In this document: in pieces, positions 1-64,000 of the stretch | Layout of the letters: the number at the start of each line of letters is the position of its first letter | Position numbering within the stretch: position 1 is the stretch's first letter | Origin: Cepaea nemoralis | Lineage: Eukaryota > Mollusca > Gastropoda > Stylommatophora > Helicidae | Assembly (NCBI GenBank): GCA_014155875.1 | Contig: JACEFZ010014526.1 | Location: 124,001 to 188,000 of the forward strand | Direction: 5' to 3' | DNA length: 64,000 bases | Translations under genes and position numbers: made by a program | Notes under the pieces: model-generated | Seen by the model: the letters and a program-made list of their open reading frames with translations, nothing else | The model's database searches: none | Told to the model about the DNA's origin: nothing

Positions 1-765
1 TCTCTATCTGTCTGTCCCTCGTTGTCTCTCTGTCTCTCTGTCTCTCTCTGTCTCTCTCTGTCTCTATCTCTCTGTCTCTCTCTGTCTCTATCTCTCTGTC
101 TCTCTCTGCCTCTCTGTCTCTCTGTTTATTTCTGTCTCTCTCTGTCTCTCTCTATCTATCTCGCTGTCTCTCTGTCTCTCTCTGTGTCTCTCTCTATCTC
201 TCTCTGTGTCTCTCTCTGTGTCTCTCTCTGTGTCTCTCTGTCTCACTCTGTCTCTCTCTGTCTCTCTCTGTCTCTGTTTCTCTGTCTTTCTCTCTCAATC
301 TATGTCTCTCTCTTACGCTCTGTCTCTCTCCCTGTCTCTCTCTGCCTCTCTCTCTGTCTCTCTCTGTCTCTTTCTGTCTATCTCGGTCTCTCTCTGTCTG
401 TCTCTCTCTGTCTCTCAGTGTCTCTCTCTGTCTCCTTCTCTATGTCTCTCTGTCTATCTCTCTGTATATCTCTCTGTCTCTCTCTGTCTCTCTCTCTTCT
501 CTCTCTGTCTCTCTGCCTCTATGTGGGTCTCTCTCTCTCTGTCTCTCTGTCTCTCTGTCTCTCTGTCTCTCTCTCTCTCTGTCTCTCTCTGTCTCTCTCT
601 GTCTCTCTATCTGTCTCTCTAGGTGTTTCTCTCTGTCTCTCTCTGTCTGTCTCTCTTTGTCTCTCTGTCTCTCTCTGTCTTTCGCTGTCTCTCTCTGTCT
701 CTCTCTGTCTCTCACTGTCTCTCACTGTCTCTCTCTGTCTGCCTCCCTGTCTCTCTCTGTTTATT

Positions 766-796
<31 letters not shown>

Positions 797-1059
797 GCCT
801 CGCTCTGTCTCACTGTCTCTGTCTCTCTGTCTCTTTCTGTCTCTCTCTGTTTATTTCTGTCTCTCTCTGTCTCTCTCTCTCTGCCTCTCTCTGTTTCACT
901 GTCTCACTGTCTCTGTCTCTCTGTCTCTGTGTCTCTCTCTGTCTCTGTCTCTCTCTATATCTCTCTCGCTGTCTCTCTGTCTGTCTCTCTCTGTCTCTCT
1001 CTCTGTCTGTCACTCTCTCTGTATTTCTGTCTCTCTCTCTGTCTGTCTCTCTGTCTCTG

Positions 1060-1090
<31 letters not shown>

Positions 1091-1092
1091 TC
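1..1092. repeat. CT-rich satellite (degenerate TCTCTG-type repeat)
   Basis: The first 1.1 kb is almost entirely C and T with regular G, in units such as TCTCTCTG and TGTCTC. It is open in several frames on both strands only because the repeat has few stop codons. It ends abruptly where retrotransposon sequence begins, and it runs off the left edge of the window. Confidence 0.95.
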
Positions 1093-1780
1093 TCCTCCAT
1101 CATATCACCGAGTTATGGACACCAGCGCCGTCTAGCTGATATAAATAACAACATGTTGCAGAAGTTCTGTTCTCAAAACAAGATACAATTCATCAACAAT
1201 ACAGCATCATTCACTTCACAGGCTGGTGCACCAAAAAAGAGTCTTTACAAGGATCAAATACATTTATCTACATTGGGCACCAGTTTTCTCGCCAGAATTT
1301 AAAATATCCAGAACGGACATACATACATCCAATACGGGATCGCGCCGGACACTTTTAGCTACTCCTGAAACTCAAGCCAGACGACATACTCCCGTCACAT
1401 CAAGTACCAATAGGACAGAAGTTTGCAGACCACTCATTACCACTGCACCTGAAATCCAAGCCAGACGGGACACTACCACAACACCAAGTCCATTAAATAC
1501 GTCGTCTTTCACACAGGAGGGTAATAATTACGAAGATATGATTCCTATTCTCCCCAGAAAGGATCCGACTCTCAGCAACAACGACGTGCCAGCACAACCT
1601 CCTGTTAGCCACCAACCAGAGGCTCTAGTTGGTAGTCATTACATACCCATGAGACATCATCAGTACCCATTTAATTGTAATCCAGAATGGTTGCACCTCA
1701 CACGGTATAGCCCAGCTACACTTCGTCAAGCACTTATAATGTCGCTATACCAACAACCAACACAACCTGGTATTTACTAG
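1093..1780 (+). pseudogene. LINE ORF1 remnant with SGNH-esterase C-terminus
   Basis: In one frame (about 1093-1302) the translation ends with a segment containing KDQIHLSTLGTSFLA. This fits the D-x2-H end block of the SGNH esterase domain carried by ORF1 of many CR1-like LINEs, where Asp and His belong to the catalytic triad. The preceding residues also fit the linker seen before this block. Near 1295 the frame changes, and a Thr/Pro-rich tail continues in another frame (1226-1780). The N-terminal half of ORF1, including any RNA-binding domain, is absent because the element is truncated against the satellite. Confidence 0.6.
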
Positions 1781-2219
1781 CAACTTAGGACAAAGCTACA
1801 CCAGATCTCGGTACAAGAAAGAGCCTCTCCTTAAACGTTTATCTGCATATTTGGTTATAACTTGATCTAGTACGTATTAGGTTATAAGTTATTACAAACA
1901 TTGACTGGTTTTGACTTTATATTAATTGATAGTACTTAGCTGTATAGCTTTTATAATAATTCTAATTGTGTTTTCACGGTGAGTGAGGGGGTCTTCACTG
2001 CTCTTCCTTACGGATCTGTGTACGTATTTTTATATATTTACAGAGATATTACTGTTTCTCTGTACTTTAGAGTGTGTTTTTGTAATAAGGGACGTAAGTT
2101 GTATACACTTTGTGTGTGTGTGTTTTGCTTTTAAACTTGTGATTACGCATTGTTGAAATGTCTAATAAGTACGAATACTGGCTCAGGAATAATGGGCTCA
2201 GAATCGGGCATGTAAACAT

Positions 2220-4985
2220 ATGCCATCTATTAGGGAAGGCTGCCCGAACTATCACTTATACTTAATCAAAAATTTTCACATGTTTGGCGCTAGCGAAAGT
2301 CGATTAAATGGCAACATCTCAGATGATGACATCGCTATCAGAGGTTTTAAAACCATTAGAAGAGATCCCTATCAGAAACAAGAGACGGGTATTGCAGTTT
2401 ATATTTCCAACTCGCTTAACGCCCACCGCAGACTAGACTTTGAAACCTGTGAGATTGAGTGTGTATGGATAGAGGTTAAACTTCAAAATTGCATACCGCT
2501 AGTAGTTGGCTATCTTTATCGAAACCCCAGTGCAGGAAATATCTGGTATGAAAAATTCACCACTATGATGGATGTAGTCTTTAGTAATGCTAGGGAAATA
2601 ATATTGCTAGGTGACTTCAACATAGACGCTAACAAATCAAACAAAACATGGGAAAACATAATAGAGTCATATAATTTCCAACAGTTAGTCAAACAAGCCA
2701 CTAGAATCACTAAATCATCTGCAACACTTATAGATCATATTTATACTACGTGTGCTGATAACATCACAGAATGTAGTGTACCTATCAATGCAATGAGCGA
2801 TCACTATCCAGTATGTTGCACGTGGTCGAAAAGGGGCACCAAAACTCCCAAACACAAACATATAAGCATAAAATATAGAAATTACAAAAATTTCAATCGA
2901 GACGTCTTCTTACAAGATTTGGTCAACTCATCTCTAGATTATGTTTACCAGCTTCCTGACCCAGACGATGCTCTGGACCACTGGCTAAAGACCTTTCTAA
3001 GTATATTTGATAAACATGTTCCATTTAAGGAAGTTCGTGTTAAACATCACACAAAGCCCCCGTGGATCACACAGGAGGTAGTTGAACTTATGAGAGATCG
3101 CGACAGGGCTCACAAAAATAGAGATCTAACTATGTACCGTAGTCTGAGAAACAAAGTTCAATATGTTATTCGGAAGGAAAAGAAAAACTATTTTAAGAAC
3201 ATAGTAATAGATAAAACCAACACTAAAGATATATGGAAAGCAATTAATACCTTGACAAACAAACACAAATCATCACAATCATTACCATCAAATCAGGTTA
3301 CATGTGATCAATTCAGTAGATACTTTCAGTCCGACATAAACCAACTGAAGGCTGCAATACCAGATGCGCCTCATGACATATCTTTATTATCATCATTCTG
3401 TGAGAACAAATGCTATGGACACATTTCCTCCAACATACCGCTAATGACGACAACTGAAGTATTTACTCATCTCCGTAATCTAAAAAACAATAACTCATCA
3501 GGACTAGATGGAATTAGTAGTCGGATCCTTCGCCATGCTGCACCGGCGATCTGCGAGTCACTAACTTTTATATATAATCAATGTCTAACCAGAGGTCACT
3601 TCCCATCAGCCTTTAAAATCGCTAAAGTGTATCCTCGTTTAAAAGCTGGTCCTCTAGACGATCGTCTCATGAGTAATTATAGACCAATTTCCATATTATC
3701 CTCATTATCCAAACCGCTAGAAAAGCACATCCACAAAACAACACTAGATCACTTAGTTCGCCATAAATTGATAGTTGACAGTCAGTCAGGATTTCGGCCA
3801 AAATATTCTTGCCATACGGCACTAACAAACATGATAGAAAACTGGCATCAAAATATTAACAACAATACTCTATGTGGAGCGGTGTTTATAGACTTTAGGA
3901 AAGCATTCGATATGATAGATCATACTATTCTAATTAAAAAACTAAAAACAATGAAAGTAAGTTTTAATATAGTGACATTAATAAAATCATTCTTATTAGA
4001 CAGAAAGCAAGTAGTATCACACAATAAAGTTTTATCTCAAGCCATTACCACTAATATTGGAGTACCTCAGGGGTCTATTCTTGGCCCTCTATTATTTACC
4101 ATTTATATAAATGATCTTCCATTAAATCTGTCGTCGTCCTGCGATCTATTTGCTGATGACTGCACAGTATATACAAACGCTGTTGATCGTAATGTGCTAG
4201 AATTATCCTTGCAACAGGAAATAAATAGTGTAGTTAACTGGAGTCATGCAAACCGCATGCAAATTAACATTACTAAAACAAAGTCTATGTTAATAGGAAC
4301 CAGGCAAAGACTTCACACTCTAAACTCGCAGAGAACTCTTCAGCTGCACATTGGCAGCACGCCTGTAGAAAGTGTCACCGAGCACAAGACACTGGGTGTT
4401 ATCATAGATCAAAATCTAACTTTTAACTCACATGTTCATGCTCTAGTTAAACAAATAGCCAAAAAAGTATACCAACTTGCCAAAATTAAAAATTTCCTTG
4501 ACGAAAACACAAGAAAGATATTCTATACTTCTCATATACAAACACATATTGATTACTGCTCCACAGTCTGGGATGGATGCTCCAAATCAATAACAAGACG
4601 CCTATATTCACTCCAGAAAAGGGCAGTGCGTTTAATTAATGGTGAAAAGCTTACCGACAATTCTAACCTATATAAACGTCTCCGGTTACTGCCACTCCAC
4701 AAGCGCCTGCTTTTTAATAAGACCAAACTAATTCACAAAATCATATTTCAAAATGCTCCAAGCTACCTTTGGCCATTGTTTAAATATAACGCTAGACATA
4801 GCGAACGACTAAATATACTTCATGTCCCTAAACCTAGGATAGACTTATATAAAACAAGCTTAGCATACTCTGCCGCTCAGTTGTGGAACAATCTTCCACA
4901 AGAAATCAAAGACACCACCAATCATGATACATACATTCGCAACCTGTTTGAACACTACCTTAGTACAGACTACATGCCCCCATAA
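2220..4985 (+). CDS. LINE ORF2: endonuclease-reverse transcriptase
   Basis: This 921-codon frame encodes the nicking endonuclease and reverse transcriptase used for target-primed insertion. Endonuclease motifs are SESRL (25-29), GDFNID (131-136), a TLIDHIYT block (169-176) and SDHYPV (193-198). The RT domain shows SSGLDGI (426-432), NYRPISIL (486-493), SGFR (523-526), AVFIDFRKAFD (554-564), GVPQGSILGPLLF (614-626) and the catalytic FADD (644-647). The C-terminus has the YSAAQLWNNLP block common at the end of CR1/L2 ORF2s, and no RNase H follows. The true start is probably the ATG at 2158, whose frame begins MSNKYEYWLRNNGLRIGHVNI-like (family-typical) but is lost to a small indel near 2230. 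The RT core is intact, so decay is recent. Confidence 0.88.
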   Translation: MPSIREGCPNYHLYLIKNFHMFGASESRLNGNISDDDIAIRGFKTIRRDPYQKQETGIAVYISNSLNAHRRLDFETCEIECVWIEVKLQNCIPLVVGYLYRNPSAGNIWYEKFTTMMDVVFSNAREIILLGDFNIDANKSNKTWENIIESYNFQQLVKQATRITKSSATLIDHIYTTCADNITECSVPINAMSDHYPVCCTWSKRGTKTPKHKHISIKYRNYKNFNRDVFLQDLVNSSLDYVYQLPDPDDALDHWLKTFLSIFDKHVPFKEVRVKHHTKPPWITQEVVELMRDRDRAHKNRDLTMYRSLRNKVQYVIRKEKKNYFKNIVIDKTNTKDIWKAINTLTNKHKSSQSLPSNQVTCDQFSRYFQSDINQLKAAIPDAPHDISLLSSFCENKCYGHISSNIPLMTTTEVFTHLRNLKNNNSSGLDGISSRILRHAAPAICESLTFIYNQCLTRGHFPSAFKIAKVYPRLKAGPLDDRLMSNYRPISILSSLSKPLEKHIHKTTLDHLVRHKLIVDSQSGFRPKYSCHTALTNMIENWHQNINNNTLCGAVFIDFRKAFDMIDHTILIKKLKTMKVSFNIVTLIKSFLLDRKQVVSHNKVLSQAITTNIGVPQGSILGPLLFTIYINDLPLNLSSSCDLFADDCTVYTNAVDRNVLELSLQQEINSVVNWSHANRMQINITKTKSMLIGTRQRLHTLNSQRTLQLHIGSTPVESVTEHKTLGVIIDQNLTFNSHVHALVKQIAKKVYQLAKIKNFLDENTRKIFYTSHIQTHIDYCSTVWDGCSKSITRRLYSLQKRAVRLINGEKLTDNSNLYKRLRLLPLHKRLLFNKTKLIHKIIFQNAPSYLWPLFKYNARHSERLNILHVPKPRIDLYKTSLAYSAAQLWNNLPQEIKDTTNHDTYIRNLFEHYLSTDYMPP

Positions 4986-5312
4986 CAAACAACACAAAAA
5001 AGACAATAATGGTGACATATCTCAAACGACAACTAGCCAAAAAACATTCCCTTATGTATGGCACGTTACACCCTCCTTAGGTATTTATAATGCCCATGTT
5101 AAACACTGCCTCAGTGAGTCATTTGTTATTGATTATTTTTCATGCGTTTTAATGTTCTTTTGTTGTCAAAAGTTGCTTCATAAGTGATGTTGAATGAAAG
5201 AATGTATGAGAGGAAATAGAGAAGAAGGGCAGAATGTCAGACGGGCCTGCGTGCCCAATTCTTAACCCTTTGAAAATAAAGACTTATTATTATTATTATT
5301 ATTATTATTATC

Positions 5313-5689
5313 TCTCTCTCTCCCACTCTGTGGACAATTTACACTCCTTGAAGCGTATTATTATTAGGTATATGGTAATAGCCCTATACTGTTATAGAGC
5401 TCCCATTGCCCTGATGGATGATCGTCTCAATTTCACATGGACATCTTTACTTCCCAGAATAGTTTCTGGTACTCATGTAAGGTTTGGTCGACATGGGAGC
5501 CCAGGTCATTGTAAAAGAAAACCAGCCTCAATGAGGCTTCGAACACATGACCGCAGGCAAACGTACAGGCCACTGCGCCACGGCAATTGCAATTTTGCCA
5601 ATGCTTTCTGAACGAGAAGTCAACCTTGAAGTCCCACTGTCCAGTATATGGGTTGATTCCGCCCACCCAACCCCCCGCCTCACCCAAGC
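5313..5689. repeat. Degenerate SINE remnants
   Basis: This short stretch after the LINE tail holds a CT-rich run (5312-5326) and pieces resembling reversed tRNA-derived SINE sequence. One is the phrase 'gctttctgaacgagaagtca' (about 5603), which recurs elsewhere in the window. The frames here are not supported as genes. Confidence 0.5.
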
Positions 5690-8292
5690 CCTTAACTGAT
5701 TAAATGCCATGGGACGAGTATTGCCGTGGTTAATAAGCTCACAATCTAGTTTTCTTGGTAATTCATTCACTGCCTATATCTGCCTTGGTTAATAAGCTCA
5801 CAATCTAGTTTTCTTGGAGATTCATTCACTGCCTATATCTGCCTTGGTTAATAAGCTCACAATCTAGTTTTCTTGGAGATTCATTCACTGCCTATATCTG
5901 CCTTGGTTAATAAGCTCACAATTTAGTTTTCTTGGAGATTCATTCACTGCCTATATCTGCCTTGGTTAATAAGCTCACAATTTAGTTTTCTTGGAGATTC
6001 ATTCACTGCCTATATCTGCCTTGGTTAATAAGCTCACAATCTAGTTTTCTTGGTGATTCATTCACTGCCTATATCTGCCTTGGTTAATAAGCTCACAATC
6101 TAGTTTTCTTGGAGATTCATTCACTGCCTATATCTACCGTGGTTAATAAGCTCACAATCTAGTTTTCTTGGTGATTCATTCATTGCCTATATCTGCCTTG
6201 GTTAATAAGCTCACAATCTAGTTTTCTTGGAGATTCATTCACTGCCTATATCTGCCTTGGTTAATAAGCTCACAATCTACTTCTCATCTTTTGGTGATTC
6301 ATTCACTGCCTATATCTGCCATGGTTAATAAACTCACAATCTAGTTTTCTTGGTGATTCATTCACTGCCTATATCTGCCTTGGTTAATAAGCTCACAATC
6401 TAGTTTTCTTGGTGATTCATTCACTGCCTATATCTGCCTTGGTTAATAAGCTCACAATCTAGTTTTCTTGGTGATTCATTCACTGCCTATATCTGCCGTG
6501 GTTAATAAGCTCACAATCTAGGTTTCTTGGTGATTCATTCATTGCCTATATCTGCCTTGGTTAATAAGCTCACAATCTAGGTATCTTGGTGATTCATTCA
6601 CTGCCTATATCTGCCGTGGTTAATAAGCTCACAATCTAGTTTTCTTGGTGATTCATTCACTGCCTATATCTGCCTTGGTTAATAAGCTCACAATCTAGTT
6701 TTCTTGGTGATTCATTCACTGCCTATATCTGCCGTGGTTAATAAGCTCACAATCTAGTTTTCTTGGTGATTCATTCACTGCCTATATCTGGATGGGTTAA
6801 TAAGCTCACAATCTAGTTTTCTTGGTGATTCATTCACTGCCTATATCTGCCGTGGTTAATAAGCTCACAATCTAGTTTTCTTGGCGATTCATTCACTGCC
6901 TATATCTGCCTTGGTTAATAAGCTCACAATCTAGTTTTCTTGGTGATTCATTCACTGCCTATATCTGCCGTGGTTAATAAGCTCACAATCTAGTTTACTT
7001 GGTGATTGATTCACTGCCTATCTTCTCGTCTTTTAGTGATTCATTCACTGCCTATATCTGCCGTGGTTAATAAGCTCAAAATCTACTTCTCGTCTTTTGG
7101 TGATTCATTCATTGCCTATATCTGCCTTGTTAATAAGCTCACAATCTAGTTTTCTTGGTGATTCATTCATTGCCTATATCTGCCGTGGTTAATAAGCTCA
7201 AAATCTAGTTTTCTTGGTGATTCATTCACTGCCTATATCTGCCTTGTTAATAAGCTCACAATCTAGTTTTCTTGGTGATTCATTCACTGCCTATATCTGC
7301 CGTGGTTAATAAGCTCACAATCTAGTTTTCTTGGTGATTCATTCACTGCCTATATCTGCCGTGGTTAATAAACTCACAATCTAGGTTTCTTGGTGATTCA
7401 TTCACTGCCTATATCTGGATGGGTTAATAAGCTCACAATCTAGTTTTCTTGGTGATTCATTCACTGACTATATCTGCCGTGGTTAATAAGCTCACAATCT
7501 AGTTTTCTTGGTGATTTATTCACTGCCTATATCTGCCTTGGTTAATAAGCTCACAATATAGTTTTCTTGGTGATTCATTCACTGCCTATATCTTCCTTGG
7601 TTAATAAGCTCACAATCTACTTCTCGTCTTTTGGTGATTCATTCATTGCCTATATCTGCCGTGGTTAATAAGCTCACAATCTACTTCTCGTCTTTTGGTG
7701 ATTCATTCATTGCCTATATATGCCTTGGTTAATAAGCTCACAATCTAGTTTTCTTGGTGATTCATTCATTGCCTATATCTGCCGTGGTTAATAAGCTCAC
7801 AATCTAGTTTTCTTGGTTATTCATTCACTGCCTATATCTGCCTTGGTTAATAAGCTCACAATCTACTTCTCGTCTTTTGGTGATTCATTCACTGCCTATA
7901 TCTGCCTTGGTTAATAAGCTTACAATCTAGTTTTCTTGGTGATTCATTCACTGCCTATATCTGCCGTGGTTAATAAGCTTACAATCTAGTTTTCTTGGTG
8001 ATTCATTCACTGCCTATATCTGCCGTGGTTAATAAGCTCACAATCTAGTTTTCTTGGTGATTCATTCACTGCCTATATCTGCCTTGGTTAATAAGCTCAC
8101 AATCTAGTTTTCTTGGTGATTCATTCACTGCCTATATCTGCCGTGGTTAATAAGCTCACAATCTAGTTTTCTTGGTGATTCATTCACTGCCTATATCTGC
8201 CGTGGGTTTATATATCGCTTGCGTTATAATACAATATGTCTGCTACCATATTCACAGTTTTGTAGTTATAGCTGTGACACACCCCACATCTC
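5690..8292 (-). mobile_element. Short interspersed element expanded by an internal satellite
   Basis: The two flanks match the two halves of a ~170-180 bp element that also occurs at 14702-14885 and 51940-52105. One flank (5690-5725) carries the TTAACTGATTAAATGCCATGGG end. The other (8195-8292) carries the TATATAA, GGTAGCAGACA and TGTGTCAC parts. Between them lie ~2.5 kb of 59-bp repeats, so the array is inside the element rather than beside it. No coding capacity is visible, so it would be a MITE, SINE or non-autonomous Helitron-like element; the class is not resolved. Confidence 0.65.
5722..8205. repeat. 59-bp minisatellite, about 42 copies
   Basis: The unit contains TTAATAAGCTCACAATCTAG and TGATTCATTCACTGCCTAT with few substitutions between copies. 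Variants include a subset in which the TAGTTTTCTTGG segment is replaced by a TACTTCTCGTCTTTTGG segment, and copies differing at TTGG/GTGG. These point to several rounds of unequal exchange. It lies just downstream (minus strand) of LIM-homeobox exon 6. Confidence 0.97.
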
Positions 8293-8300
8293 AGACTTAC

Positions 8301-8560
8301 TTGATCACGTGGGGTTCCACAAGTGCTTGTTCCGCTTCCATCGCCCAATGACCCGCTCTCTTGACCCATCGTCGCCGATGCCCCGCCTCCTGAAGGCAGA
8401 CACAAGAGTGGACCGCTGAGTGCTGGGGTCAGGCTGTAGGCTGTGTCCATGAAGTGGGTTGATCCTGGTCGCATCTGGGACGGTGAAGCTGAATTGGGGT
8501 AAGTATGTTCATCCAGGGAACTCTGTTCTAAGCTGTTGTCCCAGTCTATTGACATGGCGT
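8301..8560 (-). CDS. LIM-homeobox C-terminal exon
   Basis: The acceptor TTTCCCTGCAG lies right before ACGCCATGTC. The one base left by the previous exon plus AC gives Asp, and an 86-codon open frame follows, with MSIDWDNSLEQSSLDEH and a Ser/Gly/Pro-rich remainder, as in activation-type tails. It ends at a strong donor, GATCAA|GTAAGT. If that donor is not used, the frame runs 32 codons further into the adjacent interspersed element and stops at about 8208. I favour the splice, because the extra codons are repeat sequence. Confidence 0.8.
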
Positions 8561-11500
8561 CTGCAGGGAAACAGATGGATAGCAGAATACATTACTGTTT
8601 CATATAGTTTGAATGGACGAAGAGAACCAAAAGCAGAATTTTTAACACTAATGGTAAATCCGTACAGGTGTATAGATTAGAATCACGGAGAACGACTAAA
8701 ACAATTATTTACAAACTATAAATATTAAATAACTGGTGCTTGTTCAGAATTTAACTAAAACGTGACAGAATCACTGAAGGCAACTAAGGGAGAGAACTAT
8801 AACAATTCCATACAATCATGAAGTGAGGGAAAGACGACAACTCTGCATAGGACACACATTGAGAAAACCTGTTAATAGCACAACTGGATGTCTTTTGTCT
8901 GAAACACGCAGGGTAAAATACATAATTGCGACCTAAAACCATTGCAAAAAAAAAAAATAATAATAAAAAAAAAAAAAAAAAGAATTAGAGCCACAGATGA
9001 ATAATATGGGAATGACTTATGGAGGAGTTGCATTAGATGGCAACTGATAAGACGTGCATAGCATGAGCTGGCATAGGGCACATAACCTCAAACCCACGTT
9101 GATCTTGCAGGTAACCAACCATTAGGCTAAGTTCAAAGTGTAGTAAATATCTGCACTTGATCTTGCTAGAGTCATGGGGTAGAGGCGGTCGTCCGAACAA
9201 CACACAGGGACGGTTGGGACCTGATGTGGCGTCTTTGGCCTCTGAGGAACCACGAACCCTTATATTACAAAAAGGGGAATTTTACGTTCTGTAGTTTGCC
9301 ATTGCTTTCTGAACCAGAAGTCAACGTTGACGTCCAGCTGACCGGCGTAGGGGTTGATCGCGCTATACCGTCGTTATCGCACTGGAAGTTTAAGAGCGAG
9401 GGGATCTTATCCTTTCGGCCACGCTGACTGCTTAAATATAGTAGAGGGAGACTTAGATACGAGAAATACTTACAGACCCGTATACAGGAGACTCTGATAC
9501 GAGAAATACTTGCAGACTCGTACTCATGAGACTTATATACGAGAAATACTTACAGGCTCGTACACAGGAGACTTAGATACGAGAAATACTTACAGACTCG
9601 TACACAAAGGGAACAGAATAGGGGTCAGGGATGAATAACATGGGCAGGACTTACGGTCATCTTTACAAAATGGATAAGAGTGCTAGCTCTTAAACTTCCG
9701 ATGTGCTGATGCCGAGGTAGTGGATTAAAATGCTGACTTGACTTGGGGGCGTAAATTACAAGTACCTCTGAAATCGGAGTGGGTTCACCTGATGGCGAGG
9801 GACACTGGTAATAGGGAAAGATAATCCACACGCAAATATAAATCCAGCGTGGACAACGCTAGAGTTCAAATAGAGCGGCCCCCCCCCCCCCCCCCCCCCC
9901 CCAAAAAAAAGGAAAAAAAAAAGAGGACATGGAGGAAACTAGCAGGAGACGGCAAAAGACTTCACGTGACTGGTTGAATGTCTGTATTACGTTTGGATAT
10001 AAAGGGCAGAAGAAGAAATACATCCATAGAATGTATATAAATATACTGGTTATTAACTGACGAAACGGGTTTTCAAAGAATGCTAATTTCAGATAGGAAA
10101 ACCAATGAGCAACCTTACAAGAAGCAAATGAAAACGGTAAACTGATTAGAGAAACTAGACGTATACAGTCAACATGTTTTAGGCACGTTATGAGAAGAAA
10201 TAAACTAGAGAACTTTGTGACTCCTGGCAATATTGCGGTGAAAAGAACACGGGGAAGGCACGAAGTAAATACCTGGATAGCCTTGCCACATGGCATGGTC
10301 GAGACAAGAAAATAGAGCTGATCCACGACTTTGGTATGAGATGGCGAAACATGGCCGCCTACCCTTATCAGCTTGGTGCATGATGAAGATAACTGAATGT
10401 TTTTAACGGCAGTGACAATAGAAGTGACTGCTGTTAAACTGACGTCAAAGGTTAATTAACATGAAATATGAGTGGGAAGCTCCACAAACGAAAGCCACAA
10501 ACAGATGCTAAAATGGACGTTTCCACAAAATTCTGTGCCGACAGAGACAATGGAAAACAAGAATACGTAGCTGGAAATAGAGATATCTTAGAAATGTCCT
10601 AGTTCATTCACAGATAGTTATTTCCCCCATCGCAGTCAGGCAGATGGGTAGGTAGATGAGTAGGTATGTGGGGTAGGTAGATAATGAAGTAGCCAAGTAA
10701 GCAGATAGACAGACAGCTAGGCTAGTTGCCAGATAAGTAGGCAAGCAGGTCGGTAGGTGAGTAGGTAGGTAGTTTGGGTGGAAAGGCGGGACGCAAGCAG
10801 ACATGCAGGCATGTAGATAGGTAGTTAGGGAGGAAGGCAGGTAGGTAGATAGTTTCTGGGTGGTTAAGCAGACAGGTAGATAGGCTAGTTCTAATCTAGG
10901 TAGGCAGATAGGTAGATAGGCAGTTAGGCAGTCAGGTAGATATTTTACAAGTAGCTAGGCAGACAGTAAGATAGACAGGCAGACAATTAGGTAGGCAGGT
11001 CAGTAGGAAGAAAGGCAAGCAGGCATGTAAATGCTAGTTTTAGGGTAGGTAGGTTGGCTTGCAAGCAGGTAGATAGGTAGGTAGGTAGGTAGGTAGGTAG
11101 GTAGGTAGGTAGGTAGGTAGGCAGGCAGGCAGACTGCAAGCAGGTATGAAGGTAGGCTGATATAAGCACATACCACTGAGAGCACTGTTGCCGGCCACTC
11201 CGCTGTTGATGGGGTTCTTGTTTTCTTGGTTGCCGTTCTTGCTGTTGTTGGCCGACTTCTTCAGCCGCGCTCTGTTGTTCTGGAACCAAACCTGCAGACG
11301 GGAGAGAATAATTGTGGCAACTGTATGACTCTGGTCTTTTCCGGCATAATCCACTTCCATCACCACAGTAACTCCCACCATCACCACAATCACCTCCATC
11401 ACCACCACAATCACTTTCACTATCACCACAACCACCTCCACTTTCACCACAATCACCTCCACTTTCACCTCAATCACTTCCGCCACCATTACCACCATCA

Positions 11501-12614
11501 TCACAATCGCCTTCACTATCATCACAACCACCTCTACTTTCACCAAAATCACTTCCGCCACCATTACCATTATCACCATCACCTCCTCCAACACCACCAC
11601 TATCACCACCACCATGATCATCAACATCTCCACCATTTAACCACCACCATAATCATCATCACAATCACCTCCACGTTCACCATCATCACCACCACAATCA
11701 CAACTACTATCATCGCTACCACTATCATCATTATTATCATAATCGCCACTATCACCACACCATCATCATCACCACCACAATCATCATCACTACAGTTAAC
11801 ACCACCACCACAACCACCACCATCACCACCACCACTAGCATCATCACTACTAATAATATTACCATAATTGCCATCACCATCATCATCACCACCACAGTCA
11901 ACACCACCGCCCCCCCCCCCCCAAATCACAATCACCACCACCATCATTTCCACCACCATAACTACCACCACCGATATCACCACAACCACCACAATCACCA
12001 CCATCATCATTACCACCACCACCATAATCACCACAATCATCACCACCTCAAAGATTTCATCGCCACAATCACCATCACAATAATCATCATCATCATCACA
12101 ATCTCCACAATCACCATCACAATCATTATCACCACAATCACCATCACAATCATCATCATCACAATCACTACCACCATCATCATCACCACCACAATCACCA
12201 CAATCACAACCATCATCATCACAATCACGACCACCACCATCAACACCACAATCACAACCACTACTACAATGACCATCGTGATGTTTGAGGAGAGAGAGAC
12301 AGAGATATCCCATTAAGTCAATGATTGTATGAAACCCATGCTATACATGCATATACCATCAGCTGGTTGGAAAGTATCCGGCTAATTGGCCGAAACTTAC
12401 CTGCACGACTCTCTTCTTCAGGTTGATGTGAGTGGCTATCTTTTCCAGCTCGTTGCCGTCCGGATTACTGTCTCGCAGGAAACGGTCCTGCAGGAACTTG
12501 ATCTGGGCCTCAGTGTAGGAGGTTCTGTTTCTTTTGGCTTTCTTTGGCGGCTGTTGTCCGTCTGAGGACAGTCAAGATTGTTGTTTTCACGAGTTATTGC
12601 ACAGTGGCATAACA

Positions 12615-12677
<63 letters not shown>

Positions 12678-13076
12678 TATCAAAGAAAGAGAGAGTATCA
12701 GAGAAAGAAAGAGTATCAGAGAAAGAGAGAGAGAGTGAGAGAGAGTGCGTCAGAGAGAAAAGTGAGACAGTGTGTGTGAAAGAGGAAGAGAAAGTGTTAC
12801 AGAGAGTGAGCGAGTGACAGAGAGAAAGAGTGTGCGTCAGAGAGAGAGAGAAAGTGAGCGAGAGAGATAGCATGAGAGAGAGAGAAAGATACATTTAGAG
12901 AAAGAAAGTGTGAGAGTGAGAGAGAGAGAATGATAGAGAGTGTGTCAGAGAGAGAAAGTGAGAGAGAATGTGAAAGAGAGAATGTGAAAGAGAGAAAGAG
13001 AGAGTGTCATAGAGAGAGAGTGTGTGTCGGAGAGATAAAATGAGAGAGATAAAGTGTGTAAGAGAGAGTATGTGTC

Positions 13077-13166
<90 letters not shown>

Positions 13167-14145
13167 AGAGAAAGTGTCACAGAGAGAAATTGAGAGAAAG
13201 AGTATGAGAGAGAGAAAGAGAAAGAGAGAGGGTCAGAAATAGAGAGTAAGAAAGAGAAAGTGAGATAGGGCGTGAGAGAGAGAAAGAGAGTGTGAGGGAG
13301 AGTGGTAGAGAGTGTGTGTTGGTAGCGGTTTGTAACATGTTCTTTTAAATGCACTCTATTGGTAGCGGTTTATAACATGTTCTGTTAACATGACTCTATT
13401 GGTGCGCGGTTTGTAACTTGTTCTTTTAAAACGCACTCTATTGGTAGCGGTTTGTAACATGTTCTCTTAACATGACTTATTGGTAGCGGTTCTAAAAGGT
13501 TCGTATAAACTGATCCCTGTGGTGGCCTGTTCGGACATATGTGTACAGAATAATGTGTTTGATTTAAAATTCATGTGTTAAACTTACCCGAATTCTCCCC
13601 ATTCACTATATAAAGATTGGTACAGTAAATATCTGTCAAGCTTTACCTGAACTCTCCTCATTCACTATATAATCATTTGTACAGTAAATATCTGTCAAGA
13701 CTTACATGAACTCGACCCCATTCACAATATAATGATTGGTACAGTAAATATCTGTCAAGACTTACATGAATTCTCCCCATTCCCTATATAATGATTGGTA
13801 CAGTAAATATCTGTCAAGACTTACATGAATTCTCCCCATTCCCTATATAATGACTGGTACAGTAAATATCTGTCAAGACTTACCTGAACTCTCCCCATTC
13901 ACCATGTCCCTGTAATGGTTGGTACAGTAAATGTCTGTTCCGTTGACCAAGTGGTATTTTTCATTATTGCCAAGTTGTCGTTTGCAGATCTGTAGACGAG
14001 AGAACGTTGTGCATCAGTAACCTTGTGTGGTTACAATATGTGTCACGTATACCTAAGTCTTTCCTGTATGCAACCAATAGTTATGTCATAACAAACACAC
14101 ACACACTCACTCTCTCTCTCTCACTCTCTCTCACCTCTCTCTCTC

Positions 14146-14192
<47 letters not shown>

Positions 14193-17100
14193 ATTGCACA
14201 TTTGATATCCATACATAATCTATATGTCTAGCTAATCTAATCGACCTGCCAGCCTATATATCCCTGCGCTGATCTATATAATCGATTCTCTCTGTCAACG
14301 TATCTATACATTAATCTAGGTAATCTAACCCTTCCGATTATCCAACCATATATTAATCTATACAATCTAATATGTCAGTCTACATATCCATATATTAATC
14401 TATATAATCTAATCCTTCAGAATATCCATCCATATATCCATCTATCTAATCTAATCCTTCAGATTATCCATCCATATATTAATCTATATAATCTTATTTA
14501 TTAGTCTATCCATTAATAAATTAATCTATGTAACCTAATCCGTCAGGCTATTTATCTATCTATCCATATATTAATCTATATAGCCTCTTCTATCAGTCTA
14601 TTTAATCATACATTAATCTATAAAATCTAATCCGCACCATCCATTCTTTCCCGTAATCGCGTCTTATAAGTTCCTTATACTCGTCTCCCCCCCCCCCCCT
14701 CATATTGTCCTGTTAACTGATGAAGTGCCATGGGATGACTAATCGGTTTAAGCAACTGTCCGTATCTGCCATGGGCTTATATACTGCAGTTTTCCCTATG
14801 CAACCCTCTTTGATTTGATATATAATACAACAGGTCTGCTACCATATTAACAACTTTCAGGTCATAATTGTGACACACCCCTACTTCCCATTTTCATCCA
14901 TCCATTTTTATTTTGTCAAAACCTGCTTTTTGTTTAGCACTGAATCTGTTAACCAATAACAAGTGAGCTGTAATCTACACAAGTCACGGAGCAAAACTCT
15001 AGTGCTTAAGAACTCACCTTGCAGAGAAAGCATGCAATGTGATATCGATGCTGTCCGGCCACGCGCATCCAGTCTTGCTCACGCTTGAACTGTAGGGAGC
15101 ACTTTACACAGGACAGGCCAAACAGACTGAAAGGTACGACAAGCAAAACAGACTGAAATACACGACAAGCGAAACACACAAACATGGAGCAAGCAAAACA
15201 GGCTGAAACATACGACAAGCCAAACTGCAAAACTGAGTGAAACACAGGAAAAGAAAAACTGCAAAAACAGACTGAAACACAGGACAAACAAAACAGACTG
15301 AAACACATGACAACAAAACAGACTGAAACACAGGACAAACAAAACAGACTGAAATACGGGAAAAGAAAAACTGACTGAACAATACGGGACAAAAAAAAAC
15401 AACAGACTAAAACACACGACAAACAAAACAGACTGAAACACGGGAAAGAAAAAGAGACTGAAACACAGTACAAACAAAACAGACAGAAACACGCGACAAA
15501 CAAAACAGACTGAAACACAGGACAAGAAAAACTGCAAACACAGACTGAAACACAGGACACACAAAACAGAATGAAACACAGGACAAACAAAATAGACTGA
15601 AACGTGGGGCAAACAAAACAGACTGAAACACAGGAAAACAAAACAGACTGAAACATAGGACAAACAAAACAGACTGAAACACACGACATGAAAAACAGAC
15701 TGAAACACACAATAACCAAAATAGACTGAAACACAGGACAAGACAACTGCAAAACAGACTGAAACACAGGAGAAGAAAAACAGACTGAAACACACGACGA
15801 AACAATACAACTGAAACACACGACAACCAAAACAAACTAAAACACAGGACAAACAAAACAGACTGAAACAGAGGACAAACAAAAGAGACTGAAACAGAGG
15901 ACAAAAACAAAACAGACAAACACAGGACAAGAAAAACTGCAAAAACAGACTGAAATACAGGACAAACAAAACAGACTGAAACACAGGACAAATAAAACAG
16001 GCTGAAACACACGACAAACAAAACAGACTGAAACACGGGACAAACAAAACAGACTGAAACAAACGACAAAACAAAACATACTAAAATACGGGAAAATAAA
16101 AACTGCAAAAACAGATTGAAACATAGGAGAAACAAAACAAACTCAAACACATGACAAACAAAACAGACTGAAACACAGGACAAGAAAAACTGCAAAGACT
16201 GAAACACAGGACAAACAAAACAGTCTGAAACACACGACAAATAAAGCAGACTGAAACGCAGGACAAACAAAACAGACTGAAATACGGGAAAAGAAAAACA
16301 GAATGAAAAATACGGGACAAAAAAAAAACAGACTAAAACACAATACAAACAAAACAGACTGAAACACGGGACAAACAAAACAGACTGAAATACGGTAAAG
16401 AAAAAGAGACTAAAACACAGTACAAACAAAATAGACAGAAACACGCGACAAACAAAACAGACTGAGACACAGACAAGAAAAACTGCAAACACAGACTGAA
16501 ACACAGGACAAACAAAACAGACTGAAACACAGGACAAACAAAACAGACTGAAACAAACGACAAACAAAACAGATTGAAATATGGGAAAAGAAAAACTGAT
16601 AAAACAGACTGAAAAATAGGAGAAACAAAACAGACTGAATCACACGACAAACAAAACAGACTAAAACACACGACAAACAAAATAGACTGAAACACGGGAA
16701 AAGAAAAACTAGAAAAAGAAAACAGACTGAAACACCGGACAAGAAAACCTGCAAAAACAGGCTGAAACGCAGGACAAACAAAACAGACTTGAAACACGGG
16801 ACAAACAAAACAGACTGAAACAAAGGACAAACAAAACAGACTGAAACACGGGACAAACAAATCAGACTGAAACACAGGAAAGCAAAACAGACTGAAACAT
16901 AGGACAAACAAAACACACTGATACACAGAACAAACAAAACAGACTGAAACACGGGACAAACAAAACAGACTGAAAAACATAATGCACATAACAGACTGAA
17001 ACACAGGACAAACAAAACAGACTGAAACACTGGACAAGAAAACCTGCAAAAACAGACTGAAACACGGGACAAACAAAACAGACTGAAACACGGGACAAAC

Positions 17101-19861
17101 AAAACAGACTGAAACACGGGACAAACAAAACAGACTGAAACACGGGACAAACAAAACAGACTGAAACATGGGACAAACAAACCAGACTAAAACATCGGAC
17201 AAGAAAACCTGCAAAAACAGACTGAAACACGGGACAAACAAAACAGACTGAAACAAGGGACAAACAAAACAGACTGAAACACGGGACAAACAAAACAGAC
17301 TGAAACATGGGACAAACAAACCAGACTAAAACACCGGACAAGAAAACCTGCAAAAAACAGACTGAAACACGACAAACAAAACAGACTGAAACACGGGACA
17401 ATCAAAACAGACTGAAACACACGACATGAAAAACAGACTGAAACACACAATAACCAAAACAGACTGAAACACAGGACAAGACAACTGCAAAACAGACTGA
17501 AACACAGGACAAGAAAAACAGACTGAAACACACGACGAAACAAAACAACTGAAACACACGACAACCAAAACAAACTAAAACACAGGACAAACAAAACAGA
17601 CTGAAACAGAGGACAAACAAAACAGACTGAAACAGAAGACAAACAAAACAGACTGAAACACAGGACAAGAAAAACTGCAAAAACAGACTGAAACACAGGA
17701 CAAACAAAACAGACTGAAACAGACAACAAACAAAACAGACTGAAATATGGGAAAAGAAAAACTGATAAAACAGACTGAAAAATAGGACAAACTGCAAAAA
17801 ACAGACTGAAACAGATGAAAAACAAAACAGTCTGAAACACAGGACAAGAAAAACTGTAAAAACAGACTGAAACACAGGACAAACAAAACAGACTGAAACA
17901 CACAGGACAAACAAAATAGACTCAACACAGGACAAACAAAACATACTGAAACACACGACAAACAAAACAGACTGAAATACGGGAAAAGAAAGACTAGAAG
18001 AAAAAACAACAGACTGAAACACAGGACAAACAAAACAGTCTGAAACACATGACAAACATAACGGACTAAAATACGGGAAAAGAAAAACAGACTGAAACAC
18101 AGGACAAACAAAACAGACTGAAACACACGACAAACAAAACAGACTGAAACACGCGACAAACAAAACAGACTGAAACAGACGACAAACAAAACAGACTTAA
18201 ACACAGGACAAGAAAAACAGATTCAAACAGAGGACGAATTAAACAGACTGAAACACACGACAAACAAAACAGACTGAAATACGTGAAAAGACAAACAGAC
18301 TGAAACACAGTACAAACAAAACAGTCTGAAACACAGGACAAACATAACAGACTGAAACACGCGACAAACAAAACAGCCTGAAACAAGGGAGAAACAAAAC
18401 AGACTGAAATACGGGAAATAAAAAACAGACTGAAACACAGGACAAGATACACAGACTGAAACATGGGACAAGATAAACTGCAAAACAGACTGAAACACGG
18501 GGCAATTAAAACAGACTGAAACAGCATTTTCAGGCCTGGTCAAAGAATGAGGATGTTACATATAGTCAATTAAATCATTAAGTATTAAGTAAATAATTCA
18601 TTTTTCGTTGATCATTTTCTTTGAAAAGATCAAAGGCCTATTTATTTTTAATCATTTAAAAAAACTCCTATGGTCCCATATAACTGCTACTTGTAAACAT
18701 TGTTTTATTGTCATATTTCATGGAAGCAAAATCAATCAAATACGGAGGTTCTAGAAAAACTGAAATTGAAAAGAGAGTTGATGAAATAAATAAAAAAAAA
18801 AGGTAAGTGAAATATTTCGGCCATATTAAAAGACAAAACACTCTTATAAAAATCAAACTGGAGGGTAAGGTTGAAGGCAAGCGAGCAAGAGGTACACAAT
18901 GATACAAGTGGGAAGATAACATCAAGAGATGGACGAACAACAATCTGACAGAATGTACAGTCAGAGCGAGAGACAAAAAGTGTTGGAGATCCATTGCAGC
19001 CAATCTTCGTGGAGACAATACCCGATTGATTGATTGATTGATTGATTGATCGACTGATTGATTGATTGATTGATTGATTGACAGATAGATAGATTGATTG
19101 ATTTATTGATTGACTGACTGACTGACTGATTGATTGATTGATGTTGTTAGTTTAACTATTTATTGTTTATTAGAGCTCGGTGACTGCACCATTCCATATG
19201 TAAAAGCTATGCTGTTCCATATCATATGTAGAAACAATGCTGTTCCATATGATATGTAAAAACTGTGCTGTTCCGTATAATATGTAACAACTGTTGTTCC
19301 ATATAATATGTAAAAACTGGTGTTTAACATCATATGTAAAAACTGTGCTGTTTGATTTCACACGAATAAACTATTCTGTTCCATTTAATTGTAAAAACTA
19401 TACTGTTGCAATTATTTTTCTTCACCTTCTTCGTACACCTTCAGATGTCAATATGAATTAGTCCAACTAAAACAGCAGCCAGCTTAAGCTTGTTGACGAC
19501 TCCTTAGAGTGTCCTCACATGGAACGGGTGTAGGCCAAAACAGTTGTCTATTCTACATACGCTGGACATTTCTGCAACAAATGTTCAGCTGTCATTTTAC
19601 CAGTCCCACAGTTACATAAATCAACATTTCCTGTCTTTACTTTATATGTAACCATGTGCTATTTCAGCCTGTTGTGTCATGTGCGTGGTCTGAAGATGGC
19701 TACTTGTTCCCTTTTGTCGAGTTGGGAATATGCTTCATCATTATGGCGCCCTGGATGCTTTGACTCCCAGTATCCCTATAACAGCTTCTTGTTTTCTGTT
19801 CTTGTGTTGTTGTTGTTTTTTTTTGCATTTTTTGTTTTGTTTTTTTGTTTTTATTCTTGCC

Positions 19862-19898
<37 letters not shown>

Positions 19899-21126
19899 CG
19901 TTCTCTTTGAACTCAAGCGTAGTCCCACTCCCACGAACCCACTCCCACTTCTAAGGCACTTGTCAATGACGAGAAGTCAACACTTTAGTCCAACTAACCG
20001 GTACAGGGATTGAACCCGCTATCTCGTCATCAGCACACCGAATGTTTATGAGCGCACACCGAATGTTTAAGAGCGAGCCCTATTATCCATTCAGCAATGG
20101 TGGCCTCCAGTGCTTCTTGTAATTTACGTCCCCAAGTCAATGACGAGAAGTCAACATTTTAGTCCAACTAATCGGTGTAGGGATTGAACCTGCTATCTCG
20201 TCATCAGCACACCGAATGTTTAAAAGCGAGCCCTATTATCCATTCAGCAATGGTGGCCTCCAGTGCTTCTTGTAAATCTCATAACCTCATCGTAGGTTAT
20301 GTCTCTCACAGTCCGAGGTAGTCTTTCACCTTCCTGTGCTAGCCTGCCGTCCACTTCATCTCCAGATATGTTGTAATGTGGAGGGATCCACTGTATCACA
20401 ACCCTACTGGGTTTCTAATATAATTCACGGAGTGTTGCTCTTAGGTCTGCTAGTTCTGTACTGATTCTGCTGTTTGCTATTGAAACTGAATACGTATCTG
20501 TAAACTATTTGTTTCTCTTTATTTCTCTCTGTCAACAGTATTTCTCCTGCAGTTTTCAAGGCCTCTATGTTTTTCAGTTGCCATTGACTGTATACTGTAT
20601 TCTCATTGCTGCATTTTCTAAATTCAGTAGAATTCCCCCATCTCCATTCACTGTACAGTAGTTTGCTAACCCGTCTATATATGCATGGGCCCAGGTTCTA
20701 CTTCCCAATGTTCTTCTAAGTAATATTTAGCTATTGTTCATATTTCTGCTGGAGCGGCTGGCCGAGTGGCTAGAACGCCGGGCTCTCCTTCGGGAGACTC
20801 GGGTTCGAATCCTCGGTAAGGCGTGGAGTTTTTTTTTCTGTCCGAGTCACACACAAAAAAACACTCTAACTTGCACTAGCCATGCGTCCTTAATTCCACA
20901 GGCTCAAGACCTCCCCTGTCCTACACCGCAAGGTATTATAGGTAGTTAATGACAGTTCATCTTTCTGGTTCACACTCAGTTCTATCGTCTCAATACCATA
21001 AATTTATCTCAGGCAGGTGCTGTTTTCTCCGAGCTAGGTTACTGTGTGTATTGTAGAAGAGTTTGGCTGCTGATGTGTTAAGTATAGACTCAATCCGAAT
21101 TTTTCTTTAATGCAAATTTTACAAAG

Positions 21127-21195
<69 letters not shown>

Positions 21196-23988
21196 TGTTC
21201 GCTCGCTATCAACCCAGGCGTAGTCCATCATACACGTGTTACTACTTCTGGTACACTGGAGTGATTTTTGCGTATGGATTAGCTTTCCCTATTACCAGTG
21301 TCCCTCGCCTTCACGTTAACCCACTCTGAATTCAGAGGAACTACAGAATTGTTTGGCTTTAGTCTTCACTTATCAAGACCTTAAACCACTGATACATAGG
21401 GTGGCCTGTCTATTATTCAATGACAGTGTTAAAGCTGTCCTCATTCTTATCTCCCTTATTTTAAATGTGAAATTACCGTTGGCTTAACAATTGCCCATTA
21501 TTGATCAATAAAAACATGTCAATTGCAACGAGACAAACAAGTGTTGAAATACTACACAGAGCATGTGCTTGTGAATGGATGTGAATCGTGGACAATAAGC
21601 ACAAGCTGAAAAATATCTAATGGCAGTGGAAATATGGGTTCTGGGAATTATGCAAATAATACCATGAACAAAAAGAAAAACCACTGAGCAAATCCCACAA
21701 GAAACAAACGAAACTCGAAAACTGATTAGAGAAAGTAGACGTAGGCAGTCACAATTTTCTGGGCATGTTATGAGAAGAAATAAACTGGAGAACTTGGTAA
21801 CAGCTGGCAAGATTGAGGGAAAAAAGAACAAGGGGAAAGCAGAGAGGTAAATAGATGGCTTGGCAATATGTCATAATGGAGACAAAAACATAGCTGATCC
21901 ACGACTTTGGTGATCGTGTGAGATTCTGTAACATGGCCCAAGTTTATCGTTACAACACATGATAATGACGACCGTTGTATGAATATGCAGCCTCAACAGA
22001 AAGCATACAATCAGAGAAATATCTAATGACAGTCGAAGTGTGGTTTCTGATGATAATTCAAATATTACCATGGACAGACATAATAACGAATGACCAAGTC
22101 CTTGAAAACAGATGAAAACAGTAAACTGGAAAGAAAAATTATACGTGGATAGTAAAGATTATACATGCACGTTATAATGAGATAAAAAATTGAAAACTCA
22201 GTGACAACTGGGAAACTAGATGGGGAAAGAGAAAGGGGAGACAAAGAGATAAATATCAGCGCGGCTTAGCCACGTGACATAATATGGCCAAGCTAATAGG
22301 CCTGGTCCAAGAGTCTGATGATGGTGTGAGATCGCGACCATGACCATTCACACCTGTCGACATGGCACATGATGATGATGATGATATCCTAAGCCTGGTT
22401 GTTAAGACTTGGGAAATAAGTAACATCTAATCATAACAGTAAATTACAACTCAGAAACACGCTGGACCAAATCTTTACATTATCTTATAGTTAAAACATT
22501 GACTTAATCATAGAATGACTTTCCGACTAAAGTCAACATCATAACTTTGATATTCACCATCATTCGCTGTCCGTGTTCCGGGACTGTCCCAAGTCTAATT
22601 TATGTCATATTCTCATAAAGTTTCACTATTGATTTTTTCCTCTTGCCAATGCCGCGTCGTCTAATTATCAAACTAGACCCAATAATTAGTGCTGCAGGGG
22701 CGTATCTGGTCAACCCAGCGGCCCGCAGACGGGAAACGGCAAAAGGAATTAGTCTGGGCAGGTTTCTAATTTACCGTGAGAGCCCAAGTATTTGACTGAG
22801 GACTCGGACAGCGCGATGAGAAAATCACAGGAAGCTTTTGTGTATGCTAAGTGAGGCTGAAGAAGCATTTCCAATTCATTAATACACGACTTTACTTTCC
22901 TCCGTTGTTTCTGCTTTTGTGTTGTGCTTTCATGTTGCTCAAAGGCTGGTACTAAAGACAAGAGTACAGAGGACTGGTAGACGGTTGTAGACAGAGCTTT
23001 GGTTTCCTGGTTTTAGATGGTTTCCGGACAGACAACAATTGATTATACTGATTAAATGGGAAAAGGTAGCAATGAAAGAAGAACAGGGTGGTTGGGGGGG
23101 GGGGGGGGGGGGTTGAAAAGGTAGAGAAAAGGTAGATCTAAGGCCAAAAAGAGGATGAGGAAGGAGAGGAGGGAATGATGAAGATAATGAGAACAAGGAA
23201 TAGAGAAGGAGAAGAGGAGGTTGAAGAAGAAGAGGAAACAGAAGTTAGCTGATGATGATGATGAGGAGGAGGAGGAGGAGGGGAGGAGGAGGAAAATTAA
23301 AAGGAGGAAATGAACAACAGGAGGAGAGTAGAATGAGGAGAAGGGGTAGACGGGAGACAAGTAGTTGGTGGAGGAGAAGAAGAAACAAAAGGAAGAGGAG
23401 GAGATGATAGAGAAGAAGGAGAAGAGGAAGACACAGAAGAGGCAGCACCAGCGGCTAGTGCTAAACCAGCTACAAAAGACGAAGACAATGTGAGAGAAAC
23501 AGAAATAACAGAAGACGAAACAAGATAATATATACGGAAATAAAACAACAAAAAGGATGAAGATAAGACAATGAGAGTAAGTCGATACAATGTGTTTGAT
23601 TATGACGTTAATACGGATGAACAAGTTATGATAATAATGATGATGATTTTTCTGCTGCTGTTACATATCATGATGATGAGGCGGAGGAGGAGGAGGAGGA
23701 GAGGGGAGGGAGAGGAGGAGGAGGGGGAGAGGAGAAGGGGGAAGACTTTTTTGGGGTGATAATGACACCAGAGATGAGTGAATCACAAACATAAAACAGT
23801 ACTCACATGTTGTAATCGTTCCGGCAGAACACCTGCTCGTTCTTGACGTAGCAAGACTTCTGGTCGCTGAGGTTGTCTTGACAGTTGCTGCACTTAAGAC
23901 AGTCCGCGTGCCAGAAGCCGTGATCCTTGACCTGGATCACGTAACGGTCAAATACGGGCTTCTGGCATCCGAAGCAGAGATGGGAGCT
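8301..23988 (-). CDS. Lhx6/8-like: LIM-homeobox transcription factor gene, six exons (partial)
   Basis: Six exons join into 312 residues with perfect phase agreement. LIM1 is C-x2-C-x18-H-x2-C-x2-C-x2-C-x18-C-x2-D. LIM2 is C-x2-C-x19-H-x2-C-x2-C-x2-C-x19-C-x2-H. A linker of about 20 residues follows, then a homeodomain with R5, L16, F20, L40, W48, F49, Q50, N51 and R53. LIM domains bind cofactors such as LDB, and the homeodomain binds TAAT-type DNA in the nucleus. The Asp-Trp in LIM2 (REQDWMRV), the terminal His ligand, the SCYVKN block in LIM1 and DSNPDG plus KRVVQVWFQN in the homeodomain point to the Lhx6/Lhx8/Arrowhead group. Substitutions such as the FKREQDW loop make it divergent, so it may be a lineage-specific paralogue. 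The first exon and the end of the C-terminus are not certain. Introns are full of satellites and transposons. Confidence 0.9.
8561..9446. repeat. Intron stretch with A-rich run and reversed SINE-B
   Basis: An A-rich run with TAATAATAA lies at 8945-8981. At about 9270-9430 there is a reversed copy of a tRNA-derived SINE, recognisable by 'tgccattgctttctgaacca' and the reversed head near 9340-9425. I see no exon in the remainder. Confidence 0.6.
9447..9606. repeat. 40-bp tandem repeat, four copies
   Basis: Four consecutive units share GAGACTTAGATACGAGAAAT followed by ACTTACAGACTCGTACACAG, with only a few substitutions between copies. Confidence 0.9.
9620..9902 (+). mobile_element. SINE-B copy (tRNA-headed) ending near a poly-C run
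   Basis: The sequence follows the copy at 53512-53770: a head with GGATAAGAG and CCGAGGTAG, then 'cttgggggcgtaaattacaa', 'cactggtaatagggaaag' and a 3' part near the C run at 9879-9902. The A-box-like and B-box-like segments in the head suggest descent from a tRNA gene. Similarity to the other copies was judged by eye. Confidence 0.7.
10140..10385 (+). pseudogene. LINE 3'-end fragment
   Basis: A broken frame resembles the C-terminal end of RTE-type RT proteins: a HVMRRNKLENFVT-like block, KRTRGRH, then a Trp-rich ending, and a GATGAAGAT tail. Related fragments lie at 21540, 21985, 38035 (reverse) and 50860. Confidence 0.7.
10610..11150. repeat. (TAGG)/(CAGA)-type tetranucleotide tract
   Basis: Degenerate GTAG, GCAG and ATAG tetramers extend for ~540 bp, with a pure GTAG run at about 11070-11120. 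The tract lies just downstream (minus strand) of the homeodomain exon. Confidence 0.92.
11174..11291 (-). CDS. LIM-homeobox exon encoding the recognition helix
   Basis: The acceptor is CCGTCTGCAG and the donor CTCAGTG|GTATGT; length is 118 nt. It encodes VWFQNNRARLKKSANN, the DNA-recognition helix of the homeodomain, then an Asn-rich low-complexity tail (SKNGNQENKN). The intron before it cuts the homeodomain between residues 46 and 47, a position used by many homeobox genes. Confidence 0.95.
11340..12290. repeat. CAC/CAT trinucleotide tract
   Basis: About 950 bp of CAC, CAT, CAA and ACC trinucleotides fill nearly the whole intron between the two homeodomain exons. His-rich (plus) and Asp/Val-rich (minus) frames across it are artefacts of composition. 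Confidence 0.95.
12401..12561 (-). CDS. LIM-homeobox exon encoding homeodomain helices 1 and 2
   Basis: The acceptor is TGTCCTCAG and the donor GTGCAG|GTAAGT; length is 161 nt, entering with two bases to finish an Asp codon and ending in phase 0. It encodes a basic stretch (PPKKAKRNR) that could act as nuclear localisation signal and N-terminal arm, then homeodomain residues 1-46. Blocks RTSYTEAQIKFL, RDSNPDGNELEKIA and KKRVVQ are visible. Confidence 0.95.
12618..13320. repeat. (GT)n followed by GA-rich tract
   Basis: A GT run (12618-12650) passes into GA-rich sequence, with a pure (GA)n core at about 13083-13164. It occupies the intron between the LIM2 and homeodomain exons. Confidence 0.95.
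13325..13500. repeat. 40-41 bp tandem repeat, about four copies
   Basis: Units begin TTGGTAGCGGTTTGTAACAT and continue with GTTCTTTTAAATGCACTCTA; later copies diverge. Confidence 0.88.
13575..13871 (-). repeat. 59-bp array copied from the LIM2 exon end and its splice donor
   Basis: Five units begin at about 13575, 13635, 13694, 13754 and 13813; the sixth position in register (13872) is the real exon 3 boundary. Read on the minus strand, each copy has a decayed version of the codons for DIYCTNHY through the exon end, then a donor-like GTAAGT (GTAAAG in one copy) and the first intron bases. Stops and substitutions mean the copies are not coding. Confidence 0.88.
13884..13989 (-). CDS. LIM-homeobox exon encoding the second half of LIM2
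   Basis: The acceptor is GTCTACAG|ATC and the donor TTCAG|GTAAGT; length is 106 nt, leaving one base. It encodes ICKRQLGNNEKYHL and DIYCTNHYRDMV, which hold the last zinc ligands (Cys, Cys, His) of LIM2, then the start of the linker. The 3' part of this exon, with its donor, is the template of the 59-bp array that follows in the intron. Confidence 0.92.
13990..14701. repeat. CT/CA microsatellite and TCTA-type degenerate array
   Basis: The part from 14097 to 14190 is (CA)n and (CT)n. From about 14210 to 14650, degenerate units built on CATATATTAATCTATATAAT recur every ~50-60 bp. A C run lies at about 14687-14698. No exon is seen. Confidence 0.8.
14702..14885 (-). mobile_element. Short interspersed element copy (unexpanded)
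   Basis: Minus-strand order is GTGTCACAATTATGACC, GTTAATATGGTAGCAGAC, TGTTGTATTATA, ATATAAGCCCATGGCAGATA, ATTAGTCATCCCATGGCAC and TCAGTTAACAG. The same blocks in the same order occur at 51940-52105 and flank the expanded array at 5690-8292. Confidence 0.75.
15018..15126 (-). CDS. LIM-homeobox exon encoding the first half of LIM2
   Basis: The acceptor is CTTTCAG|TCTG and the donor TGCAAG|GTGAGT; length is 109 nt. It encodes LFGLSCVKC (first zinc pair), REQDWMRV, and HIACFLCK (next ligands). The first ~20 bases plus the acceptor match the unit of the adjacent 26-bp array at 26 positions with three mismatches. The FG-x-x-C-x-x-C pattern is family-conserved, so the exon is the ancestral sequence and the array the derivative. 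Confidence 0.9.
15127..18522 (-). repeat. 26-bp satellite seeded by the exon 2 splice acceptor, about 130 units
   Basis: On the minus strand the unit is TTTCAGTCTGTTTTGTTTG plus TCCTGTG. It matches the exon 2 boundary TTTCAG|TCTGTTT...TGTCCTGTG over 26 positions with three differences. Some units are ~32 bp variants carrying CTTTTTGCAG-like insertions. Because 26 is not a multiple of three and the unit has few stops, long frames open in all three minus frames with a 26-residue Phe/Cys/Val-rich period. A segment near 15684-15960 recurs at about 17423-17700, showing higher-order duplication. Confidence 0.93.
18720..19143 (+). pseudogene. LINE 3'-end fragment with (GATT)n tail
   Basis: An open stretch reads like the end of an RTE-type RT protein (YFGHIKRQNTL, GKRARG, KWEDNIKRW, then WRSIAANLRGD). 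It is followed directly by a (TTGA/GATT)n tail at 19022-19143, as expected for a LINE 3' end with a microsatellite tail. Confidence 0.75.
19165..19410. repeat. 33-34 bp tandem repeat, about seven copies
   Basis: Units centre on GCTGTTCCATATCATATGTA followed by AAAACT and a short spacer, and become more divergent to the right. Confidence 0.85.
19440..20705 (-). pseudogene. Decayed LINE fragment with RNase H and C-terminal zinc-finger-like motif
   Basis: On the minus strand, 20255-20700 encodes RNase H-like blocks: AYIDGLANY at the start and VIQWIPPHYNISGDEVDGRL near the end (the usual His and Asp region). Further on (19440-19760), CNCGTGKMTAEHLLQKCPAY matches the Cys/His motif that follows RNase H in some LINEs. 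Stops and a SINE insertion (about 19855-20275) break it. Confidence 0.75.
19855..20275 (-). mobile_element. SINE-B insertion with internal duplication and 34-bp poly-G
   Basis: The reversed SINE-B body (GAGAAGTCAACA, GGGATTGAACC, GAATGTTTAA) occurs twice, at about 19965-20120 and 20140-20275. This indicates a ~160-bp tandem duplication. A G run lies at 19863-19896. It interrupts the RNase H LINE fragment. Confidence 0.7.
20744..20950 (+). mobile_element. tRNA-headed SINE
   Basis: The head has an A-box-like TGGCCGAGTGGCTAGAAC and a perfect B-box GGTTCGAATCC. It lacks a convincing full tRNA cloverleaf and is followed by a T run and an unrelated body, so I call it a SINE rather than a tRNA gene. 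The boundaries are approximate. Confidence 0.6.
21127..21350 (-). repeat. (TTG)n microsatellite joined to reversed SINE-B
   Basis: A pure GTT repeat (21127-21194) sits at the edge of a reversed SINE-B copy. The copy is recognised by TTAGCTTTCCCTATTACCAG and GTGTCCCTCGCC, and is like the copy at 47430-47605. Confidence 0.8.
21540..22385 (+). pseudogene. Two consecutive RTE-like LINE 3' fragments
   Basis: Two related stretches (about 21540-21965 and 21985-22385) each read, with stops, as the C-terminal end of an RTE-type protein: YGCES-like start, HVMRRNKLENLVT, GKKNKG, then DGLAICHNGD and GDRVRF-like blocks. The second ends in (GAT)n. They look like separate truncated insertions of one family. 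Confidence 0.7.
22386..23640. other. Intron sequence without a recognisable gene
   Basis: The first ~650 bp is unique-looking sequence with no supported exon. From about 23050 it becomes GA-rich, with a G run (23093-23112) and many GGA/GAA triplets. Confidence 0.6.
23641..23760. repeat. GGA-rich purine tract
   Basis: A dense GAG/GGA tract lies ~50 bp beyond the donor of the LIM1 exon. It encodes Arg/Glu-rich frames that are not considered genes. Confidence 0.85.
23807..23988 (-). CDS. LIM-homeobox exon encoding LIM1
   Basis: The acceptor is CCAACCACAG and the donor is AACAT|GTGAGT. The exon is 182 nt, starts in phase 0 and leaves two bases (AT). It encodes all eight zinc ligands of LIM1, from CFGC through CRND. 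The AT is completed by the T of the next exon to give Ile, followed by LFGLSC, matching the F-G-x-x-C spacing that leads into LIM2 in this family. Confidence 0.92.
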
Positions 23989-24024
23989 CTGTGGTTGGAA
24001 CAATAAACATCAGGTTGGTGGTTA

Positions 24025-24695
24025 AATAACAGCAGGAAGAAAAACAACAACAGCAACATCAACAACAATAGCAACAGCAGAAAAACGAAACAACAGTATA
24101 AACAACAACATAAACAACAGCAACAACAACAGAAACAACAACGCAAGCAGCAATATCAGCAACAACAGAAACAGCAGCAACAGCAGCAGCAGAAACAACA
24201 ACAGAAACAACAACAATAGGAACAACAGCAACAGCAGTATAAACAACAGCAACAGCAGCAATAGGAGCAACAGCAATAAAAGCAACAACAGCAGCAGCAG
24301 CAATATCATCAACAGCAGCAACAGAAATAACAACAACAACAGAAATAGAAATAACAACAACAGCAGAAATAGAAATAACAACAACAACAGCAGAAATAGA
24401 AATAACAACAACAACAGCATAAATAGAAATAACAACAACAACAGGAGAAATAGAAATAACAACAACAACAACAGGAGAAATAGAAATAACAACAACAACA
24501 GCAGAAATAGAAATAACAACAACAACAGCAGAAATAGAAATAACAACAACAACAGCAGAAATAGAAATAACAACAACAACAGCAGAAATAGAAATAACAA
24601 CAACAACAGCAGAAATAACAACAGAATCAACAGCAGCAGCAGCAGAAACAACAACAGTAACATCAGCAACAGCAACAACAACAACAGCAACAACA
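24025..24695. repeat. CAA/CAG trinucleotide tract with ~30-bp higher-order units
   Basis: The tract is built of ACA, CAG and GAA triplets. From about 24320 it shows repeated units of AACAACAACAGCAGAAATAG plus AAAT. It lies just upstream of the LIM1 exon, on the 5' side. Confidence 0.93.
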
Positions 24696-24696
24696 A

Positions 24697-24945
24697 TCAT
24701 TCATTCAGTAGCATGGCCTTTGCAGAACCTCGCTCCCATAACAACCTTCCTAAAAACTTCTCGATTGTCAGCAAGATGTCACGCGTCCGATACAACCATC
24801 TGGAGATCATCCGCCACATCCTGCACTCATCTTCTCTTCGGCCTCCCACTTCCTCTCTTCCCGGGCATATACCCCTCCATGATTGTCCTCTCCAAACTGG
24901 CATGCCGTTTCAAGTGATCAAAATATTTAAATTGACTTTGTTTTA
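24697..24945 (-). pseudogene. LINE 3'-end fragment
   Basis: The minus strand reads WRGQSWRGICPGREEVGGR, then RMWRMISRWLYRTRDILL and AMLLNE. It closely parallels the end of the decayed LINE at 58290-58530 (WREQSWRGICP, CRMWYM, VYRTRDIWL). The two are copies of one RTE-like family. Confidence 0.75.
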
Positions 24946-25261
24946 TCCTCAACAACAGCATCTACAACATAAATAACAGTCATCGTCATGCAGCAGGTAG
25001 TTTGTAGCACGTCGCTCTTACCACCCCCCCTCCCCGCCCCTATCCCTCCTGGGGAAAAGTCTGGATCATGTGTCAGTTCTTCTCCTCGTGGATTCTCAAC
25101 CCCAATATATCTGCAGAGCTCTGTGCGCGTCCTTGTGCTAGTCGACTGCTGTATCTGCTTACAGGAACCATACCTTTCAGCACTGTCATTTCTTAAACCA
25201 CGGTAACAATTGCATCATGAAAAGCCATGCGTTTTTTTTAAAAATTCTTATTGCTGCTTTT

Positions 25262-25375
<114 letters not shown>

Positions 25376-25979
25376 GCAATATTTCCGCAGTTTACGCTGA
25401 AACTGATACAATCACATCGTCTGTACTTCCAGTGACATAGTGTGCACAGCAACTCCCGTAAAACGTCGCAAACATTGCTTTTTTAGACTGAATCAGCCAG
25501 CATCTTCTCATAGACATTCATCATAAGTTCTCTATTTTTCTTCATTTTTTGTGCGGATAATATTACCTCAATAATCGCTTTCAGCAACGGTTGATCATAA
25601 AACGATCTCACCAGTCAAGACTGTCCTTTGGACATCAATACAGCCATGTGTTCTTGTAATCGTGGCAGTTAATTTACCACCATATCTGGAAACAACCACC
25701 CTGTTGATAGCCATAGCCACCCGCTTCGACAAATCTTCTTGGCGAAAGCACTCAATGACGCAGCCAGCATGAGACGGACTGTGCCTTTGTTTCAGCTGTT
25801 CGCACAAACCTTACGTTGAAAACACCGGCAGATGTTGCTATATAGAGCGCCCTGTAACTGCAATCAGCCATTCGCTTTAGCAGTCGTACACGTTTTCAAT
25901 GCAATAAGATCAGTACAATAATTTTTAACCACCCCAAGTAGAGAATACCCGTGTAGAGGTTAGGGAATCGAGTGGGCGC
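25376..25979. other. No recognisable feature
   Basis: About 600 bp without supported coding, RNA or repeat content; short open frames here lack protein-like features. Confidence 0.5.
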
Positions 25980-26144
25980 CATTTGTCAGTGTTTCGGGTA
26001 GGTGCTATGTGTCAGTGTGTGGAGTAGGTGCTATGTGTCAGTGTGTGGAGTAGGTGCTATGTGTCACATTTTGGAGTAGGTGCGATGTGGCGTATTTTGG
26101 AGTAGGTGCCAAATGTTGGGATTTCCGGTGGGTACTAAGTTATG

Positions 26145-26395
26145 GCCGGCAATATAACGATGGTGTTCCGGGCGCAATTCTTAATCTCGCATACCGTGTT
26201 CTAAACACAACTGCGTGCGATTTGGCAGCAGACCGCATTGCGTTGGTTTTCATTAATGGTGTGAATGCCGGTTGTTCAGAAAGCAAACTACTGAACGTAA
26301 ACGTGCCAAAAAAATCACAAACAGCCAAAACATTATGGATGTGACTGCGATGTCCTGTAAAGGATATGCAACTAACTTAACCAAGGTATGAGAAA
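26145..26395 (+). mobile_element. SINE-A copy, plus orientation
   Basis: The body reads GGTTTTCATTAATGGTGTGAATGCCGGT, then CAGAAAGCAAACTACTGAAC, and ends TCCTGTAAAGGATATGCAAC. At least eight copies of this family occur in the window in both orientations. The left part has a tRNA-like head with a B-box-like segment around CCGTGTTCTAAACAC. Confidence 0.75.
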
Positions 26396-26605
26396 TAAAC
26401 GAGAAAACTTAGTGACAACTGGCAAATCTGATGTGGAAAAGTAGCAAGAGTAAGGTGGAGAGATACATACGGTACGTGTTGATGAAGATATGTCTTTTTT
26501 TGTTGTATTGTTCACTCGCTGTGAACTCCAGCGGTAAGAGAGTAATGAGTCGTTCCAGCATTGTTCAGTTCAACTTGACTTCTTGTTCAGAAAGCAATGG
26601 CAAGC

Positions 26606-26945
26606 GTTTTTTTTTTTTTTTTTTGCATATCCTAATTACAGGACATTGCTGTCACCACCAGCATTTTTCAGCTGCTGTTGGTGTCTTGGCAAGTTTTACG
26701 TTCAGTAGTTTGCCATTGCTTTCTGAACGACCGGCTCACTTACCTTTCCGAAAGAAATCAACGTGACGCTATCCGTTGCCGAATCTCACGCAGCTGTGTT
26801 TCGTACGTGAGTATACAGGATTACGAACAGCGTCCTTAAACCCTTCGCCAGGGAGACCGGTAATGGCAAACTACTGAACGTAAAATTGCGGAGTAAATCA
26901 TACTGGGATGGAGTTGATTGCAATATCTTGCAAAAGACACGCAGC
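26606..26945 (-). mobile_element. SINE-A copy, minus orientation, plus a second fragment
   Basis: A T run (26606-26623, the poly-A tail on the minus strand) is followed by GCATATCC, CTGTCACCACCAGCATTTTT, TTTGCCATTGCTTTCTGAAC and a head ending CTTCGCCAGGGAGACCGG. On the minus strand this head has the A-box-like TGGCGAAGGGTTTAAGG. A second, plus-oriented SINE-A fragment follows to about 26945. Confidence 0.75.
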
Positions 26946-27990
26946 AACCAAGTTTTAATACTAGAGTTAAGGTGGAAGTCACGTGTCTTGAGTATGTGCG
27001 AAATGTTAAGATTACTGGTGGATACCAAGCTGTGAGTGTTAGAGTGGGTGAGTGCGATGTGTCAGTGTTTTGAGTATGTGCGAAATGTTAAGATATCTGG
27101 TAGGTACCAAGCTGTGAGTGTTAGAGTGGGTGAGTGTGATGTGTCAGTGTTTTGAGTATGTGCGAAATGTTAAGATATCTGGTAGGTACCAAGCTGTGAG
27201 TGTTAGAGTGGGTGAGTGTGATGTGTCAGTGTTTTGAGTATGTGCGAAATGTTAAGATATCTGGTAGGTACCAAGCTGTGAGGTTTAGAGTGGGTGAGTG
27301 TGATGTGTCAGTGTTTTGAGTATGTGCAAAATGTTAAGATTACTGGTAGGTACCAAGCTGTGAGGTTTAGAGTAGGTGTGTGTGATGTGTCAGTGTTTTG
27401 AGTATGTGCGAAATGTTAAGATATCTGGTAGGTACCAAGCTGTGAGTGTTAGAGTGGGTGAGTGTGATGTGTCAGTGTTTTGAGTATGTGCGAAATGTTA
27501 AGATATCTGGTAGGTACCAAGCTGTGAGGTTTAGAGTGGGTGAGTGTGATGTGTCAGTGTTTTGAGTATGTGCAAAATGTTAAGATTACTGGTAGGTACC
27601 AAGCTGTGAGGTTTAGAGTAGGTGTGTGTGATGTGTCAAGTGTTTTGAGTATGTGCGAAATGTTAAGATATCTGGTAGGTACAAAGCTGTGAGTGTTAGA
27701 GTGGGTGAGTGCGATGTGTCAGTGTGTTGAGTACGTGCGAAATGTTAAGATTATTGGTAGGTACCAAGCTGTGAGGTTTAGAGTAGGTGTGTGTGATGAG
27801 TGTTTTGAGTATGTGCGAAATGTTGAGATCTCAGGTAAGTAACACGCTGTGAGGTTTAGAGTGGGCGTGTGTGCTGCTGCTGATGTTATGTGCGGAATGT
27901 TAAGATCTCTGGTAGGTATCACGCTGTGAGTGTTAGAGTGGGTGGGTGCAATGTGTTGGTGTTTCGAGCATGTGCCATTTTAAAAGTTGA

Positions 27991-28541
27991 CGTGAATGGG
28001 TGTTCGAAGACATGTCCACGTGTTAGCCACTGCTCCACTCCCCCCCCCCCCCCCAATACAGCTGTTATTATTTTCTAGACAAAGATTGCCGATTGAAAGG
28101 AGATCACCGGGGGGGGGGGGCGACAAGGAAGAGGAAAGGTCGTATTTGCCACGAGTTGATGTTCGGTATTGAGCAAGACAGTGGGCGAGTCATAGACGTT
28201 CATAAGGAATTACGCCTATAATGTTATGGGCACGGTCGCGCGAGGTTCGACGGGTGAGTTCGTCGCCTTGCTAAGTGAAGGAAAGATTGACCCCCTAATC
28301 CTCTATGCATTCAGCACTACAAAATGTAACGACCCTATCACATCACAGACCCCTAGCTGAAAACTTGTTTTTGGACAAATTTAATTTATTTTTAATTGTA
28401 AGAACAATGCAGACATGGACAGACTATTTAGAAACTGCTAGCATAATGACGAAGAAAACTTGTAAAAGCGGCCATGCATATCATTCCCCCTCTAGGATCA
28501 ACTAAGTTAGCTGGCATGTCAATATTTATTTTTCAAGTTGC
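27991..28541. other. No gene; C and G homopolymer runs
   Basis: A C run (about 28038-28053) and a G run (28109-28120) lie in otherwise unremarkable sequence. The last ~30 bp (to 28553) is the tail end of a SINE-A copy split by the LINE that follows. Confidence 0.55.
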
Positions 28542-28553
28542 ATATCCTTACAG

Positions 28554-28842
28554 CTCCCCCGATGGTGTTTCCACCTTGTCGTGGTGGGGGAGCTTGAGTT
28601 TCTCAATGACCCTGAGAGCTATGCCGGCGGTAGCGTAGCTACCAGCAGGGCCTCCCAAGCCGGACAGGTCAAAGGGTAGAGAACAGACAAAGAGAAACAC
28701 CCTGGTCCTCCAGGTTGGGGGTTGAAGCGTGGGGTTAACATCCCCACCTTTGTAAAAACCTTTCTTTGTTACGAAACAAATACATGAGCCTCGATATCGG
28801 ACTGACTTATCTGGACAACGACCTTGGAACGTTAAAGGACTT
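28554..28842 (+). promoter_or_regulatory. Structured 5' leader of the RTE-like LINE
   Basis: At the very 5' end CTCCCCC (28554-28560) can pair with GGGGGAG (28586-28592), enclosing CCAC (28571-28574) paired with GTGG (28581-28584). A hairpin TTGAG/CTCAA (28594-28606) follows, then a perfect 6-bp hairpin GGTAGC/GCTACC near 28630-28645. The leader must contain internal promoter information for a LINE of this type. I could not find a P2-like strand, so a self-cleaving ribozyme is only a possibility. Confidence 0.5.
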
Positions 28843-31758
28843 TTGAGATTTGGAACATGGAATGTACGGACACTATATCAAGCTGGAGCGGCCGAAGAAC
28901 TAACCCGGGAGCTGGTTGAATATCAAATGGATATCACAGCAATTCAAGAAATAAGGTGGCCAGGAGAGGGTACTTTAGAGCAAAATGGAATGATTATAAT
29001 ATATGGAGGAAACACCCAAAATAAACATGAATTAGGAACAGGATTTGTCATCAAAAAAGAGTTATGGGGGAACATTTTAAACTTTAAAGCTTTTAATGAC
29101 AGGATTAGTAAATTACGAATAAAAGGTAAATGGAAAAATATAACGATGATTAATGTACATGCACCTACTGAAGAGAAAGAAGATGATATTAAAGAAGACT
29201 TTTATAATGATCTGGAAGATGTCATAGAAGAAACCCCCAAACAGGACATCCTGATTGTGCTGGGAGACTTCAATGCAAAAATAGGTAGAGAGCAAACTAA
29301 TAAAAAAGTGGCCGGTATGGAAAGCCTACATACAACTTCAAATGATAATGGATGGAGAGTCATCAACCTGGCAGAAGCCAAAGGACTGCAGATTAGCAGT
29401 ACCAGACTACAAAGAAAGGATATACACAAACAAACTTGGAAATCATGTGACAAGAGAACCTATAATCAAATAGATCACATTTTAATTAACAACAGAAATG
29501 CATCAAACATACAGCAAATCAGAAGTTATAGAGGAGCTGAGTGCCACAGTGACCATTTCCTCGTTGGAGCAAAATTTAAAATAAAACTTAAGAGAGCTTT
29601 CTATACTAAATTACAAAGATTACACCCAACATATAACAGAGAAAAACTACAAGACATTACAGTCAAAGAGAAATTTACAGATGAAATAAAATGTAAACTT
29701 GAAACTTTTCAAAACCCTTTGGAGGAAAGCGTTGACCAAACTTGGTTGAACATCAAGAATACAGTTCAATCTACCGCAGAAGAATGTCTCGGTGTGTCAA
29801 CCACGCATAGAAAGAACAGATGGTTCAATCAAAAATGTGAAGAAGCAGTCACTAAGAAGAAGAATGCCAGACATGTATGGTTAAATGACATCAATAACAT
29901 CCAAAAGGAAGAGCATTATAGAAGTGAATGTAAAGAGGCTACAAAAATAGTCAGACAGCAGAAGCGAGAATATATGAGTAATATAATCAAAGATATGGAA
30001 ACTAATCACCAGAAAAATGAATCCAGAAAGTTTTTTAAAGTACTGAAGTCAATGAAACGAGGGCACCAACAAAACACATATGGTTTAAAAGACAAAAATG
30101 GGAATATGATAAATACCAATGAAGAAATGTGCAACACATGGAAAGAATATTTTATTGAATTACTAAATTGTGAAGCTCCAAGTAACATTTTCCCACAGGA
30201 AGAGGTTCTAACATGCGAACCACAAATTGAAGAACCTACATTTGAAGAAATCCTATATGTAATCACACGACTTAAAAACAATAAGGCAACTGGGACTGAT
30301 GGAATTGCTGCTGAATTTATAAAGGCAGGTGGCCATGCATTACATCTAAAGCTATACGAACTAATAATAAAAATCTGGAGGACAGAAGAATTACCCCATG
30401 ACTGGAAAGAGTCATTATTGATACCTATCTTTAAGAAAGGAGACAAGTTCCAATGTGGAAATTATAGAGGAATATCACTACTGTCCACAAGCTATAAGAT
30501 ACTATCCGCAGTATTACTAAATAGACTAAAACCATATTCAGAAGACATATTAGGTGACTACCAGGCGGGTTTTAGACAAAACAGATCAACAATAGATCAG
30601 ATATTTATCTTACGACAAATAGCCGAGAAACATTGGGAATATAAAAGAGATCTCCATAACATTTTTGTGGATTTTAAAAAGGCTTATGATAGTGTCCATA
30701 GGAATAGTCTATGGAAAGTTATGCAGGAATTTGGAATACCAAGGAAGTTAATTAACATGACCAAACTATGCATGGAAGATACTTATAATATAGTAACATA
30801 TAAAGGCAGGAAATCAGACCCCTTCCAAATAACATCTGGCTTGAAACAGGGTGATGCACTATCGCCGCTACTCTTCAATCTGGCTCTAGAGAAAGTTGTA
30901 AGGAAGGTAAAGGAGGAATGTGATATTGGAGGAACATCCAGGCTGCTTGGTTATGCAGATGATATAGATATTATAGGGCAAAGTGAACAAAAGACATTAG
31001 AAATATTGACTCACTTAAAGGAAAAAGCCCAACAGATGGGGCTGGTTATCAACCAAGATAAGACAGAATATATGGTAATTTCAAGAGACGGAATGGCTAA
31101 AAACTCTGGCCACATACAAATAGATAATATGACCATTAAAAGAACGGAAACATACAAATACCTGGGTACAATCTTCAACTGCTCCAACATCATAAGGGAA
31201 GAAATACAAACTAGAATCAACTCTGGAAATAAGATATACTATGCACTACAACATCTACTAAAATCAAAGGCGCTATCTCGTAACACCAAAATCACAATAT
31301 ACAAAACACTGATCAGACCAGTTGTGCTGTATGGCTCTGAAACCTGGAGTACAACGAAAGGAGACGAAGCCTTGTTACAAACCTTTGAGAACAAAATTTT
31401 AAGACGCATCTTTGGACCCATTAGGGATACACAAAGTGGAGAGTGGAAAAGAAGAAGTAACAAAGACATTTATGATTTGTTTAAGTCCCCGCTAATCACT
31501 GGTATCATGAAGGCTAATAGACTACAATGGCTGGGGCATATAGAAAGAATGGAAGATAATAGGGAAACAAAACTCGCTTACACTCAGGAAATAAATGACC
31601 GTAGACCCCGAGGTAGACCAAGAAGGCGGTGGAGAGATAATATACATACAGACCTACAAGCACTTGGAATCAACGACTGGCAAGAGAAGGTCCACCAGAG
31701 AGACGAATGGAGACAGATTGTATTTGCAGCAAAGAACCTCAATGGCTCGGAATGCTGA
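28843..31758 (+). CDS. RTE-like LINE polyprotein: endonuclease-reverse transcriptase
   Basis: The uninterrupted 971-codon frame encodes the enzyme for target-primed reverse transcription. Endonuclease motifs: WNVRTL (6-11, Asn7), QE (35-36, Glu36), VHAP (105-108), GDFNAKIG (141-148), IDHIL (210-214) and SDHFLV (236-241). RT motifs: NKATGTDGI (480-488), NYRGISLL (540-547), AGFR (575-578), FVDFKKAYDS (608-617), LKQGDALSPLLF (667-678) and catalytic YADD (704-707). The C-terminal part has the YGSETW and LQWLGHIERM blocks and a basic RGRPRRRW stretch. There is no RNase H. All catalytic residues I can check are present, so the copy may be competent. The first Met (MRFGTWNVRT) directly precedes the endonuclease, as usual for this clade. 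Confidence 0.92.
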   Translation: MRFGTWNVRTLYQAGAAEELTRELVEYQMDITAIQEIRWPGEGTLEQNGMIIIYGGNTQNKHELGTGFVIKKELWGNILNFKAFNDRISKLRIKGKWKNITMINVHAPTEEKEDDIKEDFYNDLEDVIEETPKQDILIVLGDFNAKIGREQTNKKVAGMESLHTTSNDNGWRVINLAEAKGLQISSTRLQRKDIHKQTWKSCDKRTYNQIDHILINNRNASNIQQIRSYRGAECHSDHFLVGAKFKIKLKRAFYTKLQRLHPTYNREKLQDITVKEKFTDEIKCKLETFQNPLEESVDQTWLNIKNTVQSTAEECLGVSTTHRKNRWFNQKCEEAVTKKKNARHVWLNDINNIQKEEHYRSECKEATKIVRQQKREYMSNIIKDMETNHQKNESRKFFKVLKSMKRGHQQNTYGLKDKNGNMINTNEEMCNTWKEYFIELLNCEAPSNIFPQEEVLTCEPQIEEPTFEEILYVITRLKNNKATGTDGIAAEFIKAGGHALHLKLYELIIKIWRTEELPHDWKESLLIPIFKKGDKFQCGNYRGISLLSTSYKILSAVLLNRLKPYSEDILGDYQAGFRQNRSTIDQIFILRQIAEKHWEYKRDLHNIFVDFKKAYDSVHRNSLWKVMQEFGIPRKLINMTKLCMEDTYNIVTYKGRKSDPFQITSGLKQGDALSPLLFNLALEKVVRKVKEECDIGGTSRLLGYADDIDIIGQSEQKTLEILTHLKEKAQQMGLVINQDKTEYMVISRDGMAKNSGHIQIDNMTIKRTETYKYLGTIFNCSNIIREEIQTRINSGNKIYYALQHLLKSKALSRNTKITIYKTLIRPVVLYGSETWSTTKGDEALLQTFENKILRRIFGPIRDTQSGEWKRRSNKDIYDLFKSPLITGIMKANRLQWLGHIERMEDNRETKLAYTQEINDRRPRGRPRRRWRDNIHTDLQALGINDWQEKVHQRDEWRQIVFAAKNLNGSEC

Positions 31759-31782
31759 AGAAGAAGAAGATATCCTTTACAG

Positions 31783-31997
31783 ACGTTGCAGTCAACACCA
31801 GCATTTTACTGCCGTTGTTGATGTCTTGGCAAGCTTTTATGTTCAGTAGTTTGCCATTGATTTCTGAACAACCGACTCCCATAACCGCACGTTAAAACCA
31901 GCGGGACACTGTCTGCTGCCAAATCAGTCGCCGCTGTGTTTCGAACGCGGATAAGCGGCATTTCAAATCACGCTCGCAATACCGTCACCAAGGAGCC
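31783..31997 (-). mobile_element. SINE-A remainder split by the LINE
   Basis: The sequence continues the SINE-A consensus (GTTGCAGTCAACACCAGCAT, GTTCAGTAGTTTGCCATTGA, CGCTGTGTTTCGAACGCGG) from exactly the point where the LINE insertion broke it. The B-box-like GTTTCGAACG lies near 31937. Confidence 0.8.
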
Positions 31998-32404
31998 CGC
32001 CATGTCAATATTACTGTGACCTTTAATGTCCGGCGACCGGCTACTAACATGCCAGATTTTACGCGATATGCATACCAACCGGTTTAAATGCAACTGATCT
32101 GTAAATAATTGATAACAAATCTCACCCAGCAAGTTAGCAACGGACAAAGGGATTATACACCGTAGCACCCGGACCAACTTTAGAGGGAGCATACTATAAA
32201 CTGTTTACAAGTAAACAAAGATGATCTGTGGGCTTGTTGTCTGTGGTGTCATTCGGGTAGCTCCATTGAGATGCTACCATAAAATTGTCATCGGTTAACG
32301 GTTAAACAAACAAGTTGTTGACACCGTTGTGCGGACATTGACTCCAGGCGGAGTTTGTACGAGGATCAACAAGCAATGGTGATACTTTGTCGAGATTGAG
32401 CGTC

Positions 32405-32580
32405 GGCAAAATGGCAGGCGGAGTGAGGTTGGGATAGTGGCGAAGTGAACAAGCCGCCTGCCTCGCGTTCCAAAGGTCATGGGTACGTTTTCGGACCCCA
32501 TCATTACACCCCTGTGGGTCGTCGTTAGAGCTTGCTCTGTGCGACGCTTATTGATGCGGCTCTATTAAAAGAAGACCGAG
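32405..32580 (+). mobile_element. tRNA-like SINE inside the first module copy
   Basis: TAGTGGCGAAGTGAACAAGC (A-box-like) and CGTTCCAAAGGTCATGGG with a downstream TTTTCGGACCCC lie in sequence that the other module copies lack. This fits insertion of a tRNA-derived SINE; boundaries are approximate. Confidence 0.45.
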
Positions 32581-32762
32581 TTATATGGGATAAGAACCCG
32601 GTGCAATGAAGCCGGTACTCTTACCTTTAAAACAAATTTTAAACAGTTGCAGATTTTTCAAATGAAAGAATGAAAATTTAAACATGCACACGTGGATATA
32701 AAGCGAATTAATTATTGTAATTTAAAAAGCAACAAAACAATTGTTGTAAAGATTTAACATTA

Positions 32763-32911
32763 AGACAGACAGACAGACGGACGGACGGACGGGAGGGAGG
32801 AAGGAAGGAAGGACGGACGGACGGACGGACGGACGGACGGACGGACGGACGGACGGAAGGAAGGAAGGAAGGAAGGAAGGAAGGAAGGAAGGAAGGAAGG
32901 AAGGAAGGAAG
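32763..32911. repeat. (GACA/GGAC/GGAA)n microsatellite
   Basis: Tetranucleotide blocks change stepwise from GACA to GGAC to GGAA. Confidence 0.97.
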
Positions 32912-33891
32912 AGCTAGACCTATATTTGTAGAAACCAGTCCGCACTGCAAGAGTGATGTACTCAATATAATAACATCAGCCGCTTTCGCATCCCAAACCA
33001 TTTCCCGTTTCCTATTTTAGGCTGGGTCGAACTAATATCTCAGGTCGATCGTAAAGGTCTGCCTCAACGCGAATTGGAACCTATGAGCATCAGGCCGCAG
33101 GAAATCGGCTAGCCGCTAATCCACCTGGGCTCCAAGTATTCTAACGTTCAAGTTATGTTACAAACGTCGAGAAAACAGCTCGCTGACATCCAACAATCGC
33201 AACTGTTTGTTTAACTTCGGAGGGGTACTTGCTGTTAATCGTGTAAAAGGATCGCTAAAGAAAACAAAGATGATCTGAGGGACATGTCTGAGGTGTCATC
33301 CGAGTATATCCGCTCGGAAGCTACCATAAAATTGTCAACAGTTAAACAAACAAGCGAACTGACGCCGTTGCTAACTTTGTCCGTTGCTAACTTACAGGGT
33401 GACTCAAGTTCCAAAGGATCAGAAAAGAAAACAAAGATGATCTGTGGACACGATGTCTATTGTGTTATTTGCGTAACTCCACTCGGAAGCCACCATAAAA
33501 TTGTCACTGTTAAACAAACAAGCGACTGACACCGTTGAGTAGAAGTCGCCAGTAGGCGTGAGTTGTACTAAACAAGCAAGGTGATATTTTTCAGAGGTTA
33601 CGAGATGGCGCAGTGACAGATTTTGCAATGAAAGAATGCAAAAGTACATTAAACAATAATACAATATTACTTATTGCCACGTAAAATACGGGAAAATGTT
33701 TGCAAACTTTAACATTAAACAAAAAGTAAGAAAGAACTCAGAGAAGGAACTAAAACAAAATCAAAGAGAAAGAAACATACATAAATAAAAATGAAGACCC
33801 ATCGACAATAAAACATCAAAGAAACACACGAAAGATAGTAAGACTGAAAAAAAGAATGAAAAAAGGAATAAATAACAAAAATAATACTGAC

Positions 33892-33958
33892 AAAGGAAGG
33901 AAGGAAGGAAGGAAGGAAGGAAGGAAGGAATGAAGGAAGGAAGGAAGGAAGGAAGGAA
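33892..33958. repeat. (GGAA)n microsatellite
   Basis: A GGAA run with one ATGA interruption, at the end of a module copy. Confidence 0.97.
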
Positions 33959-33984
33959 TAAAAGAACACGGGAAAAAAATTTAA

Positions 33985-34845
33985 TAATTGGCTTCAGGCA
34001 TACGGTGATAGGCCAATATTTTTTGTTTTTATCAGAGCAATCGTCACTTGATGTTACATCCGTCCTGGAACATTCATCTATCCCCATGGAAAGTAAAAAG
34101 AACATTATAAATGCAATTTGTACACCAACGTTGTGCTATCAATGCCTAACATTGGCACTAATTAAAGAACTAGAAAGAAAACTCACTACTTGTGAAATGA
34201 GATGCCTGAGAAAAGCAGCGAAGAGATCCAGAAAGGACATATTAGATACGAAGAGATCTATAAAACAGTTGGAGCAACACCAGTTGTTAAATTCATTGAT
34301 AACCAAAGACTTAACTGGTTCGACCATCTAGTGAGAATGAACTCAATGTCACCAGCAACAAGAGCATTTTTTTTTTTTTGTAATTCGCATATCCTTTACA
34401 GGACATTGCTGTCAACAGCAGCATCTTTCAGCTGTCTGTTGATTTCTTGGCAAGATTACGCTCAGTAGTTTGCCACTGCTTTCTGAGCGGCCGGCTCAGT
34501 TATCCCGCAAGTCACCAGCGGGTGTAGAATCCTCTTCCAGTTCTCGCCCGCTACGAGACTCTGCATGATAAACGGGATTACGGAGAAAGTGGTGTAACCC
34601 CTCGGCCAGAGAGACCGGCAACAAGAGCATACAACATTAAAATAGAAACATTAAGAAACAGGGAAAGACCACCAAACACAATTTATCAACGGAGTCACCA
34701 GCACCTTATACACTCACAACATCTCAGCATACCAAGCCACCGAGCCAGCCCTTGTCTGGAAACCAATCATCAAACAAGTCTGCGACCCCTAACGGCAAAG
34801 GACAGTGAAGGACACAAGAAAGAAGTAGACACTTGATGGCTGATG
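33985..34845 (+). pseudogene. RTE-like LINE 3' fragment interrupted by a SINE
   Basis: Before the SINE the frames read KELERKLTTCEMRCLRKA, EIYKTVGATPVVKFIDNQRL and NWFDHLVRMNSMSPAT. After it they continue with AYNIKIETLRNRERPP and an ending near 34840. Both parts match the C-terminal end of RTE-type proteins. It is truncated at its 5' end and carries frameshifts. Confidence 0.8.
34368..34617 (-). mobile_element. SINE-A with perfect 13-bp target-site duplication
   Basis: GCAACAAGAGCAT flanks the element on both sides (34355-34367 and 34618-34630). The minus-strand element starts with a tRNA-like head (GCCGGTCTCTCTGGCCGAGG, A-box-like), has the family body (CAAACTACTGAGCG, GCTGTTGACAGCAATG), and ends in an 11-nt A run. 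This fixes the family boundaries at ~250 bp. Confidence 0.92.
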
Positions 34846-35485
34846 TGGTCAGTGTCACACCGGCCGCTTTCACTTCCCTAGACATTCCCTGGTACTCTCT
34901 AAGGCTGGGTCGAGCCGGGAGCCAGCCCAGGTCAATTTAAAAACAATCCGCAGCGATGAGAATTCGAAGCAGCGATCACCGGGTCGTAGGCTAGCATCCA
35001 GCCACGAGGTAACCGCGGCGTCCAGCATTCTAACGTGACATTTTATAATGAAGTGACATGTAAACACCGCAGCTCGCTGACACTGTACAACACCCTGTAC
35101 AACTGTACGACTTCTATTGCAACTGTTTGTTTGTTTATTTATTTTTGAAGAGAAGCCTGCTACCAATCGTTGAAAAGAATCTGTAAAGAAAACAGATGAT
35201 CTGTTGTCTGCGGTGTCAGTGGAGTAACTCTATTCGAAAGCTACCATAAAATTGTCACCGGTTAAACACACACGCGACTAACGCCGTTGAGAAGAAGTCG
35301 ACTCAGTGCGATCTTTGTACCAGACAAACCTAGCAAAATCTGTAGAAGTACGAGAAGGCTAATTGGCAGATTTTTCAAATGAAAGAATGCCAAAGTAAAC
35401 TGTACATAGAACAGTAACAAAATTGTAATTATTGCAACGTGAAATAGGAAAAAATTATTGAAACGAAGTAACATTTATTAGAAAG

Positions 35486-35600
35486 TCAGAAAGAAGGAAA
35501 GAAAGAAAGAAAGAAAGAATGAAAGAAAGAAAGAAAGAAAATACATGAAAAGAAAAAAAAGAAAGAAAGAAAATACATGAAAAGAAAAAAAAGAAACGCA
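35486..35600. repeat. (GAAA)n-type microsatellite
   Basis: AAGAAAGAAAG runs recur with a duplicated TACATGAAAAGAAAAAA segment. Confidence 0.9.
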
Positions 35601-36689
35601 GAAACAACGAAAATAACACAACGGAGATAGAACCAGAAAGGGAGTAAAACGGAGAGCAAATAACAGAAGATAATAAAAATAAATAAATTAATTAAAATTA
35701 ATAAATAAATAAGTAAGAACGAAACATAGGAAATGATCAGAGAATAATACAGCAAAAGCGAAGGGAGGCAGGATGAAAGAAGTAAAAGAAAACGTTTTTA
35801 ACAAAACATGTAATAATTGGCTTTAGGCATACGGTGCTGGCCAATAATTTGTATAGACGAAGCAACGCTCGGTGAGTGAGGCGGTCAGTGTCCCACCGGC
35901 AGTCTTCACTTCCCTAGACGTTCCCGGGTACCTTTTAAGGCTGGGCCCTAGGCCAGTTTATAAACAAACTTCAGTGATGAGAATTCGAAGCAGGGACCAC
36001 CGGGCTGCAGGCTAGCATACAGCCACGACGTGACCACGGCGTCCAGTATTCCAAAGTGAGAGTTTATAATGAGCTGACACGTTGCAAACACCAGCTCGGT
36101 GACACCTGTGCAACACCCGTACTAAACTGTATGGCAACTGTTTGTTTGTTTATCTTTGGAGGGAGCCTTGCAATCAATCGTTGAAAAGGATCAGTAAAGA
36201 AAACAGATGATCTGTGGACACGCTGTCTGCGGTGTCAGTGGAGTAACTCTATTCGGAAGCTTCCATAAAGTTGTCACCGGTTAAATAAACACGCGACTGA
36301 CGCCGTTGCTAACTTTGTCCGTTGTTAACTTACGAGGTGACTCAATTTTAACTGGAAACGTTAAAAAAACAAACAAACATGACCCGTGGACACGTTGTCT
36401 CTCGGGTTATTCGAGTAACTCCCCTCGGAAGCTACGAGTACCATAAAATTGTTAGTGGGTAAACAAACAAGCTACTGACACCGTTGTGTATGACAGTTGA
36501 CCACAGGCCGAGTTTGTACCAGACTAAACTGGCAAGTTGAAATTCTATAAGATGCCTGGGGAGAGGGGGAAGGGGGGGGGGGGGGGGGGACAATCTGGAA
36601 GACGTTTAAAGTGACAGAATTCGAATTCTATGTAAATAAAAATTATAGTAATTTTAAATTCCAAATACATTGTTGAAAACATTTCGCAT

Positions 36690-36710
36690 CAGAAAGAAAG
36701 AAAGAAAGAG

Positions 36711-36745
<35 letters not shown>

Positions 36746-36752
36746 AAAAGTA
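36690..36752. repeat. (GAAA)n microsatellite
   Basis: A nearly pure GAAA run with one AGAG interruption. Confidence 0.95.
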
Positions 36753-36760
36753 AGTAAAGG

Positions 36761-37462
36761 AAGAATAAAGGAAAGAACAGCACAAGCATATAAATAAAGG
36801 CCATCTAATATATGCAACATGCCGATTAATAATAGATTGGACGTCACAAACTGCCAAGGAAACATCTGGCTGACTCCCTTCCCCCTCCTCTCCACCTATA
36901 ACCGGAAACAAAAGATTAGAAGTCTGAATACCTGAATGGTCAAAATCCTCAACTGCTCTTTTTAAAATGACCAGCGTATGTGGCATAGAAAATTAAGGCT
37001 GCATTGTTCAGTCCCCCAACGCTGCCCAACAGGGAAACCGGGCCTGCTGTGAATGCAAGCGGTCATCACACGCAACGACTTAAGGTATTTCCTGCACGGA
37101 TCATAATCTCCTTCGACACCCACCAGTGAACAAGACTGGAATTTGTTTCATCCAACACCGACATGGCGGCAGAAAATTAGCGGCCATTGTTGCTTCGTCT
37201 TGGAGGGTTACGTGGCGTTTCCCATAGAGTTGCCTGTACCGCCACCCCGGCCATTTATGTCTTACTTAGCTGCTCATATGCTGGTCAATAGTGTTCATTA
37301 TTAGTTATTTGTTGTTTGATATTCTTTTGATTTTATGCGAGAGCATGGTTGTTGGTTAGGGAGCGATACTGAATGTTAATCTTGGCGCTTATCCCTTAAC
37401 ATGTGACACATGTGGTACGCTTATGCACATCAGGATTGTCTGTCCGTTTGCGTGTGTGCGCG

Positions 37463-37496
<34 letters not shown>

Positions 37497-37734
37497 CCGA
37501 TAGGTTAAGAACTCTCATGCTTAAATTTCCTTACGCTAACAGGGTAGCGGGTTAATTCCCTACACCGGTCATATGGACTTAAATGTTGCCTACTCGTCTA
37601 GAAAGCAGTAAATGTGCTTACAAAATCTACATGGCGTTGAAGGAAACGTCCTGCAAATGACTCACTATATAAATAGCAACAAGACAAACCAAACAGAAAA
37701 TGACATCTACCTCCGCTCTACGACTCTTCACAGC
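36761..37734. other. Noncoding stretch with (GT)n and a SINE-B piece
   Basis: There is a (GT)n run at about 37466-37493. It is followed at 37494-37610 by a plus-oriented SINE-B head (TGGCCGATAGGTTAAGAAC, GGGTAGCGGGTTAATTCCC). The rest shows nothing I can support. Confidence 0.55.
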
Positions 37735-38475
37735 GAAAGAAGTATGACAAAAGAACAAGAAGAAGAAGACGAACTAGAGGAATAATGGAAGGCGTGGTTC
37801 CTTGAAGAAGCGGCAACAATCGACCCGCACGGAGGTGGACACGTGACATAGAAGACATCAGACGTATGCAATTACATGAGACAGGTAAACTGGCAGAGGA
37901 AGTAAGAATGTTTCCGGCGGCCATGATATGAGCGACACTCGGCATCGGCCTGCAACATGAGGGTGATGGCTCTAGTTATGGCACCGGCCTAATAACATGT
38001 CTACCATTTTCTGGGAGAATTATCGTCGTACTGTGCCGTGCCGGTAAGCGTGCGCGGTCATTTCGCTATCTCACACTGATCACCAGAGTCGTCGGATCAG
38101 CTCCGTATTCTTGTCTCGACCATGCCACGTGGCCAAGCCATTCAGGTTTTTACTTCTCTGCCTTCCCCTTGATCTTTTCCCCTCAATCTCTGCCAGTTGT
38201 CTAGTTCTCTAGTTTATTTCTTCTCATAAAGTACACTTAATTTCTCTAATCAATTTACGGTTTTCATTTGTATCTTGCAGGACTTGCTCATTGGTTTTTC
38301 TGTCTGTCCGTAGTACACTTTGCATGTTCCACAGAAACCACATTTTCACCGCCATTAGATGTTTCTCGACGTGTCTGTTCATTATCTACGCTTCACATCC
38401 ATACAAAAGTACAGGTTCTATGTAGCACCTCAACGCTCTCTTCTCGTTGCAATTGACATCTGTTTACTGGTCAGT
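37735..38475. pseudogene. Two LINE 3' fragments in opposite orientations
   Basis: A plus-strand piece (about 37735-37945) resembles an RT C-terminal end with Arg/Trp-rich sequence. A minus-strand piece (about 38035-38475) carries the family blocks also seen at 10140 and 50860 (GDQ/SEIAK, GRDK, GLATWHG, RRNKLEN). Both are broken by stops. Confidence 0.6.
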
Positions 38476-38672
38476 ATATTTTATATCTTCGGCATGGCGA
38501 TTCTTGTTTGGAAGGCAAAGGTGGCAAGTGAAAAGAACTGGACCCTCATGACCTCGAATATATGAAGGCTTAACATTTCACACAACAACGACGGCTGTAT
38601 TTGTCACGGGACCTGCTTAACTTTGACCTATTTAGCCCTTTTATCCAGTGCCCTGTCCGGTTAAGAACGTCT

Positions 38673-38783
<111 letters not shown>

Positions 38784-39126
38784 CAACAATAATAATAATA
38801 CACATATACTGAAGCATGAACCAGCAATATTTCTGTGATATGATAGGTCACCACATTTTGTAGGCCCAAATGCACAGAGGAATAGGGAGCCTAGTCTTTT
38901 CATCCGCTGGCGGACGACGAACGCAGGTCTCGAACCCTCGTCCCACCGCGCTCATGACATTAAGTTATCGTCTATGTTACCTTTCAAAATGTCTCTCTGT
39001 CATTAGTAAGATGTCATCTTATTGATTGTATGTGTCAATTATATATCACACCTTTTTGTGTTTGCTCGCTATGAACTCAAGCGTCCATACGCGTGCTATA
39101 AATTCTAGTGCACTGGACTGATTTTT

Positions 39127-39165
<39 letters not shown>

Positions 39166-39168
39166 GGC

Positions 39169-39220
<52 letters not shown>

Positions 39221-39350
39221 GGACGGACGGACGGACGGAGAGAGGGAGGGAGGGAGGGAGGGAGGAAGGAAGGAAGAAAGGAAGGAAGGAAGGAAGGAAG
39301 GTGGGAAGGAAGGAAGGAAGGAAGGAAGGAAGGAAGGAAGGAAGGAAGGA
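39127..39350. repeat. (GACA)n-(GGAC)n-(GGAG)n-(GGAA)n compound microsatellite
   Basis: Tetranucleotides change in the order GACA, GGAC, GGGA, GGAA over ~220 bp. A reversed SINE-B end (CTATGAACTCAAGCGTCCAT) precedes it. It lies 65 bp past the donor of the orphan exon. Confidence 0.97.
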
Positions 39351-39414
39351 CAAGCTTCTAATTACATTTCATCGGACAATGACGCAGACACAAGCTCGCA
39401 CAAATAACACTCAC

Positions 39415-41187
39415 TTGATCCGAATCGTCAATCACTTCTATGGACAGTTCCGTCCATTCTGGCGCCTCCTGGGAACATCCTGGGTCTTCCTGCGGTGATC
39501 TACATGTGATGTCATCGTTGTTTACCTTCCCCGTATCCTTAGTAGATTTGTTTACCTTTCTCTCAACGGCCGCACATTTCATTGAATCTGTAAACCGTGA
39601 TTTCGTGATGCCATTACAAGCTAGCGGAGTTGACTGTTTGCCAGTTTTCGAAGTTTCGGCTGTGCCGTTATCTCGAAGAAGTATGCTCAGAATTTCGCTT
39701 GATTTCGTAGATGCTTTTTTGCCTGATGTTTTATGGAAACACCCTTTGCAAATCACAGGAACGCTTTCTAGGGAGTGTCCAGTTTTGAAATCCATGGAAG
39801 CACGCTGCTCGAGGTAATCTTTCAGTTGGATTGGGGCTCCAACTAGAAGTTCTTCGTCTTCAGAATCATAGTACCATTCCTGGCTACTTTCTGTGCTATT
39901 GTCTGCCCTTTCTGGTGTACTGTTGACATCTGTCATCTCTACAGGTCTAACAGAAGCATTTTCAATGAAATAAGTGACATTATGGTCATAAGCAGTTGTC
40001 TCCGGGCAGTTAATTTAAACTGATCATATCCACCTTTGCGTTTATTTTGAACACTTGACCCAGCCATGCTTCCATACTTCAGAATGTTAGTATTGTGTGT
40101 AAAATGACAGTTAGAATCAAAGTCTTTAACGCTTCGGCATTCTTGCACCAATGGCGTCGTGTTACGATAGTCTATATTATTACGCGGGTCAACTTTACAT
40201 TCAGGCAATCCTCCTGTAGTCTGTGTACACAAATCATTATTATTTACTGGCGAATATCTGAGATTTCTCTTCGCATTGTTGCGAGGTTTTGTCTTTTTAC
40301 TTCCACGCCTGTTTTTGGTGTTGTCGCATTTCTTCTTCAGGGACTCCGAATGGGCTAAGAAAGACACGGGATACGCTGCTGAATTTGATTCTCCTGAGCC
40401 TAAGAAAGAAGTTATAGGGGTTGATTGTGTCATATTTCTTTGGATGATTTCTGGAGACATGGCATTTTGAAAAGTCATCTCAGGCGAAGAGGCACTTTGA
40501 GCTGTCATTTCTGGATAAGTTGCACATTGAGCGATCATGTTTTGATAAATGACACTTTGGTCGGTAATTTCTGGATTAATGACACTGCGAGTGGTCATTT
40601 TCGGATAAGTGAAACTGTTGGTGGTCATTTCTGGATAAGTAGCACTTTGAGCGGTCATTTTTTGATAAGTGGCACCTTGAGCTGTCATTTCTGGATAAAT
40701 GGCACTTTGACCAGTCATTTCCACAGATGTGGCACTTTGAGCAATCCCGTTACATTTAGATCTAGCATTGTTGGAACTTTGAACAAGCAGACCATTTATC
40801 CTGGTGCCAGTACTGCAACTTGCCATCATATTTCCGCTTTCAGCAATTGGCGCATTGCCGTATGCGGGGTAGCCATATGCACTGCCCGAAGAATATCCAT
40901 AGAAGAGACTGGGATTGTAGTAAATATCACTCGGTGTAGCTGCCGTGTTGGGGAAAAATTGACTCGTGTTGGGGTAATTGTGGTATCCATAAACGCTACC
41001 GTTGTTAGTATCCATATGACGCTGCTGTCGCTCCACCATTACAGTGCTGATCGCGACCGTAGACACTAGCCTCTGATGGATACTGTGAGGTGGATGAAGC
41101 TCCCAGGCTGGGCGAGTTGCTGGCCACATCGTTATAGTCAGTGTGCAGAAACTGTAAATAGCGTAATCCATTCTGAGAATTCATCAT
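39415..41187 (-). CDS. Orphan 5' exon (about 590 codons), possibly of the LIM-homeobox gene
   Basis: I do not recognise this protein. From the ATG at 41187 it shows a Ser/Tyr/Gly-rich region (YGYHNYPN, SLFYGYSSGSAYGYPAYG), ten in-frame 10-residue repeats (consensus MTAQSATYPE), a basic block (KKKCDNTKNRRGSKKTKP) that could be nuclear-targeting, and an acidic stretch (EWYYDSEDEELL). It ends at GATCAA|GTGAGT, phase 0. Two single-frame shifts, near 41007 and 40018, break the frame; protein-like composition continues across both, so they are either assembly indels or damage. No following exon is visible before the LIM1 exon at 23988, which also starts in phase 0. This makes it a candidate N-terminal exon of that gene. 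An independent gene or pseudogene remains possible. Confidence 0.6.
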
Positions 41188-42099
41188 GGAAATATGGTAC
41201 TCTGAACACCGTACTCTCTCTATTGGATTAATTAACACTGGCACAAACGGTGTTTCATACTTAAAATGTCAGTTGGCCATCTTAGCGCACACAGATCCTT
41301 AGAAACACGAAAAATAGCGTTTTCCTTAGAAACACGAACAATGACGTTCAAATAACCAGTCACAATATCTAGTAATATATAATTCTATGTATACCACGGA
41401 ACAAGCCGTAAAGTACAAGCACACGTCAATCAACTAAACTGGTTTATAATATAATGACAAATGTTAATCACGTTGTAAACACCGCTCATAGCTGGATAAA
41501 ACAGCTGGGAAAGTTCGCAGTAGTTTCGCCTATTCAAAGCTGTGAACATTTAAACAACGGTTGAAGTTTGAGGAAAACGATAATAAAAGCATAATACAAT
41601 ATAAGTATTTTGATGCAAAGATTTGGGGTAATTAAACTTAAAAAATTCGAACATTACGAATAATTGTTTTGTATTTTATTACGAATAATTGTTTTGTATT
41701 TTTCTTATTTAAACATTTAGAGATGTAGGCGAAGCTTAGCAATCCAATAATTGTTTCTCTCATCTTGTTTGTTTGTTACGTTTATTTGTTTCATTGACTA
41801 AGTTGTTTTGTTTTTCTGTTGTAAAAGATTGTTTTAAAGCGTTAAACCAATACATCTGGATCAAGACAAGCTACTGAAACTGTCGGATCAGCAATGCAAT
41901 ACTCTTACTGTCCGCCTGTTGGAGCTTCGGTCCTAGATCAAGTTGCTGACCAAGGCTTAGGGTCTGAACTGCCCGTGCCATGGCATTTAGTCTTTAGGCT
42001 GCATTTATTCGCCCAAGATAAGACCGTGTACCCTCCCTGTTGCGCCCCTCCGCCGGAATGACTTACGAATGGTTACATCCTAATAAAACGCAGACCGCC
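41188..42099. other. Region upstream of the orphan exon
   Basis: About 900 bp of AT-rich sequence without repeats or genes that I can support. In the exon's frame the first upstream stop lies near 41269. The region could hold the promoter or a 5' intron, but I see no decisive core-promoter motif. Confidence 0.4.
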
Positions 42100-42250
42100 T
42101 AACGCTGGTTTTCACACAATGGTATGAGCGTCGGTCATTCAGAAAGCAATGCCAAACTACTGAACGTAAACTTGAATAGTAAATCATAACCAGCCAAAAC
42201 ATGCTGGGTTTAACTGCGACGTTCTATACAGGACAGACAACTAACTTTTA
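42100..42250 (+). mobile_element. SINE-A fragment
   Basis: It carries GCTGGTTTTCACACAATGGT, AGAAAGCAATGCCAAACTAC and TGCGACGTTCTATACAGGAC, in the family order, without the tRNA-like head. Confidence 0.75.
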
Positions 42251-42348
42251 CATCCCAACATCTCTCTCCGCAGATGCCAGCCTCACACAACCGGGTTGTT
42301 TCTGAGCTGGGAAGGGGCTCTCTGGTACACATACACGGTGAAGATGGT

Positions 42349-42933
42349 ACTTTGGTACCGGGTGGGGAGAGAAGTCTCTAGACCAGCCTCAACTCCTTGG
42401 TACCGGGTGGGGAGAGAAGTCTCTAGACCAGCCTCAACTCCTTGGTACCGGGTGGGGAGAGAAGTCTCTAGACCAGCCTCAACTCCTTGGTACCGGGTGG
42501 GGAGAGAAGTCTCTAGACCAGCCTCAACTCCTTGGTACCGGGTGGGGAGGGAAGTCTCTAGACCAGCCTCAACTCCTTGGTACCGGGTGGGGAGAGAAGT
42601 CTCTAGACCAGCCTCAACTCCTTGGTACCGGGTGGGAGAGAAGTCTCTAGACCAGCCTCAACTCCTTGGTACCGGGTGGGGAGAGAAGTCTCTAGACCAG
42701 CCTCAACTCCTTGGTACCGGGTGGGGAGAGAAGTCTCTAGACCAGCCTCAACTCCTTGGTACCGGGTGGGGAGAGAAGTCTCTAGACCAGCCTCAACTCC
42801 TTGGTACCGGGTGGGGAGAGAAGTCTCTAGACCATCCTCAACTCCTTGGTACCGGGTGGGGAGAGAAGTCTCTAGACCAGCCTCAACTCCTTGGTACCGG
42901 GTGGGGAGAGAAGTCTCTAGACCAGCCTCAACT
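42349..42933. repeat. 45-bp minisatellite, 13 nearly identical copies
   Basis: The unit is GGTACCGGGTGGGGAGAGAA GTCTCTAGACCAGCCTCAAC TCCTT (45 bp). It is read as 15 codons (WYRVGREVSRPASTP), with one copy lacking a G near 42633 that switches the frame. Copies differ by at most a few bases. No start context or neighbouring exon supports translation. Confidence 0.97.
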
Positions 42934-43054
42934 CCAATAGATGCAAGTCCTGGTCAGGGCGCACCACCTCACCGTCAGTGCATCGAACTTTAAACCTTGC
43001 TGGGCACTTGCATAACGTTGCGTTCAACCCCCAGTTGATATCTAGGTAATTTTA

Positions 43055-43205
43055 CATGCAGTAGTTTGCCATTGATTTCTGAACGAGAAGTCAGCTTTTA
43101 AGTCCAACTGTATGACTGTGTAGGGATTGAACCCCTTACTCCGCCATTAGCGTACAGGAAGCTTAAGAGCCAGAGCTCTTATCCTTTCCATCACGTCCAC
43201 TTCTA
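43055..43205 (-). mobile_element. SINE-B copy, reversed
   Basis: GAACGAGAAGTCAGCTTTTA, GGGATTGAACCCCTTACTCC and CTTATCCTTTCCATCACGTC follow the family order. The minus-strand B-box-like segment is GGGGTTCAATCC. Confidence 0.75.
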
Positions 43206-43624
43206 ACTTCTTCATCATTATCATCATGTTCCGTACCGATAGGCGTGGACGATAATGTTTCACCATCTCACACGTTCACCAGAATCGTGGATCAAAACAC
43301 CTCCGTGGGTCGATATAAATGATGCAATAATACAACACCGTATTTGGTATATTTTAAACTTAAAACTTATTATAACACTATAATTTTTATATTTTAATGT
43401 ACAAGTTTAACACAAGTATGCAGTTTTTATGTTACCGATTAGAAGTGTAATATAAGACTAATGTTTATATTATACATTGGACTTTAAAGTAGCATTAATT
43501 TGTATACGACAAATTAGAAGTTTAATGAAAAACTAATGTTCATATTAAGAATACAGTTTGAGAACAGCATTGATAATATTAAGAAAACAGTAAGTTTAAT
43601 ATTAAGTGATAATTTGACAAAACT

Positions 43625-45400
43625 ATTTAGAAGTTTATTAACTTGTTGGTAACCGCGTATAACATATTTAGAAGTTTATAATTCGGTCGGAAGTTTCATA
43701 TAAAGTATGTAGAAGTTTAGCACCTTGTTTTAAGCCCCATACACAATATTTAGAAGTTTATTACTTTCTTGGAGTCTCCATATAAAATATTTTGAATGTA
43801 TTATCTTTTAGGAAGCTCCAATAAAATATTCAGAATCTTCTTATAAAAAATTTAGATGTTTTGAAAAGTTAATACACGACCAATGTTCACATAAATTATA
43901 ACTTTAATTCAACATTCATAATGCAAAATAACAGAAGTATAGTACTGCGCGATACTTTGACAAGAATATTTAGAAGTTTACATCATTGTTTGAAGCTCCA
44001 TACAAAATATTTAGAAGTTTACATCATTGTTTGAAGCTCCATACAAAATATTTAGAAGTTTACATCATTGTTTGAAGCTCCATACAAAATATTTAGAAGT
44101 TTACATCATTGTTGAAGCTCCGTACAAAATATTTAGAAGTTTACATCATTGTTTGAAGCTCCATACAAAATATTTAGAAGTTTACATCATTGTTTGAAGC
44201 TCCATACAAAATATTTAGAAGTTTACATCATTGTTTGAAGCTCCATACAAAATATTTAGAAGTTTACATCATTGTTTGAAGCTCCATACAAAATATTTAG
44301 AAGTTTACATCATTGTTTGAAGCTCCATACAAAATATTTAGAAGTTTACATCATTGTTTGAAGCTCCATACAAAATAGTTAGAAGTTTACATCATCGTTT
44401 GAAGCTCCATACAAAATATTAGAAGGTTACATCATTGTTTGAAGCTCCATACAAATATTTAGAAGTTTACATCATTGTTTGAAGCCTCCATACAAAATAT
44501 TAGAAGTTTACATCATTGTTTGAAGCTCCGTACAAAATATTAGAAGTTTACATCATTGTTTGAAGCTCCGTACAAAATATTTAGAAGTTTACATCATTGT
44601 TTGAAGCTCCGTACAAAATATTTAGAAGTTTACATCATTGTTTGAAGCTCCATACAAAATATTTAGAAGTTTACATCATTGTTTGAAAGCTCCATACAAA
44701 ATATTTAGAAGTTTAACATCATTGTTTGAAGCTCCATACAAAATATTAGAAGTTTACATCATTGTTTGAAAGCTCCATACAAAATAGTTAGAAGTTTACA
44801 TCATTGTTTGAAGCTCCATACAAAATATTTAGAAGTTTACATCATTGTTTTGAAGCTCCATACAAAATATTTAGAAGTTTACATCATTGTTTGAAGCTCC
44901 ATACAAAATATTTAGAAGTTTACATCATTGTTGAAGCTCCATACAAAATATTTAGAAGTTTACATCATTGTTTGAAGCTCCAATACAAATATTAGAAGTT
45001 TACATCATTGTTTGCAAGCTCCATACAAAATATTTAGAAGTTTACATCATTGTTTGAAGCTCCATACAAAATATTAGAAGTTTACATCATTGTTTTGAAG
45101 CTCCCTACAAAATATTTAGAAGTTACATCATTGTTTGAAGCTCCATACAAAATATTTAGAAGTTTACATCATTGTTTGAAGCTCCATACAAAATATTTAG
45201 AAGTTTACATCATTGTTTGAAGCTCCATACAAAATATTTAGAAGTTTATTAGTTTAAAGATCCGTACACAAAGTTAGAAGTTTATAAGTTTAAAGCTCCA
45301 TATAAACTATTTCGAAGTGTTTTTTTAGTTTAAAGCTCCGTACATACTATATAGAAGTGTATTAGGTTAAAGCTCCATTTAAAATATTTAGAAGTTAATT
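43625..45400. repeat. 41-bp minisatellite with decayed edges
   Basis: Between 43960 and 45240 about 31 units share TTTAGAAGTTTACATCATTG and TTTGAAGCTCCATACAAAAT, with frequent one-base indels. From 43625 to 43960 and from 45240 to 45400 the units still align but are much more divergent. Confidence 0.96.
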
Positions 45401-46119
45401 ACTTTCTTAGAAATTTGCCCGAAAAGAGGATAACGCAATAAATTGATAAAGAGAAATGGTTCGCACAAAAACGCACTAAACAACCTAGCCACATCTCACG
45501 GCCTACATATCACTGGTCTTTAGTCTCCTAATGAAAATAATAAATAACACACGAACATAAATATGATGTCTCCGTTGTGTTGAAGTTCACACTTACCTAG
45601 TCGTATTCCATTTAGTGAAATTATAACTCACAGCTAGTATCTAGTACCATAAAATTAACTACACGGCAACAATAAATAGCTACACGGCGTACCATCACCA
45701 GCAACGAATGAATTTCACTCACATAAACACGCGTCATGTGAAATCTTGTAGTGAAATCTTATATTCCAGAAACGTTCACTTCATTACAAGTGCCACTTTA
45801 CACTACAGACTACACAATGACAAAGCAGTGGTGGCCTGTCTCGTATACCATAAGCAGCCAAGCCGAAAATATAGCATTTCTGCGATGAATAAGTCTTAAT
45901 GATGTGACAAATGTGGGTGACGCCCCCGCCCCTGCCTTGTTGGTTGCTGGACCTGACTTCTGGTCAGTAAGCTGTTTTGCACCAATAAACACTGACAAGT
46001 GGTCTTTTCAGGGTGGGCACACGGGCCCCCTCCCCCTGTTTATTGTACAGGTGGATTGTTGTACGGTATGGTGGATACGCTTGGTTGACAATATCATATT
46101 TTGTTAGATATTTTCTTCT
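45401..46119. other. No recognisable gene
   Basis: AT-rich to mixed sequence with no supported exon. A GC-rich patch near 45900-46060 contains short open frames without protein-like features. Confidence 0.45.
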
Positions 46120-46716
<597 letters not shown>

Positions 46717-46729
46717 AGAACAAGAATCG

Positions 46730-46905
46730 CTATGGCAAAGATAAACTATTGCAAGATGAAAAACATACTGAGCAATAAAAAGATGTACATTGCACCAAGA
46801 AAAAGAGTGTTGGGGTGCTACAAAGAACCTATACTTTTGTATGGATGTGAAACTTTGACAATGAGCAGACAATGGACTGACAGCTGTACCATGGACTGAC
46901 AGAAC
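46730..46905 (+). pseudogene. LINE RT C-terminal fragment
   Basis: The frame reads RIRTRIAMAKINYCKMKNIL, then EPILLYGCETLTM, which is the conserved block after the RT domain in RTE-type proteins. It starts right after the microsatellite and stops soon. Confidence 0.7.
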
Positions 46906-47014
46906 AACCAAAGATGACGATCTAAAAGAAGCACATGAAAATCTTAAAACTGTCAGTACAGGGGACACTGTAGTAAATAGGGTTGGAAAGGGGGGGGGGG
47001 GGCGGGTGTTAGTT

Positions 47015-47245
47015 GTTTGCATATCCCTTACGTGACGTCGCAGTCAACCCCAGTATTTTTGTCTATTTGTGATTCTTTGGCAAGTTTACTTTCGGTAGTT
47101 TGCCATTGATTTCTGAACGACTTTCACTCATACCATTGTATGAAAAACAACGCAAAGCGGTCTGCTGCCAATCACCCGTGGCTGTTTCAAACGCGGCATA
47201 CGTGTTACGAAATGCTTCTGTAACTCTTTCGCCATAAAGCCGGCT
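47015..47245 (-). mobile_element. SINE-A copy ending in poly-G
   Basis: The reversed family order is seen (GCATATCCCTTACG, AGTTTGCCATTGATTTCTGA, TTCGCCATAAAGCCGGC). A G run (about 47246-47271) follows immediately. Confidence 0.75.
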
Positions 47246-47340
47246 GGGGGGGGGGGGGGGGGGGGGGGGGGGGTGTAATTGAGCCTGGGGAATTAAGGCG
47301 GCCTGGCTAGTGCAGTCGCCTTGAACTGTGCTGGTTAGAT

Positions 47341-47605
47341 CCCCCCCCCCCCCCCCCCCCCCAGCTGCCCCACAACCGAGAACTGAACAGAGAAATTAGA
47401 CGCAGTAAACACTTTTTTACTCTGTTTTTTTTTTTACACTGGTTTGCTTTAAACTCAAGCGTAGTTCTACACGCTACTTGTAGTAGTGCTGGACTGAATT
47501 TTGCGCGTGGATTAGCTTTCCCTATTAACAATGTCCCACGCCATCGTTACTTGTAATTTACATCCCCCAGTCAAGGAGGATATGTCAACATTTTATTGTT
47601 GAGGT
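47341..47605 (-). mobile_element. SINE-B copy, reversed, after a poly-C run
   Basis: A C run (about 47341-47362) precedes the family body: AAACTCAAGCGTAGTTCTAC, GATTAGCTTTCCCTATTAAC, GTAATTTACATCCCCCAGTC and ATGTCAACATTTTA. Confidence 0.7.
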
Positions 47606-47610
47606 AATGT

Positions 47611-47762
47611 TAGTCAGTCAGTCAGTCAGTCAGTCAGCCAGTCAGTCAGTCAGTCAGACAGTCAGTCAGACAGTCAGTCAGTTTGGTTGGTTGGTTGGTT
47701 GATTGGTTGGTTGGTTGGTTGGTTGGTTGGTTGGTTGGTTGGTTGGCTGGTTGGTTAGTTAG
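47611..47762. repeat. (GTCA)n followed by (TTGG)n
   Basis: A GTCA tract (47613-47682) changes to GGTT/TTGG (47683-47760). Confidence 0.97.
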
Positions 47763-47999
47763 TCGACAGATCATCTTCATTGCACATCGAACCATTCAGT
47801 CCATAAGTGTTCGGATCCCCTCCTCAGCACCAGTTCTGTGTTGCTTTATTAATCTTCTTTGGCTTCCCGCGTAGTTTTCTTGTTTGCCACCCTCTTTTAA
47901 GTTGCTGTTCTCGCAGCCTGACCATGGTTGTAGATTCACAGTCATCACTTGGTTCTCGGACAGCCTACAATGGGTGACGTTGTAATATTCTGTTATGAT

Positions 48000-48150
48000 A
48001 ATTTGGCCGTGTCCAGCGTGTGCCGCGTGGTTACACACCCGCTTCACACGCCAGTGATCCGGGGTTTGTTTCGGATCCGGTCAAGGACATACACTACTGA
48101 CGAGCTCAAACGAGAGCGAAACTCGAGTCTAGTGCTTCCACATTGACGTG
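48000..48150 (+). mobile_element. tRNA-headed SINE
   Basis: TGCCGCGTGGTTACACACCC resembles an A-box region, and GGGGTTTGTTTCGGATCC lies where the B-box would be. The body then runs into unrelated sequence. Confidence 0.5.
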
Positions 48151-48199
48151 GATAGGCCTTAGGTTCATACCAGAATACGATCAGCGTTGCCAGTAGCGG

Positions 48200-50480
48200 G
48201 TTGTGCTCAATATATTTTAATTCTCATAGAGCATTCAGAATGTCAACCTCGTCCATGGCCAGTCTGCCTTCCACAGTAGCCTTACCTGCGAGCTTGTCAG
48301 CCCGTTCATTTCCTCGTACAACCGTATGCCCTGGCACGAAAATGAAACTAATCTTTGCCAGCCAAGACCTCTCCACCGACAGCAACCACTCTCTTCGGAT
48401 TCACACCATCTCTAACTTCTTGAGCATGCTCATTGAGTCACTAAGGAAACATGCCCTAGTGAATGTCTGTGTCTCGAGCCATGTTATTGCTTTACTTACT
48501 GCCATGACTTCCATAGTCACGCTACTTGTGGTCAAAGCAAAAGCACCAGAATCTTGTGAATTTCTTACTCGTCGAACGACCGAGCCATCTGTGTAAATGA
48601 CAGCATCACCGTCCAAAGAATTCTCAAAAATCGAAGCTTGTACTTCCGCCTCTACAGCAGCTGGATTTTATTGCCTGCATTTTCTGTCTATTTGGATGCA
48701 AGCTGAAAAGGACGTACAGAAATCTGTTGGCATTTGTACCCACTCCTCGCCAGGTTCTAAGTCCTCAAGTGAACACACCTGGTGAAGAATGTCTTCTGCT
48801 TGACCCATTCACGACTTTCCTCTTTTTAACCTGCTGGCCTTTACCTTCTTAATTCCACTGTGCAGTGGATGCTGTGTGTTTGCGTTGACTCTGAGGTAGG
48901 CACGTGCTCTGCAAATTTGTATTCTGTCCTCAATGGTTGGAAAATCAAGAAAGTAGCGCATCACCCAGCATGCTATCTCTCTTGTGCAACCAAGAATAAT
49001 ATGCATAGCTTCGTTCTGTATCCTTTCCATCCTTTCCATCTGCTTACGGCTGATAGTCAGGATCGCCATCGCATACTCCAAAACAGAAAGGACCAGACTC
49101 TCGTAAAGGAGACATAGTTTGCTGCCACCATCACCCGCATCGCAGCCAAATCTCGTTTGTCTTTTGTTATCACCCGGTCTGTGTACTCATGATAAGCAAG
49201 GCTTCGATCAAAACGTATCCCCAGGTAGTTCATTGCCTGCGTTCTTTCCACCGTCTCTGAACACAGATTTACAGCTGGTGTTGGAGTGTTGACAAAATGG
49301 TTGTTCAAAGAGAACCATGTCGCTTCTGCCTTCGTTGGGTTGACCATTACCCCAGATTCCACACATCAAGTGATTATGCGATTTACTTCTGTTTGTAGAT
49401 CCACAGCAACCCGTTCTCTATCCTTACCCTGACGATACATTAACGCATCATCAACAGATGCCAATGTTCTCCCCGGTCCTCTGATCTGCTCGCCGGTAAT
49501 TCTCACAGTGTAGGCCGTGAACAGCACCGGAGATAATGGTGAACTATGTGGCAATCCCGGATATATTGTTGTTGGTTCAGGAGTCCAATTGCCACATCTA
49601 AAATCTACTTTCCGCTGGAAGAGGAGCTGCGGCGATCCAACTAAGGAGGAATGGACTTGTCTTGAGTTCAAGAAGCTGAAACATAAAGAAATCCAATGGT
49701 ACTCTGTTGTATGCATCCTCAAGATCAATCGCCGCCGCACATGTTTCAATGCCTGAGTGAAAACCTTCATAAACATCATGGTCAAAAACAGCTGCGTTGG
49801 TCCAGGTTTATGGCGAAGGAGTTACAAGGGTAGGTGGGAAACAACCTTGCCTTTCTAGCTGACTTGATATTTTTCTGGCAATTAACTTCTCAGCAGCTTG
49901 CCTATTGTATTTTGCATGGTTATTACCCGAGATCCCTGAATTTTTATGTAGTCGTTGCCAGGCTTCGGCATGGGATTCAGATAGATGTGTAATCACTCTT
50001 CCTTGATACTAACGCTTCCTATGCTGTTGTTGTACATGTCTGCTAGTTCCTCTAGCTCGTTGTCGGTACATATATTGATATCGTCATAGCTTATACCATC
50101 TGACCCTGGTGCGCTGTTTTTGTTCGTCGAAGCACAGCCCTGATCTCTTTCACTGTCACGGTGTCTTCAATTGCAATGTTCTGGGTCTTACACCTATCTG
50201 AGGTAACCGCCTTGGCAACATTTCAGCCTCTCATGTCTGTCTGGTTACTCTGCTCTGGATAGCGTTCAGAAAGGGATTTGCCTTTATTCTCGTCAGACCT
50301 CTGTCAGATAAGGTCAGCACTTTGGAAGTCAGGAACACTCTTATTCTTGACTACCCCGTTCATACTTTTATGTAGTCGCCAGAACAATTTCAGTGACTTG
50401 TCTGTGCTTACTCTTTGACACAACTCTGTCCATTTTTTCATTTTTAACCATTTTAACCACTTGTTTGAAATAGCGAACTT
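48200..50480 (-). pseudogene. Decayed LINE with reverse transcriptase and RNase H
   Basis: On the minus strand, in order: an FWRLHKSMNG-type linker (50304-50480); an RT start block APGSDGISYDDI near 50100; an RT core with SSPLSPVLFTAYTVRI and VDDALMY (49366-49785); a thumb/LGIRFDRSL block (49057-49362); a VMRY-rich connection (48809-49081); and an RNase H domain with YTDGSV (near 48590) and GHTVVRGNERADKLAG (near 48300). Several frameshifts and stops separate the pieces. RNase H places it with the I/Jockey/R1-type LINEs in the broad sense. Confidence 0.85.
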
Positions 50481-50859
50481 TGGTGTCCATCTATCTTTCC
50501 ATGTGCACAATAAGACTAGGATGAGCAATTATGTTTTTCTTGGCGTTTTGCCATTCCCTTACAGCACCACGCCTATCCATCCAGGCCTTTTCCACTTCGC
50601 AATTCCACTAAGGTGCTGCTCCCAGCTGTTTTTCCTGCCATGATGATTCCTGCGCTTGTTGCGTCTTATTTTACTCACCACAGCTTGCCCTGAACTTGAA
50701 GGTCTTAACTGTTGATTTGTGCTGCATGGTTCAGCCGTTCTCCACCAATATGCTACAAGGGTGGTGGTCGCTGTGTGTTGGTCCCAGTGTTGGGGTAATT
50801 GAACCCCCTACCTCGGCATCGGCATACCGGATGTTTAAGAACACGCCATGCTGACCTAC

Positions 50860-51075
50860 GGGCTGGGTTTGAAAAGATATAAACTAGAGATCTTCATGAC
50901 AACTGGCAGAACTGAGCTGAAAAGAACAAGGGGAAGGCACAGACGAAACTATCTGCATGGCTTGACCATATGGCATGGTCGCGACAAAAACATGGATCTG
51001 ATCCACGACTCTGGTGATCGCGTGAGATGGCGAAATATGACCGCTCACGCTTGTCGGCATGGCACATGATTATGA
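50860..51075 (+). pseudogene. LINE 3'-end fragment
   Basis: The frame reads KRYKLEIFMTTGRTELKRTR, then LHGLTIWHGRDKNMDLIHDS and GDRVRWRNMTAHACRHGT. This is the best-preserved copy of the C-terminal end also found at 10140 and 21540. Confidence 0.8.
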
Positions 51076-51344
51076 TGATCTGCTGTATGTTTAACTCAGC
51101 TTATTAATACGATTTTGTAGTCTGTATATTTTGAAGTCAAACAGGCATCGATCGTATGCAAATAAAAGCTCATTTATTGCGGGTAGCTGTTTTAAAGATC
51201 GTCAAACATTAAGTTATATTTCTCATGAAACTGCCCATGAAAATCAATGACACGTTAAGAATAAATGCATGTAATTAATTAATGATTAAAGCGGGAAAAA
51301 GAGAACGATGAACATTATAATTCGTGACTTTCTAGAATGTTAAC

Positions 51345-51503
51345 TCTATCTTGCGCTGGTTTTCATACAGTGATATGAGTGCCGGTCGTTCAGAAAGAAA
51401 TGCCAAACTACTGAGGATAAACTTGCCAAGAAATTAGAAGCAGGAACGAATGCTAGTGTTGACTGCGACCTCCTGTAAAGGATGTGCAACTAACTTGTTT
51501 TTC
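51345..51503 (+). mobile_element. SINE-A fragment
   Basis: It carries TGCGCTGGTTTTCATACAGT, TTCAGAAAGAAATGCCAAAC and CGACCTCCTGTAAAGGATGT, in the family order. Confidence 0.75.
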
Positions 51504-51514
51504 ATGGCTAAGGA

Positions 51515-51790
51515 AGCTGGGTCGCAAAGTCAACTTATCACAAACATCAGAAAGAAGCAGTTATAAATTTATATTTTGTGGTCACATAGCAAGTAGACAA
51601 ACACTAGAAGATGGTGTGACAACCTGAAAGATTTGTGGAAAGAGAAGATAGAGGAAGACCGCGTGAGAAAATTCTTGAGTCTTATGTCATGGCACGCAAG
51701 GGAGTCAACACATGAATTGGTCCATGCCGTCGGAGATCGCAATTTGTGGAGGAGCATGATCTCCCACACCAGCCGGCAAGTCATTGGATG
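51515..51790 (+). pseudogene. LINE RT C-terminal fragment
   Basis: Broken frames read KFIFCGHIASRQTLEDGVTT, GKRR, EKILESYVMARKG-like and PTPAGKSLDE-like blocks, as at the end of RTE-type proteins. Confidence 0.6.
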
Positions 51791-51939
51791 AAGGTGTCAA
51801 GGTGTGTAAATGGGTCCTTTATTTTTACGGACAGAACAATGAAATTACGAACAGCACCATCCAATAACTTCAGATTCTTTGCTAAACTATATGTAGGTTT
51901 GGACTGAACAAAAATAAATGACGGGAAATGGGTAATACA

Positions 51940-52105
51940 GGGATGTGTCACAGTTATGACTTAACAGTTGTTTATAGTGTAGCAGAAACGTTGTATTATA
52001 ACGCACTAACATCATTTCGGAGATATATAAGCCCATGGCAGATGCGGGAAGTCACTTACGACGATTAATCATCCCATGGCACTTAATTAGTTAACATGTT
52101 AAATC
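51940..52105 (+). mobile_element. Short interspersed element copy next to a satellite
   Basis: The order is GATGTGTCACAGTTATGAC, GTTGTATTATAACGCA, AGATATATAAGCCCATGGCA, GATTAATCATCCCATGGCAC and TTAGTTAAC. This is the same element as at 14702-14885 and around 5690-8292. Its end abuts the 55-bp array. Confidence 0.8.
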
Positions 52106-52106
52106 T

Positions 52107-53305
52107 TGTCTTCATTACATGTAACACCGTGCCTTACCAAGATATTGATATGTTAAATCTTGTATTGACTACATGTAACACCGTGGCATTACAAAGATAT
52201 TGATATGTTAAATCTTGTATTGACTACATGTAACACCGTGACATTACAAAGATATTGATATGTTAAATCTTGTATTGACTACATGTAACACCGTGGCATT
52301 ACAAAGATATTGATATGTTAAATCTTGTATTGACTACATGTAACACCGTGGCATTACAAAGATATTGATATGTTAAATCTTGTATTGATTACATGTAACA
52401 CCGTGGCATTACAAAGATATTGATATGTTAAATCTTGTATTGATTACATGTAACAACGTGTCCTTACCAAGATAATGGTATGTTAAATCTTGTATTGACT
52501 TCATGTAACACCGTGTCCTACCAAGATATTGGTGTGTTAAATCTTGTATTGATTACATGTAACACCGTGGCATTACAAAGATATTGATATGTTAAATCTT
52601 GTATTGATTACATGTAACACCGTGGCATTACAAAGATATTGATATGTTAAATCTTGTATTGACTTCATGTAACACCGTGGCATTACAAAGATATTGATAT
52701 GTTAAATCTTGTATTGATTACATGTAACAACGTGTCCTTACCAAGATAATGGTATGTTAAATCTTGTATTGATTACATGTAACACCGTGTCCTACCAAGA
52801 TATTGGTGTGTTAAATCTTGTATTGACTACACGTAACACCATGTCCTTACAAAGATAGTGGTATGTTAAATCTTGCATTGACTACATGTAACACCATGTC
52901 CTTACCAAGATATTGGTATGTTAAAAATTGTCTTGATTATACGTAACACCGTATCCTTACTAAGATATTGGTATGCTATATCTTGTCTTGACTACACGTA
53001 ACACCGTATCCTTACCAAGATATTGGTATGTTAAATCTTGTCTTGACTACACGTAACACCATGTCCTTACCAAGATATTGGTATGTTAAATCGTGTCTTG
53101 ATTACATGTAACACCATGTCCTTACCAAGATATTGGTATGTTAAATCGTGTCTTGATTACATGTAACACCATGTCCTTACCAAGATATTGGTATGTTAAA
53201 TCGTGTCTTGATTACATGTAACACAGTGTCCTTACCAAGATATTCGTATGTTAAATCTTGTATAGACTACACGTAACACCATGTCCTTACAAAGATATTG
53301 GTCCG
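52107..53305. repeat. 55-bp minisatellite, about 22 copies
   Basis: The unit carries TATGTTAAATCTTGTATTGA, CTACATGTAACACCGTG and TTACAAAGATATTGA. Left copies are GGCATTACAAAG-type and right copies TCCTTACCAAG-type, a visible change of subfamily along the array. Confidence 0.96.
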
Positions 53306-53511
53306 GGCTGGACCCCAGTGGTAGTTCCCATCGATAAGACTCCAGGGTCGACCCAGCCTCATAAAATGGGTCTTTGATATATTTTATTAATTCTCTCTTA
53401 GTCGTCCGAGGGGAAAAGACGAGGACATAGGCGACTGACTCCCTTCACTTCATTATGCCGCAGCCATGATTATTTAACGGTCTGTTACCTCACATCACAA
53501 CAGTAGTGGAG

Positions 53512-53770
53512 ATCAACATGGCCGAATGGATAAGAGCTTACGTTCCTAAACATCCGGTGTGCTGAAGCCGAGGTAGCGGGTTGAACTCCTACGCCGATCA
53601 ACTGAACTAAAATGTTGACTTCTCATCATTGACCTGGGGACGTAAATCACAAGCACCTCAGAAATCGGAGTTGGTTTACCTGATGGTGAAGGGCACTGGT
53701 AATAGGGACAGCTAAACCACACACGCAAAAATGAGTCCAGTGCGATAGAAGAAGTAGCAATGTGCTTAGT
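53512..53770 (+). mobile_element. SINE-B copy with clear tRNA-like head
   Basis: TGGCCGAATGGATAAGAGC (A-box-like) and GGGTTGAACTCC (B-box-like) form the head. The body then has GACCTGGGGACGTAAATCAC, GGTTTACCTGATGG and CACTGGTAATAGGGACAGC. This is the best full-length reference copy of the family in the window. Confidence 0.82.
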
Positions 53771-53834
53771 TCAAAGCGAACAAACTACAACAATAAGAAC
53801 AGTGGTAAGTACCCAGGATTACATATATACATAG

Positions 53835-54075
53835 CATACTGCCGGGGAAGCAGATTTGGCCAAGTGGCTAACAAGTCTGCCTGCCGATCCAGTGGTTATG
53901 TGTTCGAAACTAAATCTTAAAAAAAAAAAAAAAAAGAGGTGGGATAGTGAGATCGGATACCAAGCATTCTCTTATAAGGGTGAAAAACCGGAGGTCTATT
54001 TGCAAGTTGGGCACGTTAAAAGGCCGACGGCACTTGGAAATCGCAAAGAGTAGGCCGTAATACGCTGCCCTGGTA
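53835..54075 (+). mobile_element. tRNA-headed SINE with A-rich interruption
   Basis: TTGGCCAAGTGGCTAACAAG and TGTGTTCGAAACTAAATC form the head. A 16-nt A run follows, then a body with GGGCACGTTAAAAGGCCGAC and GTAGGCCGTAATACGCTGCC. Confidence 0.75.
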
Positions 54076-54169
54076 GATATTTACCCAGTTTTGAGAAGCG
54101 ACAAATTTTGACACGGTGATTACTTGAGCAAACACTATCACAGTTATTGCTCGAATTCACCCGTGATTT

Positions 54170-54720
54170 TTTTTATTTTTCAAGTTGTTACTTAAAACTG
54201 TGCTGTCTCAATTGTTACCTGAACTCACTCTGTCCTAATTGTTACATAAACGCATATTTTCCCAGTTGTTACATGAACCTGCATTGTCCCAACTGTTACT
54301 TGAACTCACATTTTCTCAATTGTTTAAAAAAAAAAGTCGCATGAAAGTCGAAAAGATCGACTATATTGCACCGTCTTTTTTCCCATATGGCTCGGCCTCT
54401 TTCAGCAGGGCGACCTGCCGAAAGCGTCGCACACAGCATGAACTCCATAGCTCCAGTGACGACCCCCAGAAGTCTCCGAGATAAATGCACTCGTGAACCG
54501 AAAGACTTAGCCCGAAATCGAACCCACAACATTCAGAGAGTGAGGCAGACGGCTTGACCACTTCGCCACAGAGTTTCCCTCCCAATTTGTTTTTGTATTT
54601 TTCCTCCCAATTGTTACATGAACTCACATTATCCCAATTATTACTTAAACCCAAACTCCCCCAATTGTTACTTGACCGCACAAAGCCTCAAATACTACTT
54701 GAACCCACGTTGTGTTTAAA
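54170..54720. repeat. 27-28 bp repeat split by a reversed tRNA SINE
   Basis: Units such as CCAATTGTTACTTGAACTCA occur before 54330 and resume after 54590. Between them (about 54390-54585, minus) lies a SINE whose minus-strand head has TGGCGAAGTGGTCAAGCCG and GGGTTCGATTTCGG, good A- and B-box matches. The SINE inserted into the array. Confidence 0.8.
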
Positions 54721-54734
54721 ACCGTCACTGCTTC

Positions 54735-56060
54735 CAAAAATTGAAGTTTACATGGAAGGGGTTGAGTATCAGACACTTAAACTTAAGACACGCAATACAG
54801 ACCTACATCTGATCAATTACTACTGTCTAAGTGGCCGCCCACCGGCACTGGACACACTACCATTAACAGAGAAAATGATTGTGTGTGGCGATTTCAACAG
54901 CCACTCGCAGACCTGGGGCCATGATCACATGGACCAGAGATGCGAGAGACTGGAGACTGGCAGGAAGTCAATAGCTGTTTGACCCACATACTTTCTACTC
55001 GAGAGCATGGCACACTACAACTATACCTGACCTGGCTTTTCGTTCACCAGACCTGGAGTGGAACGTGACACGAATTGTTGGAAACAACTTGGTAGCAGTG
55101 ACCATCGGACAGTCTTTCTAACTGTAGAAAATGAGCTTGTAAGTGAGGGCAGCACCCTCTCGAGGTGAAACTATAAGAAAGCAGACTTGGCACTGTTCAA
55201 GCATCGCACCAGCATACTGGTTAGAAACCTGAACACTGAGAAAGACATAAATAAAGTAGTTGAAGAGTTTGGGAAATGCATACTACAGGTAGCACGAGAA
55301 ACAGTACCAAGAGGAGCCCGTAAACATTATAAACCCTACTGGAGTAGTGAACTGGAACAGTTGCATAATGATGTGGAAGTGTGTAGAAAGCAAGCAGAGA
55401 CCACACCCAGCCAAGAGCACCACAATAAATTCCAGCACGCAAAAGCCAAATTTCAAAGGGCCAAGCTGCAGGCTTGACGGAAAAGCTGGTAAAAGGAAAC
55501 AGAGTCACCGAACTTTGAAAGAGACACAAGGAAGTTGTGGAAGCTAATAAAACAACTTAACGGTGAGGGCATAGGCAGAAACTCAAAAATTGCACAACAT
55601 AAAGACGGAAACATCCTAACAGGAAAGCCAGCAGCTGACCATTTTGCGGACTCATTCGCACAAGATAACAATATCGAAATTAGTCCAGAGAAACAAGGAG
55701 AGATTCGAGAGAAATGGCAACATACAGGACAGAAGGAAATAGTACATGAGCTTCTGGAGGCACCTACCACAATCATCGAACTGGAGCTAGCCATATAACA
55801 ACTGAAAATGAGAAAGTCACCAGGAGCTGATTGTATCTCCAATGAAATGATCAGGAACCTGAGAACAGAGAGAGGCCAAAGTAAAGCTGTTGCAGATCTT
55901 CAATAACAGCTGGACCTTAGGTAGTATTCCACAAGCCTGGAGAGAAGCAATCATGATACCCCGCATAAAATCAGGGAATGATAGCTAAATTGACTCCAGC
56001 TACAGACCAATTAGCTTAACCATCTGTCTCTGCAAAAACAATGGAGCGCATCATCAATCA
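54735..56060 (+). pseudogene. Decayed LINE: endonuclease and start of reverse transcriptase
   Basis: Broken frames read, in order: endonuclease blocks MIVCGDFNSHSQTWG (54860-54920) and SDHRTVFLTVE (near 55095); a linker with YKPYWSSELEQLHNDVEVCR (near 55330); LWKLIKQLNGE (near 55540); and the RT start LKMRKSPGADCISNEMI (near 55805). The sequence then fades out near 56060. It is 3'-truncated before the catalytic RT motifs. Confidence 0.8.
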
Positions 56061-56849
56061 CAGATATAGATAAATGGGCACTCGGTGACTGATGTAACTG
56101 CCGCGCCGACCGCCTTTACTTACCAAGACAGCTCCTGATACCCATTTTTACACTGGGTTGGCTTGGAACCCAGGCCAATTGTTAAAAATTTGAGTGATAT
56201 ACAGAGTGTATTTTTAATGATTGTGCCGTGTTTGAAAATATCGCCGGTCCAAGTTTTGTATTTACCTATTTATGCTTCATGAACTTTAGAGAGTGAATAC
56301 ACAACTTGGATCGGCAATATTTTAAAACACTACACAGTCATTAAAAATACACCCTATATATGTGTTAGTGATAATTCGGACTTCGTGGTTTCTCTATGTT
56401 TTTATTTGTTTTCTTATTCCCAGTTATGCTGTCCGCTGTTGATATCAACGCTGGCAAGGAATACAATCATAGCGTCTTGTGCAGCCTCTCCGTGTCATTA
56501 TGTGTGTCGATGGCTTATGTTGTATTACCATTTGTGTTGTTTTAATATATGGCGGTGTTTTCCTGACTGATTATTCTTTTTTGTGTATGTCTGTATGGTT
56601 AGTTAGTTGCCTGTCCTTTACAGAACGTTGCCTTCAATCCCAGCATTTTTATACAAAGAAGATGGAGATCAAGTATAACTCCATCAAAAACCCTACAAAG
56701 TGCAGACAGTGATACGGATCTTCAGTTATTAATAACACATGTGAAAGTAAAACTAAGAAATCTTACCCGAGGACCAAGGACACTTTTGATCTCACAAAAA
56801 TACCAGATGCGTACAAAGGCATGCGAACGCGGTTCGTGAGCCGCATACC
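56061..56849. other. Mixed noncoding sequence with a SINE-A fragment
   Basis: A reversed tRNA-like piece lies near 56090-56200, and a partial reversed SINE-A (CCTTTACAGAACGTTGCCTT) near 56615-56665. An imperfect inverted repeat pairs sequence near 56200-56250 with 56320-56360 (GTATTTTTAATGA / TCATTAAAAATAC). Confidence 0.5.
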
Positions 56850-57055
56850 AGGCATTCGAAACGCAGCCGCGACCGATTTGTGCAGCAGGCCGTGTCGCGT
56901 TGTGTTATAACGTGTTGGTATGGGAGCCGGTAGTTCAGAATGCAATGGCAAACTATTGAACGTAAAATTTTTCTAGTACATCAACAGCAGCTGAAAAAAT
57001 GCTGGTGTTGACTGCAACGTCCTACAAAGGATATGCAAAATTAAAAAAAAAAAAA
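56850..57055 (+). mobile_element. SINE-A copy with A-rich tail
   Basis: The head includes GGCATTCGAAACGCAGCC. The body has CAATGGCAAACTATTGAACG and TGTTGACTGCAACGTCCTAC, and it ends in a run of A (about 57042-57053). Confidence 0.8.
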
Positions 57056-57169
57056 TACAACGTAGACGTGAAGAATCGTTTTGAGGTCTTGATGTCTATG
57101 CTGGAGGCGACGATATCTGATGAATTGACAGTACACGCTAGTAATATCTTGATAATAGCAGCCAAAGAT

Positions 57170-58530
57170 TAAATAATTCCAACAAAGAATAAGCAAAATA
57201 AGACATGAATTACATCAGACATGTTAGAATTAATAAAACAACGAAGGGAACTGAAACAAAAAGGAGGAGAAACCGATAACAGCAGGATGGAGTATAAATC
57301 TTTAGCGTTACTAATAAAAAATAATACAATAAGGGACAATAACCAATACATACAAGACTATTGTATAGAATATAGCAATATCATAAGATTGGCAGAGATT
57401 ATGAAATATTCAAAGAAAGAAAGTTATTGACAAGAAATGTTCAACCTCAATTAAATGTTATCTGTGACAAGTTGGGAAATAACTAACCAGAGTCCAGAAA
57501 AATTCCAGAACGATGGCAGGAATACTACAGCGGAATGTAAGACATGAATGACAGTGAGGATATGAAAGAGATGCATGAAACAATGACAGGAGAGAGAGAA
57601 CCTCCGTTAGAGCTGTGTGCTGTCCCCTTATTTGTTTAACATGTTCGCCGACAATATCTTGAGAAATGTCAGAGAAAATATAAACAAGGAGAAATATGAT
57701 GCCCTAAATATCGGTGATGATACAGTATTATTATCCACAACACAGAATGGTATAGAAAAACTAATAACCTAAACCCAAAAAATAGTGGAAATCACACCTT
57801 ATATTTCAACATGGCTTCTTCTTCTTTCGTTTGTTATGTCAACATAACAAAAACAAAGATAATGCATGCAGATAAAACTAATGTGGAGAAAGAGATACAT
57901 GTTAATGAGGAAAGATTGTAGGTTGTGGAAAATTTCGAATATCTTGGGTCATTAATTACCAACAATGGTGACACAATGAAGGAAATTAAAAGACGAATAT
58001 CGGAATATCTATTGCTCTTCAAAAGCTCAGGCAACAGAAAAAACTGTGGAGTGGGACAGATAGTGCCACAAAAGTTAGATTTTTAGGAGTATGCGTCTTT
58101 CCCATTGCAACATACGCCAGTGAGACCTGGACACCCATTAAACAAGCTGAACAGTGCATAAATGCCTTTGAATATAAATATTACAGACGGGTTCAAAAAT
58201 ATCTTGGATACATAAAAGAAAACATGCATCCACACGACAAGAGCTAAATATTGAAAAAAAAAGTTTGGCTACTAAAGACGATAAAACAAAGAACATTGAA
58301 ATATTTTGGTCACTTGAAATTTCCTGAACGTTTGGAGAGAACAGTCATGGAGGGGTATATGCCCAAGAAGAGAAGAAGAGGAAGGCCAAAGAGATGATGT
58401 GTGTAGGATGTGGTATATGACATTGAGATGGGTGTATCGGACGCGAGACATCTGGCTTATGACCGAGAAGTTTTCCTGGCGGTTGTTTATGAGAGCAAGG
58501 ATCTGCAAAGGACATGTTCCTGAATAAATG
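57170..58530 (+). pseudogene. Decayed RTE-like LINE 3' half
   Basis: Broken frames include a KRRELKQKGGETDNSRMEYK linker (57225), FADNIL and DDTVLLSTTQNGIEK around the RT catalytic block (57640-57770, with degraded YADD), VENFEYLGSLITNNGDTMKE (near 57935) and WREQSWRGICP with VYRTRDIWLM (58330-58460). The ending matches the fragment at 24697-24945. Confidence 0.8.
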
Positions 58531-58587
58531 AATTATGTGTAACAGTTAAAGTCAGAAAGAGATACAGGCATAAACAAAGAGACGGGA

Positions 58588-59340
<753 letters not shown>

Positions 59341-59365
59341 ATAGAAAGTGAGACATAGTGACAGA

Positions 59366-59580
59366 CAACACAGACGGAAATAGAATTAAATGTATTGACC
59401 TATAGACACAGACAATGAGACGTAGTGACAGACAGACGGAAATAGAATTAAATGTATTGACCTATAGACACAGACAATGAGACGTAGTGACAGACAGACG
59501 GAAATAGAATTAAATGTATTGACCTATAGACACAGACAATGAGACGTAGTGACAGACAGACGGAAATAGACAGAAAGAAT
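59366..59580. repeat. 62-bp tandem repeat, about 3.5 copies
   Basis: Units carry GACAGACGGAAATAGAATTA, AATGTATTGACCTATAGACA and CAGACAATGAGACGTAGT and are nearly identical. Confidence 0.93.
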
Positions 59581-59924
59581 GGGTTATAATATCAGACAGA
59601 TAAACATAGTACGGCGTAGAGGCAGACAGTAAAACAGAATGAGGTGTAGTGACAGACAGACTGAATCAAAAAGAAATATGGATTCTTATTGAATGACAGA
59701 TCCAGGAAAGGTGACAGAGACAGGGAAAAAAAAAGAGGGCTGGGGCGAAATAGAGACGCAAGCAGAAAGACAAAGAGGGAGACATACACATATATAGAGA
59801 TAGACAGAGAGACAGCAGAGAAACAGAAATTGAATGACAGACAGAGACCAAGAGACGGGGCTCGAGACAGTAACTAAGAGACTTGCAACGTTAAGAAACA
59901 GCATGGCACTTTTGGGCTTACTGC

Positions 59925-60215
59925 CTTTCTTCTCGCGAGACCAGTCCAGTGCCGCGAGAGAAAACATTCCAGCATTTTGATTACCTCGGGGGGTCACCGT
60001 AGGAGGCAGCCATCTTTACAAGGGAAGTTACTCCCTTTGTCAAACACAGAGCAGATGTGTGGAATAAATTCTGCATTGCTCCGTCCCAGAAGCGGTAATG
60101 CAATTTGGGATTCTGCCATACCGGATGTCTTGGACATGTCCGCTATGGAAAAAGAAAGAAAATACTTGTCCCTTTTTGCCGCCAAGACGATGTAAAATAA
60201 AAAGCAGCTCAGTGA
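59925..60215. promoter_or_regulatory. CpG-containing block with TCTCGCGAGA palindrome
   Basis: A perfect TCTCGCGAGA lies at 59931-59940, with CCGCGAGAG 11 bp downstream, in otherwise CpG-poor surroundings. The ten-base palindrome is a known promoter element of animal genes. A downstream plus frame ends RSGNAIWDSAIPDVLDM and KERKYLSLFAAKTM; I do not recognise it. AAGGGAAGTTACTCCCTT at about 60017 is an imperfect palindrome. This could be a promoter with a first exon, or another repeat. Confidence 0.3.
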
Positions 60216-60384
60216 AATCAAAAGATCAGGCGTGGCGATGAATTAAGCTTGCTTGTTATCTGCTTCTGAACGTTACATCTTTATAAAGATGTCTACACCA
60301 CACTCACCAATTTATCATGGATGTTTTCTGTTTTTGTGTGTGTCTTGTTAGTTTGCAGAGAATGGTATTAATTCCAAATCTGAA

Positions 60385-60625
60385 CACAACCACAAGTGTT
60401 CCAGTCTTCAGTCGTTGATAACCAAGAGAGACACAGCACAGTGCACCAACTCCTGGTATGGGACTGTGGTATGATAGCGCCATTACATTTTGTATGCCTG
60501 GCAGCAAGGGGGAAAAGGTGGCCAAACATTCCCTCACTTTGGCAAGTGACCAGACCAGGCGTGGAACCCCCAGCGACCGTGCTTATGGCATGACCAGCGC
60601 AGTATACTATCAACTTCGCTAGCGA
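60385..60625 (-). mobile_element. tRNA-like SINE, reversed
   Basis: The minus strand has a head-like segment with TAGCGAAGTTGATAGTAT and GGGGGTTCCACGCCTGG, followed by CACTTGCCAAAGTGAGGG. The family is not seen elsewhere in the window, and boundaries are approximate. Confidence 0.45.
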
Positions 60626-60645
60626 GCTTGCGATTTCTCAGTTTA

Positions 60646-61131
<486 letters not shown>

Positions 61132-61299
61132 CATTTTGATGGAGTATGCTGAAAATTAAATATCTAACATTCGAGGAGGAAGCATGTTCAATCTTGTTAC
61201 CTGGTAACATCCTTCTTCTTCTTCTCCTTTCGTTAGCTTGAAATATGTCTATAACTGCAATGTTGTCTCTTGTATGAATTTAGCTGTCTTTTTTAGTTC

Positions 61300-62330
61300 A
61301 CGCAGCAATCCATAGAGTCTTCCACTGTTGTCTCTCTAGGCCAGAAAGCTTGCCTGTATACGTTGTATTTTGGGCAGTCTTGGAGTATGTGCTCTGATGA
61401 CTGCGTTGCCAATCCACATGTGCACATGGCTGATTCACAAATCTTGAGTTTTGTTTACATGTGGTTGCGTAATAAATTGTGTTCTGTTCTAAGGAGCAGA
61501 ATAATGACTTGCCCAGGTCTGTCCATAAGTGGTAGTCGTATTGAGCTGGTTTTGGTGGCTTTTTGACTGATTTGATCATTCTTTTCTTTTGGTGGTATAT
61601 AACGGACACACCAGGCTGTTCTTCTTTTGCTCCTTCCTTAGCCAATTGATCAGCTCTGTCGTTTCCCGGTACTCCACAGTGAGTTTGTATCCACCGTATG
61701 GTGACCTTACGCTGACTGCTAAGTTTAGAAAGTAGTGTCCCAAGTACTGGCAATGTTTGCCTAGATATGTTATATTTTGGGCAGTCTTGGAGTATGTGCC
61801 CTGCTGTCTGCGAAGCTGCATGGCTGATTCACCAATCTTGAATTTTGTATACTTGTGGTTGCGTAATCGATTGTGTTCTGTTCTGAGGCATATAATGACT
61901 TGTTCTGGTCTGTCCATAATGTGGTAGTCGTCTTGAGCAGGTTTTGGTGGCTTTCTTACTGATTTGATCATTCTTTTCTTTTGGTGGCATGTAACGGACA
62001 CATCTGGCCGTTCCTCTTTAGCTCCTTTCTTAGCCATTCGACCAGCTCTGTCGTTTCCGGGGAACTCCACAGTGGGATGGTATCCACTATATGGTGACCT
62101 TATGCTGACTGCTAAGTTCAGAAAGTAGTGTCCTTGGTACTGTAATTTCCTAGACAGGGGCGCCTCGGATACTAATTTTGCATCTGTCAATATCACCACA
62201 GGTTGAGTACCATGGCTGGTATTTAGTAATTTCTGTGTTGCTATTCCGATTGCCTCAATTTCAGCATCATTGTTATGGCAGTGTCCTGTTAAATTCCCGA
62301 GAGAAGACTGGACTCAACAAGCACATCTTT
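61300..62330 (-). pseudogene. Decayed LINE RNase H region, internally duplicated
   Basis: The minus strand shows, from 62330 down: EIEAIGIATQKLLNTSHGTQ and VVILTDAKL (RNase H first half), GNDRAGRMAKKGAKEERP, and the KKRMIKSVRKPPKPAQDDYH linker. A second copy of the same stretch follows (61300-61750: IRWIQTHCGVPGNDRADQLA, then KRMIKSVKKPPKPAQ). The copies are ~85-90% alike by eye, so a ~410-bp tandem duplication occurred inside the element. Frameshifts and stops are present. Confidence 0.8.
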
Positions 62331-63659
62331 AAACTTATTATCTGTTGGGATTATTGACTGACTTTGGTCTACACTCCTCTCTTCTGTCTTCCCTTCCATA
62401 TATCTATTTCTTTCTCTCTCTCTATTATTCCCTCAACACATACTCCGACAACAGTTCCTTTCAACGATAAGATAAAAGATTTATTAATAAAACTATGTCT
62501 GGTGTATGTATGGATATTGTCTATGTAGTTGGTATGTTCTTCTAGTGTGGTTGCCAGTTATGAACTCTGAATGTCTATCAGCGTGGTTGCTTCTCGCCCT
62601 TTCATTCTTCAAGATCACAGGACAGCACATCAAACAGGACAGAGCTCACCCGGAGGATCCGTATGCTTGCATCTAATGGTAAATCCGTGATTGTTTGAAA
62701 CAAAAACTGTTCACCACAGAGTCAAGGTACCGTAATAAAAGTCCCGTAAGTTTATGAATGCTCCTGAATCTGTTTCATGACGGTAAGTATCCAGCATCGA
62801 AAAACCACCACATCGCCACAGTTCTTTGATTACTATTACTGTTTGGCTTGTCTCTTATTTATTCTTTATTCTTACAATACGTATGTAGTTGTAAGTATCC
62901 CTGCTTGCCACAGTTTAACATCCTTTCCTTTTAAGGGTTTTGTGGTATATTCGTTTGAGCATACAGTGTTCTGTATTTTATTTAACTTATTTCTTTCTTC
63001 ATCGTAAATATGTTCATATTCTGTTTGGTTCCATGTAAGTACTTTATTTGTTCAAGGGTATTCCTCTTCATCTCTTCTCTGCTTTCACTAGGAGAGTGGA
63101 ACCTTATTTAGGCATCTATGTTCCTGGAATCGAAAAAACACTTAGCGAATAACACACTATTATCCCCTCTTTCCATCATTAGGGACGTGTATTTCTATTC
63201 CCACTCAAGAACATATCTCCTTCAGGTCAGTTTGGAACACACACTAAACTTACACAAAGAATTGACCCTCTTTATATCGGTCATTTTTGCCGCATAGTCC
63301 TTGACATTGCTGGACACCTCACATCCAGACTGCATGATCATTGTTAGTGGAAAATTACAGATCTGAAACTTCTCCATTATTCATACATTCAGACCGCAAT
63401 ATGCTATCCAATAATGCTGTCTGCCTTTGTCGCAAACCAATTTTTCCACGCGACAGGTTACCTGTACTGTTGGCCTCCTTCTGGGTCTTGACCTAGAAAC
63501 ACATGCGCCTGGTCACTCCTTTGTTGGTTAACCCTTCTCCTACCTGGTTAGTCGGTGTATACAGTCGTCCATATGGGAATCGTTAACTCTTCAGTATTTC
63601 ACGACAGGCAGTACCTTTTTTTTTGGTACTATGGCCATGTCCCTAGTATTATCTGAGCA
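62331..63659. other. No recognisable feature
   Basis: About 1.3 kb separates two RNase H pieces of a LINE. It has no coding motif, tandem repeat or SINE head that I can support. It may be an insertion into the LINE. Confidence 0.4.
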
Positions 63660-64000
63660 TACTATATACACCCCCGCTTCTCCATTTTAAACAGCGTTTT
63701 GTGCTGACCCATCTGTGCAGACTCGGATTCAGAGGTCCTGTGGGTATTCTACATCAAGGAAGCTGAGAGTGGCTGTTCTAGGCCGTAGACTGTTTTGTCT
63801 TCCTTGTCAAATATTCCTCTCACTTTTGTCTGGATTTGTAGTGATAGTTTATGTTCATCTTTCCATGGAGTTCGCTCTGGAATAGTTTTTAGGGGGATAC
63901 CAACTGTTGGCAGATTCATGGTTTCTCTGCAGAGTCGTTTGGCCTGGTGGATAAAACTACTTCTTTTCAACCGCCCCATGGCTAAGTTGTCAAATTTGTT
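63660..64000 (-). pseudogene. LINE fragment with RNase H start, cut by the window edge
   Basis: The minus strand reads IHQAKRLCRETMNLPTVG and PWKDEHKLSLQIQTKVRG (connection after RT), then SVCTDGSAQNAV near 63710, the RNase H start. It probably continues into the RNase H parts at 61300-62330 across the intervening sequence. The 5' part lies beyond the window. Confidence 0.65.

Follow-up and report, generated by a model that had tools for sequence, protein, structure and literature searches.

A minisatellite copied from a 3' splice site in a LIM-homeobox gene of Cepaea nemoralis, with a second boundary array at the following exon

An intron filled, next to its acceptor, with more than a hundred near copies of that same acceptor raises the questions of which came first, the exon or the repeats, how such a series could be built, and whether it matters to splicing. 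This situation is found in a LIM-homeobox gene lying on the minus strand of the window, a stretch of 64,000 nucleotides of a Cepaea nemoralis contig. The five exons that were read (Table 1) give an in-frame LIM-homeobox protein, with Pfam LIM domains and homeodomain in its translation. Across the intron bearing the repeats, the join is in phase 2, from AAC AT^GTGAGT at the end of LIM1 to TTTCAG^T CTG TTT GGC, and the protein runs on as ...CRNDYNILFGLSC...; since the reading frame of LIM1 and LIM2a joins across the intron, the acceptor AG at 15128-15127 is supported. A protein search returned two matches, one from Elysia marginata, annotated “LIM/homeobox protein Awh-like” (76% over 64%), and a homeodomain protein of Biomphalaria, and an unnamed 71-aa product of the land snail Candidula unifasciata is, letter for letter, a part of the LIM2a plus LIM2b translation. 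The DNA of the LIM2a exon has a single match in the whole assembly (3.47 Gb, 26,579 contigs).

Table 1. Exons, arrays and splicing features of the LIM-homeobox gene, in window positions (^, exon-intron boundary)
Feature	Positions	Strand	Details
LIM1 exon	23807..23988	-	182 nt; ends in phase 2, AAC AT^GTGAGT
Last YTNAY A upstream of the acceptor-side array	18540	-	candidate branch point; motif match only
Acceptor-side array	15133..18521	-	125 units of ~26 bp, TTTCAG+TCTGTTTTGTTTGTCCTGTG; 6 intron + 20 exon bases each
Four exon-proximal units	15133..15242	-	all with C at unit site 16, like the exon
Last in-register copy (true intron end + exon start)	15107..15132	-	TTTCAG^TCTGTTTGGCCTGTCCTGTG; acceptor AG 15128-15127
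LIM2a exon (first half of LIM2)	15018..15126	-	109 nt; LFGLSCVKCSLQFKREQDWMRVAGQHRYHIACFLCK; donor AAG^GTGAGT
LIM2b exon (second half of LIM2)	13884..13989	-	ends GAGAGTTCAG^GTAAGTCTT
Donor-side array	13582..13883	-	five 59-60-bp copies of the LIM2b 3' end + donor
Homeobox exon, part 1	12401..12561	-	CCTCAG^...KKAKRNRTSYTE...KKRVVQ^GTAAGT
Homeobox exon, part 2	11180..11291	-	CTGCAG^VWFQNNRARLKK...; 11180 is the reading limit, not the exon end

An earlier note on this DNA had described about 130 units, offering over a hundred acceptor-like TTTCAG sites and differing at three positions from the acceptor and first bases of the exon, and had proposed a tandem-repeat search and an alignment of the unit consensus with the exon as checks. 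Tandem Repeats Finder recovers the array, with periods of 26, 52 and 78 bp within 15264-18523, and reports a further 4.5 copies at 15112-15225 that extend into the LIM2a exon, while segmentation gives 123 intronic heads, or 125 units once two double units are split; the array is thus real and its number of units is 125. The unit consensus is TTTCAGTCTGTTTTGTTTGTCCTGTG, 88 of the 125 units measuring exactly 26 bp and ten of them 35 bp. An AG is kept in the heads of 114 units and a YAG in 110, so that the figure of more than a hundred acceptor-like sites stands for YAG, the exact TTTCAG being slightly less frequent (95/125). In this species the consensus aligns with the copy at the exon boundary at 23 of 26 sites, including, in register, 17 of the first 20 exon bases, and the three announced differences are indeed present at 15132-15107.

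Mean identity of the units to the array consensus is 90%, and blocks have been duplicated again inside the array, such as 17745-17354 and 16007-15615 (393 bp at 93.9%). The exon-like C at unit site 16 is shared by the four proximal units and by only 16 of the 121 distal ones (p=5e-4, for a site picked post hoc). Likeness to the exon shows no trend with the position of a unit in the array (Spearman -0.02, p=0.81), which fits homogenisation and gives ordered growth no support. A search of public proteins for array-encoded peptides, with 5962 candidates, returned none at E<=0.001.

The intron that follows LIM2b carries a second array, on which the earlier note was silent. The exon boundary and the start of this array read GAGAGTTCAG^GTAAGTCTTGACAG, and its copies begin at 13873, 13814, 13755, 13695 and 13636, running downward, each made of the last 55 bases of the LIM2b exon less six, followed by the donor. 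The 6-bp gap and the base changes relative to the exon are common to all five copies, which therefore look like the descendants of one founder; the exon itself, at the edge, is free of this gap. Counting the real donor, GTAAGT is found in five of the six donors and GTAAAG in the other, and read-through from LIM2b meets a stop codon just beyond the donor. Exon content was scored on coding bases alone, in replacement of scores that included flanks, also for the arrays of the window; on this measure the donor-side array reaches 61 with LIM2b, a value that none of the 13,873 non-cognate array-exon pairs attains (maximum 40).

The direction of origin can be approached through the gene's LIM-homeobox paralogs in this genome. 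Two of them, L014/L004 and L006/L001, whose contigs each have a homeobox match as well, were read on both sides of the intron and share its position and its phase 2: the preceding exons end in ...CRADFF AG^GT and ...CRSDFF AG^GT, and the acceptors are CCCTACAG^G CTG TAC GGT and CCCACAG^G CGC TAC GGC, respectively. A third LIM exon, L005, read on the acceptor side, begins CATTTCAG^G CGG TTT GCA. The 26-bp unit has no match in these three loci, each covered over ~1.5 kb ahead of its acceptor. Since intron position and phase are common to the paralogs and the loci are devoid of the unit, the LIM2a boundary is older than the array, which, together with the identity of the 71 Candidula residues, supports the earlier proposal of the exon as source and the array as product. 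The opposite course, with an array born elsewhere or deeper in the intron that overwrote the exon start, could account for an array far longer than the matching part of the exon and for units that are fairly homogeneous. We consider it very unlikely in view of the boundary common to the paralogs and of the LFG at the exon start, which is also found in Candidula and has LYG or LFG as its counterpart in the ISL1 and LMO4 chains of the PDB. Moreover, the unit has no other match in the 64-kb window, and in other loci its matches reach at most 21 bases, in one of 48 loci (271,613 bases). That a T-rich satellite should resemble a pyrimidine-rich exon start by mere coincidence deserves hardly any credence. 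Both sequences are T-rich, and the LIM2a coding bases alone, aligned out of register with the array consensus, obtain a strict score of 27 that 0.065% of non-cognate pairs reach and a permissive score of 30 reached by 2.4%; because the shared bases number only 20, the case for the acceptor-side array rests on register and frame. In register, 3 million random 20-mers of exon composition never produced the agreement at 17 of 20 bases, even at array composition the fraction reaching it is 1.8e-5, and the same gene bears a second boundary array. Inflation or scrambling of the array length by assembly error is unlikely, if less so than the two preceding alternatives: the assembly is of draft type, with its 26,579 contigs, and one of the amphioxus boundary repeats known as mirages was reportedly misassembled in the draft genome (PMC3087553), but the units are diverse rather than exact copies, and the array would be real whatever its exact length.

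The array may also act on splicing, its ~110 polypyrimidine-YAG units recruiting U2AF unproductively, slowing the removal of the intron or serving occasionally as acceptors, in the manner of a decoy or poison exon. The abundance of YAG would favour such a role, as would the pyrimidine share in the 16 nt before AG, the array mean of 0.75 being equal to the value of the real acceptor (0.75), and the low frequency of branch-point-like YTNAY motifs, with 20 in 3391 array bases (5.9/kb) versus 113 in 5285 bases of upstream intron (21.4/kb). The tract preceding the outermost unit is poor (7/16 pyrimidines) and the LIM2a exon starts with 14 pyrimidines in 20 bases, hence the inner units owe their good tracts to copies of the exon start. 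On the other side, the array contains 137 AGs besides the real acceptor, 88 of which are frame-shifting, and a stop is met from 42 of the 49 in-frame ones, the remaining seven being open, so that use of 130 of the 137 would disrupt the reading frame. The array is not enriched in AG, with 41/kb over 18700-15019 as compared with 65 and 111/kb in two neighbouring stretches. The A and G columns are kept in 121 and 118 of the 125 units, about like the neighbouring T columns (115-122), and for this reason no extra constraint on AG is seen. In amphioxus, regular splicing is reportedly undisturbed by mirages, RT-PCR speaking there against gross mis-splicing (PMC3087553). From the reading frame and protein conservation, we infer that the working acceptor is still at 15127; a splicing role of the array, including the acceptor competition or intron retention envisaged in the earlier note, is in our judgement improbable.

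The explanation that we favour, with good though not full confidence, is that of a passive minisatellite seeded by a 26-bp tandem duplication across the 3' splice site, the last acceptor of which is still used. The seed would be a duplication of 6 intron and 20 exon bases straddling the site, and ordinary slippage and unequal exchange would have led to its growth and partial homogenisation, up to 3.4 kb within the intron, while the outermost copy, held by coding selection, would have stayed the working acceptor. Each duplicated exon start would constitute the polypyrimidine tract of the following AG; because the pyrimidine-rich exon start supplies such a ready-made tract, the duplication was presumably harmless to splicing and hence tolerated. 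In all likelihood the acceptor-side array has little or no effect on fitness. The host genome is rich in repeats, and it is against this background that passive growth is to be read.

Boundary arrays were also sought in other genes, by a BLAST self-comparison on 58 distinct LIM exons drawn from a survey with at least 68 LIM-domain matches among those listed (150 of 194 candidates scored). Applied to the five exons of the window, the BLAST rule flagged LIM2a and LIM2b and left the other three unflagged. Outside the window the hits were L018 and, in C8429, a whole exon present in two copies, the latter set aside as an exon duplication. L018 is a paxillin-like exon (C24473:148068-148199; closest PDB chain paxillin, E=5e-29) having three nearby matches (E 1e-5 to 4e-4), one inside and two beside a 97-bp x 13.8 array located between 148400 and 149733. 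Its permissive alignment with the array unit runs from the intron end through ~70-80 exon bases, and its coding bases score 20 against the 97-bp array, or 36 under permissive conditions (0.63% of non-cognate pairs). We grade it as a probable boundary array of the acceptor type, and only probable because an equal or higher score was obtained in 7 of 2000 shuffles and with 2 of 49 other LIM exons. An array of 37 bp x 5.1 (C25601:181938-182123) starts at the donor of the L014 LIM1 exon, and its first unit contains the working donor and at most two exon bases. The score of 92 given to this array, in a comparison of 50 LIM and five window exons with 60-bp flanks, reflected adjacency rather than exon content, the flanks holding arrays; the coding bases alone score 13, and L014 was rejected as an exon-containing boundary array. 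L040 was discarded too, its match being intronic. Among 400 random stretches taken from the examined loci, exons not being avoided, 136 have at least one local copy, indicating that the examined DNA is full of tandem repeats and that exons are mostly free of them. With L018 only probable and L014 almost exonless, recurrence of boundary arrays in other genes is weakly suggested.

A bolder version can be conceived, in which the boundary minisatellite would sustain itself: duplicates of a pyrimidine-rich exon start, bringing their own tracts and a YAG every 26 nt, would form renewable, interchangeable acceptors or a U2AF sink, able to move the exon edge or to tune the removal of the LIM-homeobox intron, and the phenomenon would be recurrent in this gastropod genome. 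We give it little weight beside the passive minisatellite.

The earlier note knew of no family or system described in this way, a statement that does not hold, as the mirages of amphioxus are the same kind of object (PMC3087553, PMC3902484) and human counterparts exist. Mirages are there described as tandem repeats spanning an intron-exon boundary, formed of an intron end and exon start or of the other boundary (PMC3087553), and evolving in concert within a cluster from which the edges are excluded (PMC3087553, PMC3902484). The cases include Adh3 and the globins BflGb6 and BflGb9, and mirages were held to be possibly general in cephalochordates (PMC3087553); the later account tells of Adh, TnC, globin and, as an imperfect case, PGBD5 (PMC3902484). 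Several mirage traits are recognisable on the acceptor side of the snail gene: the units repeat bases from both sides of one boundary (6 of the intron and 20 of the exon), the splice dinucleotide is retained in most of them, the authentic boundary adjoins and continues the array, and the edge copy seems outside homogenisation, the exon differing at three consensus sites and the proximal units being exon-like at site 16 (post hoc). Judged by its sequence, the snail array is a very large acceptor-side mirage, accompanied by another on the donor side of the exon that follows, of a kind already described.

The minisatellite of the human gene 6-16 (IFI6), the subject of an article in Nucleic Acids Res in 1995, is said to contain multiple splice donors, its units giving donors in the transcript; it resembles the snail acceptor-side array in its splice-site-bearing units, which carry donors in IFI6 and acceptors in the snail. 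Human internal tandem repeats are minisatellites of ~30-bp units, some of them at exon-intron boundaries; they average ~4 units, lie in recent paralogs and are reported to give rise to novel introns and alternative splicing (PMC2812944), whereas the snail array has 125 units. In the literature searched by title and abstract, with most subscription papers outside its coverage, no report of mirages in a mollusc was found, and Mollusca is probably a new phylum for them. With two clear mirages at adjacent exons, and a further probable case in a different gene, the range of mirages would grow to a second phylum; natural tests would be offered both of the choice of the spliceosome among more than 100 near-identical acceptors and of the route by which boundary duplications have been proposed to yield new introns or exon extensions. 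Compared with amphioxus, unit size and number differ markedly: the units of BflGb6 measure 150-160 bp and number 3 and 6 in its haplotypes, and Adh3 has units of 10-72 bp, against 125 units of 26 bp in the snail. Unlike the amphioxus mirages of these accounts, the snail array lies in a mollusc and has a companion array beyond the far end of the following exon.

Boundary arrays are present on both the donor side and the acceptor side of introns within one and the same LIM-homeobox gene, the minus-strand gene of the window (Table). Public models of this gene in Candidula unifasciata (P0001, a 71-aa product) and Elysia marginata (P0002) start at or within the LIM2a exon. The Candidula model opens with the first complete codon of that exon, which looks as though the intron before LIM2a were hard to bridge; this start is not evidence for an array in Candidula.

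Arrays and duplicated exons at LIM-domain exons of the window and of other contigs (C-numbers) of the same assembly (G000).
Feature	Location	Description
Donor-side boundary array	window 13582-13883	five units of 59-60 bp, each copying the end of the LIM2b exon and its donor
L014 array	G000:C25601:181938-182123	37-bp x 5.1, beginning at the LIM1-exon donor of a LIM-homeobox gene
L018 locus	G000:C24473:148068-149848	paxillin-like LIM exon plus 97-bp x 13.8 array
L022/L023	G000:C8429:38282-38452 and 41118-41288	pair of almost identical LIM exons, ~2.8 kb apart

Elsewhere in the assembly, the first unit of the array at the paralogous gene (L014) includes the donor and at most 2 exon bases. Three partial copies of the acceptor or exon start lie upstream of the L018 exon and, together with its array, probably constitute a boundary array. 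L022 and L023 are ~96% alike, flanks counted in, and the pair is an exon duplication of recent date.

The window also contains a 45-bp x 13 array (42352-42935; 98% match), apparently very young, with several frames open. On the plus strand, two long open frames, one of 930 aa (2193-4985) and one of 1000 aa (28756-31758), look, by eye, like reverse-transcriptase proteins of non-LTR retrotransposons.
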